60,605 nucleotides of DNA from the NCBI GenBank assembly GCA_021770615.1, contig JAETQR010000025.1:1-60605 (forward strand). Direction: 5' to 3'. The notes beneath the pieces are model-generated. The model saw only the letters and a program-made list of their open reading frames with translations, was not told where the DNA came from and ran no database searches. Position 1 is the stretch's first letter; the number at the start of each line of letters is the position of its first letter. This DNA is from Lachnospiraceae bacterium (GTDB lineage: Bacteria; Bacillota_A; Clostridia; Lachnospirales; Lachnospiraceae). Of this stretch, positions 1 through 60,605 are shown piece after piece. The position numbers and the translations under genes are program-made.

Positions 1-68
1 TTACTGAAATCTTCTCTGCATCACCCTAAATACATATCAGAATATCGAGTGAAAAAGCGGCGTTATAG

Positions 69-269
69 CTCCGCTCTATTTATCGTGTCATCAAATCGAC
101 TGTGAATGGTAACAAAGAACTGGCTTCCATACCGATTCTTGCGTTGACTGCCAATGCCTTTGAGGAGGATCGGCAGAAAGTATTAAAATGTGGTATGAAC
201 GGCCATATAGCGAAGCCGATTGATGTAGAGAAGTTGTTTGAAACTTTAAAGGAGATACTGTCAGCGTAA
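69..269 (+). pseudogene. C-terminal receiver-domain fragment of a hybrid sensor kinase
   Basis: The frame ending at the TAA at 267-269 reads IPILALTANAFEEDRQKV, then GMNGHIAKPIDVEKLFETLK. This is the last third of a CheY-like receiver domain: the conserved Ala/Thr region, the KP motif after beta-5 and helix 5, as found at the C-terminus of hybrid histidine kinases. The frame is closed upstream by a TAG at 66-68, and the bases before about 100 do not resemble the expected phosphoacceptor half, so the gene is broken. A different frame is open from the window edge to a TGA at 103-105 and may be the tail of an unrelated or inserted gene; I do not recognise it. The fragment's end overlaps the stop of the convergent minus-strand gene. 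Confidence 0.6.
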
Positions 270-1148
270 GATCCGGGCCATATCTTCCGGCAGCGGCGCC
301 TTAAAATCCATTTGCTTTCCGGTAATGGGATGAGTGAACGCAAGGTGGTGGGAGTGGAGCGCCTGACGGCTGATGTGTTCCATGTCAGGGTTGTAGAGGT
401 AATCCCCGATCAGGGGATACCCAAGGTATTTCATATGGATACGGATCTGATGGGTGCGGCCTGTTTCCAGACACAAGGAAACGAGGCTGTGCCCATTTTT
501 CTCTTTTATGGTCTGATAGTGGGTGACGGCGCGTTCCCCGTACTCCCAGTCTACAGTACGTTCAATGACAGTTCCCTCTTTCCGGGCGAGCGGGGCTGTG
601 ACTGTGCCGACGGCGGGTTTTAGGGATCCCCGTACGATCGCCAGGTATTCCCTGTGGATTTTATGGTCTCTTGCCATAGTGGAAAGAATGCTGCCGCTTA
701 CCAGATGCTTGGCTACCACAGTCAGTCCCGAGGTGTCACGGTCCAGACGGTTACAGCAGCGGAAAATAAAGGGCTTTCCCTGCTGTTTGTAATACCATGC
801 CAGAGCATTTGCCATGGAGTTGGTATAGTTGTTCATGGAAGGGTGCGTGGGCATTTTCGCGGGTTTGTTGATAATGACAATATCCTCGTCCTCATATAGA
901 ATGTCCAGGGGATGCTTGACCGGAAGGATTTTTTCAGAGGAGGACGTTTCCTGTATGGATATCGTTAAATGGTCGCCGGTCTGTAAGAGATCCCTCATGT
1001 AGTAGTGACAGCCGTTTACCAGGACACTTTGAGGCATGCGTTTGATCTGTGCAAGATTTTGGGCGGAGTAGCCTTTTCGTTTTAAAAATTGTTCAACACG
1101 GAGGCCGTTGCTTTCTCCGGCTATATAATAATTGATTGTACGGTTCAT
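261..1148 (-). CDS. RluA-family rRNA/tRNA pseudouridine synthase
   Basis: A 295-residue protein that isomerises specific uridines in structured RNA to pseudouridine. The family's catalytic motif is present as NRLDRDTSGLTVVAKH near residues 130-150, with the Asp of RLDRDTSG as the nucleophile. Downstream are the RTHQIRIHMKYLGYPLIGD block and the HSHHLAFTHP segment typical of RluA/C/D enzymes. Residues 15-65 resemble a weak S4-like domain (VEQFLKRKGYSAQNL). The ATG at 1146-1148 is preceded on this strand by GGAG at about 9 nt. The gene stands alone and runs convergently into the broken receiver fragment. The exact RNA target cannot be told from sequence; the length fits RluD-like enzymes. Confidence 0.9.
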   Translation of the reverse strand: MNRTINYYIAGESNGLRVEQFLKRKGYSAQNLAQIKRMPQSVLVNGCHYYMRDLLQTGDHLTISIQETSSSEKILPVKHPLDILYEDEDIVIINKPAKMPTHPSMNNYTNSMANALAWYYKQQGKPFIFRCCNRLDRDTSGLTVVAKHLVSGSILSTMARDHKIHREYLAIVRGSLKPAVGTVTAPLARKEGTVIERTVDWEYGERAVTHYQTIKEKNGHSLVSLCLETGRTHQIRIHMKYLGYPLIGDYLYNPDMEHISRQALHSHHLAFTHPITGKQMDFKAPLPEDMARILR

Positions 1149-1322
1149 TGAAATCTGCTCCGGAATTCGTTATGATAAATAAGTATTTGAGTCCGGCCGT
1201 TTACTGTTGGGCAGGCCGTAAATTATTATAGCCCATCGGACAGGATGCGTCTACCCTTTAGCGGGGAATATGCGGGAATATGCAAAAGGTGCAGAAGGAA
1301 AAGGCAGAAGAAGGAGGATAAA

Positions 1323-2294
1323 ATGACAGAATTAAGTACATTGTGCTATATAGAGAAGGACGGAAAGTATCTGATGCTTCACAGGACTGTGAAGAAAAAT
1401 GATGTGAATAAGGATAAATGGATCGGTGTCGGCGGCCATTTTGAGCCGGACGAAAGCCCGGAGGAGTGCCTTCTGAGGGAGGTGAAGGAAGAGACCGGAT
1501 ATACGCTCACATCTTATAAGTACCGGGGACAGGTTACCTTTGTATCCGGTAATGGCGTCACAGAATATATGTCGTTATTTACAGCAGACGGATTCGAGGG
1601 AGAGCAGATTGAATGTGAGGAAGGGGAACTCGCCTGGGTGGATATTGGGGATGTGTGGAAACTGAATCTGTGGGAGGGGGATAAGATCTTTTTCCGGCTG
1701 ATGGATGAGGAACAGGACTTTTTCTCTCTCAAGCTAGTGTATAACGGTCATAATACGCTGGAATCTGCGGCCCTGAACGGGGCGCCCATGGAGCTTGTGG
1801 ATGTGTTGAATGAGGATGGTGCGAAAACCGGAATCGTAAGAGAGTGTGGGGTGGCCCATCGCGAGGGAAGTCTTCACGCCGCGGTGCATGTGTGGGTTTT
1901 CTTTAGGAATGGCCAGGAAGGATATGATGTGATGACTCTGAAAGGGCATGTGAAGGCCGGGGAAGACATTGCCACATCTGCTGCCAGAAAGCTGCGGGAA
2001 ACGTTGGAAAACGCTGCGGTGGAGGAGCTTCATTATGTGAACATTCATCGTAGAGAGTCCGAGGGCGTGTTTCATGGAGAAGGAGTCTGGGATCGGGAGA
2101 TCTGCAGTGTTTACGTGTATACAAAGCCTGTGGACGAGAACAGCTTTATTTTGTCGGAAAGCAAAGGGGAGGAGATCACCTGGATGGATGAAAGGGGGTG
2201 TCTGAGAAGAATGCAGGATAGGACACTTCCCGATGGTATTGATGAAGAGGAACTTCACATGGTGAATGAGTATCTGAAGGACTGTGGGATATAA
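1323..2294 (+). CDS. Tandem Nudix protein (MutT-like domain plus degenerate second Nudix fold)
   Basis: 323 residues from the ATG at 1323, chosen because AAGGAGG lies just upstream; the open frame extends further 5' without a comparable site. Residues 1-130 are a Nudix hydrolase of the 8-oxo-dGTP/NUDT1 type. The complete Nudix box spans residues 38-60 (G38, E44, R52-E53, E56-E57, G59). Residues 150-320 look like a second Nudix fold of the IDI/YfcD kind (VDVLNEDGAKTGIVRECGVA, HAAVHVWVF). Its box (GHVKAGEDIATSAARKLRET) lacks the REUXEE glutamates and is probably not catalytic. Nudix enzymes cleave nucleoside-diphosphate-X bonds with Mg2+; the substrate here is unknown. Confidence 0.8.
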   Translation: MTELSTLCYIEKDGKYLMLHRTVKKNDVNKDKWIGVGGHFEPDESPEECLLREVKEETGYTLTSYKYRGQVTFVSGNGVTEYMSLFTADGFEGEQIECEEGELAWVDIGDVWKLNLWEGDKIFFRLMDEEQDFFSLKLVYNGHNTLESAALNGAPMELVDVLNEDGAKTGIVRECGVAHREGSLHAAVHVWVFFRNGQEGYDVMTLKGHVKAGEDIATSAARKLRETLENAAVEELHYVNIHRRESEGVFHGEGVWDREICSVYVYTKPVDENSFILSESKGEEITWMDERGCLRRMQDRTLPDGIDEEELHMVNEYLKDCGI

Positions 2295-2296
2295 CA

Positions 2297-2368
2297 GAAG
2301 CGCGCAGCGGGAATTATTGAGTGAGTATTTAGAAAATTCGATGGGTTTCCCCGCTTTGCGCTTCTTTT
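2297..2368 (+). terminator. Probable rho-independent terminator after the tandem Nudix gene
   Basis: A 15-nt arm at 2297-2311 (GAAGCGCGCAGCGGG) pairs with 2350-2364 (CCCGCTTTGCGCTTC) with a few mismatches and is followed by a short T-rich stretch. The loop of about 38 nt is long, so efficiency is uncertain. Confidence 0.5.
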
Positions 2369-2657
2369 GAGTCTGGTATCTGGATGCTGGATTAGCCGGT
2401 CTGCTCAATCCCCTATGTTGCTTCATATTGGGCTAAAAATGAAGCCAGATTATTACATAGATGTTCGTCTGCTGAGATTTTCCCCAGAGTGTTGTGATAT
2501 GTCAGAAATTATCGAGGATTGTAGGAAAATGGAAGTGAAAGTATAATATCATTATTTGTAAGAATAAATTAAAATTTGGTAATGATACCGATAAAGAAAG
2601 TAGATTTTAGGGAAATAGTGTTAGACTCCGGTTTAAATTATAAGCCTCCAAATTTTA

Positions 2658-2799
2658 GGCGGTTATTATTCCAGAAGAATCAATATTCAGCATAGATTGG
2701 TCTATCAGGTATACAACGAACAAGTTGTTATTAATGGAATTGAATATCAGGGAACGGTAAAAATTATTCGTATGTGGACGCATTATAATGAAATTTAAA
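2658..2799 (+). pseudogene. YoeB/Txe-type toxin remnant, frameshifted
   Basis: From 2658 the frame reads GGYYSRRINIQHRLVYQVYN and continues to a TVK. This matches the C-terminal half of YoeB/Txe mRNA interferases, which carry a YSRRIxxxHRLVY core. After a run of six A at 2760-2765 the matching frame shifts by one base and resumes as IIRMWTHYNEI with a stop at 2797-2799. The N-terminal half of a toxin is not recognisable upstream (about 2370-2657 shows no gene), nor is its own antitoxin. It is therefore a decayed remnant. It sits directly upstream of an intact Phd/ParE pair, so this spot has collected toxin-antitoxin loci more than once. Confidence 0.65.
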
Positions 2800-2835
2800 T
2801 ATTCACTTTACACACGATTATTTTGCAGATAATTA

Positions 2836-2864
2836 TTGATTATATATGTAAATAAAGATATAAT
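2836..2864 (+). promoter_or_regulatory. SigA-type promoter for the Phd/ParE pair
   Basis: TTGATT at 2836-2841, a 17-nt spacer and TATAAT at 2859-2864, about 48 nt upstream of the antitoxin ATG. The surroundings are very AT-rich. Type II antitoxins usually autorepress at such sites. Confidence 0.55.
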
Positions 2865-2911
2865 ATGACTATATCAAACGATGTAATATTACTTTTCAGG
2901 AGGATCATGTT

Positions 2912-3193
2912 ATGGAAGCAATCAGGCCGTCATCGGATTTAAGAAACCACTATAGCGAAATATCTAAACAATGTCATGAAGAAAGAACACCTGTTATTAT
3001 TACAGTAAATGGTCGTGGGGATACTGCTGTATTAGGCTTGCAGGACTATTACCAGATGAAGTCAGAACTGGAATTACTGCGCACATTAGCGGAAGCGGAA
3101 AATGATGTTGATAACGGAAGAGTTGCGCCTATGCAGGATACCTTCGATGATATAAGACAGTCTTTATTATGGAGGCAGTCAGGTGAAATATAA
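2912..3193 (+). CDS. Phd/YefM-family antitoxin
   Basis: 93 residues. The N-terminal half (AIRPSSDLRNHYSEISKQCH, then TPVIITVNGRGDTAVLGLQDY) is the Phd/YefM DNA-binding fold with its characteristic VITxNGxxxAVLxxxxxY signature. The C-terminal 40 residues are acidic and helical, as expected for the toxin-neutralising tail. AGGAGG lies 7-8 nt before the ATG. The gene overlaps the downstream toxin start by 11 nt, the usual coupling of type II toxin-antitoxin operons. It should bind and inhibit the product of the next gene and repress its own promoter. Confidence 0.9.
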   Translation: MEAIRPSSDLRNHYSEISKQCHEERTPVIITVNGRGDTAVLGLQDYYQMKSELELLRTLAEAENDVDNGRVAPMQDTFDDIRQSLLWRQSGEI

Positions 3194-3494
3194 GATCATC
3201 AGAACAGATAAAGCGGATGAGCAACTAAGAGAGATTATCTTCTATATTGCGGAAGATTCAGGAAATGTTGATATAGCATTAAATTATCTTGATAAAATTG
3301 AAAAGACTATTAACAGTTTAGAAGATTTTCCGATGTCCGGCAGTGTGCCAAGGTATTCTATATTAAAAAAACAAGGTTACAGGATCCTTATCGTGGAAAG
3401 ACATCTTGTATTCTATAAAGTCGATGATGATAAGAGGATAGTCACGATATATGCAATTGTGGATGGAAGACGGGAATATAGGAATTTAATATAA
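3183..3494 (+). CDS. RelE/ParE-superfamily toxin
   Basis: 103 residues in the ParE/RelE fold: DKADEQLREIIFYIAEDSGN in helices 1-2, the middle segment FPMSGSVPRYSILKKQGYR, then the strand pair YRILIVERHLVFYKVDDDKR and VTIYAIVDGRREY. The latter carries the R-H-x-V-F-Y pattern of ParE-like proteins. ParE members poison gyrase whereas RelE members cut mRNA on the ribosome; sequence alone leans to the ParE side because the RelE catalytic Lys/Arg set is not obvious. It is translationally coupled to the antitoxin. All motifs appear intact. Confidence 0.88.
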   Translation: MKYKIIRTDKADEQLREIIFYIAEDSGNVDIALNYLDKIEKTINSLEDFPMSGSVPRYSILKKQGYRILIVERHLVFYKVDDDKRIVTIYAIVDGRREYRNLI

Positions 3495-3509
3495 TGTATG
3501 TGATAAACA

Positions 3510-3546
3510 AAGCCAGCCTGAATTAACGGACTGGCTTTTCTTTTTC
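3510..3546 (+). terminator. Rho-independent terminator of the toxin-antitoxin operon
   Basis: AAGCCAG (3510-3516) pairs with CTGGCTT (3531-3537), followed by TTCTTTTT. Confidence 0.75.
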
Positions 3547-3668
3547 GCAGTAATCTCCCTATCGTATTCAAATCTATCATTCCCTGATAGTAACGGCTTC
3601 TCTGAGGGAGGTTCTTCTTAGCAATGAGACATGGATTCCTACTTTGAGAAAGCCATGCCTTGAAAAAT

Positions 3669-3742
3669 CGGGGTAACAGGATTCGAACCTGCGACCTCAC
3701 GGCCCCCAGCCGTGCGCTCTAACCAAACTGAGCCATACCCCG
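3669..3742 (-). tRNA. tRNA-Pro (anticodon GGG)
   Basis: On the minus strand the 74-nt sequence begins CGGGGTATGGCTCAG and ends GGTTCGAATCCTGTTACCCCG. The acceptor arms pair, and the T-loop is canonical (GGTTCGAATCC). The anticodon stem CACGG/CCGTG closes the seven-base loop CTGGGGG, giving anticodon GGG for proline. CCA is not encoded. About 125 bases between the toxin-antitoxin terminator and the tRNA show no gene. Confidence 0.95.
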
Positions 3743-3837
3743 ATAGACCTATTTTAGCGAATCATGTCGAAGAATGCAAGCTTTATTTTTACTTTTTCTA
3801 TTTTCAATTATATGCTAAAATAGACTTGGATATACAT

Positions 3838-3900
3838 TGACGGACTTTCGTCCGCCAGCTCCCGTCAGGGAGCCTGTATTACGGGATGCCGTGAAATTTT
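3838..3900 (+). promoter_or_regulatory. Structured leader upstream of dapB, possible attenuator
   Basis: Three hairpins follow one another: CGGAC/GTCCG (3841-3845, 3850-3854), GCTCCC/GGGAGC (3858-3863, 3868-3873) and ACGG/CCGT (3881-3884, 3889-3892), the last followed by GAAATTTTT. TGACGG at 3838-3843 can instead pair with CCGTCA at 3862-3867, so alternative folds compete. A plausible -10 (TGCTAAAAT) lies near 3813-3821. It does not match a lysine riboswitch or a T-box that I recognise. Confidence 0.35.
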
Positions 3901-3956
3901 TATTCAATCATATTTTTATAACCGCGCAATGTGTTTTGTTTGGGGAAGGAGTACAT

Positions 3957-4757
3957 ATGGTAAAAATAATCGTGATCGGACCAAGAGGGAAAATGGGAAA
4001 ATTAATTACACAGGCAGCAGCTTCCAGAGATGATATGAAGCTGGTTGCAGGCGTTGCACCCAAAGGAAGGGAGTATGTAGGAGAGGATCTGGGGGCTGTT
4101 GCTATGGTGGGGCGTAAATTAAATGCTCCGGTTGTGGATAATCTTGAAAGCGTCATTGATGCCTGTGATGTCATTGTTGATTTTTCCACAAAAGAAACAG
4201 CAATGGAAGTATTGAAGCTTGCGCTTCGGCACAAAAAAGGACTCGTATGCGGAACTACCGGATTTTCGCCGGAAGAAATGCAGAGATTTCAGGACGCTTC
4301 GGAAGAAATCCCGATGCTTTATGCCGCCAATACGTCCAAACTGGTAAATATTATGAACAAGCTGTTGGAACTTGTTGCCCGTACTGCGGGGGATGAACTG
4401 GATATTGAGATCCTGGAAATGCATGACCAGTGGAAGAAGGATGCTCCAAGCGGGACTTCCAGAGAAATGGGGGAAGTTATGGCAGAGGCTCTTGGAAGGG
4501 AGTTAAAGGATATTGCGGTATATGGACGTGAGGGGGAGTCCCCAAGGATTCCCGGCACGATCGGTTATCATTCTTTGCGTGCAGGGAATATTCCCAGCAG
4601 CCATACCGTATATTTCGGAGGTATGGGGGAACGGCTGGAGATCACCCATCATTCCTACAATTGGGAGTGCTTCGCCAGAGGAGCCTGTGACTGTGCGGTG
4701 TTCCTGAAAGATAAGGGAGCAGGGTATTATACGATTAAAGATGTGCTGAATCTGTAA
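3957..4757 (+). CDS. dapB: 4-hydroxy-tetrahydrodipicolinate reductase (DapB)
   Basis: 266 residues from the ATG at 3957, which has GGGGAAGGAG just upstream; an in-frame 5' extension to 3837 would translate the structured leader and is not favoured. DapB reduces hydroxy-tetrahydrodipicolinate with NAD(P)H in the diaminopimelate/lysine pathway. The N-terminal Rossmann motif is GPRGKMG (8-14), followed by VDFSTKE and CGTTGFS. The substrate-binding DAPSGTS sits at 162-168. In the usual HHRHK motif the second His is Asp here: H156, D157, K160. The first His and the Lys are kept, so activity is likely but this is a divergent branch. No other lysine-pathway gene is adjacent; dapF is 9 kb away. Confidence 0.87.
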   Translation: MVKIIVIGPRGKMGKLITQAAASRDDMKLVAGVAPKGREYVGEDLGAVAMVGRKLNAPVVDNLESVIDACDVIVDFSTKETAMEVLKLALRHKKGLVCGTTGFSPEEMQRFQDASEEIPMLYAANTSKLVNIMNKLLELVARTAGDELDIEILEMHDQWKKDAPSGTSREMGEVMAEALGRELKDIAVYGREGESPRIPGTIGYHSLRAGNIPSSHTVYFGGMGERLEITHHSYNWECFARGACDCAVFLKDKGAGYYTIKDVLNL

Positions 4758-4820
4758 CAGTGCCGACTTTCGTCCATATTCAGAGAAGTCGTTATCTTGG
4801 TTTCATACGAAAAATAATTG

Positions 4821-4849
4821 TTGCATTTGCAGATCATAGGAAGTATAAT
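4821..4849 (+). promoter_or_regulatory. SigA-type promoter for the YbjQ-like gene
   Basis: TTGCAT at 4821-4826, a 17-nt spacer and TATAAT at 4844-4849, 43 nt before the ATG at 4892. Confidence 0.65.
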
Positions 4850-4891
4850 TGTATTAATAAAATAATACAGATATCTGAAGGAGGATGAACG

Positions 4892-5206
4892 ATGATATTG
4901 GTGAATACAGATTATATTGAAGGAAAGAAATTTGAAATGATCGGTTTGGTAAAGGGAAGTATGATTCAGTCTGTCCACTTTGGGAAGGATATTGTAAACA
5001 GCTTTAAGACGCTTGTGGGCGGGGAGCTTACTTCTTATACAGAGATGATGAACGAGGCGAGAGCTGTCGCCACAAGAAGAATGTCTGAGGAGGCAGAGGC
5101 CATAGGAGCTGACGCGGTCATCAACCTCCGCTATACTTCAAGCCAGGTCGTACAGGGGGCGGCAGAGGTCATGGCTTACGGGACAGCAGTAAGATTTGTA
5201 GAATAA
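4892..5206 (+). CDS. YbjQ/UPF0145 family protein
   Basis: 104 residues covering the whole small domain of this family: the start MILVNTDYIEGKKFEMIGLV, the glycine-containing centre GGELTSYTEMMNEAR, then AIGADAVINLRY and a closing strand ending MAYGTAVRF. The family forms pentameric beta-rich rings and has no settled function; an old heavy-metal-binding label is not supported by any cysteine or histidine cluster here. AAGGAGG precedes the ATG, and the gene has its own promoter, so it is a single-gene unit ending at the hairpin at 5224-5267. Confidence 0.85.
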   Translation: MILVNTDYIEGKKFEMIGLVKGSMIQSVHFGKDIVNSFKTLVGGELTSYTEMMNEARAVATRRMSEEAEAIGADAVINLRYTSSQVVQGAAEVMAYGTAVRFVE

Positions 5207-5223
5207 GCATGCTCAAAGACACC

Positions 5224-5267
5224 AGAGCCGTAAATGTAAGTGGCCATCCATTTACATTTACGGCTCT
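5224..5267. terminator. Perfect hairpin between convergent genes
   Basis: AGAGCCGTAAATGTAA (5224-5239) is perfectly complementary to TTACATTTACGGCTCT (5252-5267), a 16-bp stem with a 12-nt loop between two converging genes. There is no T-run on either side, so it may act as an mRNA end-stabiliser rather than a classical terminator. Confidence 0.6.
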
Positions 5268-5293
5268 GTGCCTGGAATCCCCCTGTAAGGGAA

Positions 5294-5881
5294 CTAACTG
5301 TATTCAATATTTTTTTCATCCATCCGGATCCGTTCCAGACGCTTTATCCGCTCGTCCAGATGGTTTTCTGTCAGATACCGGTATACACTTTTCGGAACCA
5401 GATGGGCCCATTCCTGATCCATTGCAATGCAACTCCGGATCCAGGAGGATGTAACCCCCTTGTCTTTTGCATCTTTTCTGCGGAGGATCTCAATATCAAG
5501 TCCAAGGCTCCGTAAGATCTTATATTTTTCCTCATCCCATTCATCACAGATATTCATATAATACGTAGCCTCCCTGGGAGCATATTGGAGAATATATTCC
5601 GGGCGGTTGATAGGGAATGGGAGGATGTCATATTCTGGATCCGGAACATTGAATTCGCTCATGGCTCCCCGTATCATCTCGTAACGTTCATAGTAGGTCA
5701 GCGGATTGGCTGACCGTGCAGATCTGTTTTCGTCATTTACAGAGTCTCCGGTATGGGCGGAATCCGGGTTCGTAAGTCCTATAAACAATTTCCGGCAGCG
5801 CATTTTAGCTGCCAGAATATATTCCATATGCTTTAAATTCAGTACCTGAAACCTTCCGTGTACAACACCGGTCTTTATCAT
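5294..5881 (-). CDS. Nicotinamide-nucleotide adenylyltransferase-like nucleotidyltransferase
   Basis: 195 residues of the HxGH nucleotidyltransferase superfamily, closest in pattern to the archaeal NadM/NMNAT type. The N-terminus GVVHGRFQVLNLKHMEYILA aligns with GRFQPxHxGH, but the Gly before His is Lys (KHM). The second signature is VTSSWIRS, the equivalent of ISSTxxR. Such enzymes transfer AMP from ATP to NMN in NAD synthesis. The divergent HxGH motif makes the substrate uncertain; other small-molecule adenylyl- or cytidylyltransferases are possible. SD GAGGAG lies 7 nt before the ATG. It is transcribed toward the convergent hairpin. Confidence 0.68.
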   Translation of the reverse strand: MIKTGVVHGRFQVLNLKHMEYILAAKMRCRKLFIGLTNPDSAHTGDSVNDENRSARSANPLTYYERYEMIRGAMSEFNVPDPEYDILPFPINRPEYILQYAPREATYYMNICDEWDEEKYKILRSLGLDIEILRRKDAKDKGVTSSWIRSCIAMDQEWAHLVPKSVYRYLTENHLDERIKRLERIRMDEKNIEYS

Positions 5882-5903
5882 ATTTGTCTCCTCTGTTTTG
5901 ATT

Positions 5904-6215
5904 TTATACGTTTAACATATCTAAGATCTCACTTTTTGATTTTGCGCCTACTTCTCTCTTTACAGCCTGTCCGTCTTTAAAAACCATAAGAGTCGGAATG
6001 GACATTACCCGATATTGTCTTGCAAGTTCAGGCTGCTCATCCACGTCGATCTTGCAGACCTTCGCATTTGTAACCTCAGAGGCCACTTCTTCAATGATCG
6101 GCCCAACCATCTGGCATGGGCCGCACCATGTCGCCCAAAAATCAACCAACACCGGTTCCGCTGCCTGGAGAACCTCTTTCTCAAAATTATCCTTCGTCAG
6201 ATGTAATGCTGCCAT
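5904..6215 (-). CDS. trxA: Thioredoxin
   Basis: 103 residues when started at the ATG at 6213-6215 (MAALHLTKDNF). An in-frame ATG three codons earlier falls on the Shine-Dalgarno AAAGGA and is disfavoured. The redox motif WCGPC has cysteines at 31 and 34 after DFWAT, and the cis-proline segment is MSIPTLMVFKDG; both are classical thioredoxin. It reduces protein disulfides in the cytosol using thioredoxin reductase, which is not in the window. It is separated from the downstream adenylyltransferase-like gene by only 22 nt, so the two may be cotranscribed. Confidence 0.96.
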   Translation of the reverse strand: MAALHLTKDNFEKEVLQAAEPVLVDFWATWCGPCQMVGPIIEEVASEVTNAKVCKIDVDEQPELARQYRVMSIPTLMVFKDGQAVKREVGAKSKSEILDMLNV

Positions 6216-6329
6216 ATCTGTCATCCTTTCTATTTGTTGATAGCTTTATTATACCCTGTTTGGGCAGGAAATTCCATCCGGACACAACATTTTATTGTTT
6301 ATGCCGAATGAAAATACCTGCCCGTTGAG

Positions 6330-6371
6330 GAGATTAATAATAATAGGAAACGCCGTTATTACGGCGTTTCC
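6330..6371 (-). terminator. Terminator of the tmRNA gene
   Basis: GGAAACGCCGT/ACGGCGTTTCC (6346-6356 and 6361-6371) is an 11-bp perfect stem with a 4-nt loop. On the minus strand it follows the tmRNA 3' end directly and is followed by a U-rich stretch. Confidence 0.8.
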
Positions 6372-6375
6372 TAAA

Positions 6376-6723
6376 TGGACCTGGCGGGAGTTGAACCCGC
6401 GTCCGAAAGCCCATCCACCAGAGCGTCTCCCATCACAGTCATTATTCTGGCATTCCCTCCGTCAGCCACCTAATGACAGGTTGCTGATTTTAGTAGCTTC
6501 ATAAGATCTTCCATTCCCTCAAAGCTTTGGAAACGAAGTGCTCCGCCTGTTTGAAGCCGGTACCCAAGACAGCGGAAGATCTCGGGCCGACTGCCGCCTG
6601 ATTAGGCAGCGTACGCTAATTCTCTATTGTCTGCGTTTATATTTAATTGGAACTTTTAACGTAGTGTCCCGCTACGGATGGCTTCTCCGACTTCCAGACC
6701 CCCGTCGAAACCAGTACAAGCCC
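6376..6723 (-). ncRNA. ssrA: tmRNA (ssrA)
   Basis: About 348 nt on the minus strand. The 5' end GGGCTTGTACTGGTTTCGAC and the 3' end GGACGCGGGTTCAACTCCCG followed by CCAGGTCCA are the tRNA-like half. GGGCUUG pairs with CAGGUCC as the acceptor stem with G-U wobbles; CCA is not encoded. The tag reading frame lies at 6602-6634: GCA GAC AAT AGA GAA TTA GCG TAC GCT GCC TAA, giving ADNRELAYAA. tmRNA rescues stalled ribosomes and tags the nascent chain for ClpXP; clpX is in this window. A TATAAT -10 on this strand (6770-6775) lies about 40 nt upstream of the mature 5' end. Open frames over this region on the plus strand are not genes. Confidence 0.96.
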
Positions 6724-6951
6724 TGAGCTGTTGTTACTTACTGGTCCGCAGACTGTCTTTCTGTGTGTCATTATAGGCATGCAGACTTCGTCCGCTGATG
6801 TTTATTTTATTATATGAATGTCCCTTTGGTTTGTCAAGGGCAAGATTCTTTTATGGCCTTTATAGGCACCGATAGCCGATAGAGATGGAAAAGAGAGGAT
6901 ATAAGTGCAAAAACTGGGTATACTATCTGAAAAAGTGTAAGGAGGTAGCCA

Positions 6952-7137
6952 ATGAAAGCAAGAGTAAATGAAGGCTGTATTTCATGCGGGGCCTGTGTCG
7001 CAACCTGTCCGGAGGTGTTTCGGTTTAATGACGACGGTCTTGCGGAGGCATATGACGAAGTAAAGCCGGAGTATGAAATGGCGGCCGAGGAGGCAAGGGA
7101 TGATTGCCCGGTGGCAGTGATCGATATTCAGGAATAG
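6952..7137 (+). CDS. Single-cluster [4Fe-4S] ferredoxin
   Basis: 61 residues with CISCGACVATCP (C9, C12, C15, C19) and a partner Cys near the C-terminus. The second cysteine motif is reduced to DDCPVAVI (C52), and C15 may be free, as in Thermotoga/Desulfovibrio-type single-cluster ferredoxins with Cys spacing CxxCxxC...CP. It is a cytosolic low-potential electron carrier. AAGGAGG precedes the ATG, and a TATACT near 6916-6921 may be its -10. It is monocistronic, ending at the hairpin at 7142-7220. The roughly 230 bases between the tmRNA and this gene hold only promoter elements. Confidence 0.92.
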   Translation: MKARVNEGCISCGACVATCPEVFRFNDDGLAEAYDEVKPEYEMAAEEARDDCPVAVIDIQE

Positions 7138-7141
7138 AGTT

Positions 7142-7220
7142 AAGAAGTGCTTTCCGCCGTAAATGTGTCATGTTCCGCCTGTCAGGGAGTGAACGGACAA
7201 CGGGGAAGGCACTTCTTTTT
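7142..7220 (+). terminator. Probable terminator after the ferredoxin gene
   Basis: AAGAAGTGCTTTCC (7142-7156 region) pairs with GGAAGGCACTTCTT (7204-7217 region) with wobbles and is followed by TTTTTC. The loop is long (about 45 nt). From here to 7353 I see no gene. Confidence 0.5.
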
Positions 7221-7353
7221 CAGTTGTGGCGAAAGCCGGAGATTTTATGGAGCCGGAGATTTTATCGGCAGGAGGGATTGCAAACAGCGAAAATCGGCAT
7301 ATATTGTATTATAAGAAACCGGAGCCATCCAGGCGGATAAGGGGTGTACAGGT

Positions 7354-7593
7354 ATGCGTTTTTGCGAATTTCAGGATAAAGAGGTAATCAATGCGTGCGA
7401 TTGCTGCAAATTAGGGTACGTGGTAGATTTGATCATAGACGAATGCAGTGGCTGCATTGAGGCAATTATCGTGCCCAAGTGCGGAAAATTCTGCGGGCTG
7501 TTCAGTGACGGCTCAGAATATGTGATCCCTTTTAAATGTATTCGGAAGATCGGACCGGATATCATTCTCGTAGAGATTCATGAAGAACGGTAA
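7354..7593 (+). CDS. YlmC/YmxH-family PRC-barrel protein
   Basis: 79 residues. It matches the YlmC/YmxH sporulation-linked family of Firmicutes: MRFCEFQDKEVINACDCCKLG, then VVDLIIDECSGCIEAIIVPK, a PRC-barrel-type small domain with extra cysteines, and IPFKCIRKIGPDIILVEI. Its molecular role is unknown; homologues are expressed during sporulation or lie in cell-division clusters. AAGGGGTG precedes the ATG at about 8 nt. The next gene, nrdR, has its own promoter. Confidence 0.82.
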   Translation: MRFCEFQDKEVINACDCCKLGYVVDLIIDECSGCIEAIIVPKCGKFCGLFSDGSEYVIPFKCIRKIGPDIILVEIHEER

Positions 7594-7611
7594 AAATCTT
7601 TGTTTTGTGGT

Positions 7612-7640
7612 TTGACTTCTGTAACGGCACCAGATATACT
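7612..7640 (+). promoter_or_regulatory. SigA-type promoter for nrdR-truA-exoA
   Basis: TTGACT (7612-7617), a 17-nt spacer and TATACT (7635-7640), 36 nt before the nrdR ATG. This is the only strong promoter before the three tightly spaced genes. Confidence 0.7.
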
Positions 7641-7675
7641 TAAGGGGAGAATAACAGAAAGGGATAAAAAGAGAG

Positions 7676-8125
7676 ATGAAATGTCCATATTGCAGTAATC
7701 CGGATACCCGTGTCATTGATTCCAGACCCGCAGAGGACGGGAATTCCATCAGAAGACGGCGTTCCTGTGATGCCTGTGGCAAGAGGTTTACTACCTATGA
7801 GAAGGTTGAGACGATACCGCTCATTATTATAAAGAAAGATAATAACAGAGAGCAGTATGACAGGGGGAAAATAGAAAGAGGGATCCTCAGGGCATGTTAT
7901 AAACGTCCTGTGTCCGCGGCCGAGATCCAGAAAGTTATAGACCAGGTAGAGACAAAAGTTTTCAGCCTGGAGGCAAAGGAGATCGAAAGCAGCGTGGTGG
8001 GCGAGATCGTGATGGATGTATTGAAGGATCTGGACGAGGTGGCTTACGTGCGTTTTGCCTCGGTGTACAGAGAATTTAAAGATGTGAACACATTTATGGA
8101 TGAATTGAAAAAAATACTGAAATAG
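7676..8125 (+). CDS. nrdR: Transcriptional repressor NrdR
   Basis: 149 residues, full length. The zinc ribbon uses C3, C6, C31 and C34 (MKCPYC and CDACGKRFTTYE). It is followed by the ATP-cone domain from about residue 49 (IIKKDNNREQYDRGKIERGI) to the C-terminus. NrdR senses ATP/dATP and represses ribonucleotide reductase operons at NrdR boxes; no reductase gene lies in the window. truA begins 14 nt downstream, so the genes form an operon. Confidence 0.97.
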   Translation: MKCPYCSNPDTRVIDSRPAEDGNSIRRRRSCDACGKRFTTYEKVETIPLIIIKKDNNREQYDRGKIERGILRACYKRPVSAAEIQKVIDQVETKVFSLEAKEIESSVVGEIVMDVLKDLDEVAYVRFASVYREFKDVNTFMDELKKILK

Positions 8126-8139
8126 GGTGATAGTTGGAT

Positions 8140-8874
8140 ATGAGGACATACAAATTGACCATTTCCTATGATGGGAGCAGGTATCAGGGCTGGCAGCGCC
8201 AGGCTACGACTGACAATACGATCCAGTTTGTATTAGAGTGGAGCATTGGGAAGCTGGTGGGCTACCGAGTGCAGGTTGACGGCTCCGGCAGGACAGATGC
8301 GGGCGTGCATGCGCGCGGGCAGATTGCAAGTGTGAAGCTGTCCAAGCTGTATGACACCCAGGAGCTGAAGGATTCTCTGAACAGGTACCTCCCCGATGAT
8401 ATCCGTATCATGAAGGTGGAGCTTGTACGAAATGGCTTTCATGCCCGCAAGAGCGCGAAAGGAAAAAAATATGAATACTATATTGACTGCCGGGAGAAGC
8501 CGGATGTTTTTTCCAGGAAGTACTGTTACCACTATCCGGAGAAACTGGATATAGAGGCAATGCGCGAGGCGGTGCCGTATCTCCTGGGGCCGAAGAATTT
8601 CACCAGCTTTACCGATGATAAGGACTGTAAGGATCCCATCAGGAAAATTACGAACATTAAGATCGTGAGCACAGGGGACAAGGTTCGTATCACGTACTAT
8701 GGGACAGGTTTTCTGTACCATATGGTGCGGATCCTGACCGGTACTCTTCTGGAGATCGGAACCGGGAAACGTGACGCCACAATGCTGCCGGTGGTGATAG
8801 CGGCAGAGGACAGGAGCCTTTCCGGCTTTCTCGTTCCGGCAAGAGGGCTGTTTTTAAGAAAGGTATATTATTAA
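8140..8874 (+). CDS. truA: tRNA pseudouridine(38-40) synthase TruA
   Basis: 244 residues from the ATG at 8140; an in-frame TTG at 8134 is possible but less likely. The catalytic Asp is D53 in [11 protein letters not shown]. The N-terminal [16 protein letters not shown] and the C-terminal [19 protein letters not shown] blocks are diagnostic. TruA modifies uridines 38, 39 and 40 in the tRNA anticodon arm. It lies between nrdR and exoA with gaps of 14 and 19 nt. Confidence 0.97.
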
Positions 8875-8893
8875 CAGGTGGGAGGAAAGGCAT

Positions 8894-9646
8894 ATGAGGT
8901 TTATTTCCTGGAATGTAAATGGCATCCGTGCCTGTGTACAGAAGGGATTTATGGATTTTTTCCGGGACATTGATGCAGATATCTTCTGTATCCAGGAATC
9001 TAAGATGCAGGAAGGACAGCTTGAGCTTGATCTTCCGGGGTATTATCAGTATTGGAATTATGCCGAGAAGAAAGGATATTCCGGTACGGCAGTTTTTTCA
9101 AAGCAGGAGCCACTGTCTGTAGCCTATGGGATGGGCGTCCGTGAGCATGACCGGGAAGGAAGGGTCATTACGCTGGAATTTGCAGAGTACTATGTGCTTA
9201 CCGTCTATACGCCGAATTCCCAGAATGAGCTTGTAAGACTTCCCTACCGCATGCAGTGGGAGGAGGCATTTCTTGAGTATCTCAAGAGACTGGAAGAGAA
9301 AAAGCCGGTTATTTTCTGCGGAGACCTGAACGTCGCCCACAGAGAGATCGATCTGAAGAATCCGAAAACCAATCGCAGAAACGCAGGATTTACAGATGAA
9401 GAAAGAGAAAAATTCTCGCATCTTCTGGATGCCGGTTTTGTTGATACCTTCCGTTATTTTTATCCAGACCTGGAGGGGGTATATTCCTGGTGGTCCTACA
9501 GGTTCAGTGCAAGAGCGAAAAATGCAGGGTGGAGAATTGATTATTTCTGCGTTTCCCAAAGCCTGAAGGACAGGCTTGAGGATGCGAAGATCCTCACCGA
9601 TGTCATGGGATCAGACCATTGCCCGATCGAGCTTGATCTGGCGTAA
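8894..9646 (+). CDS. exoA: Exodeoxyribonuclease III / AP endonuclease
   Basis: 250 residues, ExoIII/APE1 family. Motifs are present in order: [10 protein letters not shown] (N7), the metal ligand E35 in CIQESKMQ, the central [29 protein letters not shown] and the closing GSDHCPIEL with the catalytic His. It cleaves DNA at abasic sites and degrades 3' ends in base excision repair. GGGAGGAAAGG precedes the ATG. It ends the nrdR operon at the hairpin at 9661-9707. Confidence 0.97.
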
Positions 9647-9660
9647 AATGACGTAAGACA

Positions 9661-9707
9661 AAGCCTCAGAGCATATACTATGAATAATGGTATATGTTTG
9701 AGGTTTA
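9661..9707 (+). terminator. Terminator hairpin after exoA that also carries the next gene's SD
   Basis: CCTCAGAGCATATAC (9664-9678) pairs imperfectly with GTATATGTTTGAGG (9690-9703), followed by TTTATTTT. The 3' arm supplies GAGG, which sits 8 nt before the ATG at 9712. Confidence 0.6.
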
Positions 9708-9711
9708 TTTT

Positions 9712-10485
9712 ATGGACGGAGACAGTAAAAAAAGATGGGTCAGATGTATGAGGGCGGCTGTCGTCTGCGCCTTGTTCATTGCCGGTTCCTGCCGGTATGT
9801 GTCAAAATATGTATCCGTATCCGGCAATGTCAGCGGAAATGAGATCCCTGTATGTTCGGTGAAGACAGATGAAAAAGAAGTGGCCCTTACGTTTGACGCC
9901 ACATGGGGCGATCAGGACTTGCAGGAGATTTTAGATATATTGAGGAAATATGAGATCCGGTCTACCTTTTTCTTAACCGGAGACTGGGTGGAAAAATACC
10001 CTGCCGATGTAAAAGCAATCTGGAGAGAAGGGCATGATCTGGGGAATCACAGTGAGCGCCACAAAAATATGACACAGTTCTCAGAAGAAGAAAAGACACA
10101 GGAACTTCTGCAGGTCCATGAGAAGGTAAAGGCGCTGACGGGAGTGGAGATGCAGCTGTTTCGTCCGCCGTATGGGGCCTATGACAATAAAGTGATCTTA
10201 AATGCAAAAGAAAACGGTTATTATACAATTAACTGGGATGTGGACAGTCAGGATTGGAAAGACTATGGGAAAGACCGTGTGGTCTCTACGGTACTTGATC
10301 ATCCGTCGTTAAAAAACGGTTCCATCATCCTTTTACACAGCGGCGCCAGATATACGGCGGAGGCATTGGAGCCACTGATATGCGGGCTGAAAGAAAAAGG
10401 CTACCGCATCGTGCCGGTTTCTCAGATGATCTATAAGGAGCATTATCATATGGATGTGGAGGGGCGGCAGATCAGGGATGAATAA
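9712..10485 (+). CDS. PdaB-like polysaccharide deacetylase
   Basis: 257 residues from the ATG at 9712. An upstream ATG at 9694 lies inside the terminator stem and is disfavoured. A basic N-terminus and a hydrophobic stretch (AAVVCALFIAGSCRY) suggest a signal anchor. The NodB domain begins VALTFDATWGDQD, where the usual TFDDG is TFDATWG as in the PdaB sporulation branch. The metal site HxxxH is NHSERHKN, followed by RPPYGAYD and the late block IILLHSGA. PdaB-type proteins are needed for spore stability and may act on peptidoglycan. The altered DD motif means catalysis may be weak or different. Confidence 0.87.
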   Translation: MDGDSKKRWVRCMRAAVVCALFIAGSCRYVSKYVSVSGNVSGNEIPVCSVKTDEKEVALTFDATWGDQDLQEILDILRKYEIRSTFFLTGDWVEKYPADVKAIWREGHDLGNHSERHKNMTQFSEEEKTQELLQVHEKVKALTGVEMQLFRPPYGAYDNKVILNAKENGYYTINWDVDSQDWKDYGKDRVVSTVLDHPSLKNGSIILLHSGARYTAEALEPLICGLKEKGYRIVPVSQMIYKEHYHMDVEGRQIRDE

Positions 10486-10589
10486 GTGGTTTTTTCGGCA
10501 TTTTGCCAATGGATGGAAAAATGTACATCCAAAAGCAGGAAAGTGTGATATAATAGGGACGCAAATTTGATAACAGGAGGATGACAGAT

Positions 10590-11792
10590 ATGCAGAATAC
10601 AAGAAAAGTAACAGAAGATATTGTATGGGTCGGGTGCAATGACAGAAGACTGGCGCTTTTTGAGAATATCTTTCCCATTCCGAGAGGGGTTTCTTACAAC
10701 TCGTATCTCATCATGGACGAGAAGATTGCGCTGATGGATACTGTAGATGCCTGTGTATCTCAGCAGTTTTTGGAAAACATAGAGTATATTTTAAAAGGCA
10801 GGCCTGTAGATTATCTGATCGTTAATCATATGGAGCCGGATCACTGCGCGAATATCGGAGAGATCATACGCCGGTATCCGGACGTGAAGATCGTGGCCAA
10901 TGTGAAGACGGCGCAGATGATCGGCCAGTTTTTTGATGAGCTCCCAAAGGACCGAGCGGTGCTTGTAAAGGAAGGGGACACCTTGCAGACGGGAAGGCAT
11001 ACTTTGCGTTTTGTGATGGCTCCGATGGTGCATTGGCCGGAAGTTATGGTGACCTATGACGAGACGGAGAAGGTATTGTTCTCTGCCGATGCATTCGGTA
11101 CATTCGGCGCGCTTAGCGGCAACATTTTCAATGATGAGATTCATTTTGAAAGAGACTGGCTGGCAGATGCGAGGCGTTATTATGCCAATATTGTAGGAAA
11201 ATACGGCGCGCAGGTACAGGCGCTGCTTAAAAAAGCGGCGGCGCTTGATATTCAGATGGTCTGTCCTCTCCACGGACCGATGTGGCGGAATAACATTGAA
11301 TATTTTATGGAAAAGTATGACAGGTGGAGCAAATATGAGCCTGAGGATCAGGAGGTTGTCATTATCTATGGCTCTATCTACGGAAATACGGAACAGGCGG
11401 TAAATGCACTGGCAGGCAGACTGGCAGAGAAAGGTATCAAAAATATCGCTGTCTATGATGTGTCGGCAACACATGTGTCAGAGCTGATCTCCGAGATCTT
11501 CCGGGCAAGCCATATTGTAATTGCATGCCCCACATACAATGGAGGGATCTTCCCGCCGATGGAAAATCTGCTGAATGATATGGCGGCCCTGGCTGTGAAA
11601 AAACGTACGGTTGCACTGATAGAAAATGGAACGTGGGCGCCGGCGGCAGGCAGGCAGATCGCAAAGAAACTGGAAGAAATGAAGGAGATGACGATTCTTG
11701 ACCAGCAACTGTCTCTGAAGTCAACCCTGAAAAACGACAGAGAAGAAGAGCTGGACGCATTTGCGCAGCAGATCGTAGACTCCCTGCAATAG
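10590..11792 (+). CDS. fprA: Flavodiiron protein (A-type flavoprotein, FprA)
   Basis: 400 residues from the ATG at 10590; the earlier ATG at 10581 overlaps the AGGAGG. Residues 30-250 are the metallo-beta-lactamase diiron domain with NHMEPDHCAN (His, Glu, Asp, His ligands), a His in PMVHWPEV, an Asp in FSADAFGTFG and a His in CPLHGPMW. Residues 255-400 are a flavodoxin domain with the FMN phosphate loop YGSIYGNTEQA. Such proteins reduce O2 to water, or NO, and protect anaerobes during brief oxygen exposure. The gene is monocistronic and ends at a strong terminator. Confidence 0.95.
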   Translation: MQNTRKVTEDIVWVGCNDRRLALFENIFPIPRGVSYNSYLIMDEKIALMDTVDACVSQQFLENIEYILKGRPVDYLIVNHMEPDHCANIGEIIRRYPDVKIVANVKTAQMIGQFFDELPKDRAVLVKEGDTLQTGRHTLRFVMAPMVHWPEVMVTYDETEKVLFSADAFGTFGALSGNIFNDEIHFERDWLADARRYYANIVGKYGAQVQALLKKAAALDIQMVCPLHGPMWRNNIEYFMEKYDRWSKYEPEDQEVVIIYGSIYGNTEQAVNALAGRLAEKGIKNIAVYDVSATHVSELISEIFRASHIVIACPTYNGGIFPPMENLLNDMAALAVKKRTVALIENGTWAPAAGRQIAKKLEEMKEMTILDQQLSLKSTLKNDREEELDAFAQQIVDSLQ

Positions 11793-11819
11793 AATAGCTG
11801 GGTGCGGGCTTTATAGATC

Positions 11820-11877
11820 AGAGGCCGGCACAAAGGCTGCGGATCCTGCGGCAGCTTTTGTACCGGCCTCTTATTAT
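11820..11877. terminator. Terminator between fprA and the TM1266-like gene
   Basis: GAGGCCGG followed by an ACAAAGGCTGC arm pairs with GCAGCTTTTGTACCGGCCTC (11820-11870), followed by TTATTATTTT. It can serve fprA and, in reverse, the convergent gene. Confidence 0.8.
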
Positions 11878-11885
11878 TTTGGATC

Positions 11886-12131
11886 TTATAACCTGGCTGT
11901 CAGCGTTTTTGCACTGACTCCGTCGATCATCCCCAGTTTTCCGGAAAGAGAGCTGGTTACGTTTCCCGGTGCATCCAGTACGACACTGATAATAGAGATA
12001 CTTCGTTCTCGGTAGGGGATCCCCATGCGGCCAACGATATACCGGCGGTATTCATGCAGCAGTGCATTCACTGCCCCGGCGGCTGTTTCCTCTTTGATAA
12101 TAATGCTGATCACAGATACTCGGTTATCCAT
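11886..12131 (-). CDS. TM1266-family putative regulator
   Basis: 81 residues from the second of two adjacent ATGs (12129-12131), which has AAAGGA 6 nt upstream; longer in-frame starts exist. The protein is a single small ACT/NikR-C-like domain: VSVISIIIKEETAAGAVNAL, HEYRRYIVGRMGIPYRERSI, then SIISVVLDAPGNVTSSLSGK. Family members are labelled iron-only hydrogenase system regulators because they neighbour hydrogenase maturation genes; none are here. It lacks a DNA-binding domain. The pduL stop is 30 nt upstream, so the two are likely cotranscribed. Confidence 0.8.
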   Translation of the reverse strand: MDNRVSVISIIIKEETAAGAVNALLHEYRRYIVGRMGIPYRERSISIISVVLDAPGNVTSSLSGKLGMIDGVSAKTLTARL

Positions 12132-12161
12132 CATATATCCTTTCTTGCTGGGGTGGCCCAT

Positions 12162-12806
12162 CTACAGTCGGTTAATTCCGCTCTGTAGTTCATCCGCCCA
12201 TTTCTGGAGGTTGTAGGTTCTGCCTCCGAATAGTTTCAGAATGACGCCGGTGGGATTGCTGTCATTGGCAAATGCATTGGCTTCATCTGTATCTACATGC
12301 ATGGCCAGTGCAAACTCGGGATTTACGCGGACAATGACGTCTGCGAAGATCAGGGAGCGCTCATAACTCTCCATGATCACGAATACTTCGTCTCCGTCTT
12401 TGACGTTTAGCTGGATGGATTGGACAGGCGTCATATGGATGTGGCGTTTGGCTACGATCACTCCATGATCAATGTCCAGGGCGCCTTCCGGCCCGATCAG
12501 TGTGCATCCCGGTGTGCCTTTTGTGTCGCCGGATTGGCGGATGATACCCGGAATGCCCAGTTTACGCGAATCTGTCATAGAAATCTCAAGCTGGGTCTCT
12601 GGCCGGAAAGGCCCAAGGATCGCAACATTTTCAAAGGAACCCTTCGGCCCTCTGACTGTGAGCCGCTCTTTTGCGACATACTGCCCGGGCTGGCTCAGAT
12701 CAGCTTTATAGGTAAGTGAACGGCCTTCACCGAATAACGTTTCAAAATCTTCCCGGCACAGATGGATGTGCCGCGCACTGGTTTCAATTGGTATGGCAAG
12801 CCCCAT
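12162..12806 (-). CDS. pduL: PduL-type phosphate acyltransferase
   Basis: 214 residues from the ATG at 12804-12806, with AAGGAG 10 nt upstream; the open frame continues 22 codons further without support. The PduL signature is duplicated: SARHIHLCREDFETLFG near the N-terminus and KRHIHMTPVQS in the middle, whose His residues bind the two zincs. Also present are PGQYVAKERLTVRGPKG and LAMHVDTDEANA. PduL moves acyl groups between CoA and phosphate. In Firmicutes without Pta it can act as the general phosphotransacetylase; no microcompartment genes are seen nearby and no encapsulation peptide is obvious. Confidence 0.92.
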   Translation of the reverse strand: MGLAIPIETSARHIHLCREDFETLFGEGRSLTYKADLSQPGQYVAKERLTVRGPKGSFENVAILGPFRPETQLEISMTDSRKLGIPGIIRQSGDTKGTPGCTLIGPEGALDIDHGVIVAKRHIHMTPVQSIQLNVKDGDEVFVIMESYERSLIFADVIVRVNPEFALAMHVDTDEANAFANDSNPTGVILKLFGGRTYNLQKWADELQSGINRL

Positions 12807-12890
12807 AGTGACATCACTCCTTCGCTTATTGTAGACAGATATTATTGTAACAGAGTGCAGTCTGTTTTTCAATCAAAACATCAGTTGCCT

Positions 12891-12919
12891 TTGACTTTCG
12901 GGGGCAAATGGAATATAAT
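12891..12919 (+). promoter_or_regulatory. SigA-type promoter upstream of the small membrane protein
   Basis: TTGACT (12891-12896), a 17-nt spacer and TATAAT (12914-12919), 52 nt before the ATG at 12972. The divergent pduL promoter probably lies at 12830-12870. Confidence 0.7.
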
Positions 12920-12971
12920 GAGAAAATAGAACCGAAGGTGAGTGTCAGATAACGGATAAGGAGGAGCGGAT

Positions 12972-13181
12972 ATGAAAGCTGTATGGGAAGACATCAAATA
13001 TTTTTTCACAAGAGACTGGACAATGACAGAGAAAGTACTTGTGATTTTATGCTGTGTACTGATCGGTGTGGTAAAGGGCTTTTTGCTGGCGCCGGCAAAA
13101 AGGGGGATCAAGTGTTTCAGCAATAACGGCAACACCTATTATCAGAAGGATGATGATTACTGGCTGGATGAGGAAGAATAA
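12972..13181 (+). CDS. Small single-span membrane protein, unknown function
   Basis: 69 residues, not recognised. Residues 1-20 are amphipathic and charged. One transmembrane segment spans about residues 21-40 (VLVILCCVLIGVVKGFLLA), followed by a basic stretch (APAKRGIKC) and an acidic tail ending YWLDEEE. AAGGAGG lies close to the ATG and a good promoter sits upstream, so it is likely real. It is followed after about 115 nt by dapF. Confidence 0.65.
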   Translation: MKAVWEDIKYFFTRDWTMTEKVLVILCCVLIGVVKGFLLAPAKRGIKCFSNNGNTYYQKDDDYWLDEEE

Positions 13182-13231
13182 AGGCGAAAGGCAGCCGGTA
13201 CACCAGATTTTACAGATGCATATTTTAAAGA

Positions 13232-13270
13232 GCAACCGGGACGGATCAGCCTTCCCGGTTGTCTGGGTTT
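13232..13270 (+). terminator. Hairpin between the small membrane protein gene and dapF
   Basis: GCAACCGGGA (about 13232-13241) pairs with TTCCCGGTTGT (about 13252-13262). There is no clear T-run, so it may only attenuate. Confidence 0.4.
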
Positions 13271-13297
13271 ATGACTTGATAAAAAGGAGAAACAGAT

Positions 13298-14152
13298 ATG
13301 AGGTTTACAAAAATGCAGGGGTTGGGCAATGATTATGTCTATGTAAACTGCATGGAGGGGCGGCCCGAGAATCCATCCGAGGTGGCACGGCTGATAAGCG
13401 ACAGGCACTTTGGGATCGGGTCTGACGGGTTGATCCTGATCTGTCCATCGGAGAAGGCGGATTTTGAGATGGAGATGTACAATGCCGATGGCTCAAGGGG
13501 GAAAATGTGCGGAAACGGCATCCGCTGCGTGGCTAAGTATGTATATGATTTCGGCCTCACAGATAAGGAGCAGATTTCTGTGGACACGCTGGGCGGGCTC
13601 AAATTCCTGGAGTTAACGGTGGAGGATGGCAAGGTCAGCCGGGTGAGGGTGGACATGGGAGTACCGGGACTTCGGCCCGAGGAGATCCCGGTTCTGCCGG
13701 AGGCGCCCGGGCAGGAGCAGATCGTGGACGAGCCTCTCCTTGTGGACGGGATGGAATACCGTATGACGGGAGTCTCCATGGGGAATCCCCATATAGTGGT
13801 ATATGTGGAGGATCTGCATGGCTTCCCGGTGGAGGAGCTTGGCCCGCTGTTTGAGAATCACGAAAGATTTCCTGACCGTATTAATACAGAATTTGCCAGG
13901 GTTCTGGACAGACATACGATAGAAATGCGGGTGTGGGAGCGGGGATCCGGTGAGACGCTTGCGTGCGGTACCGGTGCATGTGCAGTGGCAGTAGCCAGTA
14001 TTTTAAATGGTCTTACCGAGGATCAGGTGACAGTAAAGCTGGCCGGTGGAAACCTGGAAATACTGTGGGACAGAGAGTCCGGACATGTTTTCATGACCGG
14101 GCCTGCGGCGGTCGTATATGACGGCGAGATCGACCTGCCAAAGCTTTCATAG
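13298..14152 (+). CDS. dapF: Diaminopimelate epimerase
   Basis: 284 residues. The enzyme interconverts LL- and meso-diaminopimelate for lysine and peptidoglycan synthesis using two cysteines: C71 in MCGNGIRC and C223 in ACGTGACA. The N-terminal [15 protein letters not shown] and central [11 protein letters not shown] blocks are typical. AAGGAG precedes the ATG. The amidase lipoprotein gene starts 35 nt downstream, so this begins a cell-wall-related run. Confidence 0.96.
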
Positions 14153-14186
14153 CAGCGGCAGCCAGGAATGTGTAGAGGAGCAGAAA

Positions 14187-15050
14187 ATGAAAAAGGTGGT
14201 TTTATTTGGTCTCGTATTGACCCTGGTGGTGGCAGGGTGCGGGAAAAAAGAAGAAAAGCAGAGTGTTGACGAAATTGTGGAAAAAGAAGTGGAAGAACTG
14301 GTCATCAATACAAAAGAAAAAGATCAGGAAGAGGATGACGAAGAAACGGAAGGAGACCAGGAGGAGGCAGAACCGGAGACAACAGAGGGGCAGGAGCCGC
14401 AAAACGGAAATAACGGATACCTCATTGTCATTGATGCAGGCCATCAGAGTAGGGGGAACAGTGAGAAAGAACCGGTAGGGCCCGGAGCATCAGAGATGAA
14501 AGCCAAGGTTTCCTCCGGGACAAGCGGTGTTTCTACAGGAAAACCGGAGTATGAACTGACCCTCGAGGTATCTTTAAAGCTTCGTGATGAATTAAAGGCG
14601 CGCGGCTATGAAGTGATCATGGTGCGCGAGACGAACGAGGTTGATATTTCGAATTCGGAACGGGCCCAAGTGGCAAATAACGCAGGCGCGGACGCCTTTA
14701 TCCGCGTGCATGCCAATGGTTCACAGAGCAGCAGCGCCAGCGGGATGATGACCATTTGTCAGACTGCGTCTAACGGTTATAACGGCGAATTGTACGAGAA
14801 AAGCAAAGCGCTCTCCGTGAACATACTGGACTGTGCGGTGGCTGCTACCGGCGCAAAGAAGGAACGTGTCTGGGAGACCGATACCATGAGCGGGATCAAC
14901 TGGGCGAAGGTTCCGGTGACGATCGTGGAGATGGGTTATATGACCAATCCGCAGGAGGATCAGAACATGGCCACGCCGGAGTACCAGGCCAGGATCGCGG
15001 CCGGGATCGCCGACGGGGTGGATCAGTATTTCGGGATAGCTCATTCATAA
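14187..15050 (+). CDS. N-acetylmuramoyl-L-alanine amidase lipoprotein (Amidase_3)
   Basis: 287 residues from the ATG at 14187 (GAGGAG upstream). The lipoprotein signal ends in VVAGC, with C18 as the lipidated residue. An acidic low-complexity linker follows (residues 20-80, Glu/Asp/Gln-rich). The zinc amidase domain starts with the ligand His in [12 protein letters not shown], then [20 protein letters not shown], a second His in [10 protein letters not shown] and the catalytic Glu in [11 protein letters not shown]. It should cleave the peptide from muramic acid at the outer membrane face. It lies between dapF and a VanZ-like gene. Confidence 0.92.
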
Positions 15051-15137
15051 TTCTTTAATAAATTTCTTCCGCCAATCTTAAGAATTGGATTTTATACTGT
15101 TCGATATAAAGTCCGGTCAGGAGAGGAGGAAAGGAAT

Positions 15138-15800
15138 ATGGGAGAATATGTTTTTATTGGTTACAGTCTGGGGTGTACGTTTCTGCCCTGTTTACTGTAT
15201 CAGATGATCTTGCTGTATGACGGACGCAGGAAAGGGAAACAGTTCCGGGCAGTTTATTTCATCTGGATCTATATTTTCCTGTTTTATATCTGGATGGTAT
15301 TCCGGGTTACAGGTGTGGGTGTGCTGGGAGATGTCTTTGTAAGAAAAGCGTTGATACTGGAGGGGACTATGAACCTGAAGCCCTTTGATGCTGTGGGGCT
15401 CGGATACATTCTTAATATTGTGATGTGCATGCCTCTTGGGTTTTTGCTGCCCCTGATCTGGAAGGAGTGCCGGAACCTGAAAAGGGCGGCGGTAACAGGG
15501 CTGCTGTTTTCTGCTGCCATTGAGGCTTCACAGCTTTTAAATTTCCGGGCTACCGATATTGACGATCTGACGGCGAATGTCATCGGGACAGTCATCGGCT
15601 ATCTGCTCTGGAGAATATTTATAAAAATTTTCGGTGTACATCTGAAAATGGATACGGTGGATATTGACGACATGGAAATGGTAGTTTCCACCTGTGAGAT
15701 CCGCCTGCCGGCAAGGTATGTCAAAGGGTCGTCGCAGCTGTATATGCTTCTGGCATTTGCAGGTCATTTTATCCTGTACGATCCGTATCTTTTCATCTAA
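15138..15800 (+). CDS. VanZ-like membrane protein
   Basis: 220 residues with four or five hydrophobic segments. The VanZ signature is visible: MNLKPFDAVGLGYILNIVMC, MPLGFLLPLIWKE and then IEASQLLNFRATDIDDLTANVIGTVIGYLL, where the conserved E, R and D-D-x-x-N residues lie. VanZ relatives are tied to teicoplanin resistance or cell-envelope stress, but most have unknown function. GAGAGGAGG precedes the ATG. The C-terminal 60 residues are unusual for the family and end with another hydrophobic stretch. Confidence 0.85.
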   Translation: MGEYVFIGYSLGCTFLPCLLYQMILLYDGRRKGKQFRAVYFIWIYIFLFYIWMVFRVTGVGVLGDVFVRKALILEGTMNLKPFDAVGLGYILNIVMCMPLGFLLPLIWKECRNLKRAAVTGLLFSAAIEASQLLNFRATDIDDLTANVIGTVIGYLLWRIFIKIFGVHLKMDTVDIDDMEMVVSTCEIRLPARYVKGSSQLYMLLAFAGHFILYDPYLFI

Positions 15801-15838
15801 AAATGGATGTCGCCAGGACTGCCGGAGAAAGGAAAACT

Positions 15839-16342
15839 ATGGGAGAACGATTGACAAAGAGTGATGTGGAAAAGATAAAAGAAGAGATCGAGTACCGCAA
15901 GCTTGTGGTGCGGAAAAAAGAACTGGAGGCGGTCAAGGAGGCAAGAGCACAGGGGGACTTGAGTGAGAATTTTGAATATAAAGCGGCGAAGCAGGATAAG
16001 AACCGGAATGAAAGCCGTATCCGTTATCTGGAGAAAATGCTGAAGCATGCACAGATCGTGTCGGATGTCTCCAGGGAGGATGAGGTGGGCATCAACAATA
16101 CCGTCGATCTCTACTTTGAGGACGACGATGAGACAGAGACCTACCGCCTGGTGACCAGTGTACGGGGCAATTCCCTGCAGGGACTGATCAGTATAGAATC
16201 ACCGTTGGGAAAGGCAGTGATGGGCCACAGGGAAGGCGACCGTGTGTTTGTGAAGGTTCGTGGAGACAGCGGCTATTATGTAGTGATCCGCAGGATCGAG
16301 AATACTACGGATGATACAAATGATACATTGCGGAGATATTAG
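15839..16342 (+). CDS. greA: Transcription elongation factor GreA
   Basis: 167 residues from the ATG at 15839, with GAAAGG upstream; an in-frame ATG at 15803 lacks a site. The N-terminal coiled coil carries the tip motif QGDLSENFEYKAAKQDK with the acidic pair that reaches the polymerase active site. The C-terminal FKBP-like domain contains ESPLGKAVMGHREGDRV. GreA stimulates transcript cleavage in backtracked RNA polymerase. Confidence 0.95.
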   Translation: MGERLTKSDVEKIKEEIEYRKLVVRKKELEAVKEARAQGDLSENFEYKAAKQDKNRNESRIRYLEKMLKHAQIVSDVSREDEVGINNTVDLYFEDDDETETYRLVTSVRGNSLQGLISIESPLGKAVMGHREGDRVFVKVRGDSGYYVVIRRIENTTDDTNDTLRRY

Positions 16343-16386
16343 GCGCTGCAAATGACAGACAATGAGGAAGAGAGAGGAAAACAGAG

Positions 16387-17856
16387 ATGAAGAGGGAAAA
16401 GTTCGGTTCACGCCTGGGATTTATTCTTGTATCGGCAGGGTGTGCCATCGGGATTGGAAATGTATGGAAATTTCCGTATTTATGTGGTGAGATGGGAGGC
16501 GCCGCCTTTATTTTGATATACCTGGTGTTTCTGGCGGTCTTGGGAATTCCGGTACTGACCAGCGAATTTGCCATCGGGAGGGGCAGCAGATACAGTGTGG
16601 CTGCGGCTTACGAAAGGCTGGAGCCCCAGGGAACTAGATGGCATTATACAAAATGGATCGGTATCCTGGGAAGTTATCTCCTTATGATGTTTTATACGAC
16701 TGTGGGCGGATGGATGCTGTACTATTGCTACCGAAGCGTGACCGGTGAATTTGTGGGGGCGGACGCGGAGTATGTACAGAATGGGTTCGGCGGGATGCTG
16801 GGCGCCCCGGGGGTAATGGCCTTTTGGACGATCCTGATTACCGTGGCCGGATTTGCGGTCTGCTGGTTTGGGATTCAAAATGGAATTGAGAAAGTAACAA
16901 AGATCATGATGATGGCACTGCTGGTGATCATGGTCGTGCTGGCAGTGCACTCATTTTTCCTGGAAGGAGCCGGCAAAGGCATTGAATTTTATCTGATACC
17001 GGATTTTAAGAAAATGGTTGAGATCGGGATCGGCAATGTGATCTTTGGCGCCATGAGCCAGGCGTTTTTCACTTTGTCCATCGGAATCGGAGCTATGATG
17101 ATCTTCGGAAGTTATATGGGTAAAGAGCAGAGCCTGACAGGGGAGGCTGTCAATATTACGATTTTGGATACATTTGTGGCGTTGATGGCCGGATTTATTA
17201 TTATCCCTGCATGCTTTGCTTTTGGGATCCAGCCGGACTCCGGCCCGAGCCTGATCTTTATCACTATCCCCAATCTGTTTGCACAGATGCCGGGAGGACG
17301 CTGGTGGGGCGCTCTGTTCTTCCTGTTTCTGACGTTTGCGGCATTTTCTACCCTGGTAGCGGTATTTGAAAATATTATTTCGTTTCATATTGATCTGTTA
17401 CAATGGTCCAGAAGAAAGAGTGTGATCGTGAGTATGTTGCTGATCATTATCCTGAGTATGCCGTGCGTGCTGGGCTTTAATATCCTGGCAGGCTTTCAGC
17501 CTCTGGGAGCCGGGAGCACAGTCCTTGACCTGGAGGATTTTATCGTGTCTAATAATCTGCTTCCTCTTGGAAGCCTCGGATATCTGCTGTTTGTCACAAG
17601 AAAGAACGGATGGGGCTGGGAGCGGTTCCTGGAAGAAGCAAATACCGGAGAGGGGCTTAAATTCCCGGGGACGCTTCAGGGATACGTGGGATACGGGATC
17701 CCGCTCATCATCATTATCATTTATCTGAAAGGCTATTACGATAAGTTCAGCAGCATGGGTACGGCAGCATTGGTGGTCTGGATGGCTGCTGCAGTGGTTT
17801 TCCTTGGCTTTGTGCTCTATTGCGCGCTGGCCGGAGGAAAAAGGACAGACCGGTAG
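16387..17856 (+). CDS. Sodium-dependent transporter of the NSS/SNF family
   Basis: 489 residues with about 11-12 membrane spans. It opens with the family's FGSRLGFILVSAGCAIGIGN and WKFPYLCGEMGGAAF, the unwound TM1 that binds Na+ and substrate in LeuT. The QAFFTLSIGIGAMM segment (TM6) and the FEN motif follow. These carriers import amino acids or related amines with Na+; the substrate is not readable from sequence. GAGAGG precedes the ATG. A 43-nt gap separates it from greA. Confidence 0.92.
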   Translation: MKREKFGSRLGFILVSAGCAIGIGNVWKFPYLCGEMGGAAFILIYLVFLAVLGIPVLTSEFAIGRGSRYSVAAAYERLEPQGTRWHYTKWIGILGSYLLMMFYTTVGGWMLYYCYRSVTGEFVGADAEYVQNGFGGMLGAPGVMAFWTILITVAGFAVCWFGIQNGIEKVTKIMMMALLVIMVVLAVHSFFLEGAGKGIEFYLIPDFKKMVEIGIGNVIFGAMSQAFFTLSIGIGAMMIFGSYMGKEQSLTGEAVNITILDTFVALMAGFIIIPACFAFGIQPDSGPSLIFITIPNLFAQMPGGRWWGALFFLFLTFAAFSTLVAVFENIISFHIDLLQWSRRKSVIVSMLLIIILSMPCVLGFNILAGFQPLGAGSTVLDLEDFIVSNNLLPLGSLGYLLFVTRKNGWGWERFLEEANTGEGLKFPGTLQGYVGYGIPLIIIIIYLKGYYDKFSSMGTAALVVWMAAAVVFLGFVLYCALAGGKRTDR

Positions 17857-17924
17857 TATTTGACAGTGGCGGTGCAGAAGTATTATGATGAAAATAATAT
17901 AATGTTTAACAGGAGGAATATGAA

Positions 17925-18605
17925 ATGAGGTATCAGATATTGGGCGAGACGCTTCCGGTGGTGATCTGCGAACTGGAAGGCGGAGAGAAGATGATCACAG
18001 AGGGTGGAGGCATGTCCTGGATGTCTCCGAATATGCTGATGGAGACTACCACGAACGGCGGGGTCGGAAAAGCTCTTGGGAGAATGTTTTCCGGGGAAAA
18101 GATGTTCCAGAATATCTATACTGCCCAGGGCGGCCCGGGGATGATCGCATTTGCATCCAGCTTCCCGGGATCCATCCGGCCGTTCCATATCGGACCGGGG
18201 CAGGAGATGATCTTCCAGAAAAGTGCGTTCCTTGCAGGTGAGATGGGGATCCAATTGTCAGTATTTTTCAATAAAAAATTCAGCGCAGGGCTGTTCGGCG
18301 GCGAGGGATTTATTATGCAGAGGATCAGCGGACAGGGAACCGTGTTTGCTGAGTTTGACGGCCATGTTGTGGAATATGAGCTTCAGCCGGGACAGCAGAT
18401 CGTAGTGGACACGGGGCATTTGGCTGCCATGACGGCAAGCTGCAATATGGAAATTAAGAGCGTGCCGGGCGTGAAAAATATGCTGTTTGGCGGCGAGGGC
18501 GTGTTTAATACGGTTATCAGCGGCCCGGGAAAGGTATGGCTGCAGACGATGCCGATCAGTAACGTGGCAGGAGCCTTGAGGCCTTACATGCCGACAGGGA
18601 ATTAA
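17925..18605 (+). CDS. AIM24/TIGR00266 family protein
   Basis: 226 residues forming the trimeric beta-prism-like AIM24 fold: ITEGGGMSWMSPNMLMETTT, FHIGPGQEMIFQKSAFLAGE, LFGGEGFIMQRISGQGTVF, PGQQIVVDTGHLAAM and MLFGGEGVFNTVISGPGKVW, the paired GGEG motifs diagnostic of the family. The bacterial function is unknown; the mitochondrial relative affects membrane organisation. AGGAGG precedes the ATG. It is followed by the ClC gene after 59 nt. Confidence 0.9.
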   Translation: MRYQILGETLPVVICELEGGEKMITEGGGMSWMSPNMLMETTTNGGVGKALGRMFSGEKMFQNIYTAQGGPGMIAFASSFPGSIRPFHIGPGQEMIFQKSAFLAGEMGIQLSVFFNKKFSAGLFGGEGFIMQRISGQGTVFAEFDGHVVEYELQPGQQIVVDTGHLAAMTASCNMEIKSVPGVKNMLFGGEGVFNTVISGPGKVWLQTMPISNVAGALRPYMPTGN

Positions 18606-18664
18606 TATACCGGTCCGATATACAGGCAGATCATAGCCGGAACCGGTTTCAGGGAGGATTATGC

Positions 18665-20236
18665 GTGAGTAAAGATACATCTGGCACCATTAAGCGTGCG
18701 GAACGGTTTCAGATCATATTGATCGGGGAAGGGATCCTGGTTGGCGGCCTTGCGGGATTTGTGGTGCTCTTGTACCGCATGTGGCTTGGATATGCGGATG
18801 AATGGCTGAAAAAGATCCTTGCCTTTGCGGGGAAAAGTCCGGTGAGGATCGCCGGGTGGTTTGCGGTACTGCTTTTGCTGGCTGTGATCGTGGCAAGGCT
18901 TGTGGCGTATGAACCGATGATATCCGGCAGCGGTATCCCGCAGCTGGAAGGTGAGATGACAGGAAAATTGGATCAGGTATGGTGGAAGGTGCTCCCGGCG
19001 AAGTTTCTCGGAGGATTTCTGTGCCTGTTAGGCGGGCTTGCTCTTGGGAGGGAGGGCCCGTCCATCCAGCTTGGCGCAATGGTGGGGAAGGGAGTTTCCC
19101 GGGGACTTGACAGAGGAAAGACGGAGGAGAGATTCCTGCTGACCTGCGGGGCAAGCGCCGGACTGTCCGCTGCTTTCCACGCGCCCCTTGCGGGGGTTAT
19201 GTTTTCCCTGGAGGAAGTACATAAGAATTTTTCTGTATCTGTTCTGTTGTCAGTGATGACGGCTTCCTTGACGGCAGATTTCCTTGCTTCTACAGTGCTT
19301 GGGGCCGATTCGGTCTTTCAGTTTGATATTTTAAGAGTCCTGCCTCCGGAATATTACTGGATGCTCCTGGCGCTTGGGATCATCCTTGGCTGTTTCGGCG
19401 CAGTCTATAACTGGTTTACCCTGAAGGTACAGGAACTTTATCAAAAGGCAGGGTTTTTGAATACTGCGGCAAAGATCATGATTCCTTTTGTATGTGCGGG
19501 TATCCTGGGATTTACCATGCCCCAGTTCCTCGGCAGCGGGCATGGGCTGATCGATCAACTGACCCATACGGATATGGCGCTTGGAACGATCATATTCCTG
19601 TTGATCGGCCGTTTTCTTTTCTCGGCTGTCTGCTTTGGCTCCGGCGCCCCGGGTGGTATTTTTTTCCCGCTGCTTGTGCTGGGGGCGTTTATCGGCGGGG
19701 CGTTTGCGACTGCAGGCGTCCGGTTTTTCGGGTTAGATGAAATGTATGTGAATAATTTTGTACTGCTGGCGATGGGGGGATTCTTTTCTGCCATCGTGAG
19801 AGCGCCGTTGACAGGGATCATTCTGATCTTTGAGATGACCGGTTCACTGAGCCAGATGCTGTCGCTTTCTATCGTGGCCGTTGTGTCCTACATCGTCGCC
19901 ACACTTCTGAGGTCAAAGCCCATTTACGAGAGCCTTCTTGGGAGGCTTCTTGAGAGGCAGGGGCAGCCGGTGGCCGCCAGCCACGGACAGAAGGTTTTGA
20001 CGAATTTTGTGATCCAGGAAGGAGCACAGGCGGAAGGTGTGCTGGTCAGAGAGGTCGATTGGCCGGGGAATTGTCTTTTGGTGGCGATCCAGCGGGGAGC
20101 CGAGGAAATTATCCCAAAAGGGAGGACAAGGCTCTATGTGGGAGACGTGATCGTTACGATGACGGATGAAAGAGACGTGCCGGTGGTGCATGATCAAATG
20201 GAGAAGCTTTGCAGCGAGATGGTTTATAGGAAGTAA
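18665..20236 (+). CDS. ClC-family H+/Cl- exchanger with C-terminal TrkA_C domain
   Basis: 523 residues with a GTG start at 18665; an ATG at 18661 is out of frame, and AGGGAGG lies upstream. Selectivity motifs are GSGIPQLEG, GREGPSIQLG (the gating Glu) and GSGAPGGIFFP. FSLEEVHKNF keeps the intracellular proton Glu, and PIYESLL keeps the pore Tyr, so coupled exchange rather than channel behaviour is expected. Residues about 445-515 form a TrkA_C/RCK-C-type domain (VREVDWPGNCLLVAIQRGAE, RLYVGDVIVTM), probably a ligand sensor. Confidence 0.93.
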   Translation: MSKDTSGTIKRAERFQIILIGEGILVGGLAGFVVLLYRMWLGYADEWLKKILAFAGKSPVRIAGWFAVLLLLAVIVARLVAYEPMISGSGIPQLEGEMTGKLDQVWWKVLPAKFLGGFLCLLGGLALGREGPSIQLGAMVGKGVSRGLDRGKTEERFLLTCGASAGLSAAFHAPLAGVMFSLEEVHKNFSVSVLLSVMTASLTADFLASTVLGADSVFQFDILRVLPPEYYWMLLALGIILGCFGAVYNWFTLKVQELYQKAGFLNTAAKIMIPFVCAGILGFTMPQFLGSGHGLIDQLTHTDMALGTIIFLLIGRFLFSAVCFGSGAPGGIFFPLLVLGAFIGGAFATAGVRFFGLDEMYVNNFVLLAMGGFFSAIVRAPLTGIILIFEMTGSLSQMLSLSIVAVVSYIVATLLRSKPIYESLLGRLLERQGQPVAASHGQKVLTNFVIQEGAQAEGVLVREVDWPGNCLLVAIQRGAEEIIPKGRTRLYVGDVIVTMTDERDVPVVHDQMEKLCSEMVYRK

Positions 20237-20317
20237 TACTGGACATTTTTTATATCCATGTGCTACAATCTCAATGGAAAAAAGCAATCTGGACATTTGT
20301 AATAAAGGAGAATATAT

Positions 20318-21730
20318 ATGGGAGGATTTTTTGGTGTAGCATCAAAACATGACTGCGTGTTAGAGCTTTTTTACGGTGTAGATTACCACTCGCACCTTGG
20401 GACAAGACGTGCGGGAATGACGACGCACGGAGAGGATGGTTTTAACCGCGCCATACACAATATTCAGAATTCGCCGTTTAGAACGAAATTCGATAAAGAT
20501 GTGGGGGAAATGAAAGGAAATCTCGGGATCGGATGTATCTCAGATTTTGAGCCCCAGCCGCTGATCATCAGTTCAAAGCTCGGAAGCTTTGCGATCACGA
20601 CTGTGGGGAAGGTCAATAATGCGGAGGAGCTTTTAGACCAGCTATACAAAAACGCGCATTCTCATTTTCAGGAGATGTCTAACGGCCAGGTGAATATTAC
20701 CGAACTGATCGCAGCGCTGGTCTGTGAGAAAGAATCTATCCAGGAAGGGATCCAATATGTACAGGAACTGGTGGACGGTTCTATGACTATGCTGATCCTG
20801 ACGAAAGACGGTATTTATGCAGCCAGGGACAGGTATGGGAGGACACCCCTGGTCATCGGGCATAAAGAGGATGCGTATTGTCTGTCCTTTGAGAGCCATG
20901 CATATATTAACCTGGGGTACAGTGACTACAAAGAGCTTGGCCCGGGGGAGATCGTATTTGTCACACCGGATGGTGTGGAGGTGCTCAGTGAGGCCAGAAA
21001 AGAGATGAAGATCTGTTCTTTCCTGTGGGTATATTATGGGTATCCTACTTCTGGGTATGAGGGCGTCAATGTGGAAGAGATGCGGTATAAATGCGGGAGC
21101 ATGCTTGCAAAGCGTGACGGTGATTCTGTCCATCCGGATATTGTAGCCGGCGTGCCGGACTCCGGCATCGCCCATGCCATCGGATATGCCAATGAATCCG
21201 GTATCCCGTATGCACGGCCGTTTATCAAATATACGCCTACCTGGCCGCGTTCTTTTATGCCCACCAGCCAGGATCAGCGTAATCTGATCGCACGTATGAA
21301 GCTGATACCGATCCAGGCTCTGATCAAGAATAAAAAGCTGCTGCTTATTGACGATTCTATTGTGAGAGGCACGCAGCTGCGTGAGACTACGGAATTTTTA
21401 TACCAGAGCGGAGCAAAAGAGGTACATGTGCGCCCGGCGTGCCCGCCGCTTTTGTACGGATGCAAGTATCTGAATTTTTCCCGCTCCAAATCGGATCTGG
21501 AACTGATCACGAGAAGAATGATCCGGGAGCGCGAGGGGGACGGCTGTCCCCGGGAGATCCTGGATGAGTATGCAGACCCGACGACACAGCGGTATGCACA
21601 GATGATCGAGGATATCCGGAAGCAGCAGAATTTCACCACGCTTCGCTATCACAGGCTGGACGACCTGATCGAGTCCATCGGGATCAATCCGTGCAAGCTG
21701 TGTACCTATTGTTTTAATGGGAAAGAATAA
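20318..21730 (+). CDS. PurF-like protein lacking the N-terminal nucleophile cysteine
   Basis: 470 residues with the two-domain layout of glutamine PRPP amidotransferase. The sequence begins MGGFFGVASKHDCV where PurF has MCGIFGI, so the Ntn nucleophile Cys2 is Gly. The DNA shows GGA, not TGT/TGC, after the ATG, and AAGGAG sits upstream, so the start is not in doubt. The remaining glutaminase block (HLGTRRAGM, YGRTPLVIG) and the PRPP loop LLLIDDSIVRGTQLRET are intact. Glutamine hydrolysis should be impossible; ammonia-dependent or regulatory roles are open. The C-terminus has NPCKLCTYCFNGKE, a possible metal site. Confidence 0.85.
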   Translation: MGGFFGVASKHDCVLELFYGVDYHSHLGTRRAGMTTHGEDGFNRAIHNIQNSPFRTKFDKDVGEMKGNLGIGCISDFEPQPLIISSKLGSFAITTVGKVNNAEELLDQLYKNAHSHFQEMSNGQVNITELIAALVCEKESIQEGIQYVQELVDGSMTMLILTKDGIYAARDRYGRTPLVIGHKEDAYCLSFESHAYINLGYSDYKELGPGEIVFVTPDGVEVLSEARKEMKICSFLWVYYGYPTSGYEGVNVEEMRYKCGSMLAKRDGDSVHPDIVAGVPDSGIAHAIGYANESGIPYARPFIKYTPTWPRSFMPTSQDQRNLIARMKLIPIQALIKNKKLLLIDDSIVRGTQLRETTEFLYQSGAKEVHVRPACPPLLYGCKYLNFSRSKSDLELITRRMIREREGDGCPREILDEYADPTTQRYAQMIEDIRKQQNFTTLRYHRLDDLIESIGINPCKLCTYCFNGKE

Positions 21731-21759
21731 TGGTGTAATACGTCTGTGGAGGAAAGCCT

Positions 21760-22464
21760 ATGGCTGGGTATGTTACATTAGAAGATGTAAAGAAGATCTA
21801 TAAAATGGGGGAAGTGGAGATCCTTGCAGCGGCAGGGATTGATTTTGAGATCCAGAAAGGAGAGTTTGCTGTCGTAGTAGGTCCCAGCGGGGCAGGCAAG
21901 ACGACAGTGCTCAACATTCTCGGAGGAATGGATACGGCGTCGGAGGGAAGGGTACTGGTGGACGGGCAGGATATTGCCGCCTATTCCGGGAAACAGCTGA
22001 CGGCGTACCGGAGAGATGACATTGGATTTGTGTTCCAGTTCTACAACCTGATCCCCAACCTGACGGCGCTTGAGAATGTGGAGCTGGCTCTTCAGATCTG
22101 CAAAGACCCCATGGACGCCAGGGAAGTGCTGGAAGAAGTGGGGCTTGGGGAGAGATTGAATAATTTTCCGGCCCAGCTGTCCGGAGGGGAACAGCAACGG
22201 GTGTCCATAGCGAGGGCGCTGGCCAAGAACCCGAAGCTTCTTTTGTGCGACGAGCCCACAGGGGCGCTGGATTATAATACAGGAAAATCCATCTTAAAAC
22301 TTTTGCAGGATACGTGCCGGATCAAGGGGATGACGGTGGTCCTGATCACACACAATTCAGCGATCGCACCGATGGCAGACCGGGTGATCCAGATTAAGAA
22401 CGGACGGGTGTCCAGGATTAAAGTGAATCCTGCTCCCGTTCCGGTTGAAACGATTGAATGGTAA
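21760..22464 (+). CDS. ABC transporter ATPase, MacB/LolD type
   Basis: 234 residues with Walker [10 protein letters not shown] (41-49), Q-loop [11 protein letters not shown], signature [15 protein letters not shown], Walker [13 protein letters not shown] and the switch His in VLITHNSA. The class partners with FtsX/MacB-type permeases, and the next gene, 17 nt downstream, is one. Together they probably form an exporter or mechanotransmission complex. GGAGG precedes the ATG, and the gene follows the PurF-like gene by 29 nt. Confidence 0.95.
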
Positions 22465-22481
22465 TGTGACAGAGGTGGCTG

Positions 22482-25400
22482 ATGGGGAAAAAAGCAACAC
22501 ATAAAGATTTTTATATGGAGATCCGTAAGAGTCCGGGACGATTTATATCAATCCTTTTTATTGTTGCGCTCGGAGTGGCGTTTTTTTCCGGGATCCGTTC
22601 CTCTGAGCCGTCGATGCGTATTACGGGAGACGCTTATTTTGACCGGTCAGAGCTTATGGATATTAAGACGGTCAGTACCCTTGGGATTACAGAGGATGAT
22701 ATTAAGGCGCTTGAGAAGGTCGAGGGGGTAGAGCGGGCCGAGGGTTCGTACAGCAGCGATTTTCTGTGTGATACCGGGGAAAAGCAGTATGTACTCCATG
22801 TCATGGCTCTGCAGAAGGAGATGAATCAGGTGACGGTGTCTGAGGGACGCCTGCCAAAACAGGTGGGAGAGTGCCTGGCAGATGACGATATGGGCTACAA
22901 AGTGGGGGATGTCATTACTCTGAAAAGCGGTACAAAGGATCCGGTGTCGGATACTTTGAAGACGGAGGAATTTAAAGTGGTGGGAACCGGGAACAGTCCC
23001 TGCTATATATCCTTCGGACGTGGCATGACGACCATCGGAAGTGGAACTGTCGGCGGGTTTCTCATGGTTCCCGGGGAGACTTTTACATTGGAGGTGTATA
23101 CCGAGGCTTATGTCCGGGTGAAGGGGGCCAGGGAGCTGGTTACCTGTACAGAGGATTATGACCGGAGGATCGATACGGTGCTGGATGCCATAGAGGAAAT
23201 CACCGGGGAGCGGGGGAAGATCCGCCGTCAGGAGATTCTTGACGAGGCCGGCCAGGAGATTGCGGATGCCAAAGCCGAGCTGGAGGAAGGCCGGGCAGAA
23301 GCTCAGGCAGAGCTTGACGATGCGGCGCTTCAGATTGCAGACGGGCAGTCCGGACTCGAGGATGCGAGGCGGAAGATCGAAGATGGTAAAACAAAGCTGT
23401 CAGAGGCAAAGACAACACTGTCATCCAAAGAGAAAGAGCTTAAAAATGCGAAGACACAGTATCAGGACGGCCTGAAAAAATGGCAGGACGGGGAGGCGGA
23501 CTATGAGGCCGGCCTGGCACAGTTTGAGGCAAAAAAGAAAGATGCGCAGGATCAGATCAAGCAGGGGGAGGACGGTCTTGCGCTGTACCGGCAGCAGCTG
23601 GATCAGGAAAAAACGAAAGGCGAGGCACAGATCGCCGAACTTAAGGGGAAGGTGGCCGAATTAGAGGAGCAGATCAGAGACCTGGAAGCCGGCGCCCCGG
23701 ATCCTGACATGCTGGAGTCGATGAAAAATGAGGTTCAAACCCTACAGGGAACGATAGAGGCTATAAAAGCAGGATTGGAGCAGGCAGAAGCAGGCTATAA
23801 AAGTAAAGAAGAGGAATTAAAGGCAGCAAAGGCGGCTGCCGGGCAGGAGCTTGACGCTGCCGAGAGGCAGCTGGCGGACGCCAGGGCTCAATTAGACGAA
23901 AATAAACGGAAGCTTGACAGCGCCTACAGCCAGATCACCTCCGGACAGTCCCAGATAGATTCCGGCTGGAGTGAGATATCGAAACAGGAGTCCACGCTGA
24001 AAAGCGGGGAATCTGAGATCGCAGAGAATGAGACAAAACTGGAGGATGCGAAAAGGGAGTACGAGGAGGGAAAGCAGGAGGCAGAGCAGAAGATTGCCGA
24101 CGGAGAGCAGGAGATTGCCGAGGCGGAGGCAGAATTAGAAGATATTGAAGAGGCCAAGTGGTATGTATATGACCGCAGTACCTTGCCGGAGCATGACGGT
24201 TACGGTGAGAACGCAGACCGCATGCGCGCCATCGGGAGAGTGTTCCCGGTGATCTTTTTCCTGGTGGCGGCGCTGATCAGCCTGACCAGCATGACCCGCA
24301 TGGTGGAAGAACAAAGGATACAGATCGGAACTATGAAGGCTCTTGGGTACAGCAGGTTTGCCATCGTATCCAAGTATCTGGGCTATGCGCTTCTTGCAAC
24401 AGCCGGAGGCAGCGTGATCGGGGTGCTGGTGGGAGAGAAGATCCTGCCCTATATTATTATCTATGCCTATGGGATCATGTATCAGCATATTCCCGAGATC
24501 CTGGTTCCCTATGACTGGTCTTACGCCGTACAGGCCTCTCTTGCAGCCGTCGCCTGCACCATGCTGGCCACGTTGTTTTCCTGTTTCCGGGAACTGGGGG
24601 AGCAGCCTGCGTCATTGATGCGGCCGCCGGCGCCGCGGATCGGGAAGCGGGTATTCCTTGAATATATCGGGGTTATCTGGAAACGGCTGAATTTTACCTG
24701 GAAGTCTACGGTCCGGAACCTGATGCGTTATAAAAAGCGGTTTTTTATGACTCTTTTCGGCATCGGGGGATGTATGGCGCTGATGCTGGTAGGATACGGG
24801 ATCAAGGATTCAGTATTTGAGATTGCGGGGATCCAGTACGCAGAGATCCAGGTCTATGACGGCAGTATGATCCTTAAAGAGGACATTGCGGATGATGAGC
24901 GCAGGAGCCTTCAGGAATATCTTCAGGAAAATGAAGACATAGAGCGGCATATGGATTGCTATATGAAAAATATTACCCTGAAAAACGGAGACCACCAGCA
25001 TGGAACCTACATTACTGTGCTGGGTGATCCTAAGAAAAGCGATGAATACGTACATTTCCGTGACCGGAGGTCGAAGGAGACATACCACCTGTCGGACGAG
25101 GGAGCCATTATCAGTGAGAAGACGGCGAAGCTCCTGGATGCGAAGGTGGGCGATTCTATCCTGGTCAAAGACGAAGATATGGGGGATAAAGAGGTCAAGA
25201 TCCAATATATCTGTGAAAACTATATGGGGCATTACATGTACCTGACACCGGATTATTATGAAAAGGTGTTTGGTGAACAGCCGGAGTACAACAATATCCT
25301 GTTCGCGGCCAGAGACTCTTACAGCAAGGCGGAGCTTGAGGAGGCGGGAGAAAAGCTCCTGGCAAGGAAAGAAGTATTAAGCGTCAACTATATGCATGAG

Positions 25401-25835
25401 ATCGAGAAGCAGCTTGACGATATGCTTAAGAGCCTGAACCTGGTGATCATTGTATTGATCATATCAGCGGGGATGCTGGCGTTTGTGGTGTTGTATAATC
25501 TGAACAATATTAACATTACCGAGCGGCAGCGGGAGCTTGCCACCCTGAAAGTGCTGGGATTTTATGACCTTGAGGTGGGAACTTACGTGTACCGTGAGAA
25601 TATTCTTCTTACCCTGATCGGGGCAGTGGTAGGAGTCGGACTCGGTAAGGTGCTGCATCTTTTTATCATTGAGACGGTGGAGGTGGATGGCGCAATGTTC
25701 GGAAGAAACATCAATCTGCCCAGCTATATCTACAGCTTACTGTTTACCGTCGCGTTCTCCCTGATCGTAAACGGGGTTATGTATTTCAAGCTTAAGAGGA
25801 TCAACATGGTGGAATCGTTGAAGAGCATTGAGTAG
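22482..25835 (+). CDS. FtsX/MacB-type ABC permease with a large coiled-coil insertion
   Basis: 1117 residues. One membrane span near 22-40 (FISILFIVALGVAFFSGIRS) is followed by an extracytoplasmic domain. Residues about 255-560 are an uninterrupted Glu/Lys/Ala/Gln-rich coiled coil with repeated ELxxAxxxL and SGQSQIDSG-like units. A first FtsX core follows (VFPVIFFLVAALISLTSMTR, YSRFAIVSKYLGYALLATAG), then a second extracytoplasmic domain and a final FtsX core (LNLVIIVLIISAGMLAFVVL, ERQRELATLKVLGFYDLEVG). This is the usual duplicated arrangement in Firmicutes, with coupling helices. It works with the upstream ATPase; cargo unknown. Confidence 0.92.
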   Translation: MGKKATHKDFYMEIRKSPGRFISILFIVALGVAFFSGIRSSEPSMRITGDAYFDRSELMDIKTVSTLGITEDDIKALEKVEGVERAEGSYSSDFLCDTGEKQYVLHVMALQKEMNQVTVSEGRLPKQVGECLADDDMGYKVGDVITLKSGTKDPVSDTLKTEEFKVVGTGNSPCYISFGRGMTTIGSGTVGGFLMVPGETFTLEVYTEAYVRVKGARELVTCTEDYDRRIDTVLDAIEEITGERGKIRRQEILDEAGQEIADAKAELEEGRAEAQAELDDAALQIADGQSGLEDARRKIEDGKTKLSEAKTTLSSKEKELKNAKTQYQDGLKKWQDGEADYEAGLAQFEAKKKDAQDQIKQGEDGLALYRQQLDQEKTKGEAQIAELKGKVAELEEQIRDLEAGAPDPDMLESMKNEVQTLQGTIEAIKAGLEQAEAGYKSKEEELKAAKAAAGQELDAAERQLADARAQLDENKRKLDSAYSQITSGQSQIDSGWSEISKQESTLKSGESEIAENETKLEDAKREYEEGKQEAEQKIADGEQEIAEAEAELEDIEEAKWYVYDRSTLPEHDGYGENADRMRAIGRVFPVIFFLVAALISLTSMTRMVEEQRIQIGTMKALGYSRFAIVSKYLGYALLATAGGSVIGVLVGEKILPYIIIYAYGIMYQHIPEILVPYDWSYAVQASLAAVACTMLATLFSCFRELGEQPASLMRPPAPRIGKRVFLEYIGVIWKRLNFTWKSTVRNLMRYKKRFFMTLFGIGGCMALMLVGYGIKDSVFEIAGIQYAEIQVYDGSMILKEDIADDERRSLQEYLQENEDIERHMDCYMKNITLKNGDHQHGTYITVLGDPKKSDEYVHFRDRRSKETYHLSDEGAIISEKTAKLLDAKVGDSILVKDEDMGDKEVKIQYICENYMGHYMYLTPDYYEKVFGEQPEYNNILFAARDSYSKAELEEAGEKLLARKEVLSVNYMHEIEKQLDDMLKSLNLVIIVLIISAGMLAFVVLYNLNNINITERQRELATLKVLGFYDLEVGTYVYRENILLTLIGAVVGVGLGKVLHLFIIETVEVDGAMFGRNINLPSYIYSLLFTVAFSLIVNGVMYFKLKRINMVESLKSIE

Positions 25836-25868
25836 TTTTATAAAATTTTTATATTTTTAACGGAATTA

Positions 25869-25895
25869 TTAGCACTCTTTTTAAAAGAGTGCTAA
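25869..25895 (+). promoter_or_regulatory. CIRCE element (HrcA operator) upstream of htpG
   Basis: TTAGCACTC at 25869-25877, a 9-nt spacer, and GAGTGCTAA at 25887-25895: an exact match to the CIRCE inverted repeat bound by HrcA. It lies 7 nt upstream of the -35 of the htpG promoter rather than across the start site. Confidence 0.95.
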
Positions 25896-25902
25896 TTTGT
25901 TG

Positions 25903-25931
25903 TTGACTTTTATTTTCCGGCGTATTATCAT
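25903..25931 (+). promoter_or_regulatory. SigA-type htpG promoter
   Basis: TTGACT (25903-25908), a 17-nt spacer and TATCAT (25926-25931), 65 nt before the htpG ATG. Confidence 0.7.
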
Positions 25932-25995
25932 ATCTGTTAGGTAAAACAGCGGACATATATCCGCTAAATATAGACAGAAAGTAGGAGTGATAACG

Positions 25996-28050
25996 ATGGC
26001 AGTGAAAAAAGGTAATTTATCAATCAGCAGCGAGAACATATTTCCGATCATTAAAAAGTGGGTGTATTCGGATCATGATATTTTCGTGCGTGAGATGGTA
26101 TCTAACGGGTGTGATGCGATCACAAAATTGAAGAAGCTTGACATTATAGGGGAGTATCAGCTTCCGGACGGTTATAAGCCGAGCATTAAGGTTGAGGTCA
26201 ACCCGGAAGAGAAGACGTTGAAGTTTACGGATAATGGTATCGGGATGACGGCGGAAGAAGTAGAGGAATATATTACCCAGATCGCCTTTTCCGGCGCGAC
26301 AGAGTTCCTGGAAAAATATAAGGATAAGACGACAGAAGATGATATGATCGGGCATTTCGGCCTTGGATTCTATTCTGCGTTTATGGTTGCGGACGAGGTA
26401 CACATTGATACTCTTTCCTACAAAGAAGGTGCAAAGCCGGTACACTGGGTCAGCGACGGCGGCACAGAGTATGAGATGGATGAAGGGACGAAGACAGAGG
26501 TGGGTTCTACCATGACGCTCTGCCTCAATGACGACAGTATCGAGTTTGCCAATGAGTACCGGGTAAGGGAAGTGATCGAGAAATACTGTTCCTTCATGCC
26601 TGTAGAGATCTTCCTGTCCAAAGAAAATGCCGAGACAGAATACGAGACCATCGACGAGGCGGATCTGAGGGAAGAGGATGTGGTCGTTGAACATATCCAT
26701 GAAGAAGCAAAGATGGAAGAAAAGGAAAATGAAGACGGCGAAAAGGAAATGGTGGAGGTAGAACCCGCCAAAGAGAAGGTTAAGATCGAGAAACGTCCGG
26801 TTTCCCTGAGCGATATCCATCCGCTCTGGACAAAGCATCCGAATGATTGTACTGACGAGGATTATCAGGAATTTTACCGCAAGGTATTTCTGGATTATAA
26901 GGAGCCGTTATTCTGGATCCACCTGAATATGGATTATCCGTTTAACCTGAAAGGAATTCTGTACTTCCCGAGGATCAACACAGAGTATGATTCCATTGAG
27001 GGAACTATTAAGCTGTATAATAACCAGGTGTTTATCGCAGATAATATTAAAGAGGTGATCCCGGAGTTCCTGATGGTATTAAAGGGAGTGATCGACTGTC
27101 CGGACCTTCCGCTCAATGTATCCAGAAGCGCCCTGCAGAATGACGGGTTTGTAAATAAGATCGCAGATTATATTTCCAAAAAGGTTGCGGATAAGCTCTC
27201 CGGCATGTGCAAGACAAAACGGGAAGATTATGAGAAATACTGGGACAATATCAGCCCGTTCATTAAGTTCGGCTGCCTGAAGGATGAGAAGTTCTGTGAC
27301 AAGATGAAGGACGCGATCCTCTTTAAGAATATCGAGCATAAATATCTGACGCTGAAAGACTGCGTTGAGGAAAATGGCGGGGAAGTCGTTGAGCCAAATG
27401 ACAAGAAGGATGAGAACCCGGACGAGAATAAGGTAGAAGAGATCAAGACTACCGTTTACTATATTACGGACGAGATCCAGCAGAGCCAGTATATCAACCT
27501 CTTTAAGAGCCAGGGGCAGGATGCGGTGATCTTGGACCACAATATCGACTCGCCGTTTATTACCCAGCTGGAACAGAGGAACCCGACGATCCGTTTCCAG
27601 AGGATTGATGCGGATGTGACGGAGCATGTGAAAGAGGAAGTGGCAGAGGAAGACAAAGAGGCATTTAAGAAGGTATCCGACAGCCTGATCGAGATCTTCC
27701 GTAAGGAGCTTGACAATGAGAAGCTGGATGTAAAGATTGAAAAGTTAAAGGATGATAATATTGCGTCAATGATCACATTATCCGAGCAGAACCGGCGCAT
27801 GCAGGAAATGATGAAGATGTATGGGATGAACGGTATGGGCATGGATATGGGAGGCGAGAGTACGCTGATCTTGAATGCCAACCATCCGCTGGTGAATTAT
27901 ATCGTGGATCACAGGGACGGGGAACATACAAATATCATCTGCAGGCAGTTATATGATCTGGCAATGCTGGCACATAAACCGCTGAATCCGGAAGAAATGA
28001 CCGCATTTGTACAGAGAAGCAATGAAATTATGATGCTGCTCACAAAATAA
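25996..28050 (+). CDS. htpG: Hsp90-family chaperone HtpG
   Basis: 684 residues from the ATG at 25996 (AGGAG upstream); a GTG at 25987 is in frame but lies on the SD. GHKL ATPase motifs are NGCDAITKL, DNGIGM and GHFGLGFYSAFMVAD. The middle domain contains LPLNVSRSALQND with the catalytic-loop Arg. A charged segment of roughly residues 225-265 (Glu/Lys-rich) links the N and middle domains and is longer than in E. coli. CIRCE upstream points to HrcA control. It is a dimeric cytosolic ATP-dependent chaperone. Confidence 0.97.
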   Translation: MAVKKGNLSISSENIFPIIKKWVYSDHDIFVREMVSNGCDAITKLKKLDIIGEYQLPDGYKPSIKVEVNPEEKTLKFTDNGIGMTAEEVEEYITQIAFSGATEFLEKYKDKTTEDDMIGHFGLGFYSAFMVADEVHIDTLSYKEGAKPVHWVSDGGTEYEMDEGTKTEVGSTMTLCLNDDSIEFANEYRVREVIEKYCSFMPVEIFLSKENAETEYETIDEADLREEDVVVEHIHEEAKMEEKENEDGEKEMVEVEPAKEKVKIEKRPVSLSDIHPLWTKHPNDCTDEDYQEFYRKVFLDYKEPLFWIHLNMDYPFNLKGILYFPRINTEYDSIEGTIKLYNNQVFIADNIKEVIPEFLMVLKGVIDCPDLPLNVSRSALQNDGFVNKIADYISKKVADKLSGMCKTKREDYEKYWDNISPFIKFGCLKDEKFCDKMKDAILFKNIEHKYLTLKDCVEENGGEVVEPNDKKDENPDENKVEEIKTTVYYITDEIQQSQYINLFKSQGQDAVILDHNIDSPFITQLEQRNPTIRFQRIDADVTEHVKEEVAEEDKEAFKKVSDSLIEIFRKELDNEKLDVKIEKLKDDNIASMITLSEQNRRMQEMMKMYGMNGMGMDMGGESTLILNANHPLVNYIVDHRDGEHTNIICRQLYDLAMLAHKPLNPEEMTAFVQRSNEIMMLLTK

Positions 28051-28070
28051 CAGATAACCGAATGTGAAAG

Positions 28071-28116
28071 GATTGCCGTACCGGTTTGGTGAAATCACAG
28101 GTACGGCAATCTTATT
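28071..28116. terminator. Bidirectional terminator between htpG and the DUF5721-like gene
   Basis: GATTGCCGTACC (28071-28082) pairs perfectly with GGTACGGCAATC (28100-28111), followed by TTATT. Confidence 0.8.
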
Positions 28117-28588
28117 AAACATCCAGATCTAGTTCTGAAAGCAGTCTTTGGGCATGGGCGTCCCACTCCCGTTCTAATGTTTTGTCCATGGTAAACAAGT
28201 GCATGGATACTCCCGTGATACATTGCAGTGTGTTTCCGTCATAGGAGAAGTTCAGATACATTCCCTGGATGTCCTCCGGGCGGAATCCACAGATTGCGTG
28301 GTCCGAAAGAAATGCCTGAAAATGTTCGGGCGCCAGTGAAAGTATGATTTTAAAGCTTAAAGGCGTCCGCTTGCCGCGGATGACGGAAAAACAGAAGTCC
28401 CGGATATCCTTCCAGAAGGAATGGGTGTGCGCCGGGGGATCCTCAAAGAAATTTTTGTGTATAAAGCCGTCGATGGTAAACTTATTGAAGGTTGTGATCT
28501 CACCTTCGATAAAAGAAAAGCTGTCAAAGGTTTCTTTTAAAAGAAGGTGCGACATGCAGGCCTTGGGTTTCAGGGCTATTGTAATCAT
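28115..28588 (-). CDS. Conserved hypothetical, DUF5721-like
   Basis: 157 residues. I recognise it only loosely as a family common in Lachnospiraceae (probably DUF5721). It starts MITIALKPKACMSHLLLKET and has SFSFIEGEITTFNKFTIDG, an FWKDIRDFCFSVIRGKRTPL segment and a hydrophilic C-terminus. There is no signal peptide, membrane span or catalytic motif that I can name. The promoter should lie in the divergent 28589-28740 gap shared with rluF. Confidence 0.6.
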   Translation of the reverse strand: MITIALKPKACMSHLLLKETFDSFSFIEGEITTFNKFTIDGFIHKNFFEDPPAHTHSFWKDIRDFCFSVIRGKRTPLSFKIILSLAPEHFQAFLSDHAICGFRPEDIQGMYLNFSYDGNTLQCITGVSMHLFTMDKTLEREWDAHAQRLLSELDLDV

Positions 28589-28740
28589 TTTCAGGCTCCT
28601 TTTCTTTAGGGTTTGGATTTATTATAACAATCGGGCCATCAAAAGACAATTACAAAATCCCCGTTATTTTCCGGGTGCAATTGTGCTATAATCTAGTTGG
28701 AGTGTGAAATTAAGATATCAGCAGCGTATGGAGGCCAGCA

Positions 28741-29487
28741 ATGATAAGACTGAACAAATACCTCAGTGAGGCCGGGATCTGTTCCAGGCGGGAGGCAGAC
28801 CGGCTGATCCTCGCGGGGAAGGTGACCGTGGACGGGGAAAAAGCCGCACCCGGGACGAAGGTGGAGGAAGGCCAGGAAGTGCGGATCGGGAAAAAGGTAG
28901 TCAACAACGGCAGTGAAAAGATCGTACTGGCGGTAAACAAACCGGCAGGGATCATCTGTACGGAAGACAGAAGAGTACGCAACAGTATTGTCCGGTTCCT
29001 GGATTATCCGGTGCGCGTGACATATGCAGGCAGGCTAGACAAAGATTCAGAGGGCCTGCTCCTTATGACCAATGACGGCGATCTTATTAACGCTATGATG
29101 CGCGCCAGGTACGGGCATGAAAAGGAGTATAAGGTGACGGTAGACAGGCCTCTGACAGAGGAATTCCTGGAGGGGATGCAGGGCGGCGTACACATTGTGG
29201 ACCGGGAGAAAGAACTGGACGTGGTGACCAGGCCGTGCCGGGTATCGGCTATGGGGAAATATACCTTTTCCATCGTGCTGACCCAGGGAGTGAACCGTCA
29301 GATCAGACGTATGTGCGAAACTTTTGGATATAAAGTCAGAAAACTGGTCAGAGTAAGAGTTATGAACGTGGAGCTAGGCGGCCTGAAGCCGGGAGCCGTG
29401 AGAAAATTGTCAGAACAGGAGCTGAGAGAATTATATGAGCAAGCAGAAGCAGGCAAGAATGCAGGAATTGGTGGGACTGCTGAATAG
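28741..29487 (+). CDS. rluF: 23S rRNA pseudouridine synthase, RluF type
   Basis: 248 residues. An S4 RNA-binding domain covers residues 1-60 (IRLNKYLSEAGICSRREADR). The RsuA/RluB/E/F catalytic domain has GRLDKDSEGLLLMTNDGDL with the catalytic Asp. RQIRRMCETFGYKVRKLVRVRVMNV near the end is the RluF-type variant. It modifies uridine in 23S rRNA. GGAGG precedes the ATG. The last 53 nt overlap the start of ligA in another frame. Confidence 0.9.
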   Translation: MIRLNKYLSEAGICSRREADRLILAGKVTVDGEKAAPGTKVEEGQEVRIGKKVVNNGSEKIVLAVNKPAGIICTEDRRVRNSIVRFLDYPVRVTYAGRLDKDSEGLLLMTNDGDLINAMMRARYGHEKEYKVTVDRPLTEEFLEGMQGGVHIVDREKELDVVTRPCRVSAMGKYTFSIVLTQGVNRQIRRMCETFGYKVRKLVRVRVMNVELGGLKPGAVRKLSEQELRELYEQAEAGKNAGIGGTAE

Positions 29488-31402
29488 AGCCGGACGCGCG
29501 TATTACCAGGATGCCGAAGAGATTATGAGTAATTATGAGTATGACAGGCTCTATGAGGAACTTCTTACGTTGGAGAGGGAACTTGGAATTACATTATCCA
29601 ACAGCCCCACAGTCAACGTCGGGTATGAGGTGTTAAGCGAGCTTCCCAAGGAGCGCCATGAGCGTCCCATGCTGTCCCTGGATAAGACCAAGGATGTGGA
29701 AGAGCTGAAAGAATTTCTGGGGGAACAAAGGGCGGTGATATCCTGGAAGCTTGACGGGCTGACGATCGTACTCACTTACAGAGACGGCAGATTATATAAA
29801 GCCGTAACCCGCGGAAACGGGGAAGTGGGTGAAGTGATCACCAATAACGCAAGAGTCTTTAAAAATATACCTCTTAAGATCGGCTATCAGGGAGAACTGA
29901 TCCTGCGCGGCGAGGCGGTGATCGGTTACCGGGATTTTGAGAGGATCAACGAGGAGATCGAGGACGTAGAGTCCAGATATAAGAACCCCAGAAATCTGTG
30001 CAGCGGATCTGTGCGGCAGCTGAATAATGAGATTACCGCCAGGAGAAATGTGCGGTTCTATGCATTTTCCCTTGTGCAGGCGGAAGGGGTGGATTTTCAA
30101 AATTCCAGGCTCCGGCAGCTGGAGTGGTTAAAGGAGCAGGGTTTTGAGGTGGTAGAACACTATGAGGTGACAAGAGACACTGTGGCGGACCGTGTGGCCG
30201 ATTTTTCTGCCAGGATCGCAAAAAATGATTTTCCGTCGGACGGCCTTGTACTGGTGTATGATGATATAGAATATGGGAGGTCTCTCGGACAGACATCCAA
30301 GTTTCCCCGGGATTCCTTTGCATTTAAATGGGCGGATGAGATCCGCGGCACGAAGCTTGTGGAGATCGAGTGGAGTCCGTCGAGGACCGGACTGATCAAC
30401 CCGGTGGCGGTCTTTGAGCCGGTAGAGCTTGAAGGGACTACCGTGAGCCGCGCCAGCGTCCACAATATCAGTATTATGGAGGAGTTGGAGCTGGGCGTCG
30501 GGGATGAGATCGAGGTGTACAAAGCCAATATGATCATCCCTCAGATCGCAGAGAACAATACCCGCAGCGGAGTCAGGGACATACCGGATGTCTGCCCCGT
30601 GTGCGGCGGGAAAACAGAGATCCGGCAGGTCAGTAATGCGAAGGCGCTGTACTGCCTGAACCCTGACTGCCAGGCAAAGCACGTCAAGTCCTTTGCTTTG
30701 TTTGTGAGCAGGGACGCCCTGAATATAGAAGGGCTGTCAGAATCCACCCTTGAGAAATTCATCTCCAGGGGCTATATCAGGGAATTTGCAGATCTGTTCC
30801 ATCTGGACCGGTATCAGGAGGAGATCCAATCCATGGAAGGGTTCGGTGAAAAATCTTACCGGAATCTTGCTGCCAATATCGAGAAGGCCAGGGAAACTAC
30901 GCTTCCAAGGGTCATCTATGGGCTGGGGATCGCAAATATCGGTCTGGCAAACGCAAAGGTCATATGCAGAGAATTTGGCTATGACGTAGATGCAATGCTT
31001 CGGGCGGATGAGGAGAGCTTAAGCGCCATCTCCGGCATCGGCGGCGTGATCGCGAAGGCGTTCACCGGGTATTTCGCCAGTGAAGCCCGTGTGGAACGTT
31101 TCCGGAATCTTTTGAAGGAGCTTCGGCTCCCGAAGGAGGAACAGAAACAGGCGGAGCAGATATTGAAGGGGATCCAGTTTGTCATAACCGGGAGCGTGGA
31201 GCATTTTGCCAACCGCAGTGAAGTCAAGGAATTGATAGAAAGCCTTGGAGGTAAGGTTACCGGATCCGTCACATCTAAGACAAATTATCTGATCAATAAT
31301 GATGTGACGTCTGCATCCTCCAAGAATAAGAAGGCAAATGAACTGGGGATACCGATTATTTCGGAAGAGGAATTTATCAAGATGACCAGGGAAGACCGGT
31401 AG
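29435..31402 (+). CDS. ligA: NAD-dependent DNA ligase, divergent LigA
   Basis: 655 residues. Domain order is Ia (YYQDAEEIMSNYEYDRLYEE), the adenylation domain with nucleophile Lys in WKLDGLTIVLTY, the OB fold, a C4 zinc finger (CPVCGG, then YCLNPDC), HhH repeats (EGFGEKSYRNL, ISGIGGVIAKAF) and a C-terminal BRCT (GIQFVITGSVEHFANRSEVK). Canonical features are softened: ISDAEYD becomes MSNYEYD, and SPTQRVG becomes SPTVNVG. It may be the sole LigA of this clade or a second copy. The start overlaps rluF by 53 nt; an ATG at 29459 is an alternative. Confidence 0.88.
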   Translation: MSKQKQARMQELVGLLNRAGRAYYQDAEEIMSNYEYDRLYEELLTLERELGITLSNSPTVNVGYEVLSELPKERHERPMLSLDKTKDVEELKEFLGEQRAVISWKLDGLTIVLTYRDGRLYKAVTRGNGEVGEVITNNARVFKNIPLKIGYQGELILRGEAVIGYRDFERINEEIEDVESRYKNPRNLCSGSVRQLNNEITARRNVRFYAFSLVQAEGVDFQNSRLRQLEWLKEQGFEVVEHYEVTRDTVADRVADFSARIAKNDFPSDGLVLVYDDIEYGRSLGQTSKFPRDSFAFKWADEIRGTKLVEIEWSPSRTGLINPVAVFEPVELEGTTVSRASVHNISIMEELELGVGDEIEVYKANMIIPQIAENNTRSGVRDIPDVCPVCGGKTEIRQVSNAKALYCLNPDCQAKHVKSFALFVSRDALNIEGLSESTLEKFISRGYIREFADLFHLDRYQEEIQSMEGFGEKSYRNLAANIEKARETTLPRVIYGLGIANIGLANAKVICREFGYDVDAMLRADEESLSAISGIGGVIAKAFTGYFASEARVERFRNLLKELRLPKEEQKQAEQILKGIQFVITGSVEHFANRSEVKELIESLGGKVTGSVTSKTNYLINNDVTSASSKNKKANELGIPIISEEEFIKMTREDR

Positions 31403-31415
31403 AAAGAGGGAAAAT

Positions 31416-32840
31416 ATGTCTGATCAGAAAAATAATAACGAGAATGAAGTGGAAAAGGTGGAAACAGCCAGTGTTGAACCCACGGACAGCAAGCAGGAGG
31501 ACGAGTATGAAAAGGTATGCTTCATCTGCCGGCGCCCGGAGAGCGTGGCAGGAAAAATGATAGACCTTCCGAATCATATCTCGGTATGCAGTGATTGTAT
31601 GCAGAAAAGCTTTGACGCCATGACCAGCGGACAGATCGATTACAGCCAGCTGTTAAATATCCCGGGGATCCAGATCATGAATATGGCGGATCTGGAGCAG
31701 GCGGTCCCAAAGAAGCAGAAGCTTAAGAAGAAAAAAGAGGGAGAGGAACAAAAACCCCTGGTGGATATCCATCACCTTCCGTCCCCCCATAAGATCAAAG
31801 CGAAGCTGGACGATTATGTGGTAGGACAGGAATATGCAAAAAAGGCTATTTCTGTCGCCGTATACAATCATTATAAGCGGGTAGCTACAGATACCATGGA
31901 CGATATTGAGATTGAAAAGTCCAATATGCTGATGATAGGGCCTACCGGCTGCGGTAAAACCTATCTGGTGAAGACGCTGGCGAGGATCCTGGATGTGCCG
32001 CTTGCCATTACAGATGCAACATCCCTTACAGAAGCGGGCTATATCGGAGACGATATTGAGAGTGTGGTATCCAAACTGCTTGCGGCGGCAGATAATGACG
32101 TGCAGAAAGCCGAGCAGGGGATTATTTTCATTGATGAGATCGACAAGATCGCCAAGAAGAAAAATACCAACCAGAGGGATGTCAGCGGAGAGTCTGTGCA
32201 GCAGGGGATGTTAAAGCTCCTGGAGGGCAGCGACGTGGAAGTGCCGGTGGGAGCCAACAGCAAGAATGCTATGGTTCCGCTTACCACTGTAAACACAAGA
32301 AATATTTTGTTTATCTGCGGAGGGGCGTTTCCGGATCTTGACGGGATCATCAAAGAAAGGCTGACGAAGCAGGCGTCCATCGGTTTCGGCGCAGATCTGA
32401 AGGATAAATATGACCGGGATAAGACGATCCTTGAGAAGGTAACGATAGAGGATCTGCGTAATTTCGGAATGATTCCCGAGTTTCTGGGGCGGCTTCCTAT
32501 CGTATTTACGCTCAAAGGGCTTGACAAGGATATGATGATCAAGATCTTAAAGGAACCTAAAAACGCCATCCTCAAGCAATACCAGAAGCTTCTTGCGCTG
32601 GACGAGGTGAGCCTGGAGTTCAATGATGAAGCGCTCGAGGCAATCGCTGAGAAGGCTATCAAAAAGGATACAGGCGCAAGGGCGCTCAGGGCGATTATTG
32701 AAGAGTTTATGCTGGATATCATGTATGAGATCCCCAAGGACGACAGTATCGGCCATGTGACGATCACGAGGGAATATATTGAAGGGACGGGCGGGCCTGT
32801 CATTACGTTAAGGGGACAGGAAGTACCGCGCCTGCCGTAG
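31416..32840 (+). CDS. clpX: ATP-dependent Clp protease ATPase subunit ClpX
   Basis: 474 residues, somewhat longer than the usual 410-430 because of an acidic N-terminal extension (residues 1-30) and an EEQKP linker. The zinc-binding domain is CFICRRPE, then CSDCMQ. Walker A is GPTGCGKTYL, Walker B IIFIDEIDKI, the pore/IGF region includes KQASIGFGAD (ClpP docking) and Sensor 2 is GARALRAI. It unfolds proteins for ClpP, including ssrA-tagged ones. clpP is not adjacent. It follows ligA by 13 nt. Confidence 0.95.
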   Translation: MSDQKNNNENEVEKVETASVEPTDSKQEDEYEKVCFICRRPESVAGKMIDLPNHISVCSDCMQKSFDAMTSGQIDYSQLLNIPGIQIMNMADLEQAVPKKQKLKKKKEGEEQKPLVDIHHLPSPHKIKAKLDDYVVGQEYAKKAISVAVYNHYKRVATDTMDDIEIEKSNMLMIGPTGCGKTYLVKTLARILDVPLAITDATSLTEAGYIGDDIESVVSKLLAAADNDVQKAEQGIIFIDEIDKIAKKKNTNQRDVSGESVQQGMLKLLEGSDVEVPVGANSKNAMVPLTTVNTRNILFICGGAFPDLDGIIKERLTKQASIGFGADLKDKYDRDKTILEKVTIEDLRNFGMIPEFLGRLPIVFTLKGLDKDMMIKILKEPKNAILKQYQKLLALDEVSLEFNDEALEAIAEKAIKKDTGARALRAIIEEFMLDIMYEIPKDDSIGHVTITREYIEGTGGPVITLRGQEVPRLP

Positions 32841-32870
32841 CAGAGTAATCTTACATATATTGTCCGGAAG

Positions 32871-32910
32871 GCCTCATATACTTAATAAAAAAGTATATGG
32901 GGCGTTTTTT
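32871..32910 (+). terminator. Terminator after clpX abutting the next start codon
   Basis: GCCTCATATAC (32871-32881) pairs with GTATATGGGGC (32893-32903), with one G-U pair, then GTTTTTT. The ATG of the next gene follows at once at 32911. Confidence 0.75.
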
Positions 32911-34629
32911 ATGGATTATTTTATCGCAAATCAAATCACATGCCGGGAGAAAATATTGTCAGAGGATTACTGGGATTTTATCCTTCCGCCTTTCCGGGAG
33001 AATGAAACCTACGGGTCTTTGCCGGATCAGGTCTGTCCGCAGGTTCTGGATTTCGGGTATCGGGTAGAATCGGTGGACAGTACCGTCCTGGAACCGCTTA
33101 CCATTGACAGATACTGGTACAATTCTATTCCGAACTGCTATGCGCTTATAGATATGGAAGCTCTGGAGGATGCAGGGATCACAGCGCTTCAGAATTATCC
33201 GACGCTGAATCTCATGGGTGAAAATATTATGATCGGTTTTGTAGATACCGGCATTGACTATCAGCATGAGGTGTTCCGCAATCTTGACGGGAGCACCCGG
33301 ATCGCAGGGATCTGGGATCAGACGATACAGACCGGAGAGCTTCCGGATGGCCTGGAATTCGGAAGTGAGTATACACAGGAGGATATTAATGCGGCGCTGC
33401 GTTCTGAGAATCCCAGGGAGATTGTCCCCAGCGTTGATGAGGACGGACACGGCACATTCCTGGCAAGCGTAGCGGCAGGGAGCGCCAATGTGGAGAACCG
33501 GTTTCTGGGGGCGGCTCCGGAGGCTACTCTCGCAGTCGTAAAGCTGAAGAGGGCGAAAGCGTATCTGAAGGATTTTTATGCGATACGGCCGGATGCTGTG
33601 TGCTATCAGGAAAATGATATTATGCTGGGCCTGAAATATTTAAATGACCTCGCCCGAAAAAGAAATATGCCACTTGTGATCTGCATTGCTCTTGGAACGA
33701 ATTTCGGCGGGCACAACGGAACCTCTCTTCTGTCCTTTATGCTGGATAATTATTCACTCCAGATGAACCATTGTGTCGTAGTGGGCACGGGGAATGAGGC
33801 GTCTTTGAGACATCATTATTATCATATGTTTCGCAGTAAGAACGATACATCGACAGCAGAGGTGAGGGTGGGTGAGGGAGTGGACGGATTTGTGACAGAG
33901 CTTTGGTCGAAGATCCCCAATGTCGTCACCATATCCATCACCTCACCGTCCGGGGAGCAGACGCGCCAGATCTCTTTAAGGCAGGGGTACCGGTATAATT
34001 TTCTGTTCACATTTGAAAGGACAGAGGTGGTCGTAGAATATCGCCTGCTGATGGAGAACAATGATTCGCAGCTCATTTTTATGAGGTTTAAAGATCCGGC
34101 GCCGGGAATCTGGCGGATTCAGGTACAGCCTCTGCAGATGTCGGAGGGGGATTTCCATATGTGGCTTCCGACGCAGGAATTTTTGAGCGGGGAGGTTTAT
34201 TTCCTTGAAGCCAATCCGGATGTGACGCTGACAGAACCCGGGACGGGAAGAGGCTCGATGACGGTAGCATACTATAATGGAAGAGATAATGCAGTTGATA
34301 TTAATTCCGGGAGAGGTTATACTAGAGATGGAAGGGTGAAACCGGATTTTGCGGCGCCGGGGGTATCGATCACAGGAGCAGGACTGAACGGAGGATTTGT
34401 GGTCAGAAGTGGTTCCAGCGCCGCGACAGGGCTTGCAGCGGGGGCAGTGGCGCTTATGCTCGGATGGTTTGAGCAGCAGCCCGGAGCCAGAGGAGCCAGC
34501 ACAAGCCAGATCCGCAACCTGATCGTGTTGGGTGCTAAGCAGCGGCCGGAGATGGATTATCCGAATGAGGAATGGGGATATGGGACATTGGACCTTTATC
34601 GTCTGCTGGATACGCTCAGGCAGCTGTAG
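32911..34629 (+). CDS. S8 family subtilisin-like protease, Csp-like
   Basis: 572 residues from the ATG at 32911; an in-frame start at 32860 would cross the terminator. The catalytic triad is intact: D112 in IGFVDTGIDY, H180 in EDGHGTFLASVA and S503 in SGSSAATGLAAGAVAL. A long insert of about 200 residues (340-470, beta-rich) between His and Ser and the absence of a signal peptide match the CspABC germination-protease group. In Clostridia those act on spore cortex hydrolases in or on spores. The only SD candidate is GGGG inside the terminator's 3' arm. Confidence 0.87.
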   Translation: MDYFIANQITCREKILSEDYWDFILPPFRENETYGSLPDQVCPQVLDFGYRVESVDSTVLEPLTIDRYWYNSIPNCYALIDMEALEDAGITALQNYPTLNLMGENIMIGFVDTGIDYQHEVFRNLDGSTRIAGIWDQTIQTGELPDGLEFGSEYTQEDINAALRSENPREIVPSVDEDGHGTFLASVAAGSANVENRFLGAAPEATLAVVKLKRAKAYLKDFYAIRPDAVCYQENDIMLGLKYLNDLARKRNMPLVICIALGTNFGGHNGTSLLSFMLDNYSLQMNHCVVVGTGNEASLRHHYYHMFRSKNDTSTAEVRVGEGVDGFVTELWSKIPNVVTISITSPSGEQTRQISLRQGYRYNFLFTFERTEVVVEYRLLMENNDSQLIFMRFKDPAPGIWRIQVQPLQMSEGDFHMWLPTQEFLSGEVYFLEANPDVTLTEPGTGRGSMTVAYYNGRDNAVDINSGRGYTRDGRVKPDFAAPGVSITGAGLNGGFVVRSGSSAATGLAAGAVALMLGWFEQQPGARGASTSQIRNLIVLGAKQRPEMDYPNEEWGYGTLDLYRLLDTLRQL

Positions 34630-34663
34630 CATTGACAGAAAAAGAGAAAAGGAGAAAGATGAG

Positions 34664-34954
34664 ATGGCAGATTTTTTTGAAGAGCTGGGAAAAAAGATTT
34701 CAGATGTGGCGATTGATCTGGGGAAAAAGACAGAAGACACCATTGAGATCCAGAAACTAAAAAGTGATATCCGTGCATTAAAGCGTGCCAATGAAAGGGA
34801 TCAGCTGGATATCGGGCGTATGGTATATGAAAAATTCAGCAATGGAGAGATATCTGATATAGACTATGTTGCGGTATGTGAATCCATTGAAAAGCGGGAC
34901 GAGGAGATCGCGAAGCTGACAGAGGAGATCGAGCGGATCAGAGGTACCGTGTAA
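34664..34954 (+). CDS. Small coiled-coil protein, unknown function
   Basis: 96 residues from the ATG at 34664 (GGAG upstream; upstream in-frame codons overlap the protease gene). It opens ADFFEELGKKISDVAIDLGK and continues as helical heptads (IQKLKSDIRALKRANERDQL, EEIAKLTEEIERI). It resembles small zinc-ribbon-associated coiled-coil proteins but lacks the cysteines. Not further recognised. Its TAA overlaps the ATG of the next gene by one base, indicating translational coupling. Confidence 0.7.
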   Translation: MADFFEELGKKISDVAIDLGKKTEDTIEIQKLKSDIRALKRANERDQLDIGRMVYEKFSNGEISDIDYVAVCESIEKRDEEIAKLTEEIERIRGTV

Positions 34955-35442
34955 TGTTGATGTGGATGTGCAGCCTTTTGGTGGGTCTTATCTGTATAGA
35001 TATGGGGATCAAAGAGTATATCGAGGATTTTTTCTCGGAAAACGAGGAGCGGCAGACGCGCCTGCCGAAGGTCGTGCTCCGCAAGGTGTATAACAGAGGG
35101 CTGGTGCTGAATGCGCTGGAGCGATACCCCAGGGTGATACGGATCAGTTCCGTCATAGGCGGTATGGGCGTACTGCTGTATGACGCATGGCTGCTATTAA
35201 AAAAGGGCAAATGGTTCCGGAAACTCGGTATGGTGTTTGTCACTGCCGGTGCGGCAAGTAATATTTATGACCGGCTGATCCGAGGAAAGGTCATTGACTA
35301 TTTCGGGATCAAGAGTAAGAGCAAATTTCTTTCCGGCCTCACGGCAAACCTGGCGGATGTCTATGTGACCGTCGGGGCGCTGATCATTACGGTTTGTGAT
35401 CTGGGGCCAGACCGTCCGAAAACCCAGTCTGATCTGATATAA
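34954..35442 (+). CDS. Signal peptidase II-like membrane protein, 3' end replaced by an IS
   Basis: 162 residues as read. It shows degenerate LspA motifs: YNRGLVLNAL for NxGxAFG, NIYDRLIRGKVIDYF for the first Asp and ANLADVYVTVG for the second Asp, so both catalytic aspartates are kept. Hydrophobic stretches lie at about 1-20, 65-80 and 130-148. LspA cleaves prolipoprotein signals; this divergent branch may do something else. Residues 152-162 (PDRPKTQSDLI) and the stop are encoded by the left end of the IS1182 element starting at 35408, so the native C-terminus is lost. Confidence 0.72.
   Translation: MLMWMCSLLVGLICIDMGIKEYIEDFFSENEERQTRLPKVVLRKVYNRGLVLNALERYPRVIRISSVIGGMGVLLYDAWLLLKKGKWFRKLGMVFVTAGAASNIYDRLIRGKVIDYFGIKSKSKFLSGLTANLADVYVTVGALIITVCDLGPDRPKTQSDLI
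35408..35425 (+). repeat. Left terminal inverted repeat of the IS
   Basis: CAGACCGTCCGAAAACCC, the perfect complement of 37424-37441. Confidence 0.8.
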
Positions 35443-35498
35443 CTATCATGGTAGAGACATCTGTTATAAAGGCAGATGACTTATATAGAAAAATGCGT

Positions 35499-35524
35499 AC
35501 CTTGGCAACTGAATAAAGTGTATA
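35499..35524 (+). repeat. Inner left inverted repeat of the IS
   Basis: A 26-nt arm matching the complement of 37326-37351 with a single G/A difference. Subterminal, possibly transposase binding sites. Confidence 0.75.
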
Positions 35525-35596
35525 AAATTCTGGCTGCATACCGACAGACGTAGTATAATACAAGTGTTGGGAATACTATATTTTGAGGTGATATTG

Positions 35597-37423
35597 ATGG
35601 ATTATGTACGGGGGTTTGACAGAAACCAAATGATGGTGACTACATGGGATTCCATGGTTGCTCCGGATAGTACGGCAAGGCTCATAGATGCATTTGTGGA
35701 CAGTCTTAACCTTTCAGATTTTGGTGTGAAGGAGATGTCGCGGGAAGGCAGGCCGCCGTATGATCCGAAGAGCCTTTTCAAGCTTTACATTTATGGAAGC
35801 GATAATGGGATCAAATCCTCCAGGAAACTGGCGAAGAGCTGTAAAGTAAATGTAGAGGTCAGGTGGATGCTTGGCGGAGTCGAACCTGATTTCCGGACCA
35901 TATCTGACTTCCGAAAGGATAACATAGACAGCCTCAAAAAGATTTTTCACGAGTTTAACAAGCGGCTTTCCGGAGCAGTAGAGTGGGGATTTACTTCCAT
36001 TGATGGGAGTAAGTTTAATGCCTGCAATTCCAAGGATAAGAACTTTACAAAAAACAAGCTGGATGACAGGATCAGGTGGCTCAATGGGCACATTGAAGAG
36101 TACCTCCGTATCCTTGATGATGAAGATAAGGAGGAAGGGTTTGAAGAAGATCCCGATAAACTTACAAAAGAGCTGGTAGAAGAAAAGCTGAAAGAAGCCC
36201 GAGAGCGCCTTGCAAAATATGAGGGCTATCAAAAGCTGATGGAAGAAAGCGGCCAGTCGCAGATGTCACTTACGGATGCAGATGCAAAACTGATGAAGAG
36301 TAAGAATGGTTTTGCAGTAGCTTATAACCCACAGACAGCAGTTGATTCTGAAACACATTTAATCCGTGATTTCCAAATGACAAACCGGGTGACAGACCAC
36401 GGGCTTATGGATTCTACGCTTAAAGAAGTAAGGGAAGAATCGGAAGGCGTCATCGAGGCGGTTGCCGACAGGGGATATGAAAGTGAAGAGGACATGATAA
36501 AGTGCCTTGAAGATGGGATCATCCCGCATGTCATAACTGAAGATGGGAAAGACGGGTATCAACTTGAGATACCGTATGAAGGAGCAGGTGATGCAGATAC
36601 AGAAAGCACAGACCCGGAAGGGTTAAAAGAGGCGCTGCATGCCGGCGTAATCCCTAAAGCTTACAAGGATGTCATAACAGATATAGAAGTCATTGAAGTA
36701 AGAAAGAAGGTCAGTGACGAGCCAGAGACAGAGGGAGTTTCAGAGTCAATTTACGGGACACCTGAAGAAATGATGAAGAGGGCAAAGGAAGGATACTTTG
36801 TCAGGGATCCGGAGAGGAATCTGGTGTATTGCCCGAATGGAGAAATCCTCCGTCAGAAATGTATAAAGAAAAACGGGAACATCAGATACGCAAATAAGAA
36901 CGCATGCCGGCATTGCCCAGACAGGAATAAATGCTACAAGGGCAAGAATGAGTGGAAAGAAATAGACTTCACGAAAGACTGTCTGGAGAAGCCGTGCAAA
37001 GATTGGCTGGAAGCCGATGGAAAGATGCCAGGTAAGCAAGGCGTCAAAAACGGGAAATATCACTTTGAGAAACAGAAAGTGGTGAGGTTCTTCCTAAAAC
37101 CTGACAGAAAGAAAACGGCAGAGCGAATGTGTTTGTCAGAGCATCCGTTTGGGACAATAAAAAGAGCGATGGGATTCAGTTACTTTCTTCTGAGAGGCCT
37201 GAGGAAAGTGACCGGGGAGTTTGCGCTCATGTGCCTGGGATACAATATAAAACGAGCGAAAAACCTGTTAGGATTTGAAAAAATGATGGAGTTAATGGCG
37301 GCAGGACGCTGCTGGTATAACCAAATATACACTTTATTCAGTTGTCAAGGTCAGATATTTATTTCGAGAGAAATATATCTGGCATTTTTGATGCTAAAAA
37401 TGGCTAAAGGCCGCAGAAAATAA
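35597..37423 (+). CDS. IS1182-family transposase
   Basis: 608 residues from the ATG at 35597 (TTTTGAGGTG upstream). The N-terminal DUF772-type region is GRPPYDPKSLFKLYIYGSDN, followed by DFRTISDFRKDN. The DDE core includes SIDGSKFNACNSKDKNF and the later VADRGYESEEDM. The C-terminal DDE_Tnp_1-like end contains LSEHPFGTIKRAMGFSYFLL. A cysteine cluster (CRHCPDRNKC) sits near residue 440. The frame is intact, so the element could still be active. It catalyses cut-and-paste transposition between the terminal repeats. Confidence 0.92.
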   Translation: MDYVRGFDRNQMMVTTWDSMVAPDSTARLIDAFVDSLNLSDFGVKEMSREGRPPYDPKSLFKLYIYGSDNGIKSSRKLAKSCKVNVEVRWMLGGVEPDFRTISDFRKDNIDSLKKIFHEFNKRLSGAVEWGFTSIDGSKFNACNSKDKNFTKNKLDDRIRWLNGHIEEYLRILDDEDKEEGFEEDPDKLTKELVEEKLKEARERLAKYEGYQKLMEESGQSQMSLTDADAKLMKSKNGFAVAYNPQTAVDSETHLIRDFQMTNRVTDHGLMDSTLKEVREESEGVIEAVADRGYESEEDMIKCLEDGIIPHVITEDGKDGYQLEIPYEGAGDADTESTDPEGLKEALHAGVIPKAYKDVITDIEVIEVRKKVSDEPETEGVSESIYGTPEEMMKRAKEGYFVRDPERNLVYCPNGEILRQKCIKKNGNIRYANKNACRHCPDRNKCYKGKNEWKEIDFTKDCLEKPCKDWLEADGKMPGKQGVKNGKYHFEKQKVVRFFLKPDRKKTAERMCLSEHPFGTIKRAMGFSYFLLRGLRKVTGEFALMCLGYNIKRAKNLLGFEKMMELMAAGRCWYNQIYTLFSCQGQIFISREIYLAFLMLKMAKGRRK

Positions 37424-37441
37424 GGGTTTTCGGACGGTCTG
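37424..37441 (+). repeat. Right terminal inverted repeat of the IS
   Basis: GGGTTTTCGGACGGTCTG, complementary to the left repeat. Confidence 0.8.
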
Positions 37442-37506
37442 AGGCGGGGGAAGAAGAAAAAGAAATCATGATTCTTGAGGAGCATTTTGAGAATAAGGTG
37501 TTTATG

Positions 37507-37552
37507 GACACCTCGCTATTGGTAGAGATACTGATACGGGGTGTCTTTTTTT
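37507..37552 (+). terminator. Terminator downstream of the IS, probably the original one of the disrupted operon
   Basis: GACACCTCG (37507-37515) pairs with CGGGGTGTC (37537-37545) with one wobble, followed by seven T. Confidence 0.7.
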
Positions 37553-38033
37553 GTCATGGCGGCGGGGGAAAAGGGCATTGTGGTTGGGCGAAGGGCGTTT
37601 GACGATGGGTGGCAGAGGGGAGGTGCAAGGAGTAGGTCGCTTCATGGGAAACAGATTGTCATTGTAAAAAGGTCCGGGAAAACGGTGCCGAAATATCTGG
37701 AACAGCAGATGGCACAGGAATGCAGGAGAAAATAAGGTGGTATTTTTGGGGTGGTATATAAAAATCTGTTGTCAGAAAGCAGGAGGAGATGAATCCGAAT
37801 AAACATAGTAGAAGTATGGGGAGATAAATTTCTTTTGGATCTCTTTTTTGATTTTAAAAAGTTAAGCATGTGAACAGAGTCTTGCAAAGAGATGTTTTGT
37901 TTACAACTGCCTCATGACGTTTATTGCTTGTATAGCTGTTGTATAATTATTGTTTTGTAATTCACTTTTTGAAATAGAAACATGCTAAATATTGTAAAAA
38001 TGACTCAAAAAAGACAATTTTGAGGATGAATCC
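37553..38033. other. Junction between core DNA and the acquired island, no gene supported
   Basis: The first 190 bases are GC-rich like the core; from about 37740 the DNA turns AT-rich. A 60-codon open frame at 37556-37735 has no SD and no recognisable motif. A possible promoter TATAAT at 37942-37947 with GTTTAT 17 nt upstream points toward the island genes. Confidence 0.4.
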
Positions 38034-38063
38034 TTGATGAAAGAACTCTTGATCTATATAATA
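38034..38063 (+). promoter_or_regulatory. Putative promoter of the XRE-dptFGH operon
   Basis: TTGATG (38034-38039), an 18-nt spacer and TATAAT (38058-38063). A small inverted repeat CAGATA-GA-TATCTG at 38086-38099 lies just before the regulator's SD and could be its operator. Confidence 0.5.
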
Positions 38064-38109
38064 ATAGTTAAATATAAATTTGAGCAGATAGATATCTGAG
38101 GTGACATTT

Positions 38110-38316
38110 ATGGAATTAAGTTACAATAATTTTTGGAAAACACTTATAAATAAGGGCGTAAAAAAAGGAACCTTATGTCGCACTGTACAAGTTAGCATAA
38201 GTACAGCGCCAAAAATGAAAAGGGGAGAGCTAGTTCCTTTGACTATTATTTTGAAAATAAATAAGGCATTGAATTGTGACATTGATAATGTTGTTGCAGT
38301 CGTATCTTCTTACTAG
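38110..38316 (+). CDS. Small XRE-family HTH regulator at the head of the Dnd/Dpt operon
   Basis: 68 residues from the ATG at 38110; GAGGTG just upstream is the SD, so the GTG at 38101 is not the start. The sequence is a bare Cro/CI-type helix-turn-helix: ELSYNNFWKTLINKGVKKGT, the turn-recognition part CRTVQVSISTAPKMKRGELV, then LTIILKINKALNCDIDNVV. This resembles YozG-type stand-alone HTH proteins. Only 11 nt separate it from dptF, so it is cotranscribed with the restriction genes and probably controls them. The DNA is AT-rich like the rest of the island. Confidence 0.82.
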   Translation: MELSYNNFWKTLINKGVKKGTLCRTVQVSISTAPKMKRGELVPLTIILKINKALNCDIDNVVAVVSSY

Positions 38317-38327
38317 AGAGGTGCATG

Positions 38328-40052
38328 ATGGGAAATTGTAAGCTTGTAAATGAATTAAATAGATTGAGAAAGTCATCAAGTGATTCTATTGATGGAATTA
38401 CTAGCTTCGATGATTTTAATAAATATATGCATGTTTCAAGACGCGTTGAAGAGAACCTTATTGATATTCTGAATAAGGTTAATAGCTCTGGAAAGAAGAC
38501 ATTAGTATTGCTCTGTGGGAGTGCAGGAGACGGAAAATCACATCTTTTATCCTTTTTGAAAAACGAAAAAAAACTTTTAAACAATTATACCGTTTACAAT
38601 GATGCAACTGAAAGCAGTTCACCTTCGAAAACGGCGATTGAGACTTTATATGAAGTTTTATCCGATTTTTCTGATGAAAACTTAGATTCCTCAGGAAAGA
38701 ATTTCATATTAGCAATCAATTTGGGCGTATTAAGTAATTTTATTGAATCATCTTATGGTGATTCGTTTCAGAAATTGCATGAGTATGTAATTAAAAGCAA
38801 TATTCTTGCTAATCAGTTAAATGCAAGTGGATATGATGCAAATAGCTCATTTCAGCATGTGAGTTTTTCTGATTATCATATGTATACATTAACAGCGAAA
38901 GGCGTAAAGCCAGTTTACCTTGAACGTATATTTGAAAAAGTGTTTCGTCTGAGCGATGATAATCCATTTTACCGTGTTTATGAAAATCACTGTAAAGTTT
39001 GTCCTCTTTCAGAAAAATGTCCAGTTAAGCATAACTTTGAATTTTTAGCAGAAGAAAAAATCCGAGAGTATATTGCAAAAGCTCTTGTGGAAGTGACAAT
39101 TAAAGATAAAGAAATACTTACTACTCGTGAAATTCTTAATTATATTTACGATATAGTAGTCGCCCCCAAATTTAATTACAAGAAGATTACACAATCATCT
39201 ACTAATACTATCTCATTTTTAAAGGAGTATGTTAATGATATAAGCCCGTCCCTAATGTATGAATATAGTGATATGTCATCATTGCTTAATCTATTAAGGC
39301 GTTACGACCCCTTGTTAAATAGGTCGGAAGCAGCAGATGAAGACGCGATATTTTACTATGTTTCCTCAGATGTTGAAAAGGAAATTGTAAAGGTAGTGGG
39401 AGAAGTAGCATTTGGAAAGGTATTATGCCAAAAGCCTGTCATTGTTAAAATAAATGATGATAGAGTATTGAAAGCACAGTTGTTTAAAATTCTTGTACGC
39501 GTGAGAGCAATGCGGGATGAGCCGAGAGATACAAACGCTTATTCAGCCTTTCTGAATACTTTGTTTTATTACAATACAGGAAGAATAAAAAAATTTGGAG
39601 AACTGTATAGTCTTGTAGAAGATGCAATTGTTCAATGGTGTGGTAGTGAATCCAGCGATAGCATCTGTTTTGATGATTTACATGAAGGAATCACTTTGTA
39701 TGAGCATATTGATTTCGAACCATATTTGGAGGATATTCCATCAGAGCAAAAAGTTGAAGAACTTCAAAGATTTTTGCCATATATTGTTGTAAAATATGAA
39801 AATAAAAATACTGGAGAGATTATTTCTTTAGATATTGATTATTCTTTGTACGAACTGATTTATAAGCTTGCATCGGGTTATATTCAAACTGCTGACGATA
39901 GAAACAATCATGCGGATTTTATTAGTTTCATTCAAAAAATACTCAAAACAGGAACCGCAGATAAAGAACTTACTCTGGTTACTGAGGATAATCGAAAAGC
40001 CGTTATTGAGAAAACAAAATTTGGCGTTTATAAATTTAAGGTGGTGAAGTAA
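38328..40052 (+). CDS. dptF: Phosphorothioation-dependent restriction protein DptF
   Basis: 574 residues from the second of two tandem ATGs (38328), six bases after AGAGG. DptF is an ATPase component of the DptFGH (DndFGH) restriction complex that attacks DNA lacking phosphorothioate. The P-loop LLCGSAGDGKSHLL has its Lys at 70. A cysteine cluster CKVCPLSEKCPVKH near residue 225 could bind metal. The C-terminal half has no further motif that I can name. The stop codon overlaps the dptG start by one base. Confidence 0.88.
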   Translation: MGNCKLVNELNRLRKSSSDSIDGITSFDDFNKYMHVSRRVEENLIDILNKVNSSGKKTLVLLCGSAGDGKSHLLSFLKNEKKLLNNYTVYNDATESSSPSKTAIETLYEVLSDFSDENLDSSGKNFILAINLGVLSNFIESSYGDSFQKLHEYVIKSNILANQLNASGYDANSSFQHVSFSDYHMYTLTAKGVKPVYLERIFEKVFRLSDDNPFYRVYENHCKVCPLSEKCPVKHNFEFLAEEKIREYIAKALVEVTIKDKEILTTREILNYIYDIVVAPKFNYKKITQSSTNTISFLKEYVNDISPSLMYEYSDMSSLLNLLRRYDPLLNRSEAADEDAIFYYVSSDVEKEIVKVVGEVAFGKVLCQKPVIVKINDDRVLKAQLFKILVRVRAMRDEPRDTNAYSAFLNTLFYYNTGRIKKFGELYSLVEDAIVQWCGSESSDSICFDDLHEGITLYEHIDFEPYLEDIPSEQKVEELQRFLPYIVVKYENKNTGEIISLDIDYSLYELIYKLASGYIQTADDRNNHADFISFIQKILKTGTADKELTLVTEDNRKAVIEKTKFGVYKFKVVK

Positions 40053-41461
40053 TGAATTATCAATTTGATTACAATAAATTTTGTGAAACCTTTAATGTAA
40101 AAACTGATAAAGCTGCTGATTCATTAAGACTTACGCATACTCAAGATATTTGTTTTCACTTATTTCCGTACAAAGCAAGCGGTAAAGCACAGGCACCGAT
40201 TATTACTGAACTTGATGAAATTGTTAGTGGATTCTTCAGAAAAGCATTAGGTTTGAGAACAGAGCCTGTGAAATTTGATGTATTATGTGAAAATATCATT
40301 TCTGGAATGAATATAGAAGATAAGGATATTGAGTTGTTTAAGGAAATGATACAGAATCTTTTCTTTGAAGGTGATGAATTCATTGCCAAAAATTTAGGAT
40401 TATATCCTTATCAGACATGTATCAATAATAAAAGTGCAGATAGACTTGCCGGGTTTTTACTTGATGTTTTTGGTATTGATGAAAATGATTGTAAGACTAT
40501 TGATCAGGCAATGAAAAACTATCCATACAATGTTGTTGAGAAGATGGTTGTCGAAGCTATTCAGGCAACAAAAATTAGCATACAAGAGAAGAAGCAAGCG
40601 TATTTTCCAATTGTAGTAGATGTTCAGAAAAAGTTTAAAGAGGATTTTCATTTCATGTTAGAGATAGGCATGACATCTTTGGAAGACTTTTCAAATCTAT
40701 TGGCAATATATTATTTTTACTATATGTCCCAGACCTGTGTGACGTTAGATCAATTCTGCCAGGGGCGTAGAGATGATCCTGTCAAACTCTATTATGCATT
40801 GGATTGGGAAAAGGTAAGTAGGAATCGTAAATGTTGTGTAGAGGGATGGGAAAGAATTCAAGAAAAAACCACCCATATGTTTAGCCATGCTCTCACTTTG
40901 GAGATATTGAATCAGCATACACTTCCTGATGTAATGCTGGACTATATAACGTTGCAAGAATATGTAGATCAACATCCGGAACAAGATGTAGCTATTGCTA
41001 GGGAGGTTGAAAGAGCTGAGCAGGCGTATACATCCTGTGTAGGTGATTATAAAAAGTTTGATCAGATAAAGTTTACATCAGGTGGTTCAAAAACTGACGC
41101 TGCGATTCGTCATTTATATAAATGCGTAGAAGAACAGTTTTTGAATACTGATCGAAAGAGAGCAAATCAATTCTACAATGAAAAATTTACGGATTTTTGC
41201 AAAACAAGATGGATTAAAAACAGACGTAAATCGGGATTAGTATTGAATCTTACAGAGAGGGATATTATATTCTTGACTAAAATTTCAATTAAGGAAAAGG
41301 AAAAAGTACGATTGATTGATTTATACAAGGAATATGAGTATAGAGGTGTTTTCCTTGATAATACATCAAAAGAGAATTTGCAGGAGTTCTTTACCAAATT
41401 AAACCTTATTGATAAAAAGAGTGATAGTGGAGATGCACAGTATGTTAAAAGAATTTTATGA
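40052..41461 (+). CDS. dptG: Phosphorothioation-dependent restriction protein DptG
   Basis: 469 residues, recognised as DptG by its position between dptF and dptH and by overall pattern (MNYQFDYNKFCETFNVKTDK, then TQDICFHLFPYKAS near residue 30). There is no nucleotide-binding or nuclease motif. DptG is the least understood subunit of the restriction complex. AAGGTGG precedes the ATG. The end overlaps the dptH start by 20 nt, so the three are translationally coupled. Confidence 0.82.
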   Translation: MNYQFDYNKFCETFNVKTDKAADSLRLTHTQDICFHLFPYKASGKAQAPIITELDEIVSGFFRKALGLRTEPVKFDVLCENIISGMNIEDKDIELFKEMIQNLFFEGDEFIAKNLGLYPYQTCINNKSADRLAGFLLDVFGIDENDCKTIDQAMKNYPYNVVEKMVVEAIQATKISIQEKKQAYFPIVVDVQKKFKEDFHFMLEIGMTSLEDFSNLLAIYYFYYMSQTCVTLDQFCQGRRDDPVKLYYALDWEKVSRNRKCCVEGWERIQEKTTHMFSHALTLEILNQHTLPDVMLDYITLQEYVDQHPEQDVAIAREVERAEQAYTSCVGDYKKFDQIKFTSGGSKTDAAIRHLYKCVEEQFLNTDRKRANQFYNEKFTDFCKTRWIKNRRKSGLVLNLTERDIIFLTKISIKEKEKVRLIDLYKEYEYRGVFLDNTSKENLQEFFTKLNLIDKKSDSGDAQYVKRIL

Positions 41462-44400
41462 TTTTATAGCAAAAAGAATAAATCGCTATTTCTTGGAGTT
41501 ATCAGACGAGGGAGCATTACAAAAAGGAGAAAGTTTTTGCTTAAAACTGGATGATCCGGAGACTGTTCAAGAAGTATCAGATGCTTTGAAGGAATTAGCA
41601 CTGAAAGAGAACAATCTTGGTTCTTATGAATATGAATGCATGAATGGCTCCATATACAGAACATTTACACTGAAAGTCATTGATGATGAAATAATAATTG
41701 CAGCACAAATAAATGGAATGACGAATGATTTTCTTTGCGCTACTTTGAGAAATGCTGCAAATGATGCAGGCAAGCCATTGCTAATGATTTCTTCAAACCC
41801 TATTGATAGTGCTAAGAGTGGTTCAAGGGATATGTCTGCTCACGGTATGCCTTTTTATGCAGATAATCTTATGGATGAAATCAAAAATATGGCTGAGGAA
41901 AGTACACAATTATCGGTCTTGGAAAAAAGAATTCTTGCTTTTGAACTTAAGAGAAGAGATAATGATGTGTTTAGCGATAAGGCTTCTCTATATGAATATA
42001 GGGACTTACTATCTATCATGAGTAGTGGTAGTATTGCGAAAGAAAATTATCCCGGATTCCGATTATTTCCTGTAGATGGAAAAAAAGATTATCAAAACGA
42101 AGGAAAATTGCAAATTGATAAAAAACTGAAAGAGAACCATGAGTTGTTCGAAAAAATAGACCGTAGTATCCGATTTGGAAATGTGGAAACAGATCTGGCT
42201 GAAGATTTTGAAGAAGGATTTTTAGTTCGTATTGAAAAAAGCAGGAAAGATGATCCGGAGCATTGGAGTATTTTGTTCACCTATGCTGAGATGTTGGCAG
42301 CAATGGAAAGGAAGCAGGCAAAAAAGGATAATCCACTCGATATTGAATTAAAAGATATATCTATTTATGGGGAATTACCTTTATATTCTCTTCCGATGGA
42401 TGAAATGGTTTTTGTTAGAAATGAAGGTTCTATGAAAACTAAAAAGAGAACGAGAAGTATGGTTATTTTTAATCCAGATAAATTTAGTGAGATTCATATT
42501 CGTCTGGAATGCAATACACGCATTGGAAATAGTGATATTTCTGCTGACGATGCTACTTATGTTCGCGATGGGAAAAACCTGGTTTTCGAGTTCCAAAGAG
42601 AGAATGTTTCATTCCATAAAATTGAAGTCAAGGATTCCGTAAATCATATTACTTATGTGTTCAAAATATGTATTGTTGATATTTTTGCAGAATATTTGGT
42701 GGGGACCATTAAACGTAATTTTGTCATTGAATATAAAAAGACAAAGAAAAATTGTAAGATTAAATTGATAGGGATTGGAACAGATCTTGTATTTAATGTT
42801 AGTGGAGCTACTAATATTTCCGAAAAATTGAATGATAATACCCAATATCAGTGTAAGTATAATGAACGACTTCATTTATACATTACAGAGGAAGAATTGT
42901 CCAATTATGGAAGTGGTATTTTTATTGAAATCAATTTTTCAGGCATAATATTGCCTTTTGTCTTGTATCCTGACGAAATGAAAAGTATTGAAATAATTGG
43001 GAGAAAAATTCTTAAAGATAAGTTTGCTTCACAAAAGAGCTTCCAGTTAGATGAAGGGGATCATTTTTATAAAGATTCACAGGAATATCATGCAAAAGCA
43101 AATCTATTAAAAGAATTGCGTCTTGAGAAACATATTATCAATGAGCGTATTCTTTATGGAAGATGCAAACAAGTTCATGGATCAGATGCTGTTACCGTGG
43201 AGTCTGAAGAATTAGTATTACCATTGACATTAAAACAGGCTTATTATGATTTACTTCAAGAGTTCAAGAATAGTAGCACCGTTCCGACTCTAGCATATTT
43301 GTCTGGTGAATTACGGGATGCTGTGGAAAAATACTTACAGGAATTCTGGAATTTATATACATCACTTCAAGATGGTAGTAATCTTAGCACAGAGCAGGAA
43401 AATGCTCTTTTGTTAGGCACTTTACTTTTGGGGAAGAATGATGATGAAATTATGTTTACACCATTTCATCCGTTAAATCTTGCTTATCAGTTAGAACTCT
43501 GCAAAGAGTCAGAATTTGAAAATGCTTCAGATATAGTCATAGATCGACTGAATTCAGTTTGTCTCTTACCATATACTAAGCACAACAAGCGAATTTATAA
43601 GGTGTCCGATCAAATGTATTCGATGGAATGGAAGTATTATGCTCCTGTTGAGAATCGTAGGTATCGTGGCAGCCGAAGATTTGTTCCGAAATTAATTGAA
43701 GAGAAGATTACAGAATTTGTTTCTCATTTCCGATATATCTTTTCAGATATTAATAATAAAAAGGTTCATATTAATTTGATAAATATGGGGGATTGTAGTG
43801 ACGTTTTCATTGGAGTGGCTCAGTATTTTGTTCATGCAATTGGAAAGACTCCTGATGTTGATCAGCTGATGAAATTTGAAATACATATTTATACTGAAAA
43901 TCCTAAAACGAACGTATTTACAAATATTAAAGAATTTACTTGCTTAAAGGCATATCTGAATGCTTGTAAATTATCATTTGCAAATGGGACCGCCATGAAT
44001 AGTCTGGAAGGAGTTCTTTCCAAAAATGTTGAATGTTACTTTCACAAAGACAATGGCAAACAATATGAATATGCGCATATATCATTCTATGAAATGGAAT
44101 CTGAAATTACTTCAGAAACTGCAACGATGGATCAGATTGAAACGGGTATTTCCATTGGCGGAATTGTATCAGGAATTCCATCTAGCAAATATGGGCAGAA
44201 ATATAGAACAGGTTTTGGAATGAAATATGCGAAAAGAACCCCGGTTGTTGAACTTGCAGAAAAATACAACGCTCTTGTAGAAGTTGGAAATACAGGGAAT
44301 CCTTATCACCCGGGCACAAGTATTTCGACACAGATTGATAAGTTGGCTGAAAACAAAATGGAATACATATATAAAGCATCCAACTGGGTAGTATTCATTG

Positions 44401-46781
44401 ATCCGAAGGTAGATCTGGATTTCTTTAGCGAGAAGGAAGCGAACAGTGATTTGCTAATTATCCATTATAGTGATCAGTATACGTCGAGCAGTGGCTATGA
44501 TGCGATTACTGTTACACATAAGTCAAAGCAATATTCAACAGTAATTCAGGAATATCTCAAGGAAAAGGGAATTGATGCTGAGTTACAGGATGTTGCAAAA
44601 ATAATTAATCTGTTCAATGCAATTAACGGCGATTGGTTATTGCGACTGGTTTCCTCGAAGAAAACGATTGGTGCAAATAAAGACACAACATTTTCAAGAG
44701 AAAAAATCAGCATTGTTGCGGCCATTAAATTTATGCTTGCATTTTTAAGACATCCGGATATTGTATGGGTACCGATTTCTTTGGAAGAGATGTTGCGTGT
44801 ATCTGGAGGTGCAGGATTATCCAGTACTGAAGGAATACTATCATATAAAAATCTTGGATTTGAAAAGGGACCTACAAGCGATGACCTTTTGTTTATAGGA
44901 TTAAATCATGTGTCTGATCAGATTAAAATCTACCTATATCCAACAGAAGTCAAAACTGGTATCAATGCTGCTGATGTCATCAAAAAAGCATTTGAACAGG
45001 TTTCAGCAACTGCTACAGGACTTCAAGAGGCAATGAATCCAGAAGGAAATATATCAAATACTATTATGTACAAGGTGAATAGAAATTTCTTAATGCAACT
45101 TTTTGTTACAAGCTGTAAGAAAATGAAGGTTTACCATGTAGATGATTCTCAGGACTGGGATGTTATTCTCGATAAGTTCCGATTAGCATTATTGAATGAA
45201 GATTACATAATTTCTACGGAGATTCAGGAACTCTTAGGACGTGGTTCTGTATTGTCGTTCCGGCAGGCATTGGTTTCCGGAAAGACGTCCTTCAAAGAAG
45301 ATACAATTAATTTTATTGAAATGCCTGAGCAGGATGAATTTGATCTGATTTTAAGAAGCGTTGATGATATTCATGCAGATATTCAGAATAAGAGAGATAA
45401 TAATCTACTCATATTTGAAGAATGTAAAGTAGACCATTTGACTGGAGATCTTACAGGTATAGAAAGTACGAGATTGGAAGAAACTGGTGAAACGACAACT
45501 GCTTCAACAGGAGAAGAAACTGGGAATACTGTTGAAACTAAAATTGATAATACAGAAAATGATTCAAAAGATAATGAACTGCATGCCCAGGAAGATACTG
45601 ATGAGTCGAATGAAGAACTAGGAATGAGCATTGTATTTGGAACAAACCAGCAGGATGGTTCTGCAGTAATCTGGGAACCCAATAATACAGATATCTTGTT
45701 TCATACTAATACGGGGATCATTGGAACTATGGGTACTGGTAAAACACAGTTTACAAAATCATTGATTACACAGTTATATCGAGAGCAAAAAAAGAATGTT
45801 GGTGATGAACCTCTCGGCATTTTGATTTTTGATTATAAGGGGGATTATAACGAAAGCAAACAGGATTTTGTGGGGGCTACGAAAGCAACGATTTTGAAGC
45901 CATATCAGTTACCATTTAATCCATTGGCGTTAACAAAGTCAAAAGTATTTAAGCCATTATTACCGGTTCATACGGCAAATGCTTTTAAAGATACTATATC
46001 CAAGGTATATGGATTAGGACCAAAACAGCAGGATACATTGTTTCAATGCATTATTGAAACATATAGTGCATGTGGCATTTCTGCTCCAAATTCTGCTAGT
46101 TGGGATAATGAAGCTCCGACATTCGAGCAGGTATATCAGAGATATGCCAATGATGAAGGTATTAAAAAGAATGATTCGTTGGCAGCTGCAATGAACAAAC
46201 TACATCAGTTCCAGGTATTTGAAAATGTACCAAGCAAAACAAAATCGTTATTCGATATTCTGGATGGCGTTGTTGTAATTGACCTGTCAGGTTATGATAC
46301 AGATATTCAGAGTCTGATTGTCGCAATTACACTTGATCTATTTTATGCTCAGATGCAAGCTGTTGGTTCAAGTAAGTTGGAAGGTAAGTGTAGACAGCTT
46401 ACAAAGTTGATTCTTGTAGATGAAGCCGATAATTTCATGTCAGAAGGATTTCCTTCTTTGAAAAAAATATTGAAGGAAGGTCGAGAGTTTGGTGTTGGAA
46501 CTATTTTGTCAACGCAGTTCTTGAAGCATTTTGGCTCAGGCGATGATGACTATGCAAAATACATTCTAACATGGATCGTACATAATGTTGCTGATTTAAA
46601 ACTTAGTGATGTAGACTTTGTATTTAAGACTGAGAACAAGAGTGTTGAAAGCCAGATGCTGTTTAATGATATCAAAAAACTGCAGAAGCATTATAGCATT
46701 GTTAAAATTAGCTCTGAAAAGCCTAAATATATTAAAGACCGTGCATTCTGGGAATTATATAGCGATCTGAAATCAATTTGA
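41442..46781 (+). CDS. dptH: Phosphorothioation-dependent restriction protein DptH
   Basis: 1779 residues from the ATG at 41442 (GGAG 9 nt upstream); in-frame codons at 41409 and 41433 are less well placed. The large N-terminal part is unrecognised. A strongly acidic, Thr/Glu/Asp-rich linker spans about residues 1335-1395. The C-terminal 370 residues are a HerA/FtsK-like ATPase: Walker A GTMGTGKTQF near 1427-1436, an FDYKGDY motif, Walker B LILVDEADNF and ILSTQFLKHF. DptH drives ATP-dependent restriction with DptF and DptG. The TGA sits inside the -35 of the internal promoter. Confidence 0.88.
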   Translation: MLKEFYDFIAKRINRYFLELSDEGALQKGESFCLKLDDPETVQEVSDALKELALKENNLGSYEYECMNGSIYRTFTLKVIDDEIIIAAQINGMTNDFLCATLRNAANDAGKPLLMISSNPIDSAKSGSRDMSAHGMPFYADNLMDEIKNMAEESTQLSVLEKRILAFELKRRDNDVFSDKASLYEYRDLLSIMSSGSIAKENYPGFRLFPVDGKKDYQNEGKLQIDKKLKENHELFEKIDRSIRFGNVETDLAEDFEEGFLVRIEKSRKDDPEHWSILFTYAEMLAAMERKQAKKDNPLDIELKDISIYGELPLYSLPMDEMVFVRNEGSMKTKKRTRSMVIFNPDKFSEIHIRLECNTRIGNSDISADDATYVRDGKNLVFEFQRENVSFHKIEVKDSVNHITYVFKICIVDIFAEYLVGTIKRNFVIEYKKTKKNCKIKLIGIGTDLVFNVSGATNISEKLNDNTQYQCKYNERLHLYITEEELSNYGSGIFIEINFSGIILPFVLYPDEMKSIEIIGRKILKDKFASQKSFQLDEGDHFYKDSQEYHAKANLLKELRLEKHIINERILYGRCKQVHGSDAVTVESEELVLPLTLKQAYYDLLQEFKNSSTVPTLAYLSGELRDAVEKYLQEFWNLYTSLQDGSNLSTEQENALLLGTLLLGKNDDEIMFTPFHPLNLAYQLELCKESEFENASDIVIDRLNSVCLLPYTKHNKRIYKVSDQMYSMEWKYYAPVENRRYRGSRRFVPKLIEEKITEFVSHFRYIFSDINNKKVHINLINMGDCSDVFIGVAQYFVHAIGKTPDVDQLMKFEIHIYTENPKTNVFTNIKEFTCLKAYLNACKLSFANGTAMNSLEGVLSKNVECYFHKDNGKQYEYAHISFYEMESEITSETATMDQIETGISIGGIVSGIPSSKYGQKYRTGFGMKYAKRTPVVELAEKYNALVEVGNTGNPYHPGTSISTQIDKLAENKMEYIYKASNWVVFIDPKVDLDFFSEKEANSDLLIIHYSDQYTSSSGYDAITVTHKSKQYSTVIQEYLKEKGIDAELQDVAKIINLFNAINGDWLLRLVSSKKTIGANKDTTFSREKISIVAAIKFMLAFLRHPDIVWVPISLEEMLRVSGGAGLSSTEGILSYKNLGFEKGPTSDDLLFIGLNHVSDQIKIYLYPTEVKTGINAADVIKKAFEQVSATATGLQEAMNPEGNISNTIMYKVNRNFLMQLFVTSCKKMKVYHVDDSQDWDVILDKFRLALLNEDYIISTEIQELLGRGSVLSFRQALVSGKTSFKEDTINFIEMPEQDEFDLILRSVDDIHADIQNKRDNNLLIFEECKVDHLTGDLTGIESTRLEETGETTTASTGEETGNTVETKIDNTENDSKDNELHAQEDTDESNEELGMSIVFGTNQQDGSAVIWEPNNTDILFHTNTGIIGTMGTGKTQFTKSLITQLYREQKKNVGDEPLGILIFDYKGDYNESKQDFVGATKATILKPYQLPFNPLALTKSKVFKPLLPVHTANAFKDTISKVYGLGPKQQDTLFQCIIETYSACGISAPNSASWDNEAPTFEQVYQRYANDEGIKKNDSLAAAMNKLHQFQVFENVPSKTKSLFDILDGVVVIDLSGYDTDIQSLIVAITLDLFYAQMQAVGSSKLEGKCRQLTKLILVDEADNFMSEGFPSLKKILKEGREFGVGTILSTQFLKHFGSGDDDYAKYILTWIVHNVADLKLSDVDFVFKTENKSVESQMLFNDIKKLQKHYSIVKISSEKPKYIKDRAFWELYSDLKSI

Positions 46782-46821
46782 CGCAAGTAAAGCAAAGTGA
46801 TATACTTAAGTATATCACTTT
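46778..46821 (+). promoter_or_regulatory. Internal promoter with a perfect 28-bp palindrome before dndB
   Basis: TTGACG (46778-46783), a 17-nt spacer and TATACT (46801-46806) form a near-consensus SigA promoter lying on the dptH stop codon. The -10 is inside a perfect 28-bp palindrome at 46794-46821, half-site AAAGTGATATACTT with no loop. The dndB ATG at 46838 with GGAGG follows 16 nt after it. A repressor bound here would block transcription of dndBCDE, dndA and the HNH gene. DndB itself (a known repressor of dnd genes) or the XRE protein are the candidates. Confidence 0.8.
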
Positions 46822-46837
46822 TCCTTTGGAGGTCAAG

Positions 46838-47911
46838 ATGGATTTTGCATATAAGTTTCCTGTTGTAAGAGGTATTCAGGCAGGAAGAAAATATTATATT
46901 GCTATGATACCAATGAGAATGTTAGGGAGACTTTTCCCGTGTGAGGATGAGTATGTGCTTCCAGAGCATCGTGCACAGAGAAAGCTAAATGAAAGTCGAA
47001 TTCCTGTGATTAGTCGTTATATCACAGAGAACCGAGATACATATGTTTTTTCGGCTTTAGCAGCTTCTATTGATGGAGAATTTAAGTTTATATCTAGTAA
47101 TGAAAGTTCAGATATAGGTATTTTGGAGGTATCCATGGATGCCAGATTTCTGATCAATGATGGACAACATAGAAAGGCGGCTATTTTAGATGCCTTAAAC
47201 GAGGAGCCGGAATTAGGAAATGAAACAATTTCTGTTGTTTTATATGAAGATGCTGGATTGTCAAGAAGTCAACAGATTTTCACAGATCTGAATAAGCATG
47301 CTGTAAAAACATCGAATTCAATTGCGGAATTATATGATTCAAGAGATGATATTGCTGTAATTACAAGAAATGTGGTTTCAAGCGTACCATTTCTAAATGA
47401 ATATACCGATAAGGAAAAAGATAATTTGGGTAAATACTCTTCAAATTTGTTTACATTAAATACCTTCTACAGTTCAATTAAGCGTACAATTTCAGGCAAT
47501 AAACCAGATAATGTAATGCAGAAATTTCTCATTGATTTTTGGAGATGTGTTACAGCTAACATTGTTCAGTGGTGTGAACTATCTAAGAAAGAAATTTCAA
47601 AGGTTGATTTAAGAGAGAACTACATAGTCACCCAGGGTGTTGTGATCCAAGCATTGGGACAAGTAGGAACATATTTTTATAAAAATCCTGATACCGATAT
47701 GGAACGAATGCTGAAAAGATTAAAGAATATAGATTGGAAACGAAGTGCTTCTATTTGGAGATATAGAGTAATCCGTGTAGATGGAAAAATTCTTACAAGT
47801 AATAAAGCAATACTTCTTACTGCCAATCAAATAAAGAAAGAACTTGGTATCCCACTTTTGCCAGACGAAGAGCTGAAAGAGAAGCGATATTTAGAAAGTT
47901 TGAATGTCTAG
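46838..47911 (+). CDS. dndB: DndB, DGQHR-domain regulator of phosphorothioation
   Basis: 357 residues from the ATG at 46838, which has TTTGGAGGTCAAG directly upstream. An in-frame TTG at 46778 would make the operator palindrome coding and is rejected. The DGQHR motif is exact (LINDGQHRKAAI), preceded by FPVVRGIQAGRKYYIAM and followed by the IFTDLNKHAVKTSNS block. DndB is a negative regulator of dnd transcription and lowers modification frequency. The gene leads the modification half of the island. Confidence 0.92.
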   Translation: MDFAYKFPVVRGIQAGRKYYIAMIPMRMLGRLFPCEDEYVLPEHRAQRKLNESRIPVISRYITENRDTYVFSALAASIDGEFKFISSNESSDIGILEVSMDARFLINDGQHRKAAILDALNEEPELGNETISVVLYEDAGLSRSQQIFTDLNKHAVKTSNSIAELYDSRDDIAVITRNVVSSVPFLNEYTDKEKDNLGKYSSNLFTLNTFYSSIKRTISGNKPDNVMQKFLIDFWRCVTANIVQWCELSKKEISKVDLRENYIVTQGVVIQALGQVGTYFYKNPDTDMERMLKRLKNIDWKRSASIWRYRVIRVDGKILTSNKAILLTANQIKKELGIPLLPDEELKEKRYLESLNV

Positions 47912-47924
47912 GAGCGATAAATAG

Positions 47925-49484
47925 ATGGCAGAAAAATGTGTAAGTTGTGAAGCCAATAAGCAAGGTGTAACAATTTCTAAAAATACAATTGAAGGATTAA
48001 AGGAAATGATTCGTAATTTGTATCTGGCGGATGATATTCCATGGGTGATTGGATATTCGGGCGGAAAAGACAGTACTGCAACATTGCAGTTGGTTTGGTT
48101 AGCGCTTGAAGAATTATCTCCAGAACAGTTGAAAAACGCAAAAAAGGTCCATGTAATTAATACAGACACTATGGTAGAGTCGCCGGTAATGTCAAAGTGG
48201 GTTCAGGATTCTCTTAAAATCATGGATATGAGAGCAACACAATCTGGGCTTCCCTTTGTAACACATAGATTGACTCCGGAAATGGATAATACATTTTGGG
48301 TAAATCTTCTTGGAAGAGGCTATCCGTTCCCTAGAAAGAAGTTACGATGGTGTACAGATCGTTTGAAAATTCAGCCGGTGAACAAGTTTGTAAAAGAACA
48401 GATTGCAGAACATGGAGAGATTATACTTGTAATTGGTACCCGTAAAGCAGAAAGTGCCAGACGTGCAAAAACCATGGCTTATTATGAAAAGAAAAGAGTT
48501 AGAGAACTTCTTAGTCCTAATCCGTCTATGGCGAATGAATTGGTATTTTCACCTTTAGAAGAGTGGAATGATAATGACGTGTGGGTATTTCTTATGCAAT
48601 ATAGGAACCCATGGGGATATTCTAACACAGATTTACTGACCCTTTACCGAGGTGCTACAGCTGATAATGAGTGCCCTATGATGATTGAGAAGGGGCTTCC
48701 AAGTTGCGGGAAAAGTCGGTTTGGTTGTTGGGTTTGCACCATGGTTGAAAAAGATAAATCTATGGAGGCAATGATTGCCAATGATGATGAAAAGGTCTGG
48801 ATGACACCATTACTGGAGTTTCGAAATTATTTTGGTGATGAGGAAAATGATCGTTCTAGAAGAAGCTTCAGAAAAATGCAGGGATTTCTTCAGGGAACTT
48901 ATAAGCAGCTACATCACGGTCCTTACCTGAAGGAGTGGCGTGAAAAATGGTTGCGGAAATTGCTCGAAATACAGGTTGAAATTAACAAAAATGGTCCGGA
49001 GGAGTTCCCTGATTTGGAATTGATCACACTTCCGGAACTGAGAAATATAAGAAGAATTTGGGTTTTTGATAAACATGAATTCGAGGATTCACTACCTGGA
49101 ATATATGAAGATGTTACAGGTGAAAAATTCGAAGATCCAGAATGGGTTGGTTCAGAAGCATTTCGTAAGGAAGAATGGGATACATTAAAGGAAGTTGTGG
49201 ATGAATTATATCCTAACGAGGAATTAGCATTTGAAATGGCATACAGCCTGATTGATATTGAAAATCAGGCCAGTAGTTTAAATAAACGAAAGGGAATTAC
49301 TGATTCCCTGGAAAGTTGCATTAGAAAAACTTTTTATAAGGACGAAGAGGATGCAACTCAATATTATATGGATCGAGTAATTCGAAAGAAGGACTTGGGA
49401 GGAAAATACAATCCATTGGCATTGGATAGTCGCTATGATTATCTCAATGTTGATGATAGCGAAGACGAGGATGCAATAGAATGA
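47925..49484 (+). CDS. dndC: DndC, ATP pyrophosphatase / sulfurtransferase
   Basis: 519 residues of the PAPS-reductase-like family. The PP-loop is SGGKDST (45-51), followed by VINTDTMVESP. The cluster-binding cysteines typical of DndC are visible: LRWCTDRLK, DNECPMM and the group SCGKSRFGCWVC. DndC carries a [4Fe-4S] cluster and activates DNA or sulfur with ATP for phosphorothioate insertion. A 13-nt gap separates it from dndB; the stop overlaps dndD by 4 nt. Confidence 0.95.
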   Translation: MAEKCVSCEANKQGVTISKNTIEGLKEMIRNLYLADDIPWVIGYSGGKDSTATLQLVWLALEELSPEQLKNAKKVHVINTDTMVESPVMSKWVQDSLKIMDMRATQSGLPFVTHRLTPEMDNTFWVNLLGRGYPFPRKKLRWCTDRLKIQPVNKFVKEQIAEHGEIILVIGTRKAESARRAKTMAYYEKKRVRELLSPNPSMANELVFSPLEEWNDNDVWVFLMQYRNPWGYSNTDLLTLYRGATADNECPMMIEKGLPSCGKSRFGCWVCTMVEKDKSMEAMIANDDEKVWMTPLLEFRNYFGDEENDRSRRSFRKMQGFLQGTYKQLHHGPYLKEWREKWLRKLLEIQVEINKNGPEEFPDLELITLPELRNIRRIWVFDKHEFEDSLPGIYEDVTGEKFEDPEWVGSEAFRKEEWDTLKEVVDELYPNEELAFEMAYSLIDIENQASSLNKRKGITDSLESCIRKTFYKDEEDATQYYMDRVIRKKDLGGKYNPLALDSRYDYLNVDDSEDEDAIE

Positions 49485-51430
49485 TTTTAAAGAAATTGAT
49501 TATGCACAATTTTGGTGTATATGCATCTACAAATCAATTTGAATTTCATGGAGAAAAACCGATTGTTTTAATCGGTGGCATGAATGGTAGAGGAAAAACT
49601 ACTTTTTTAGAAGCTGTGCTTCTTGGATTATATGGTTCGAATTCATTTGCATATACCGAAAGTAAATTTAAAACGTATGGTCAATACTTAAAATCATACG
49701 TTAATAAAGCTGATGGAACGAAAAAGACTTATATTGAACTAGAATTTTCAATGGATGGCTCAGACGAAGAAGTATACTTGGTTCATCGAGAATGGGATGG
49801 AAATACCCAGAGAATCCGGGAAAAAATATGGGTTAAGAAAAATGGTATTGATAATTCATTTCTGACAGAAAATTGGTCAATGTTTGTTGAAAATATTTTA
49901 CCAAGTGCTCTATCTAATTTCTTTTTTTTTGACGGAGAAAAGATTGCGGAACTTGCGGTTGAAAATACAAACTCTCAGATGAAAGAATCAATTAAAGCGT
50001 TGTTGGGAATTTCAGTACTTGATTTGTTAAACAATGATCTTGGACGAATCATTTCACGTCTGAGTGCTGCATCAACTGAAGACCAGGATCTTATTTATCT
50101 AGAGCAACTGCGTCAAAAGAGAGATAGTGCCGATGAAGATTTAAAAAATGTCGATGATGAAATTCGACGATTGAAGGAAAAGATTGAAGGACTGCATATT
50201 GAATTGGAAAAGAAAAATTCTGAGTATGCAATTAAGGGTGGAGATATTATTGAGCAACGTCATGACCTTTTGAAACAAAGAGCACAGCAGAATGCATTAC
50301 TTGAAAGATATGAAGATGATTTTCTTGAGCATGTTGCTGGAGAAATGCCGCTCTTACTTGTAAGTGAACTTCTTTCTGATATTGAAGTTCAAGGGGCAAT
50401 GGAGCAGTCATACAAAACATCAGTAATGGCAACCAATAAGGTTAGAACTCTTTATGATGATTTTGTAAGCAGATATCCAGAAGCTAGAGATGCACTAAGC
50501 AAGTTCGTTGAATTTGTTCAAGCAGATAATGATGCAAAAAAGCAGGAAGAAATATATGGGCTTTCAGACAGTACGTTATATCAGATTCATCGGTTGAATT
50601 TTTATGAATTAAAGGAATGTGCCAAGTATGTAAAAATACAAATGCAGCGAAGAGATGAGAGTCAAAACAAGATTGATGAAATAGATAATTATCTGTCCGT
50701 AGACATTGATGAGAAGGCTTTGAATCGAATCTTTAAAAGAATTAAGGAATTAGAAAAAGAGATATTAACAGAGGAGGTAAATCTGGCAGCTTTACAGCAG
50801 AAGCGGACGACATTACACGGAGCTGCTATGATTGCAGAGATTGAATTTAATAAAGCAGCAGAACAAGTACTCTCTTCGCTTGAATCTAATGACGATGATA
50901 AGAGAACCGTGAAGTATGCTCATATGGCAATCGAAATTATTAAGCGTTATCGAGTTCGCCTTCAGCAAAACAAAACAGGTGTGTTAGCCAATACAATGAC
51001 TAATTGTTATAGAAAGCTTGCTTATAAAAAGCATCTGATTGAAAAAATTCAGATGGATCCTGTAACCTTGGATCTTCATTATTTGAATGGTAACGGGGAG
51101 GAAGTTGAAAAAAAGAAACTTTCGGCAGGTGAAAAGCAGCTGATGGTTATATCGTTACTGTGGGCTTTGGCGATATGCTCTAAGAAAAAATTGCCAGTAA
51201 TTATTGATACACCATTATCTCGTTTGGATTCAATTCATCGAGAGGCATTGATTACCACATATTTTCCAAATGCAAGTGATCAGACGATTATTCTCTCAAC
51301 TGATTCTGAAATTGATCATATATACTATGAATTGATGAAGCCGCATATCGGAGATGAATTTACTCTAGTATACGATGATGAGCTGATGAAGACCTCTATA
51401 AAAGAGGGATATTTATTCGAAGGAAATTGA
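49481..51430 (+). CDS. dndD: DndD, SMC-like ATPase
   Basis: 649 residues. The N-terminal Walker A is GGMNGRGKTT (32-41). The coiled coil spans about 195-270 and 400-450. The C-terminal ABC signature LSAGEKQL lies near residue 547 and Walker B PVIIDTPLSRLD near 575. This is the SbcC/RecN-like layout of DndD, which powers phosphorothioate insertion with DndC and DndE. The ATG overlaps the dndC stop (ATGA). Confidence 0.94.
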   Translation: MILKKLIMHNFGVYASTNQFEFHGEKPIVLIGGMNGRGKTTFLEAVLLGLYGSNSFAYTESKFKTYGQYLKSYVNKADGTKKTYIELEFSMDGSDEEVYLVHREWDGNTQRIREKIWVKKNGIDNSFLTENWSMFVENILPSALSNFFFFDGEKIAELAVENTNSQMKESIKALLGISVLDLLNNDLGRIISRLSAASTEDQDLIYLEQLRQKRDSADEDLKNVDDEIRRLKEKIEGLHIELEKKNSEYAIKGGDIIEQRHDLLKQRAQQNALLERYEDDFLEHVAGEMPLLLVSELLSDIEVQGAMEQSYKTSVMATNKVRTLYDDFVSRYPEARDALSKFVEFVQADNDAKKQEEIYGLSDSTLYQIHRLNFYELKECAKYVKIQMQRRDESQNKIDEIDNYLSVDIDEKALNRIFKRIKELEKEILTEEVNLAALQQKRTTLHGAAMIAEIEFNKAAEQVLSSLESNDDDKRTVKYAHMAIEIIKRYRVRLQQNKTGVLANTMTNCYRKLAYKKHLIEKIQMDPVTLDLHYLNGNGEEVEKKKLSAGEKQLMVISLLWALAICSKKKLPVIIDTPLSRLDSIHREALITTYFPNASDQTIILSTDSEIDHIYYELMKPHIGDEFTLVYDDELMKTSIKEGYLFEGN

Positions 51431-51431
51431 T

Positions 51432-51815
51432 ATGTTAGTAAAGCAAATAAGGTTGTCAAACCAGTCAAAGGACCGGCTTGGAAGATTAAAAGGAAAAACA
51501 GGAATAAAGAATTGGAATGTTCTTTGTAGATGGGCTTTTTGTTACTCTTTGGGAGAATATACAATGCCTACAGATATTCCAATAGTTGCAGATAGTAATG
51601 TAGAAATGTCATGGTTTACATTTGCCGGAGAGCATAGTGATTTATATGATGCTCTCATGAAAGCATGGTGTATTAGAATGGGGCTTTCAACAGATGAGGA
51701 AACGCTTTCTAAGTATTTTAGGTTACACTTAGAGAGAGGAATCGCGCACCTATCCGGTACTAATTTTATTAAGAATCTTGATGATTTAATGAATCTGGCA
51801 ATTGAGGAGAAGTAA
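51432..51815 (+). CDS. dndE: DndE, nicked-DNA-binding modification subunit
   Basis: 127 residues, the usual DndE size. The N-terminal KQIRLSNQSKDRLGRLKGKT carries the Lys/Arg-rich surface used to bind nicked duplex DNA, followed by NVLCRWAFCYSLGE and the C-terminal LHLERGIAHLSG. DndE is the tetrameric DNA-binding partner of DndC/DndD. It starts one base after the dndD stop region, and its TAA overlaps the dndA ATG by one base. Confidence 0.92.
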   Translation: MLVKQIRLSNQSKDRLGRLKGKTGIKNWNVLCRWAFCYSLGEYTMPTDIPIVADSNVEMSWFTFAGEHSDLYDALMKAWCIRMGLSTDEETLSKYFRLHLERGIAHLSGTNFIKNLDDLMNLAIEEK

Positions 51816-52966
51816 TGGGAATATATCTTGATTATAATGCATCTGCACCGATTGACGAGAGAGTTCTTGAAGTAATGGTGGATGTATATAGGAACTCATA
51901 TGGTAATGCTGATAGCAGAACACATGATCATGGAGATCATGCGAGATCCATTGTAGAGAATGCAAGAAAACAGGTTGCTTCTCTTATTGGAGTAAATGCT
52001 ACAGAGGTATTCTTTACCAGTGGAGCAACTGAAGGTAACAATATTGCAATTCAGGGTCTTGAGGAATATGCTCATGAATCAAGAAAGAAGCATATTATTA
52101 CAACTGCTATTGAACATAAGGCAGTACTTGAAACAGCCAAAGCTATGCATAAAAAAGGATTCGAAGTTGATATAATTAAGCCAGATTTATCTGGGCGAAT
52201 CAGTATCAACAGTGTTTTGAATAAAATTCGAGAAGATACTTTTTTGGTGAGTGTTATGCATGTCAATAATGAAACAGGCATTATTCAACCGGTTCAAGAA
52301 CTTGGCGAGGAGCTGGGAAAAAGAAATGTTTTATTTCATATTGATGCAACACAAAGCTGTGGAAAACTTGTAGAAGAAATTAGAAATCTCAAATATAATA
52401 TGCTGTCATTCAGTGCTCATAAGCTGCAAGGACCGCAGGGAGTTGGAGCTCTGATATTAAAAAAGAAAAAATATAAACTTCCACCGATAAATCAGATTAT
52501 GTATGGCGGTCAACAGGAGCATGGAATCAGGCCCGGTACTATTCCGGTTGCATTAGTCGCTGGTTGCGGTAAAGCATGTGAAATTGCGGAACATGAGTAT
52601 AAAGACAATTCAAAGAAGATAAAAATGTTGAAAGAAACAATGGTTGAAATGTTAAATGACTCAGGTGTCGTTTTCCACTTTAATGGGGAACAGAAATATT
52701 GTATCGAAAGTACTGCTAATATTTGTTTTCCGGGTGTTATGTCTGAGGCGTTAATGTTATCAAGTAAACAGTATTGTAGTATTTCGAATGGTTCAGCATG
52801 TACATCAAAAAGTTATACTCCAAGTTATGTGTTGAAAGCTATGGGTATACCGATTGATGAGATTGAAAACTCAATCAGGGTGAGCTGGGGGCCGGATCTT
52901 TGTGTTGAGGAATTTAAAGTCAACTTTGAGCAATTACTACAGACAGTAAAAAATATTGCTTTTTAG
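51815..52966 (+). CDS. dndA: DndA, cysteine desulfurase
   Basis: 383 residues of the NifS/IscS class V aminotransferase family. It has IYLDYNASAPID at the N-terminus, TSGATEGNNIAIQG, HIDATQSCGK and the PLP lysine K203 in SAHKLQGPQG. The catalytic Cys is at about residue 329 in NGSACTSKSYTPS. It takes sulfur from cysteine and passes it to DndC. It sits inside the operon here, downstream of dndE, whereas in many loci dndA is divergent or replaced by iscS. Confidence 0.93.
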   Translation: MGIYLDYNASAPIDERVLEVMVDVYRNSYGNADSRTHDHGDHARSIVENARKQVASLIGVNATEVFFTSGATEGNNIAIQGLEEYAHESRKKHIITTAIEHKAVLETAKAMHKKGFEVDIIKPDLSGRISINSVLNKIREDTFLVSVMHVNNETGIIQPVQELGEELGKRNVLFHIDATQSCGKLVEEIRNLKYNMLSFSAHKLQGPQGVGALILKKKKYKLPPINQIMYGGQQEHGIRPGTIPVALVAGCGKACEIAEHEYKDNSKKIKMLKETMVEMLNDSGVVFHFNGEQKYCIESTANICFPGVMSEALMLSSKQYCSISNGSACTSKSYTPSYVLKAMGIPIDEIENSIRVSWGPDLCVEEFKVNFEQLLQTVKNIAF

Positions 52967-52985
52967 GAAGCATTAGGAGCGGGTC

Positions 52986-53996
52986 ATGGCAGGGTGGAAT
53001 TTAAAATTCGGTGAACTGAAAGATCAAGATGTGAGCGAAGATAGATACTGGACACTTTTTAATTATGTGTTTTCCGATAGTAGTAAAAAACGAAATACCT
53101 ATAAATTCGGACTTATTAAATCCATCCTGGATAACTTGTTCAATGGAACAGATACTGTTGCAGGGTTCTATATTTCTTATTATGACTTGTTTGCAAAGTT
53201 CGCGGAGAACTATTGGAATTTGATAGTAAAGTATGATCTTCGACAAATGCGTAAAGATGCAAGATCAGAGCTTTCTAAAATAGAAATTATTTTAAAGGCA
53301 GCGGTTCAAGATAATGTAATTCTTGAAAATCTAGAATTCGAGTCGATTGGTTCAAAACAGAAAGAACTAATAATCAAAAGTGTCGCCACAGAATGTAAGA
53401 GATGTGTTGTGGGCGCTTTGTATGAAGATTTTGATAGCACTCTGTATAGTTTTGTTCTGGCTGATCAGGGGTTGTATCTCAGCTATAAAGCTTACGAATT
53501 TATGCTGAAATATAAAACAGAAATTGAAAACTTAAATTACTATGCATGGGCCAAGTTTTTAGAAAAAATTAATACTGATGAGGCGTTAGTAAGAGTAATT
53601 GATAAATTGGAATTATCTACGCCAAGGAGAAACAACCTGACAGTTTATCGAGAAATCCTCAGGAAAGAGTTTCAGGAGCGCAATTGTTTTTACTGTGGTA
53701 AACCGTTAAGAAATACAATACATGTGGATCATTTGATTCCATGGTCTTTCATAAAGGACGATAAGATTTGGAATTTCGTATTAGCCTGCCCTTCGTGCAA
53801 TACTAGGAAAAACAATCGAGTTCCTAGCAGGGAGTATATTATCCGTTTGAAGAATAGGAATAAGAAGATACAACTGTTGGATAATGAGATTGTTAAAACA
53901 GATTTCAAGACATATTCGGACGATTTGCCAGGACGCATGTGGCAATATGCGAAGATGGGTGGGATAAAGGAATATCATTCGAATAAATCATGTTAG
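52986..53996 (+). CDS. HNH endonuclease terminating the Dnd/Dpt operon
   Basis: 336 residues. The C-terminal HNH/beta-beta-alpha-Me domain is complete: zinc-type C234-FYC237, catalytic motif IHVDHLIPWS (H246, H249), N263 in WNFVLACPSCN and C268/C271, with N272 in the last metal position (an HNN variant) and KNNRVPSREY after it. The N-terminal 200 residues are helical and unrecognised; they could carry DNA or phosphorothioate recognition. It starts 19 nt after dndA with a GGAGCGGG SD, so it belongs to the operon. It is not a standard Dnd/Dpt subunit and lacks the DUF262 domain of SspE. Confidence 0.85.
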   Translation: MAGWNLKFGELKDQDVSEDRYWTLFNYVFSDSSKKRNTYKFGLIKSILDNLFNGTDTVAGFYISYYDLFAKFAENYWNLIVKYDLRQMRKDARSELSKIEIILKAAVQDNVILENLEFESIGSKQKELIIKSVATECKRCVVGALYEDFDSTLYSFVLADQGLYLSYKAYEFMLKYKTEIENLNYYAWAKFLEKINTDEALVRVIDKLELSTPRRNNLTVYREILRKEFQERNCFYCGKPLRNTIHVDHLIPWSFIKDDKIWNFVLACPSCNTRKNNRVPSREYIIRLKNRNKKIQLLDNEIVKTDFKTYSDDLPGRMWQYAKMGGIKEYHSNKSC

Positions 53997-54071
53997 TACA
54001 AGATTTGACGCTTACGATATCCATGACCAGATCAATGATCTGTAAGGGGGTAAGATATTTTGAAAAAAGTG

Positions 54072-54102
54072 TTGACTCCTACGCTACGTAATAGTTTATA
54101 TT
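54072..54102 (+). promoter_or_regulatory. MerR-type promoter with a 19-bp spacer
   Basis: TTGACT (54072-54077), a 19-nt spacer and TATATT (54097-54102). The spacer holds an imperfect dyad CCTACGCTACGTAATAG like those bound by TipAL/BltR-type MerR proteins, which activate by untwisting the overlong spacer. It implies autoregulation of the next gene. Confidence 0.75.
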
Positions 54103-54131
54103 GATATTACCAAGTGGATGGAGGTACGCCA

Positions 54132-54878
54132 ATGATGACAGTACATGAAGTAAGCAAGCTTGCCGGAGTGAGTATACGCACTCTGCAGTATTATGATAAG
54201 ATCGGTCTTTTGCATCCGACGGGACATACGGATGCAGGATACAGGCTGTATGACGATGCAGACCTGGAACGGCTTCAGCACATTTTACTGTTTCGCGAGT
54301 TGGAGTTTCCGCTAAAAGACATCAAGACAATAATAAGCAATCCTGATTTTGACAGAAGCAAGATCTTAGAACAACAGATCGAGTTGTTAAGGATGAAGAA
54401 GGAACACATTGAGAACTTGATGAACTTTGCGCTTGGAATAAAACTGTTAGGAGTAAAACATATGGATTTTAAGGCTTTTGATAGAAGTAAACTTGATGAG
54501 TATTCCAGACAGGCAAAAGAACTGTATGGGAATACTCCGGAATACGAAGAGATGCAGGAGAGAACAAAAAACAGAACGGAGGAAGAGGATAAGCTTTTGG
54601 CGGATCGTTTTATGCTGCTCTTCAAAGAAGCTGGTGAAATAAAGAATTCCGATCCGGCATCGCCTGAGGCACAGGATCTTGTAAAGCGGATACAGGATTT
54701 TATCACAGAGAATCTGTATACCTGTACCGACAAGATCCTTAAGGGATTGGGAAAGATGTATGCCGGGGGTGGAGACTTTACCAAAAACATTGATGAGTAC
54801 GGCGGTGAAGGCACGGCAGTATTTGTCGACAAGGCCATCCAGATTTATTGCGATAAGAAGGATGCCGATATAAATTAG
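54132..54878 (+). CDS. MerR-family regulator with a TipAS-like effector domain
   Basis: 248 residues from the ATG at 54132 (GGAGGT 6 nt upstream); an ATG at 54114 lies before the SD. The N-terminal winged helix is MerR (TVHEVSKLAGVSIRTLQYYD, DAGYRLYDDADLERL). A dimerisation helix covers about 80-115. The C-terminal 130 residues (ELYGNTPEYEEMQERTKNRT, TKNIDEYGGEGTAVFVDKAI) are the TipAS antibiotic-recognition globin-like fold, which binds thiopeptides and other drugs. No target transporter is adjacent, so it probably controls itself and distant genes. Confidence 0.92.
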   Translation: MMTVHEVSKLAGVSIRTLQYYDKIGLLHPTGHTDAGYRLYDDADLERLQHILLFRELEFPLKDIKTIISNPDFDRSKILEQQIELLRMKKEHIENLMNFALGIKLLGVKHMDFKAFDRSKLDEYSRQAKELYGNTPEYEEMQERTKNRTEEEDKLLADRFMLLFKEAGEIKNSDPASPEAQDLVKRIQDFITENLYTCTDKILKGLGKMYAGGGDFTKNIDEYGGEGTAVFVDKAIQIYCDKKDADIN

Positions 54879-54898
54879 GACAAAAGTGTGTCAATCTA

Positions 54899-54955
54899 TT
54901 GTGTTACCAAGAGAAATGCGCTATACTGTATCCAAATTTGAGAAAACGGTTGCGC
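54899..54955 (+). promoter_or_regulatory. Promoter and possible LacI-type operator for the GH42 operon
   Basis: TTGTGT (54899-54904), a 17-nt spacer and TATACT (54922-54927). GAGAAAACGGTTGCGC at 54940-54955 resembles a LacI-family operator with a central CG and lies between the -10 and the SD. Confidence 0.5.
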
Positions 54956-54968
54956 AGGAGGTAACGTG

Positions 54969-56990
54969 ATGATAGATGAGCGAATTTTACATGGGGGAGA
55001 TTATAACCCGGAGCAATGGCTGGAATGTCCGGAAGTATTGGAAGAAGACATTGTTCTAATGAAAGAAGCCGGAGTGAATTGTGTGACGCTTGGAGTGTTT
55101 TCGTGGACAATGCTCGAGCCGGAAGAAGGTGTTTACTGTTTTGACTGGCTAAAGAAGATCATGGATCGTCTGCATGAGAACGGCATTCGGGTAATTCTTG
55201 CTACTCCTTCGGGGGCGATGCCCCACTGGCTGACGGCAAAATATCCGGAGGTCATGCAGGTGACGGAAGACGGCAGGAGAAATCTGCCGGGGAAAAGACA
55301 CAATTTTTGTTATACTTCACCGGTGATGAGAGAAAAAATATATAAGCTGGATACGGAACTGTCCAGGCGTTTCGGCAAACATGAGGCAGTGGTTTTATGG
55401 CATATTTCCAATGAGTTTGGAGGAAATTTCGGAGACGGGGCCTGTCATTGCGAACGATGTCAGGAAGCTTTTCGGGAATGGCTTAAGAGGAAGTATGGCA
55501 CTCTGGAGGAGTTGAATCAGGCGTGGTGGAATCGTTTTTGGAGTCATGTGTATACAGACTGGAGCCAAATCCATAGCCCGGCTCCGAACAGAGAATGTCT
55601 GGTGCATGGACTGAATTTGGACTGGAAACGGTTTGTCACAGAGCAGATGACGGATTTCTGCGAGCAGGAGATCCGTGCGGTTAAGACCTGTTCAAAACTT
55701 CCGGCGACAACAAACTTTATGGATTTCTTCAAAAATCTGGATTATCACAGATTGAGCCAGTGTATTGATGTGGTTTCATGGGACAACTATCCCAACTGGC
55801 ACATACAGAAGGACGAGGTTCCGGCAGCAGTGCGCGCGGCGGCAAGCCACAGCATGATGCGCAGTATGAAAAAGCAGCCGTTCCTCTTGATGGAGAGCAC
55901 GCCGTCCTGTGTGAACTGGAGAACGGTAAATCCGGTAAAACGTCCGGGTATGCATATGTTGTCATCCATGCAGGCAATTGCGCACGGTTCAGACTCCGTA
56001 CAGTATTTTCAGTGGAGAAAAGGCAGAGGGGCTTATGAGAAATTCCACGGAGCCGTCATTGGTCATAAAAACGGAAGCAATACAAGGATCTTTCGGGAAG
56101 TCGCAGAAGTTGGAAAAAGACTTCCTCTTCTTCAGGACAACATTCGGGGAACCCTGAATCAACCGAAGGTCGCATGCATTTTCGACTGGGAGAATTGGTG
56201 GGCGCTTGAGGACAGCGCAGGTCCAAGGCAGGATATGGATTATACAGAGGAAGTGTTAAAGCATTATCAGGTGTTTTGGGAAAATGGGATTGATGTGGAC
56301 TTTATCAATATGGACGCCCCGCTTGATGGTTACCGGATCGTCTGTGCGCCGCTGAATTACCTGTACCGAAAAGGCTATGCCGAGAGGGTGCGCAGGTTTG
56401 TGGAGCAGGGCGGCTGCTTCGTGACCACATATTTTAGCGGGATGGTGGACGATACAGATCTGTGTTTCATCGGACATCACCCGCTGGAAGATGTACTTGG
56501 TGTGGTTCAGGAAGAGATTGACGCGCCGGGAGAAGAATTTGACAACAGCTTTATTTATCATGGAAAGAAGTTCTCTGTGGGAAGGCTTCGGGAGATCTGT
56601 CGTCCGGCTCCGGACAGTACAGTACTGGCGGTCTATGAACAGGACTTTTACAAAGACTTTCCTGTGGTCACAGAGCATACATGCGGAGCGGGAAAATGTT
56701 ATTATCTCTGTGCAGAGATAGGGCTTGACTTTCTGCGCGAATTTTATGCGGATGTGCTGACAGAAAAAGATGTGAGAAATCCATTGGGGGCAGACCTTCC
56801 TTATGGAGTGACGGCGGCGCTACGGGATGGAGAAAAGAAAAATGTTTATGTTATGAATTTCTCTCATGAACCTGCCGTATTTTCTGTGCGCGGAAGATGG
56901 CAGGAGATTGATACAGGGATGGCACACGAAGGTGAGATCAGGCTGGAAGGACTTTCCTGTAAAGTGCTGACAGAATGTGACGGAGAATAG
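54969..56990 (+). CDS. GH42 beta-galactosidase
   Basis: 673 residues from the ATG at 54969, with AGGAGGT 6 nt upstream. The GH42 TIM barrel opens LHGGDYNPEQWLECPEVLEE. The acid/base Glu is E149 in WHISNEFGGNFG, next to the zinc-type CHCERCQEAF. The nucleophile Glu is E309 in LLMESTPSCVNW. The trimerisation (A4 beta-galactosidase) and C-terminal beta domains follow. There is no signal peptide, so it acts on imported galactosides. The LacI-type gene follows by 2 nt. Confidence 0.95.
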   Translation: MIDERILHGGDYNPEQWLECPEVLEEDIVLMKEAGVNCVTLGVFSWTMLEPEEGVYCFDWLKKIMDRLHENGIRVILATPSGAMPHWLTAKYPEVMQVTEDGRRNLPGKRHNFCYTSPVMREKIYKLDTELSRRFGKHEAVVLWHISNEFGGNFGDGACHCERCQEAFREWLKRKYGTLEELNQAWWNRFWSHVYTDWSQIHSPAPNRECLVHGLNLDWKRFVTEQMTDFCEQEIRAVKTCSKLPATTNFMDFFKNLDYHRLSQCIDVVSWDNYPNWHIQKDEVPAAVRAAASHSMMRSMKKQPFLLMESTPSCVNWRTVNPVKRPGMHMLSSMQAIAHGSDSVQYFQWRKGRGAYEKFHGAVIGHKNGSNTRIFREVAEVGKRLPLLQDNIRGTLNQPKVACIFDWENWWALEDSAGPRQDMDYTEEVLKHYQVFWENGIDVDFINMDAPLDGYRIVCAPLNYLYRKGYAERVRRFVEQGGCFVTTYFSGMVDDTDLCFIGHHPLEDVLGVVQEEIDAPGEEFDNSFIYHGKKFSVGRLREICRPAPDSTVLAVYEQDFYKDFPVVTEHTCGAGKCYYLCAEIGLDFLREFYADVLTEKDVRNPLGADLPYGVTAALRDGEKKNVYVMNFSHEPAVFSVRGRWQEIDTGMAHEGEIRLEGLSCKVLTECDGE

Positions 56991-56992
56991 AT

Positions 56993-58000
56993 ATGCCGGA
57001 AAAACGTGGGAAAAATTATACAATTGAAGACATGGCGCGGGAGCTGGGCGTGAGTAAGACGACAGTGTCCCGTGCACTCTCCGGAAAAGGCCGTATCGGA
57101 AAGGCGACGACAGAGCGTGTACTTGCCTTTGCGGAACACAACGGCTATCGTCCCAATGTCATTGCCAAAAGTCTGGCACAGAATAAGACCTACAACTTAG
57201 GGCTTGTCATTCCTGTAGAATGTACAAGCTCAGAGGTGTCCTTCTTTAATGAATGTATGGAGGGCATCTGTGAAGAGGCCGCCAGATATGACTATGATGT
57301 TGTTGTTTCGATTTCCAGAGACGGGAGCCTTCAGCAGGTTGGACGGCTGGTAAGAAATCATAAAGTGGATGGCATCATATTGACACGTACGATCATCAAT
57401 TCCGATATGGTTCGTTTTTTGAAGGAACAGAAGATCCCGTTTTTAGTGATCGGGCCGCTGGATGATAAGGATGTGGTGTCCGTGGATAATCCGAACCATG
57501 AGGCGAGCCGTGAGTTGACAAATTTTCTTCTGATGAAAGGATTTCACCGGCTGGCGCTGCTTGGCGGAAGCAGTCAGCATTATGTGACTGAGAGCCGCAG
57601 AGGCGGATTTTTGGATGCGCACCGGGAAATGGGGATTATGGTAAACCATTCTTTAGTCTTTATGGAGGTGGAAGATTACCGGAGCGCGCTGTGGGCGGTA
57701 GAGCATGTGTTGGCGGTAGGGGCGGATGGGATCGTTTGTATGGATGATTCCATTTGCAATCTGGTACTTGGGTGTCTGCGGGAACGGAACATAGAGGTAC
57801 CGTCCAAGATCCGTTTGGCGAGCATGTATGACAGTTATCTGACAGAGCAAAATGATCCGCCTGTGACAAGCCTGCGTTTCCACACGAAGGAGCTTGGAAG
57901 GAGCGCCTGTATCAAGATGCTTGAAATGCTCGGGGAATCGGTGGATGAAAGAAAACCATCGGTAGGCTATCAGGTGATCCTTCGGGAATCAACGAAATAA
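56993..58000 (+). CDS. LacI-family transcriptional regulator
   Basis: 335 residues. The N-terminal HTH is YTIEDMARELGVSKTTVSRA, with the hinge helix YRPNVIAKSLAQNKT. The periplasmic-binding-protein-like sensor domain runs from GLVIPVE to the end, with RTIINSDMVRF and GADGIVCMDDS. It is cotranscribed with the GH42 gene (2-nt gap) and very likely represses it in the absence of the inducing galactoside. Confidence 0.95.
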   Translation: MPEKRGKNYTIEDMARELGVSKTTVSRALSGKGRIGKATTERVLAFAEHNGYRPNVIAKSLAQNKTYNLGLVIPVECTSSEVSFFNECMEGICEEAARYDYDVVVSISRDGSLQQVGRLVRNHKVDGIILTRTIINSDMVRFLKEQKIPFLVIGPLDDKDVVSVDNPNHEASRELTNFLLMKGFHRLALLGGSSQHYVTESRRGGFLDAHREMGIMVNHSLVFMEVEDYRSALWAVEHVLAVGADGIVCMDDSICNLVLGCLRERNIEVPSKIRLASMYDSYLTEQNDPPVTSLRFHTKELGRSACIKMLEMLGESVDERKPSVGYQVILRESTK

Positions 58001-58062
58001 GATCAGTAATTTTAATGAATGTGTGGAAGGCATCTGCGAGCCTGATTTCAGATATAAAAGCT

Positions 58063-58115
58063 GAGGCTGTTGCTCCGGCAGCGATGTATCTGCCGTTGCA
58101 ACAGCCTCTTTAATT
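58063..58115. terminator. Bidirectional terminator between the LacI-type gene and argG
   Basis: GAGGCTGTTGC (58063-58073) pairs with GCAACAGCCTC (58098-58108), with an inner CGGCAG/CTGCCG pair, followed by TTTAATT. Confidence 0.85.
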
Positions 58116-58126
58116 CTTAATTTATA

Positions 58127-59347
58127 TTATTTATTTTCCACTTCCGCCATCTTCATTGCGCGCACCTTAAGCGGCAGTCCGAAGAGATTGATAAATCCGT
58201 CGGCGTCATGGTGGTCGTAGAGATCTCCGGTGGTAAAGCTTGCCAGGGACTCACTGTACAGAGAGTACGGGGAAGTGGTTCCTGCCTTAATGATATTTCC
58301 TTTGTAGAGTTTGAATTTTACTTCGCCGGTCACATATTCCTGTGTGCTTTCGATAAATGCCTGCACAGCCTCGCGCAGTGGCGTGAACCATTTCCCTTCA
58401 TAAACGATCTGGGAAAGCTTGTTGCCCATTTCCTCTTTTACTTCGTAAGTAGCGCGGTCCAGAACCAGTTCTTCCAATTGCTGGTGTGCCTCATAGAGGA
58501 TCGTGCCGCCCGGGGTCTCATAGATGCCGCGGGATTTCATGCCTACGACACGGTTTTCAACGATATCTATGATACCGACACCGTGTTTTCCGCCCAGTTC
58601 ATTTAGCTTGCGGATGATGTCAGATACCTTCATCTCTTCGCCGTTGATGGACTTCGGTACGCCTTTTTCAAATGTCATGGTCACATATTCGCCCTGGTCC
58701 GGCGCCTGCTCCGGCGTTACGCCGAGCACAAGGACGTTGGAATAATCAGGTTCATTGGCAGGGTCTTCCAGTTCCAGGCCTTCATGGCTGATGTGCCACA
58801 GGTTGCGGTCGCGGCTGTAGCTGTGGCTGGCGTCAAATGGAAGGTCAATGCCGTGTGCCTTGCAGTATGCGATCTCATCTTCGCGGGACTGCATGGTCCA
58901 CACGTCGGTCATGCGCCACGGTGCGATAATTTTGATGTCCGGAGCCAGAGCCTTGATTCCAAGTTCAAAACGGATCTGGTCGTTACCTTTCCCGGTAGCG
59001 CCGTGGCAGATGGCGGTAGCGCCCTCCTTGCGGGCAATCTCTACCAGTTTTTTCGCAATTGCAGGACGGGCCATGGATGTTCCGAGGAGATATTTGTTTT
59101 CATAGACAGCGTGTCCCTGTACACATGGTACAATGTAGTTGTCACAGAAATCATCCACGATATCTTCGATGTATAATTTGGAAGCGCCGGATAATTTGGC
59201 ACGTTCTTCAAGACCGTCCAGTTCTTCTCCCTGCCCGCAGTCTACACAGCAGCAGATGACTTCGTAATTAAAATTTTCTTTCAACCATGGGATGATCGCT
59301 GTGGTGTCAAGCCCACCGGAATATGCGAGTACAACTTTTTCTTTCAT
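58127..59347 (-). CDS. argG: Argininosuccinate synthase
   Basis: 406 residues, full length. The ATP pyrophosphatase loop is AYSGGLDTTAI at the N-terminus. CHGATGKGNDQIRFE, SYSRDRNLWHISHEGLELED and GIIDIVENRVVGMKSRG are the family blocks. It joins citrulline and aspartate in arginine synthesis. AGGAGG lies 7-8 nt before the ATG. argH is not next to it: the gene ends at the terminator shared with the LacI-type gene, so it is monocistronic here. Confidence 0.97.
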   Translation of the reverse strand: MKEKVVLAYSGGLDTTAIIPWLKENFNYEVICCCVDCGQGEELDGLEERAKLSGASKLYIEDIVDDFCDNYIVPCVQGHAVYENKYLLGTSMARPAIAKKLVEIARKEGATAICHGATGKGNDQIRFELGIKALAPDIKIIAPWRMTDVWTMQSREDEIAYCKAHGIDLPFDASHSYSRDRNLWHISHEGLELEDPANEPDYSNVLVLGVTPEQAPDQGEYVTMTFEKGVPKSINGEEMKVSDIIRKLNELGGKHGVGIIDIVENRVVGMKSRGIYETPGGTILYEAHQQLEELVLDRATYEVKEEMGNKLSQIVYEGKWFTPLREAVQAFIESTQEYVTGEVKFKLYKGNIIKAGTTSPYSLYSESLASFTTGDLYDHHDADGFINLFGLPLKVRAMKMAEVENK

Positions 59348-59426
59348 ATGTAAAACCTCCTGAATATAAAATATATTTTCTTAATAAATGTGTATTTCTT
59401 GTATGTATTTCTTGATCGCAAGGATT

Positions 59427-59455
59427 ACTATACAACAAAATTAATATTTATGCAA
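59427..59455 (-). promoter_or_regulatory. argG promoter with an overlapping ARG-box-like site
   Basis: On the minus strand TTGCAT (59450-59455), a 17-nt spacer and TATAGT (59427-59432). TGCATAAATATTAA (59441-59454) matches 12 of 14 positions of the arginine-repressor consensus TGAATWWWWATTCA and covers the -35. The direct repeat TGTATTTCTTG near 59391-59414 lies in the leader. Confidence 0.6.
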
Positions 59456-59729
59456 GAGAAAAATACAAAAAGTTTTTAATGTTGACTGTTGAATAGATGA
59501 TGCGGGAGCGTTAAAAAAAGAGAGGGAAATATGAAAATATACATAATATACAAATATAATGCATATTTCAGGAGATGATGACAGCACTTTGCAAGTTTGG
59601 TACAATAAAAGCAGTCAGAGTGTAGACATTTCTATTGCATTATTTTGAGAAGCTTAACGTTTTATGATTCAAGGAGCTTCCTGTATAATTCAAATATAGG
59701 GAATCCTAGGAAAGAAGGTTGAGAAAAAA
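59456..59729. other. Intergenic region containing the left end of the IS110 element, boundary not located
   Basis: AT-rich; no gene is supported. A 15-codon frame near 59531 has an SD but no recognisable product. In IS110 elements the recombinase's guide (bridge) RNA is encoded in the non-coding end next to the gene, so part of this stretch may encode it. Confidence 0.35.
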
Positions 59730-59798
59730 ATACCTCAGAGTAAAATAAGATTACTGACTTTGACGGGTTAGTAAAAATCTTATTGAACAGAGAGGTAT
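59730..59798 (+). promoter_or_regulatory. Hairpin covering the ribosome binding site of the IS110 transposase
   Basis: ATACCTC (59730-59736) pairs with GAGGTAT (59792-59798), which contains the SD. Inside, a second stem pairs AATAAGATTACTGAC with GTTAGTAAAAATCTTATT. It may block translation of transcripts entering from outside. Confidence 0.6.
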
Positions 59799-59803
59799 CT
59801 GAA

Positions 59804-60605
59804 ATGAATTATAACACACAGAACGCAAAAATTGCATCCATAACTGAGAAGACTTTGGTTGTTGGCATTGATGTCGGAAGCGAAATGCACTATGCGAGGG
59901 CATTTGACTGGAGAAACTTTGAGTTTACGAAGAAGCCTCTGGCTTTCAGCAATACAGAAGCAGGGTTCCTTACATTTAAGGCTTGGATTGAGGAAATACA
60001 GGAAAAGAATGGTAAAACCGCTGTAATTCCCGGAATGGAACCAACAGGACACTATTGGTTCGCACTTGGGAAATTCCTTCAGGACAACGGAATGAAACCT
60101 GTGCATGTAAATCCCCATCATGTCAAGAAATCAAAAGAACTGGATGACAACAATCCCAACAAGAATGACCGTAAAGACCCGAAGACGATTGCTGCGCTTG
60201 TCAACGAGGGACGATTCTCGTACCCTTACATACCAACTGGTATTTATGCAGAAATCAGAAGCTTATCAAACCTGCGTTTCCAGACACAGGAGGAGCTTAC
60301 AAGGCTCAAGAACCGGACCGCCAGATGGTTTGCCATCTACTTTCCTGAATACAAAGACGTTTATGGGGATTTAAAGGCAGTCAGTGGGCGGATGATACTG
60401 AAGGCAGCTCCATTACCGGAAGACATAAAAAAACTTGGTGTGGATGGTGTGAATAAGATTTGGAGAGACGCAAAGCTAAGAGGCGTGGGAATGAAGAGGG
60501 CAAAGACCCTGGTATCAGCCGCAGAGCACAGCGTAGGAAGCAAGGAAGGGCCGGAAGCAGCCAGAATGGAACTGCAGAACCTGTTGGGAGATATGGATGT
60601 ATATA
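59804..60605 (+). CDS. IS110-family transposase (DEDD recombinase), cut by the window end
   Basis: 267 codons are visible from the ATG at 59804 with no stop before the edge. The N-terminal RuvC-like DEDD domain shows D23 in VVGIDVGSEMHYARAF, E79 in GMEPTGHYWFAL and the acidic pair in NDRKDPKTIAAL, preceded by VHVNPHHVKKSKELDDN. The later ARWFAIYFPEY and KLRGVGMKRAKTL segments fit IS110/ISL-type enzymes that use a bridge RNA. The C-terminal Tnp_20 serine domain lies outside the window. The frame is intact as far as seen. Confidence 0.92.
   Translation, partial: MNYNTQNAKIASITEKTLVVGIDVGSEMHYARAFDWRNFEFTKKPLAFSNTEAGFLTFKAWIEEIQEKNGKTAVIPGMEPTGHYWFALGKFLQDNGMKPVHVNPHHVKKSKELDDNNPNKNDRKDPKTIAALVNEGRFSYPYIPTGIYAEIRSLSNLRFQTQEELTRLKNRTARWFAIYFPEYKDVYGDLKAVSGRMILKAAPLPEDIKKLGVDGVNKIWRDAKLRGVGMKRAKTLVSAAEHSVGSKEGPEAARMELQNLLGDMDVY

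Follow-up and report, generated by a model that had tools for sequence, protein, structure and literature searches.

An HNH endonuclease gene at the end of a dpt-dnd operon in a Lachnospiraceae bacterium and its relatives in other defence loci

The dpt-dnd locus and its last gene

The window analysed here computationally is a stretch of 60,605 nucleotides from a Lachnospiraceae bacterium (GCA_021770615.1, contig JAETQR010000025.1) and harbors a complete Dnd and Dpt (DndFGH) gene set, dndABCDE plus dptFGH, in one operon-like run on the plus strand. In order, the run comprises dptF (dndF; 38325..40052), dptG (dndG; 40052..41461), dptH (dndH; 41409..46781), dndB (46778..47911), dndC (47925..49484), dndD (49481..51430), dndE (51432..51815) and the cysteine desulfurase gene dndA (51815..52966). 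Each was assigned by Pfam, PADLOC or NCBIfam. PADLOC bit scores were 1896 for DndH and 433/420 for SspA/DndA, whereas in NCBIfam DptH and DndA score below the curated cut-offs of their families. The last gene (52986..53996, plus strand) starts with ATG and encodes an HNH endonuclease of 336 amino acids, here termed P0001. The spacer of 19 nt between dndA and this gene (52967..52985, plus strand) contains an AGGAG motif ending 6 nt ahead of the start codon.

The first-pass annotation of this DNA had described an HNH gene 19 nt after dndA on the same strand and with the same AT-rich composition. Both statements hold: dndA ends at 52966 and the HNH gene starts at 52986, and its GC content of 0.350 falls within the range of the dpt-dnd-HNH genes (0.324-0.386), compared with 0.430-0.515 in the six flanking genes measured. 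Its GC3 of 0.359 is slightly above the values seen elsewhere in the block (0.255-0.323). Composition changes with the gene that follows, which encodes a MerR/TipAS regulator at 54114 (GC 0.43 versus 0.35). Between 51700 and 54300, four promoter-like sites and one terminator-like site were found, all on the minus strand, and no such site was found on the plus strand. Due to this change in composition and the lack of plus-strand sites, the HNH gene is taken to close the run. A chance open reading frame was ruled out by the length of 336 amino acids, relatives at 81-95% identity and dN/dS values of 0.06 and 0.07 in two close pairs of relatives, which indicate purifying selection (in pairs involving the window copy, synonymous sites are saturated).

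Domains of the HNH protein

The HNH domain is confirmed by Pfam (PF01844, E 1.6e-11; PF13395, E 9.7e-11), and its core spans residues 234-279 (53685..53822, plus strand) with C234, C237, D248, H249, N263, C268, C271, N272 and K275. The motif first listed was right for C234/C237, H249, N263 and C268/C271; it included H246, a position which is His in only 21 of 34 family members, and missed D248 and N272. Among these 34 members, which include the window copy, C237, D248, H249, N263, N272 and K275 are unchanged, C234 and C271 are each present in 33, and C268 in 28. The closest solved HNH domains, by sequence and structure, are those of Cas9, with D248-H249, N263 and N272 opposite the same letters and D248 and N272 aligned with the catalytic Asp and Asn. 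The SpCas9 counterparts of these four residues are presumably D839, H840, N854 and N863. The likeness to Cas9/IscB concerns the HNH domain; P0001 has 336 residues in all and no match to other Cas9 parts. The C-terminal HNH domain with intact active-site residues is a feature shared with PT-dependent endonucleases combining a sulfur-binding domain (SBD) with HNH, and P0001 would be expected to cut DNA.

Residues 18-213 (53037..53624, plus strand) adopt a predicted winged-helix fold which tentatively resembles the SBD of ScoMcrA and SprMcrA, and the HNH core follows directly in the structure model. The N-terminus, at first described as unrecognised, may thus represent a divergent sulfur-binding-domain fold. 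P0001 has no match to the curated family NF045808 at E<=0.001, and none was found at E<=10 in the N-terminal domains of 20 members, a search in which the HMMER filters drop most weak matches. The sulfur pocket of known SBDs consists of His/Tyr, Arg/Lys/Gln, Tyr, Pro and Ala. When residues are mapped by the order of the helices rather than from a printed structural alignment, the dyad Y39-K40 at the beginning of helix 2 (53100..53105, plus strand; Y39 in 72 and K40 in 71 of 72 sequences of alignment A2) fits this pocket, and S97 and E100 do not. The latter belong to L96-S97-K98-I99-E100 before and at the start of helix 4 (53271..53285, plus strand; E100 in 72 of 72), a segment that appears to be placed where SprMcrA has Y78-P79..A82. 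Neither an SRA domain nor DUF262 (GmrSD_N) was found by Pfam, which yields HNH families only at E<=0.001.

Distribution and neighbourhoods of the family

In total, 1,097 proteins match P0001, and a wider alignment gave 1,102 matches among 7,999 candidates scored; in each case 120 of the matches were listed. Neighbourhoods were read in 28 loci from 27 genomes, retrieved by DNA patterns; Pfam was applied to the neighbours in 12 loci (L003, L004, L007, L009, L011-L013, L015, L020, L022-L024), and the other 16 were read by similarity to window genes or scanned loci. The gene lies directly behind dndA in five of the 28 (L001, L002, L017, L018 and L021, of whose gene L025 is probably the other end) and three open reading frames beyond dndA in L008. 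It follows a DndA-like desulfurase gene in L023, a PglZ-BrxL locus (type-4 BREX-like), and in L020, where DptFGH-like genes and a BrxP/SspD-like PAPS reductase (L020:1-10963) occur without dndBCDE in the fetched stretch and DndE was not found in the genome, so that we read it as a mixed PT-type system. In L024, a PAPS reductase bearing an Fe-S motif is present and, by matching coordinates, DUF4007 as well; L016 carries a piece of dndB on the opposite strand. Altogether, 10 of the 28 loci carry the gene in or beside a PT-type locus, and short gaps behind desulfurase genes occur in nine loci of three system types. The remaining loci show GmrSD, helicase-PLD-DUF3427 with NUDIX, helicase plus MZB (read by us as DISARM-like), AbiH, or nothing recognised.

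Of 25 plasmid records with a match, six were examined, in which the relatives have 25-36% identity. Their neighbours are BREX-1, an Ssp-like locus encoded on the opposite strand, a type I-Fv CRISPR, an AAA ATPase-HNH pair, a HIT gene and, in two cases, a small methyltransferase (once beside the CRISPR). No family match was found in 50,697 phage records and none of 98 pattern matches in IMG/VR was confirmed, which rules out a phage homing HNH endonuclease.

DndE is present in only six of the 27 genomes with relatives. The family is therefore not dedicated to Dnd, nor is it a built-in part of Dnd systems as first proposed. An association exists nevertheless in 392 genomes from the order of the Anaerocolumna genome G002, which we take to be Lachnospirales: the gene occurs in 11 (one being a weak 25% match), DndE in 13 and both in four, against 0.36 expected (p 0.0002). 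The value is 0.0024 without the centre genome. It is 0.014 after removal of four genomes that had initially been reached through the gene, and with these removed adjacency by itself gives 0.18. The first-pass annotation had named homologues mainly outside Dnd loci and lack of co-occurrence as evidence against its view; the former is what we see, the latter is not. In three of the four genomes with both, the gene immediately follows dndA; in the fourth, G349, about 100 kb separate it from the dnd locus, which holds a distant 397-aa type instead. DUF4007, common to Ssp and type-4 BREX (PMC12839542), was searched for in 13 of the 21 genomes that have a relative but no DndE; it was present in two and not found in 11, so that the family is maintained where no PT system was detected.

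On a tree of 35 rows, Dnd-adjacent copies require three changes versus a shuffled mean of 6.5 (one of 500 shuffles as low), and their origin as a single clade is rejected (p-AU 0.0016). PT-linked copies require five changes versus 10.2 (again one of 500), with a label set after the neighbourhoods were seen and near-copies helping the clustering. The tree omits L005, L019, L023, L025-L028 and L070 (partial, split or duplicate) as well as short loci and 397-aa types, and L021 is a piece of 196 residues.

In L018:10001-11002, codon 4 of the HNH gene behind dndA is a stop; this gene is inactive or started further in. The metagenome protein P0022 (441 aa) joins about 109 DndA residues in frame to a whole HNH protein of the family, which may reflect fusion by deletion, faulty assembly or decay of the operon. 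In L058:14835-16639 and L059:6809-8578, dndA is followed by a 397-aa HNH protein without the zinc cysteines, whose homology to the P0001 family covers most of its length (hhalign E 8.9e-17), and then by a gene for a small SAM methyltransferase (called by Pfam for L058, by similarity for the rest). Such pairs also occur in L056, L066, L069 and L070, and in reverse order on plasmids of Acinetobacter lwoffii (Pfam) and Pseudoalteromonas (annotation). In L002, two further short HNH frames downstream of the Dnd operon that carries the gene (13626-14201 and 17431-18024) are 41-42% identical to the HNH part and match the 397-aa type. In other Dnd loci, proteins of 591 or 653 aa without Pfam or PADLOC match directly follow dndA (L054:7070-8845 and L055:11305-13266); the slot behind dndA thus seems to vary in the effector it holds. 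DpdH-like proteins (best PADLOC E 1e-31 to 7e-46) stand beside dndBCDEA in L058:1-8653, L056:1468-5204, L017:49-3850, L059, L060 and L061, and L058 also has DpdF- and DpdE-like matches. In these loci, Dnd modification genes adjoin those for restriction in the 7-deazaguanine (Dpd) system. When the literature was searched for the names DpdE/F/H together with DndC, no paper holding DndC was found.

Known systems and possible roles

Like P0001, SprMcrA and EcoWI (SBD-HNH) and ScoMcrA (SBD-SRA-HNH) are single proteins with a winged-helix N-terminus, the similarity of fold being tentative, followed by HNH. P0001 differs from them in having no match to NF045808, in the apparent absence of the pocket proline and in its location directly behind dndA. 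Such a location is reported for under 3.6% of SBD enzymes (PMC7461809), whereas PMC10853773 gives wHTH(SBD)-SAD-HNH genes in Dnd loci of 698 taxa, so that nothing forbids an HNH of the SBD type next to dnd. Rakesh et al. 2024 describe HNH and other nucleases (HKD-helicase, wHTH-SAD-HNH, HARE-REase and others) immediately 3′ of Dnd modification genes and propose restriction or backup roles (PMC10853773). P0001 is alike in position and in combining HNH with a winged-helix N-terminus, differs from the wHTH-SAD-HNH type in that no SAD (SRA) domain was found between reader and nuclease, and may be among the HNH cases counted there. DndI (DUF262-DUF1524 HNH; IscS-DndBCDE-DndI) is likewise an HNH effector clustered with DndFGH and Dnd genes; P0001 has another HNH family, about half the length and no DUF262/ParB-like NTPase domain, which rules it out as DndI. 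Standalone HNH genes also occur in BREX loci (PMC12839542). Among the papers listed by searches of the open-access literature, none was recognised as naming the P0001 family.

The reading we favour, with an even chance of being correct, is that P0001 is an auxiliary restriction effector with a DNA-reading N-terminus and a Cas9-like HNH domain, belonging to a portable family which joined many defence operons, PT operons several times among these. The protein would act as a single-chain DNA endonuclease, with an SBD-type winged-helix reader in front of the nuclease, and we infer probable co-expression with the dpt-dnd operon, whose last gene it is, and a defence role as second or backup effector alongside DptFGH. 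Since the family persists in genomes in which no PT system was detected, host safety can hardly rest on PT alone. The likeliest trigger would be a DNA state read by the N-terminal domain, either a modification on foreign DNA, as with type IV enzymes, or DNA that arises during infection. HNH plus winged-helix reader with no obligate cognate modification gene across many islands is best explained by such a reader-triggered or type IV-like nuclease. Since a widespread defence family joined PT operons more than once, a helper role beside the known effector is probable. Another effector-like module is present in all eight Dnd loci with dndA and the gene (in L008 by similarity only), which fits "auxiliary", yet such modules occur likewise in eight of the ten other Dnd loci opened.

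The second effector of the first-pass annotation is plausible, and a published case of one Dnd modification shared by two effectors is DndFGH with DndI (PMC11662687). Inhibition by modification, first held to be the likelier logic, is one possibility only. A DndI-like nuclease which cuts PT-less DNA and is blocked by host PT is, in our judgement, rather unlikely. In its favour, one modification serves DndI and DndFGH, with PT keeping DndI off self DNA (PMC11662687), and the repeated docking behind desulfurase genes agrees with this. Against it, P0001 has no DUF262 NTPase domain, and toxicity would be expected in the 11 of 13 genomes without DndE and DUF4007 unless copies differ. A subfamily may have specialised in this way. 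A quite unlikely form of this logic is an inverted sulfur reader: the SBD fold with a rebuilt pocket (Ser in place of Pro, and a conserved Glu close to the phosphate site) would grip ordinary backbone and be displaced by PT, giving a one-protein effector that PT switches off and that Dnd, type-4 BREX-like and Ssp-like sulfur-modification operons each recruited on their own.

That the gene is a mere passenger, a general defence-island nuclease cassette often landing downstream of operons with no working Dnd link, would account for the scarcity of DndE and for the distant 397-aa type, found in 46 of 392 genomes with a weak DndE link (p 0.054; 0.36 without the query and centre genomes). We consider it improbable in view of the short gaps after desulfurase genes and, with the reservations given above, the clustering of PT-linked copies. 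Classical activation by PT, in which the nuclease cuts PT-marked foreign DNA or needs PT, agrees with the SBD-like fold, the retained Tyr-Lys dyad, the domain order of SprMcrA and EcoWI and the wHTH(SBD)-SAD-HNH genes of Dnd loci. It is very improbable, as the PT-marked chromosome itself would be attacked unless specificities differ, the pocket apparently holds Ser97 and Glu100 by the helix-order mapping, and relatives occur in genomes without detected PT systems.

Should P0001 prove to be an effector, there would be PT operons with a second nuclease of neither the DndI nor the SRA type, and removal of dptFGH would leave some restriction in place. If its N-terminus is an SBD relative in a PT-making operon, the locus would provide a natural test of reader safety in a PT-marked host.
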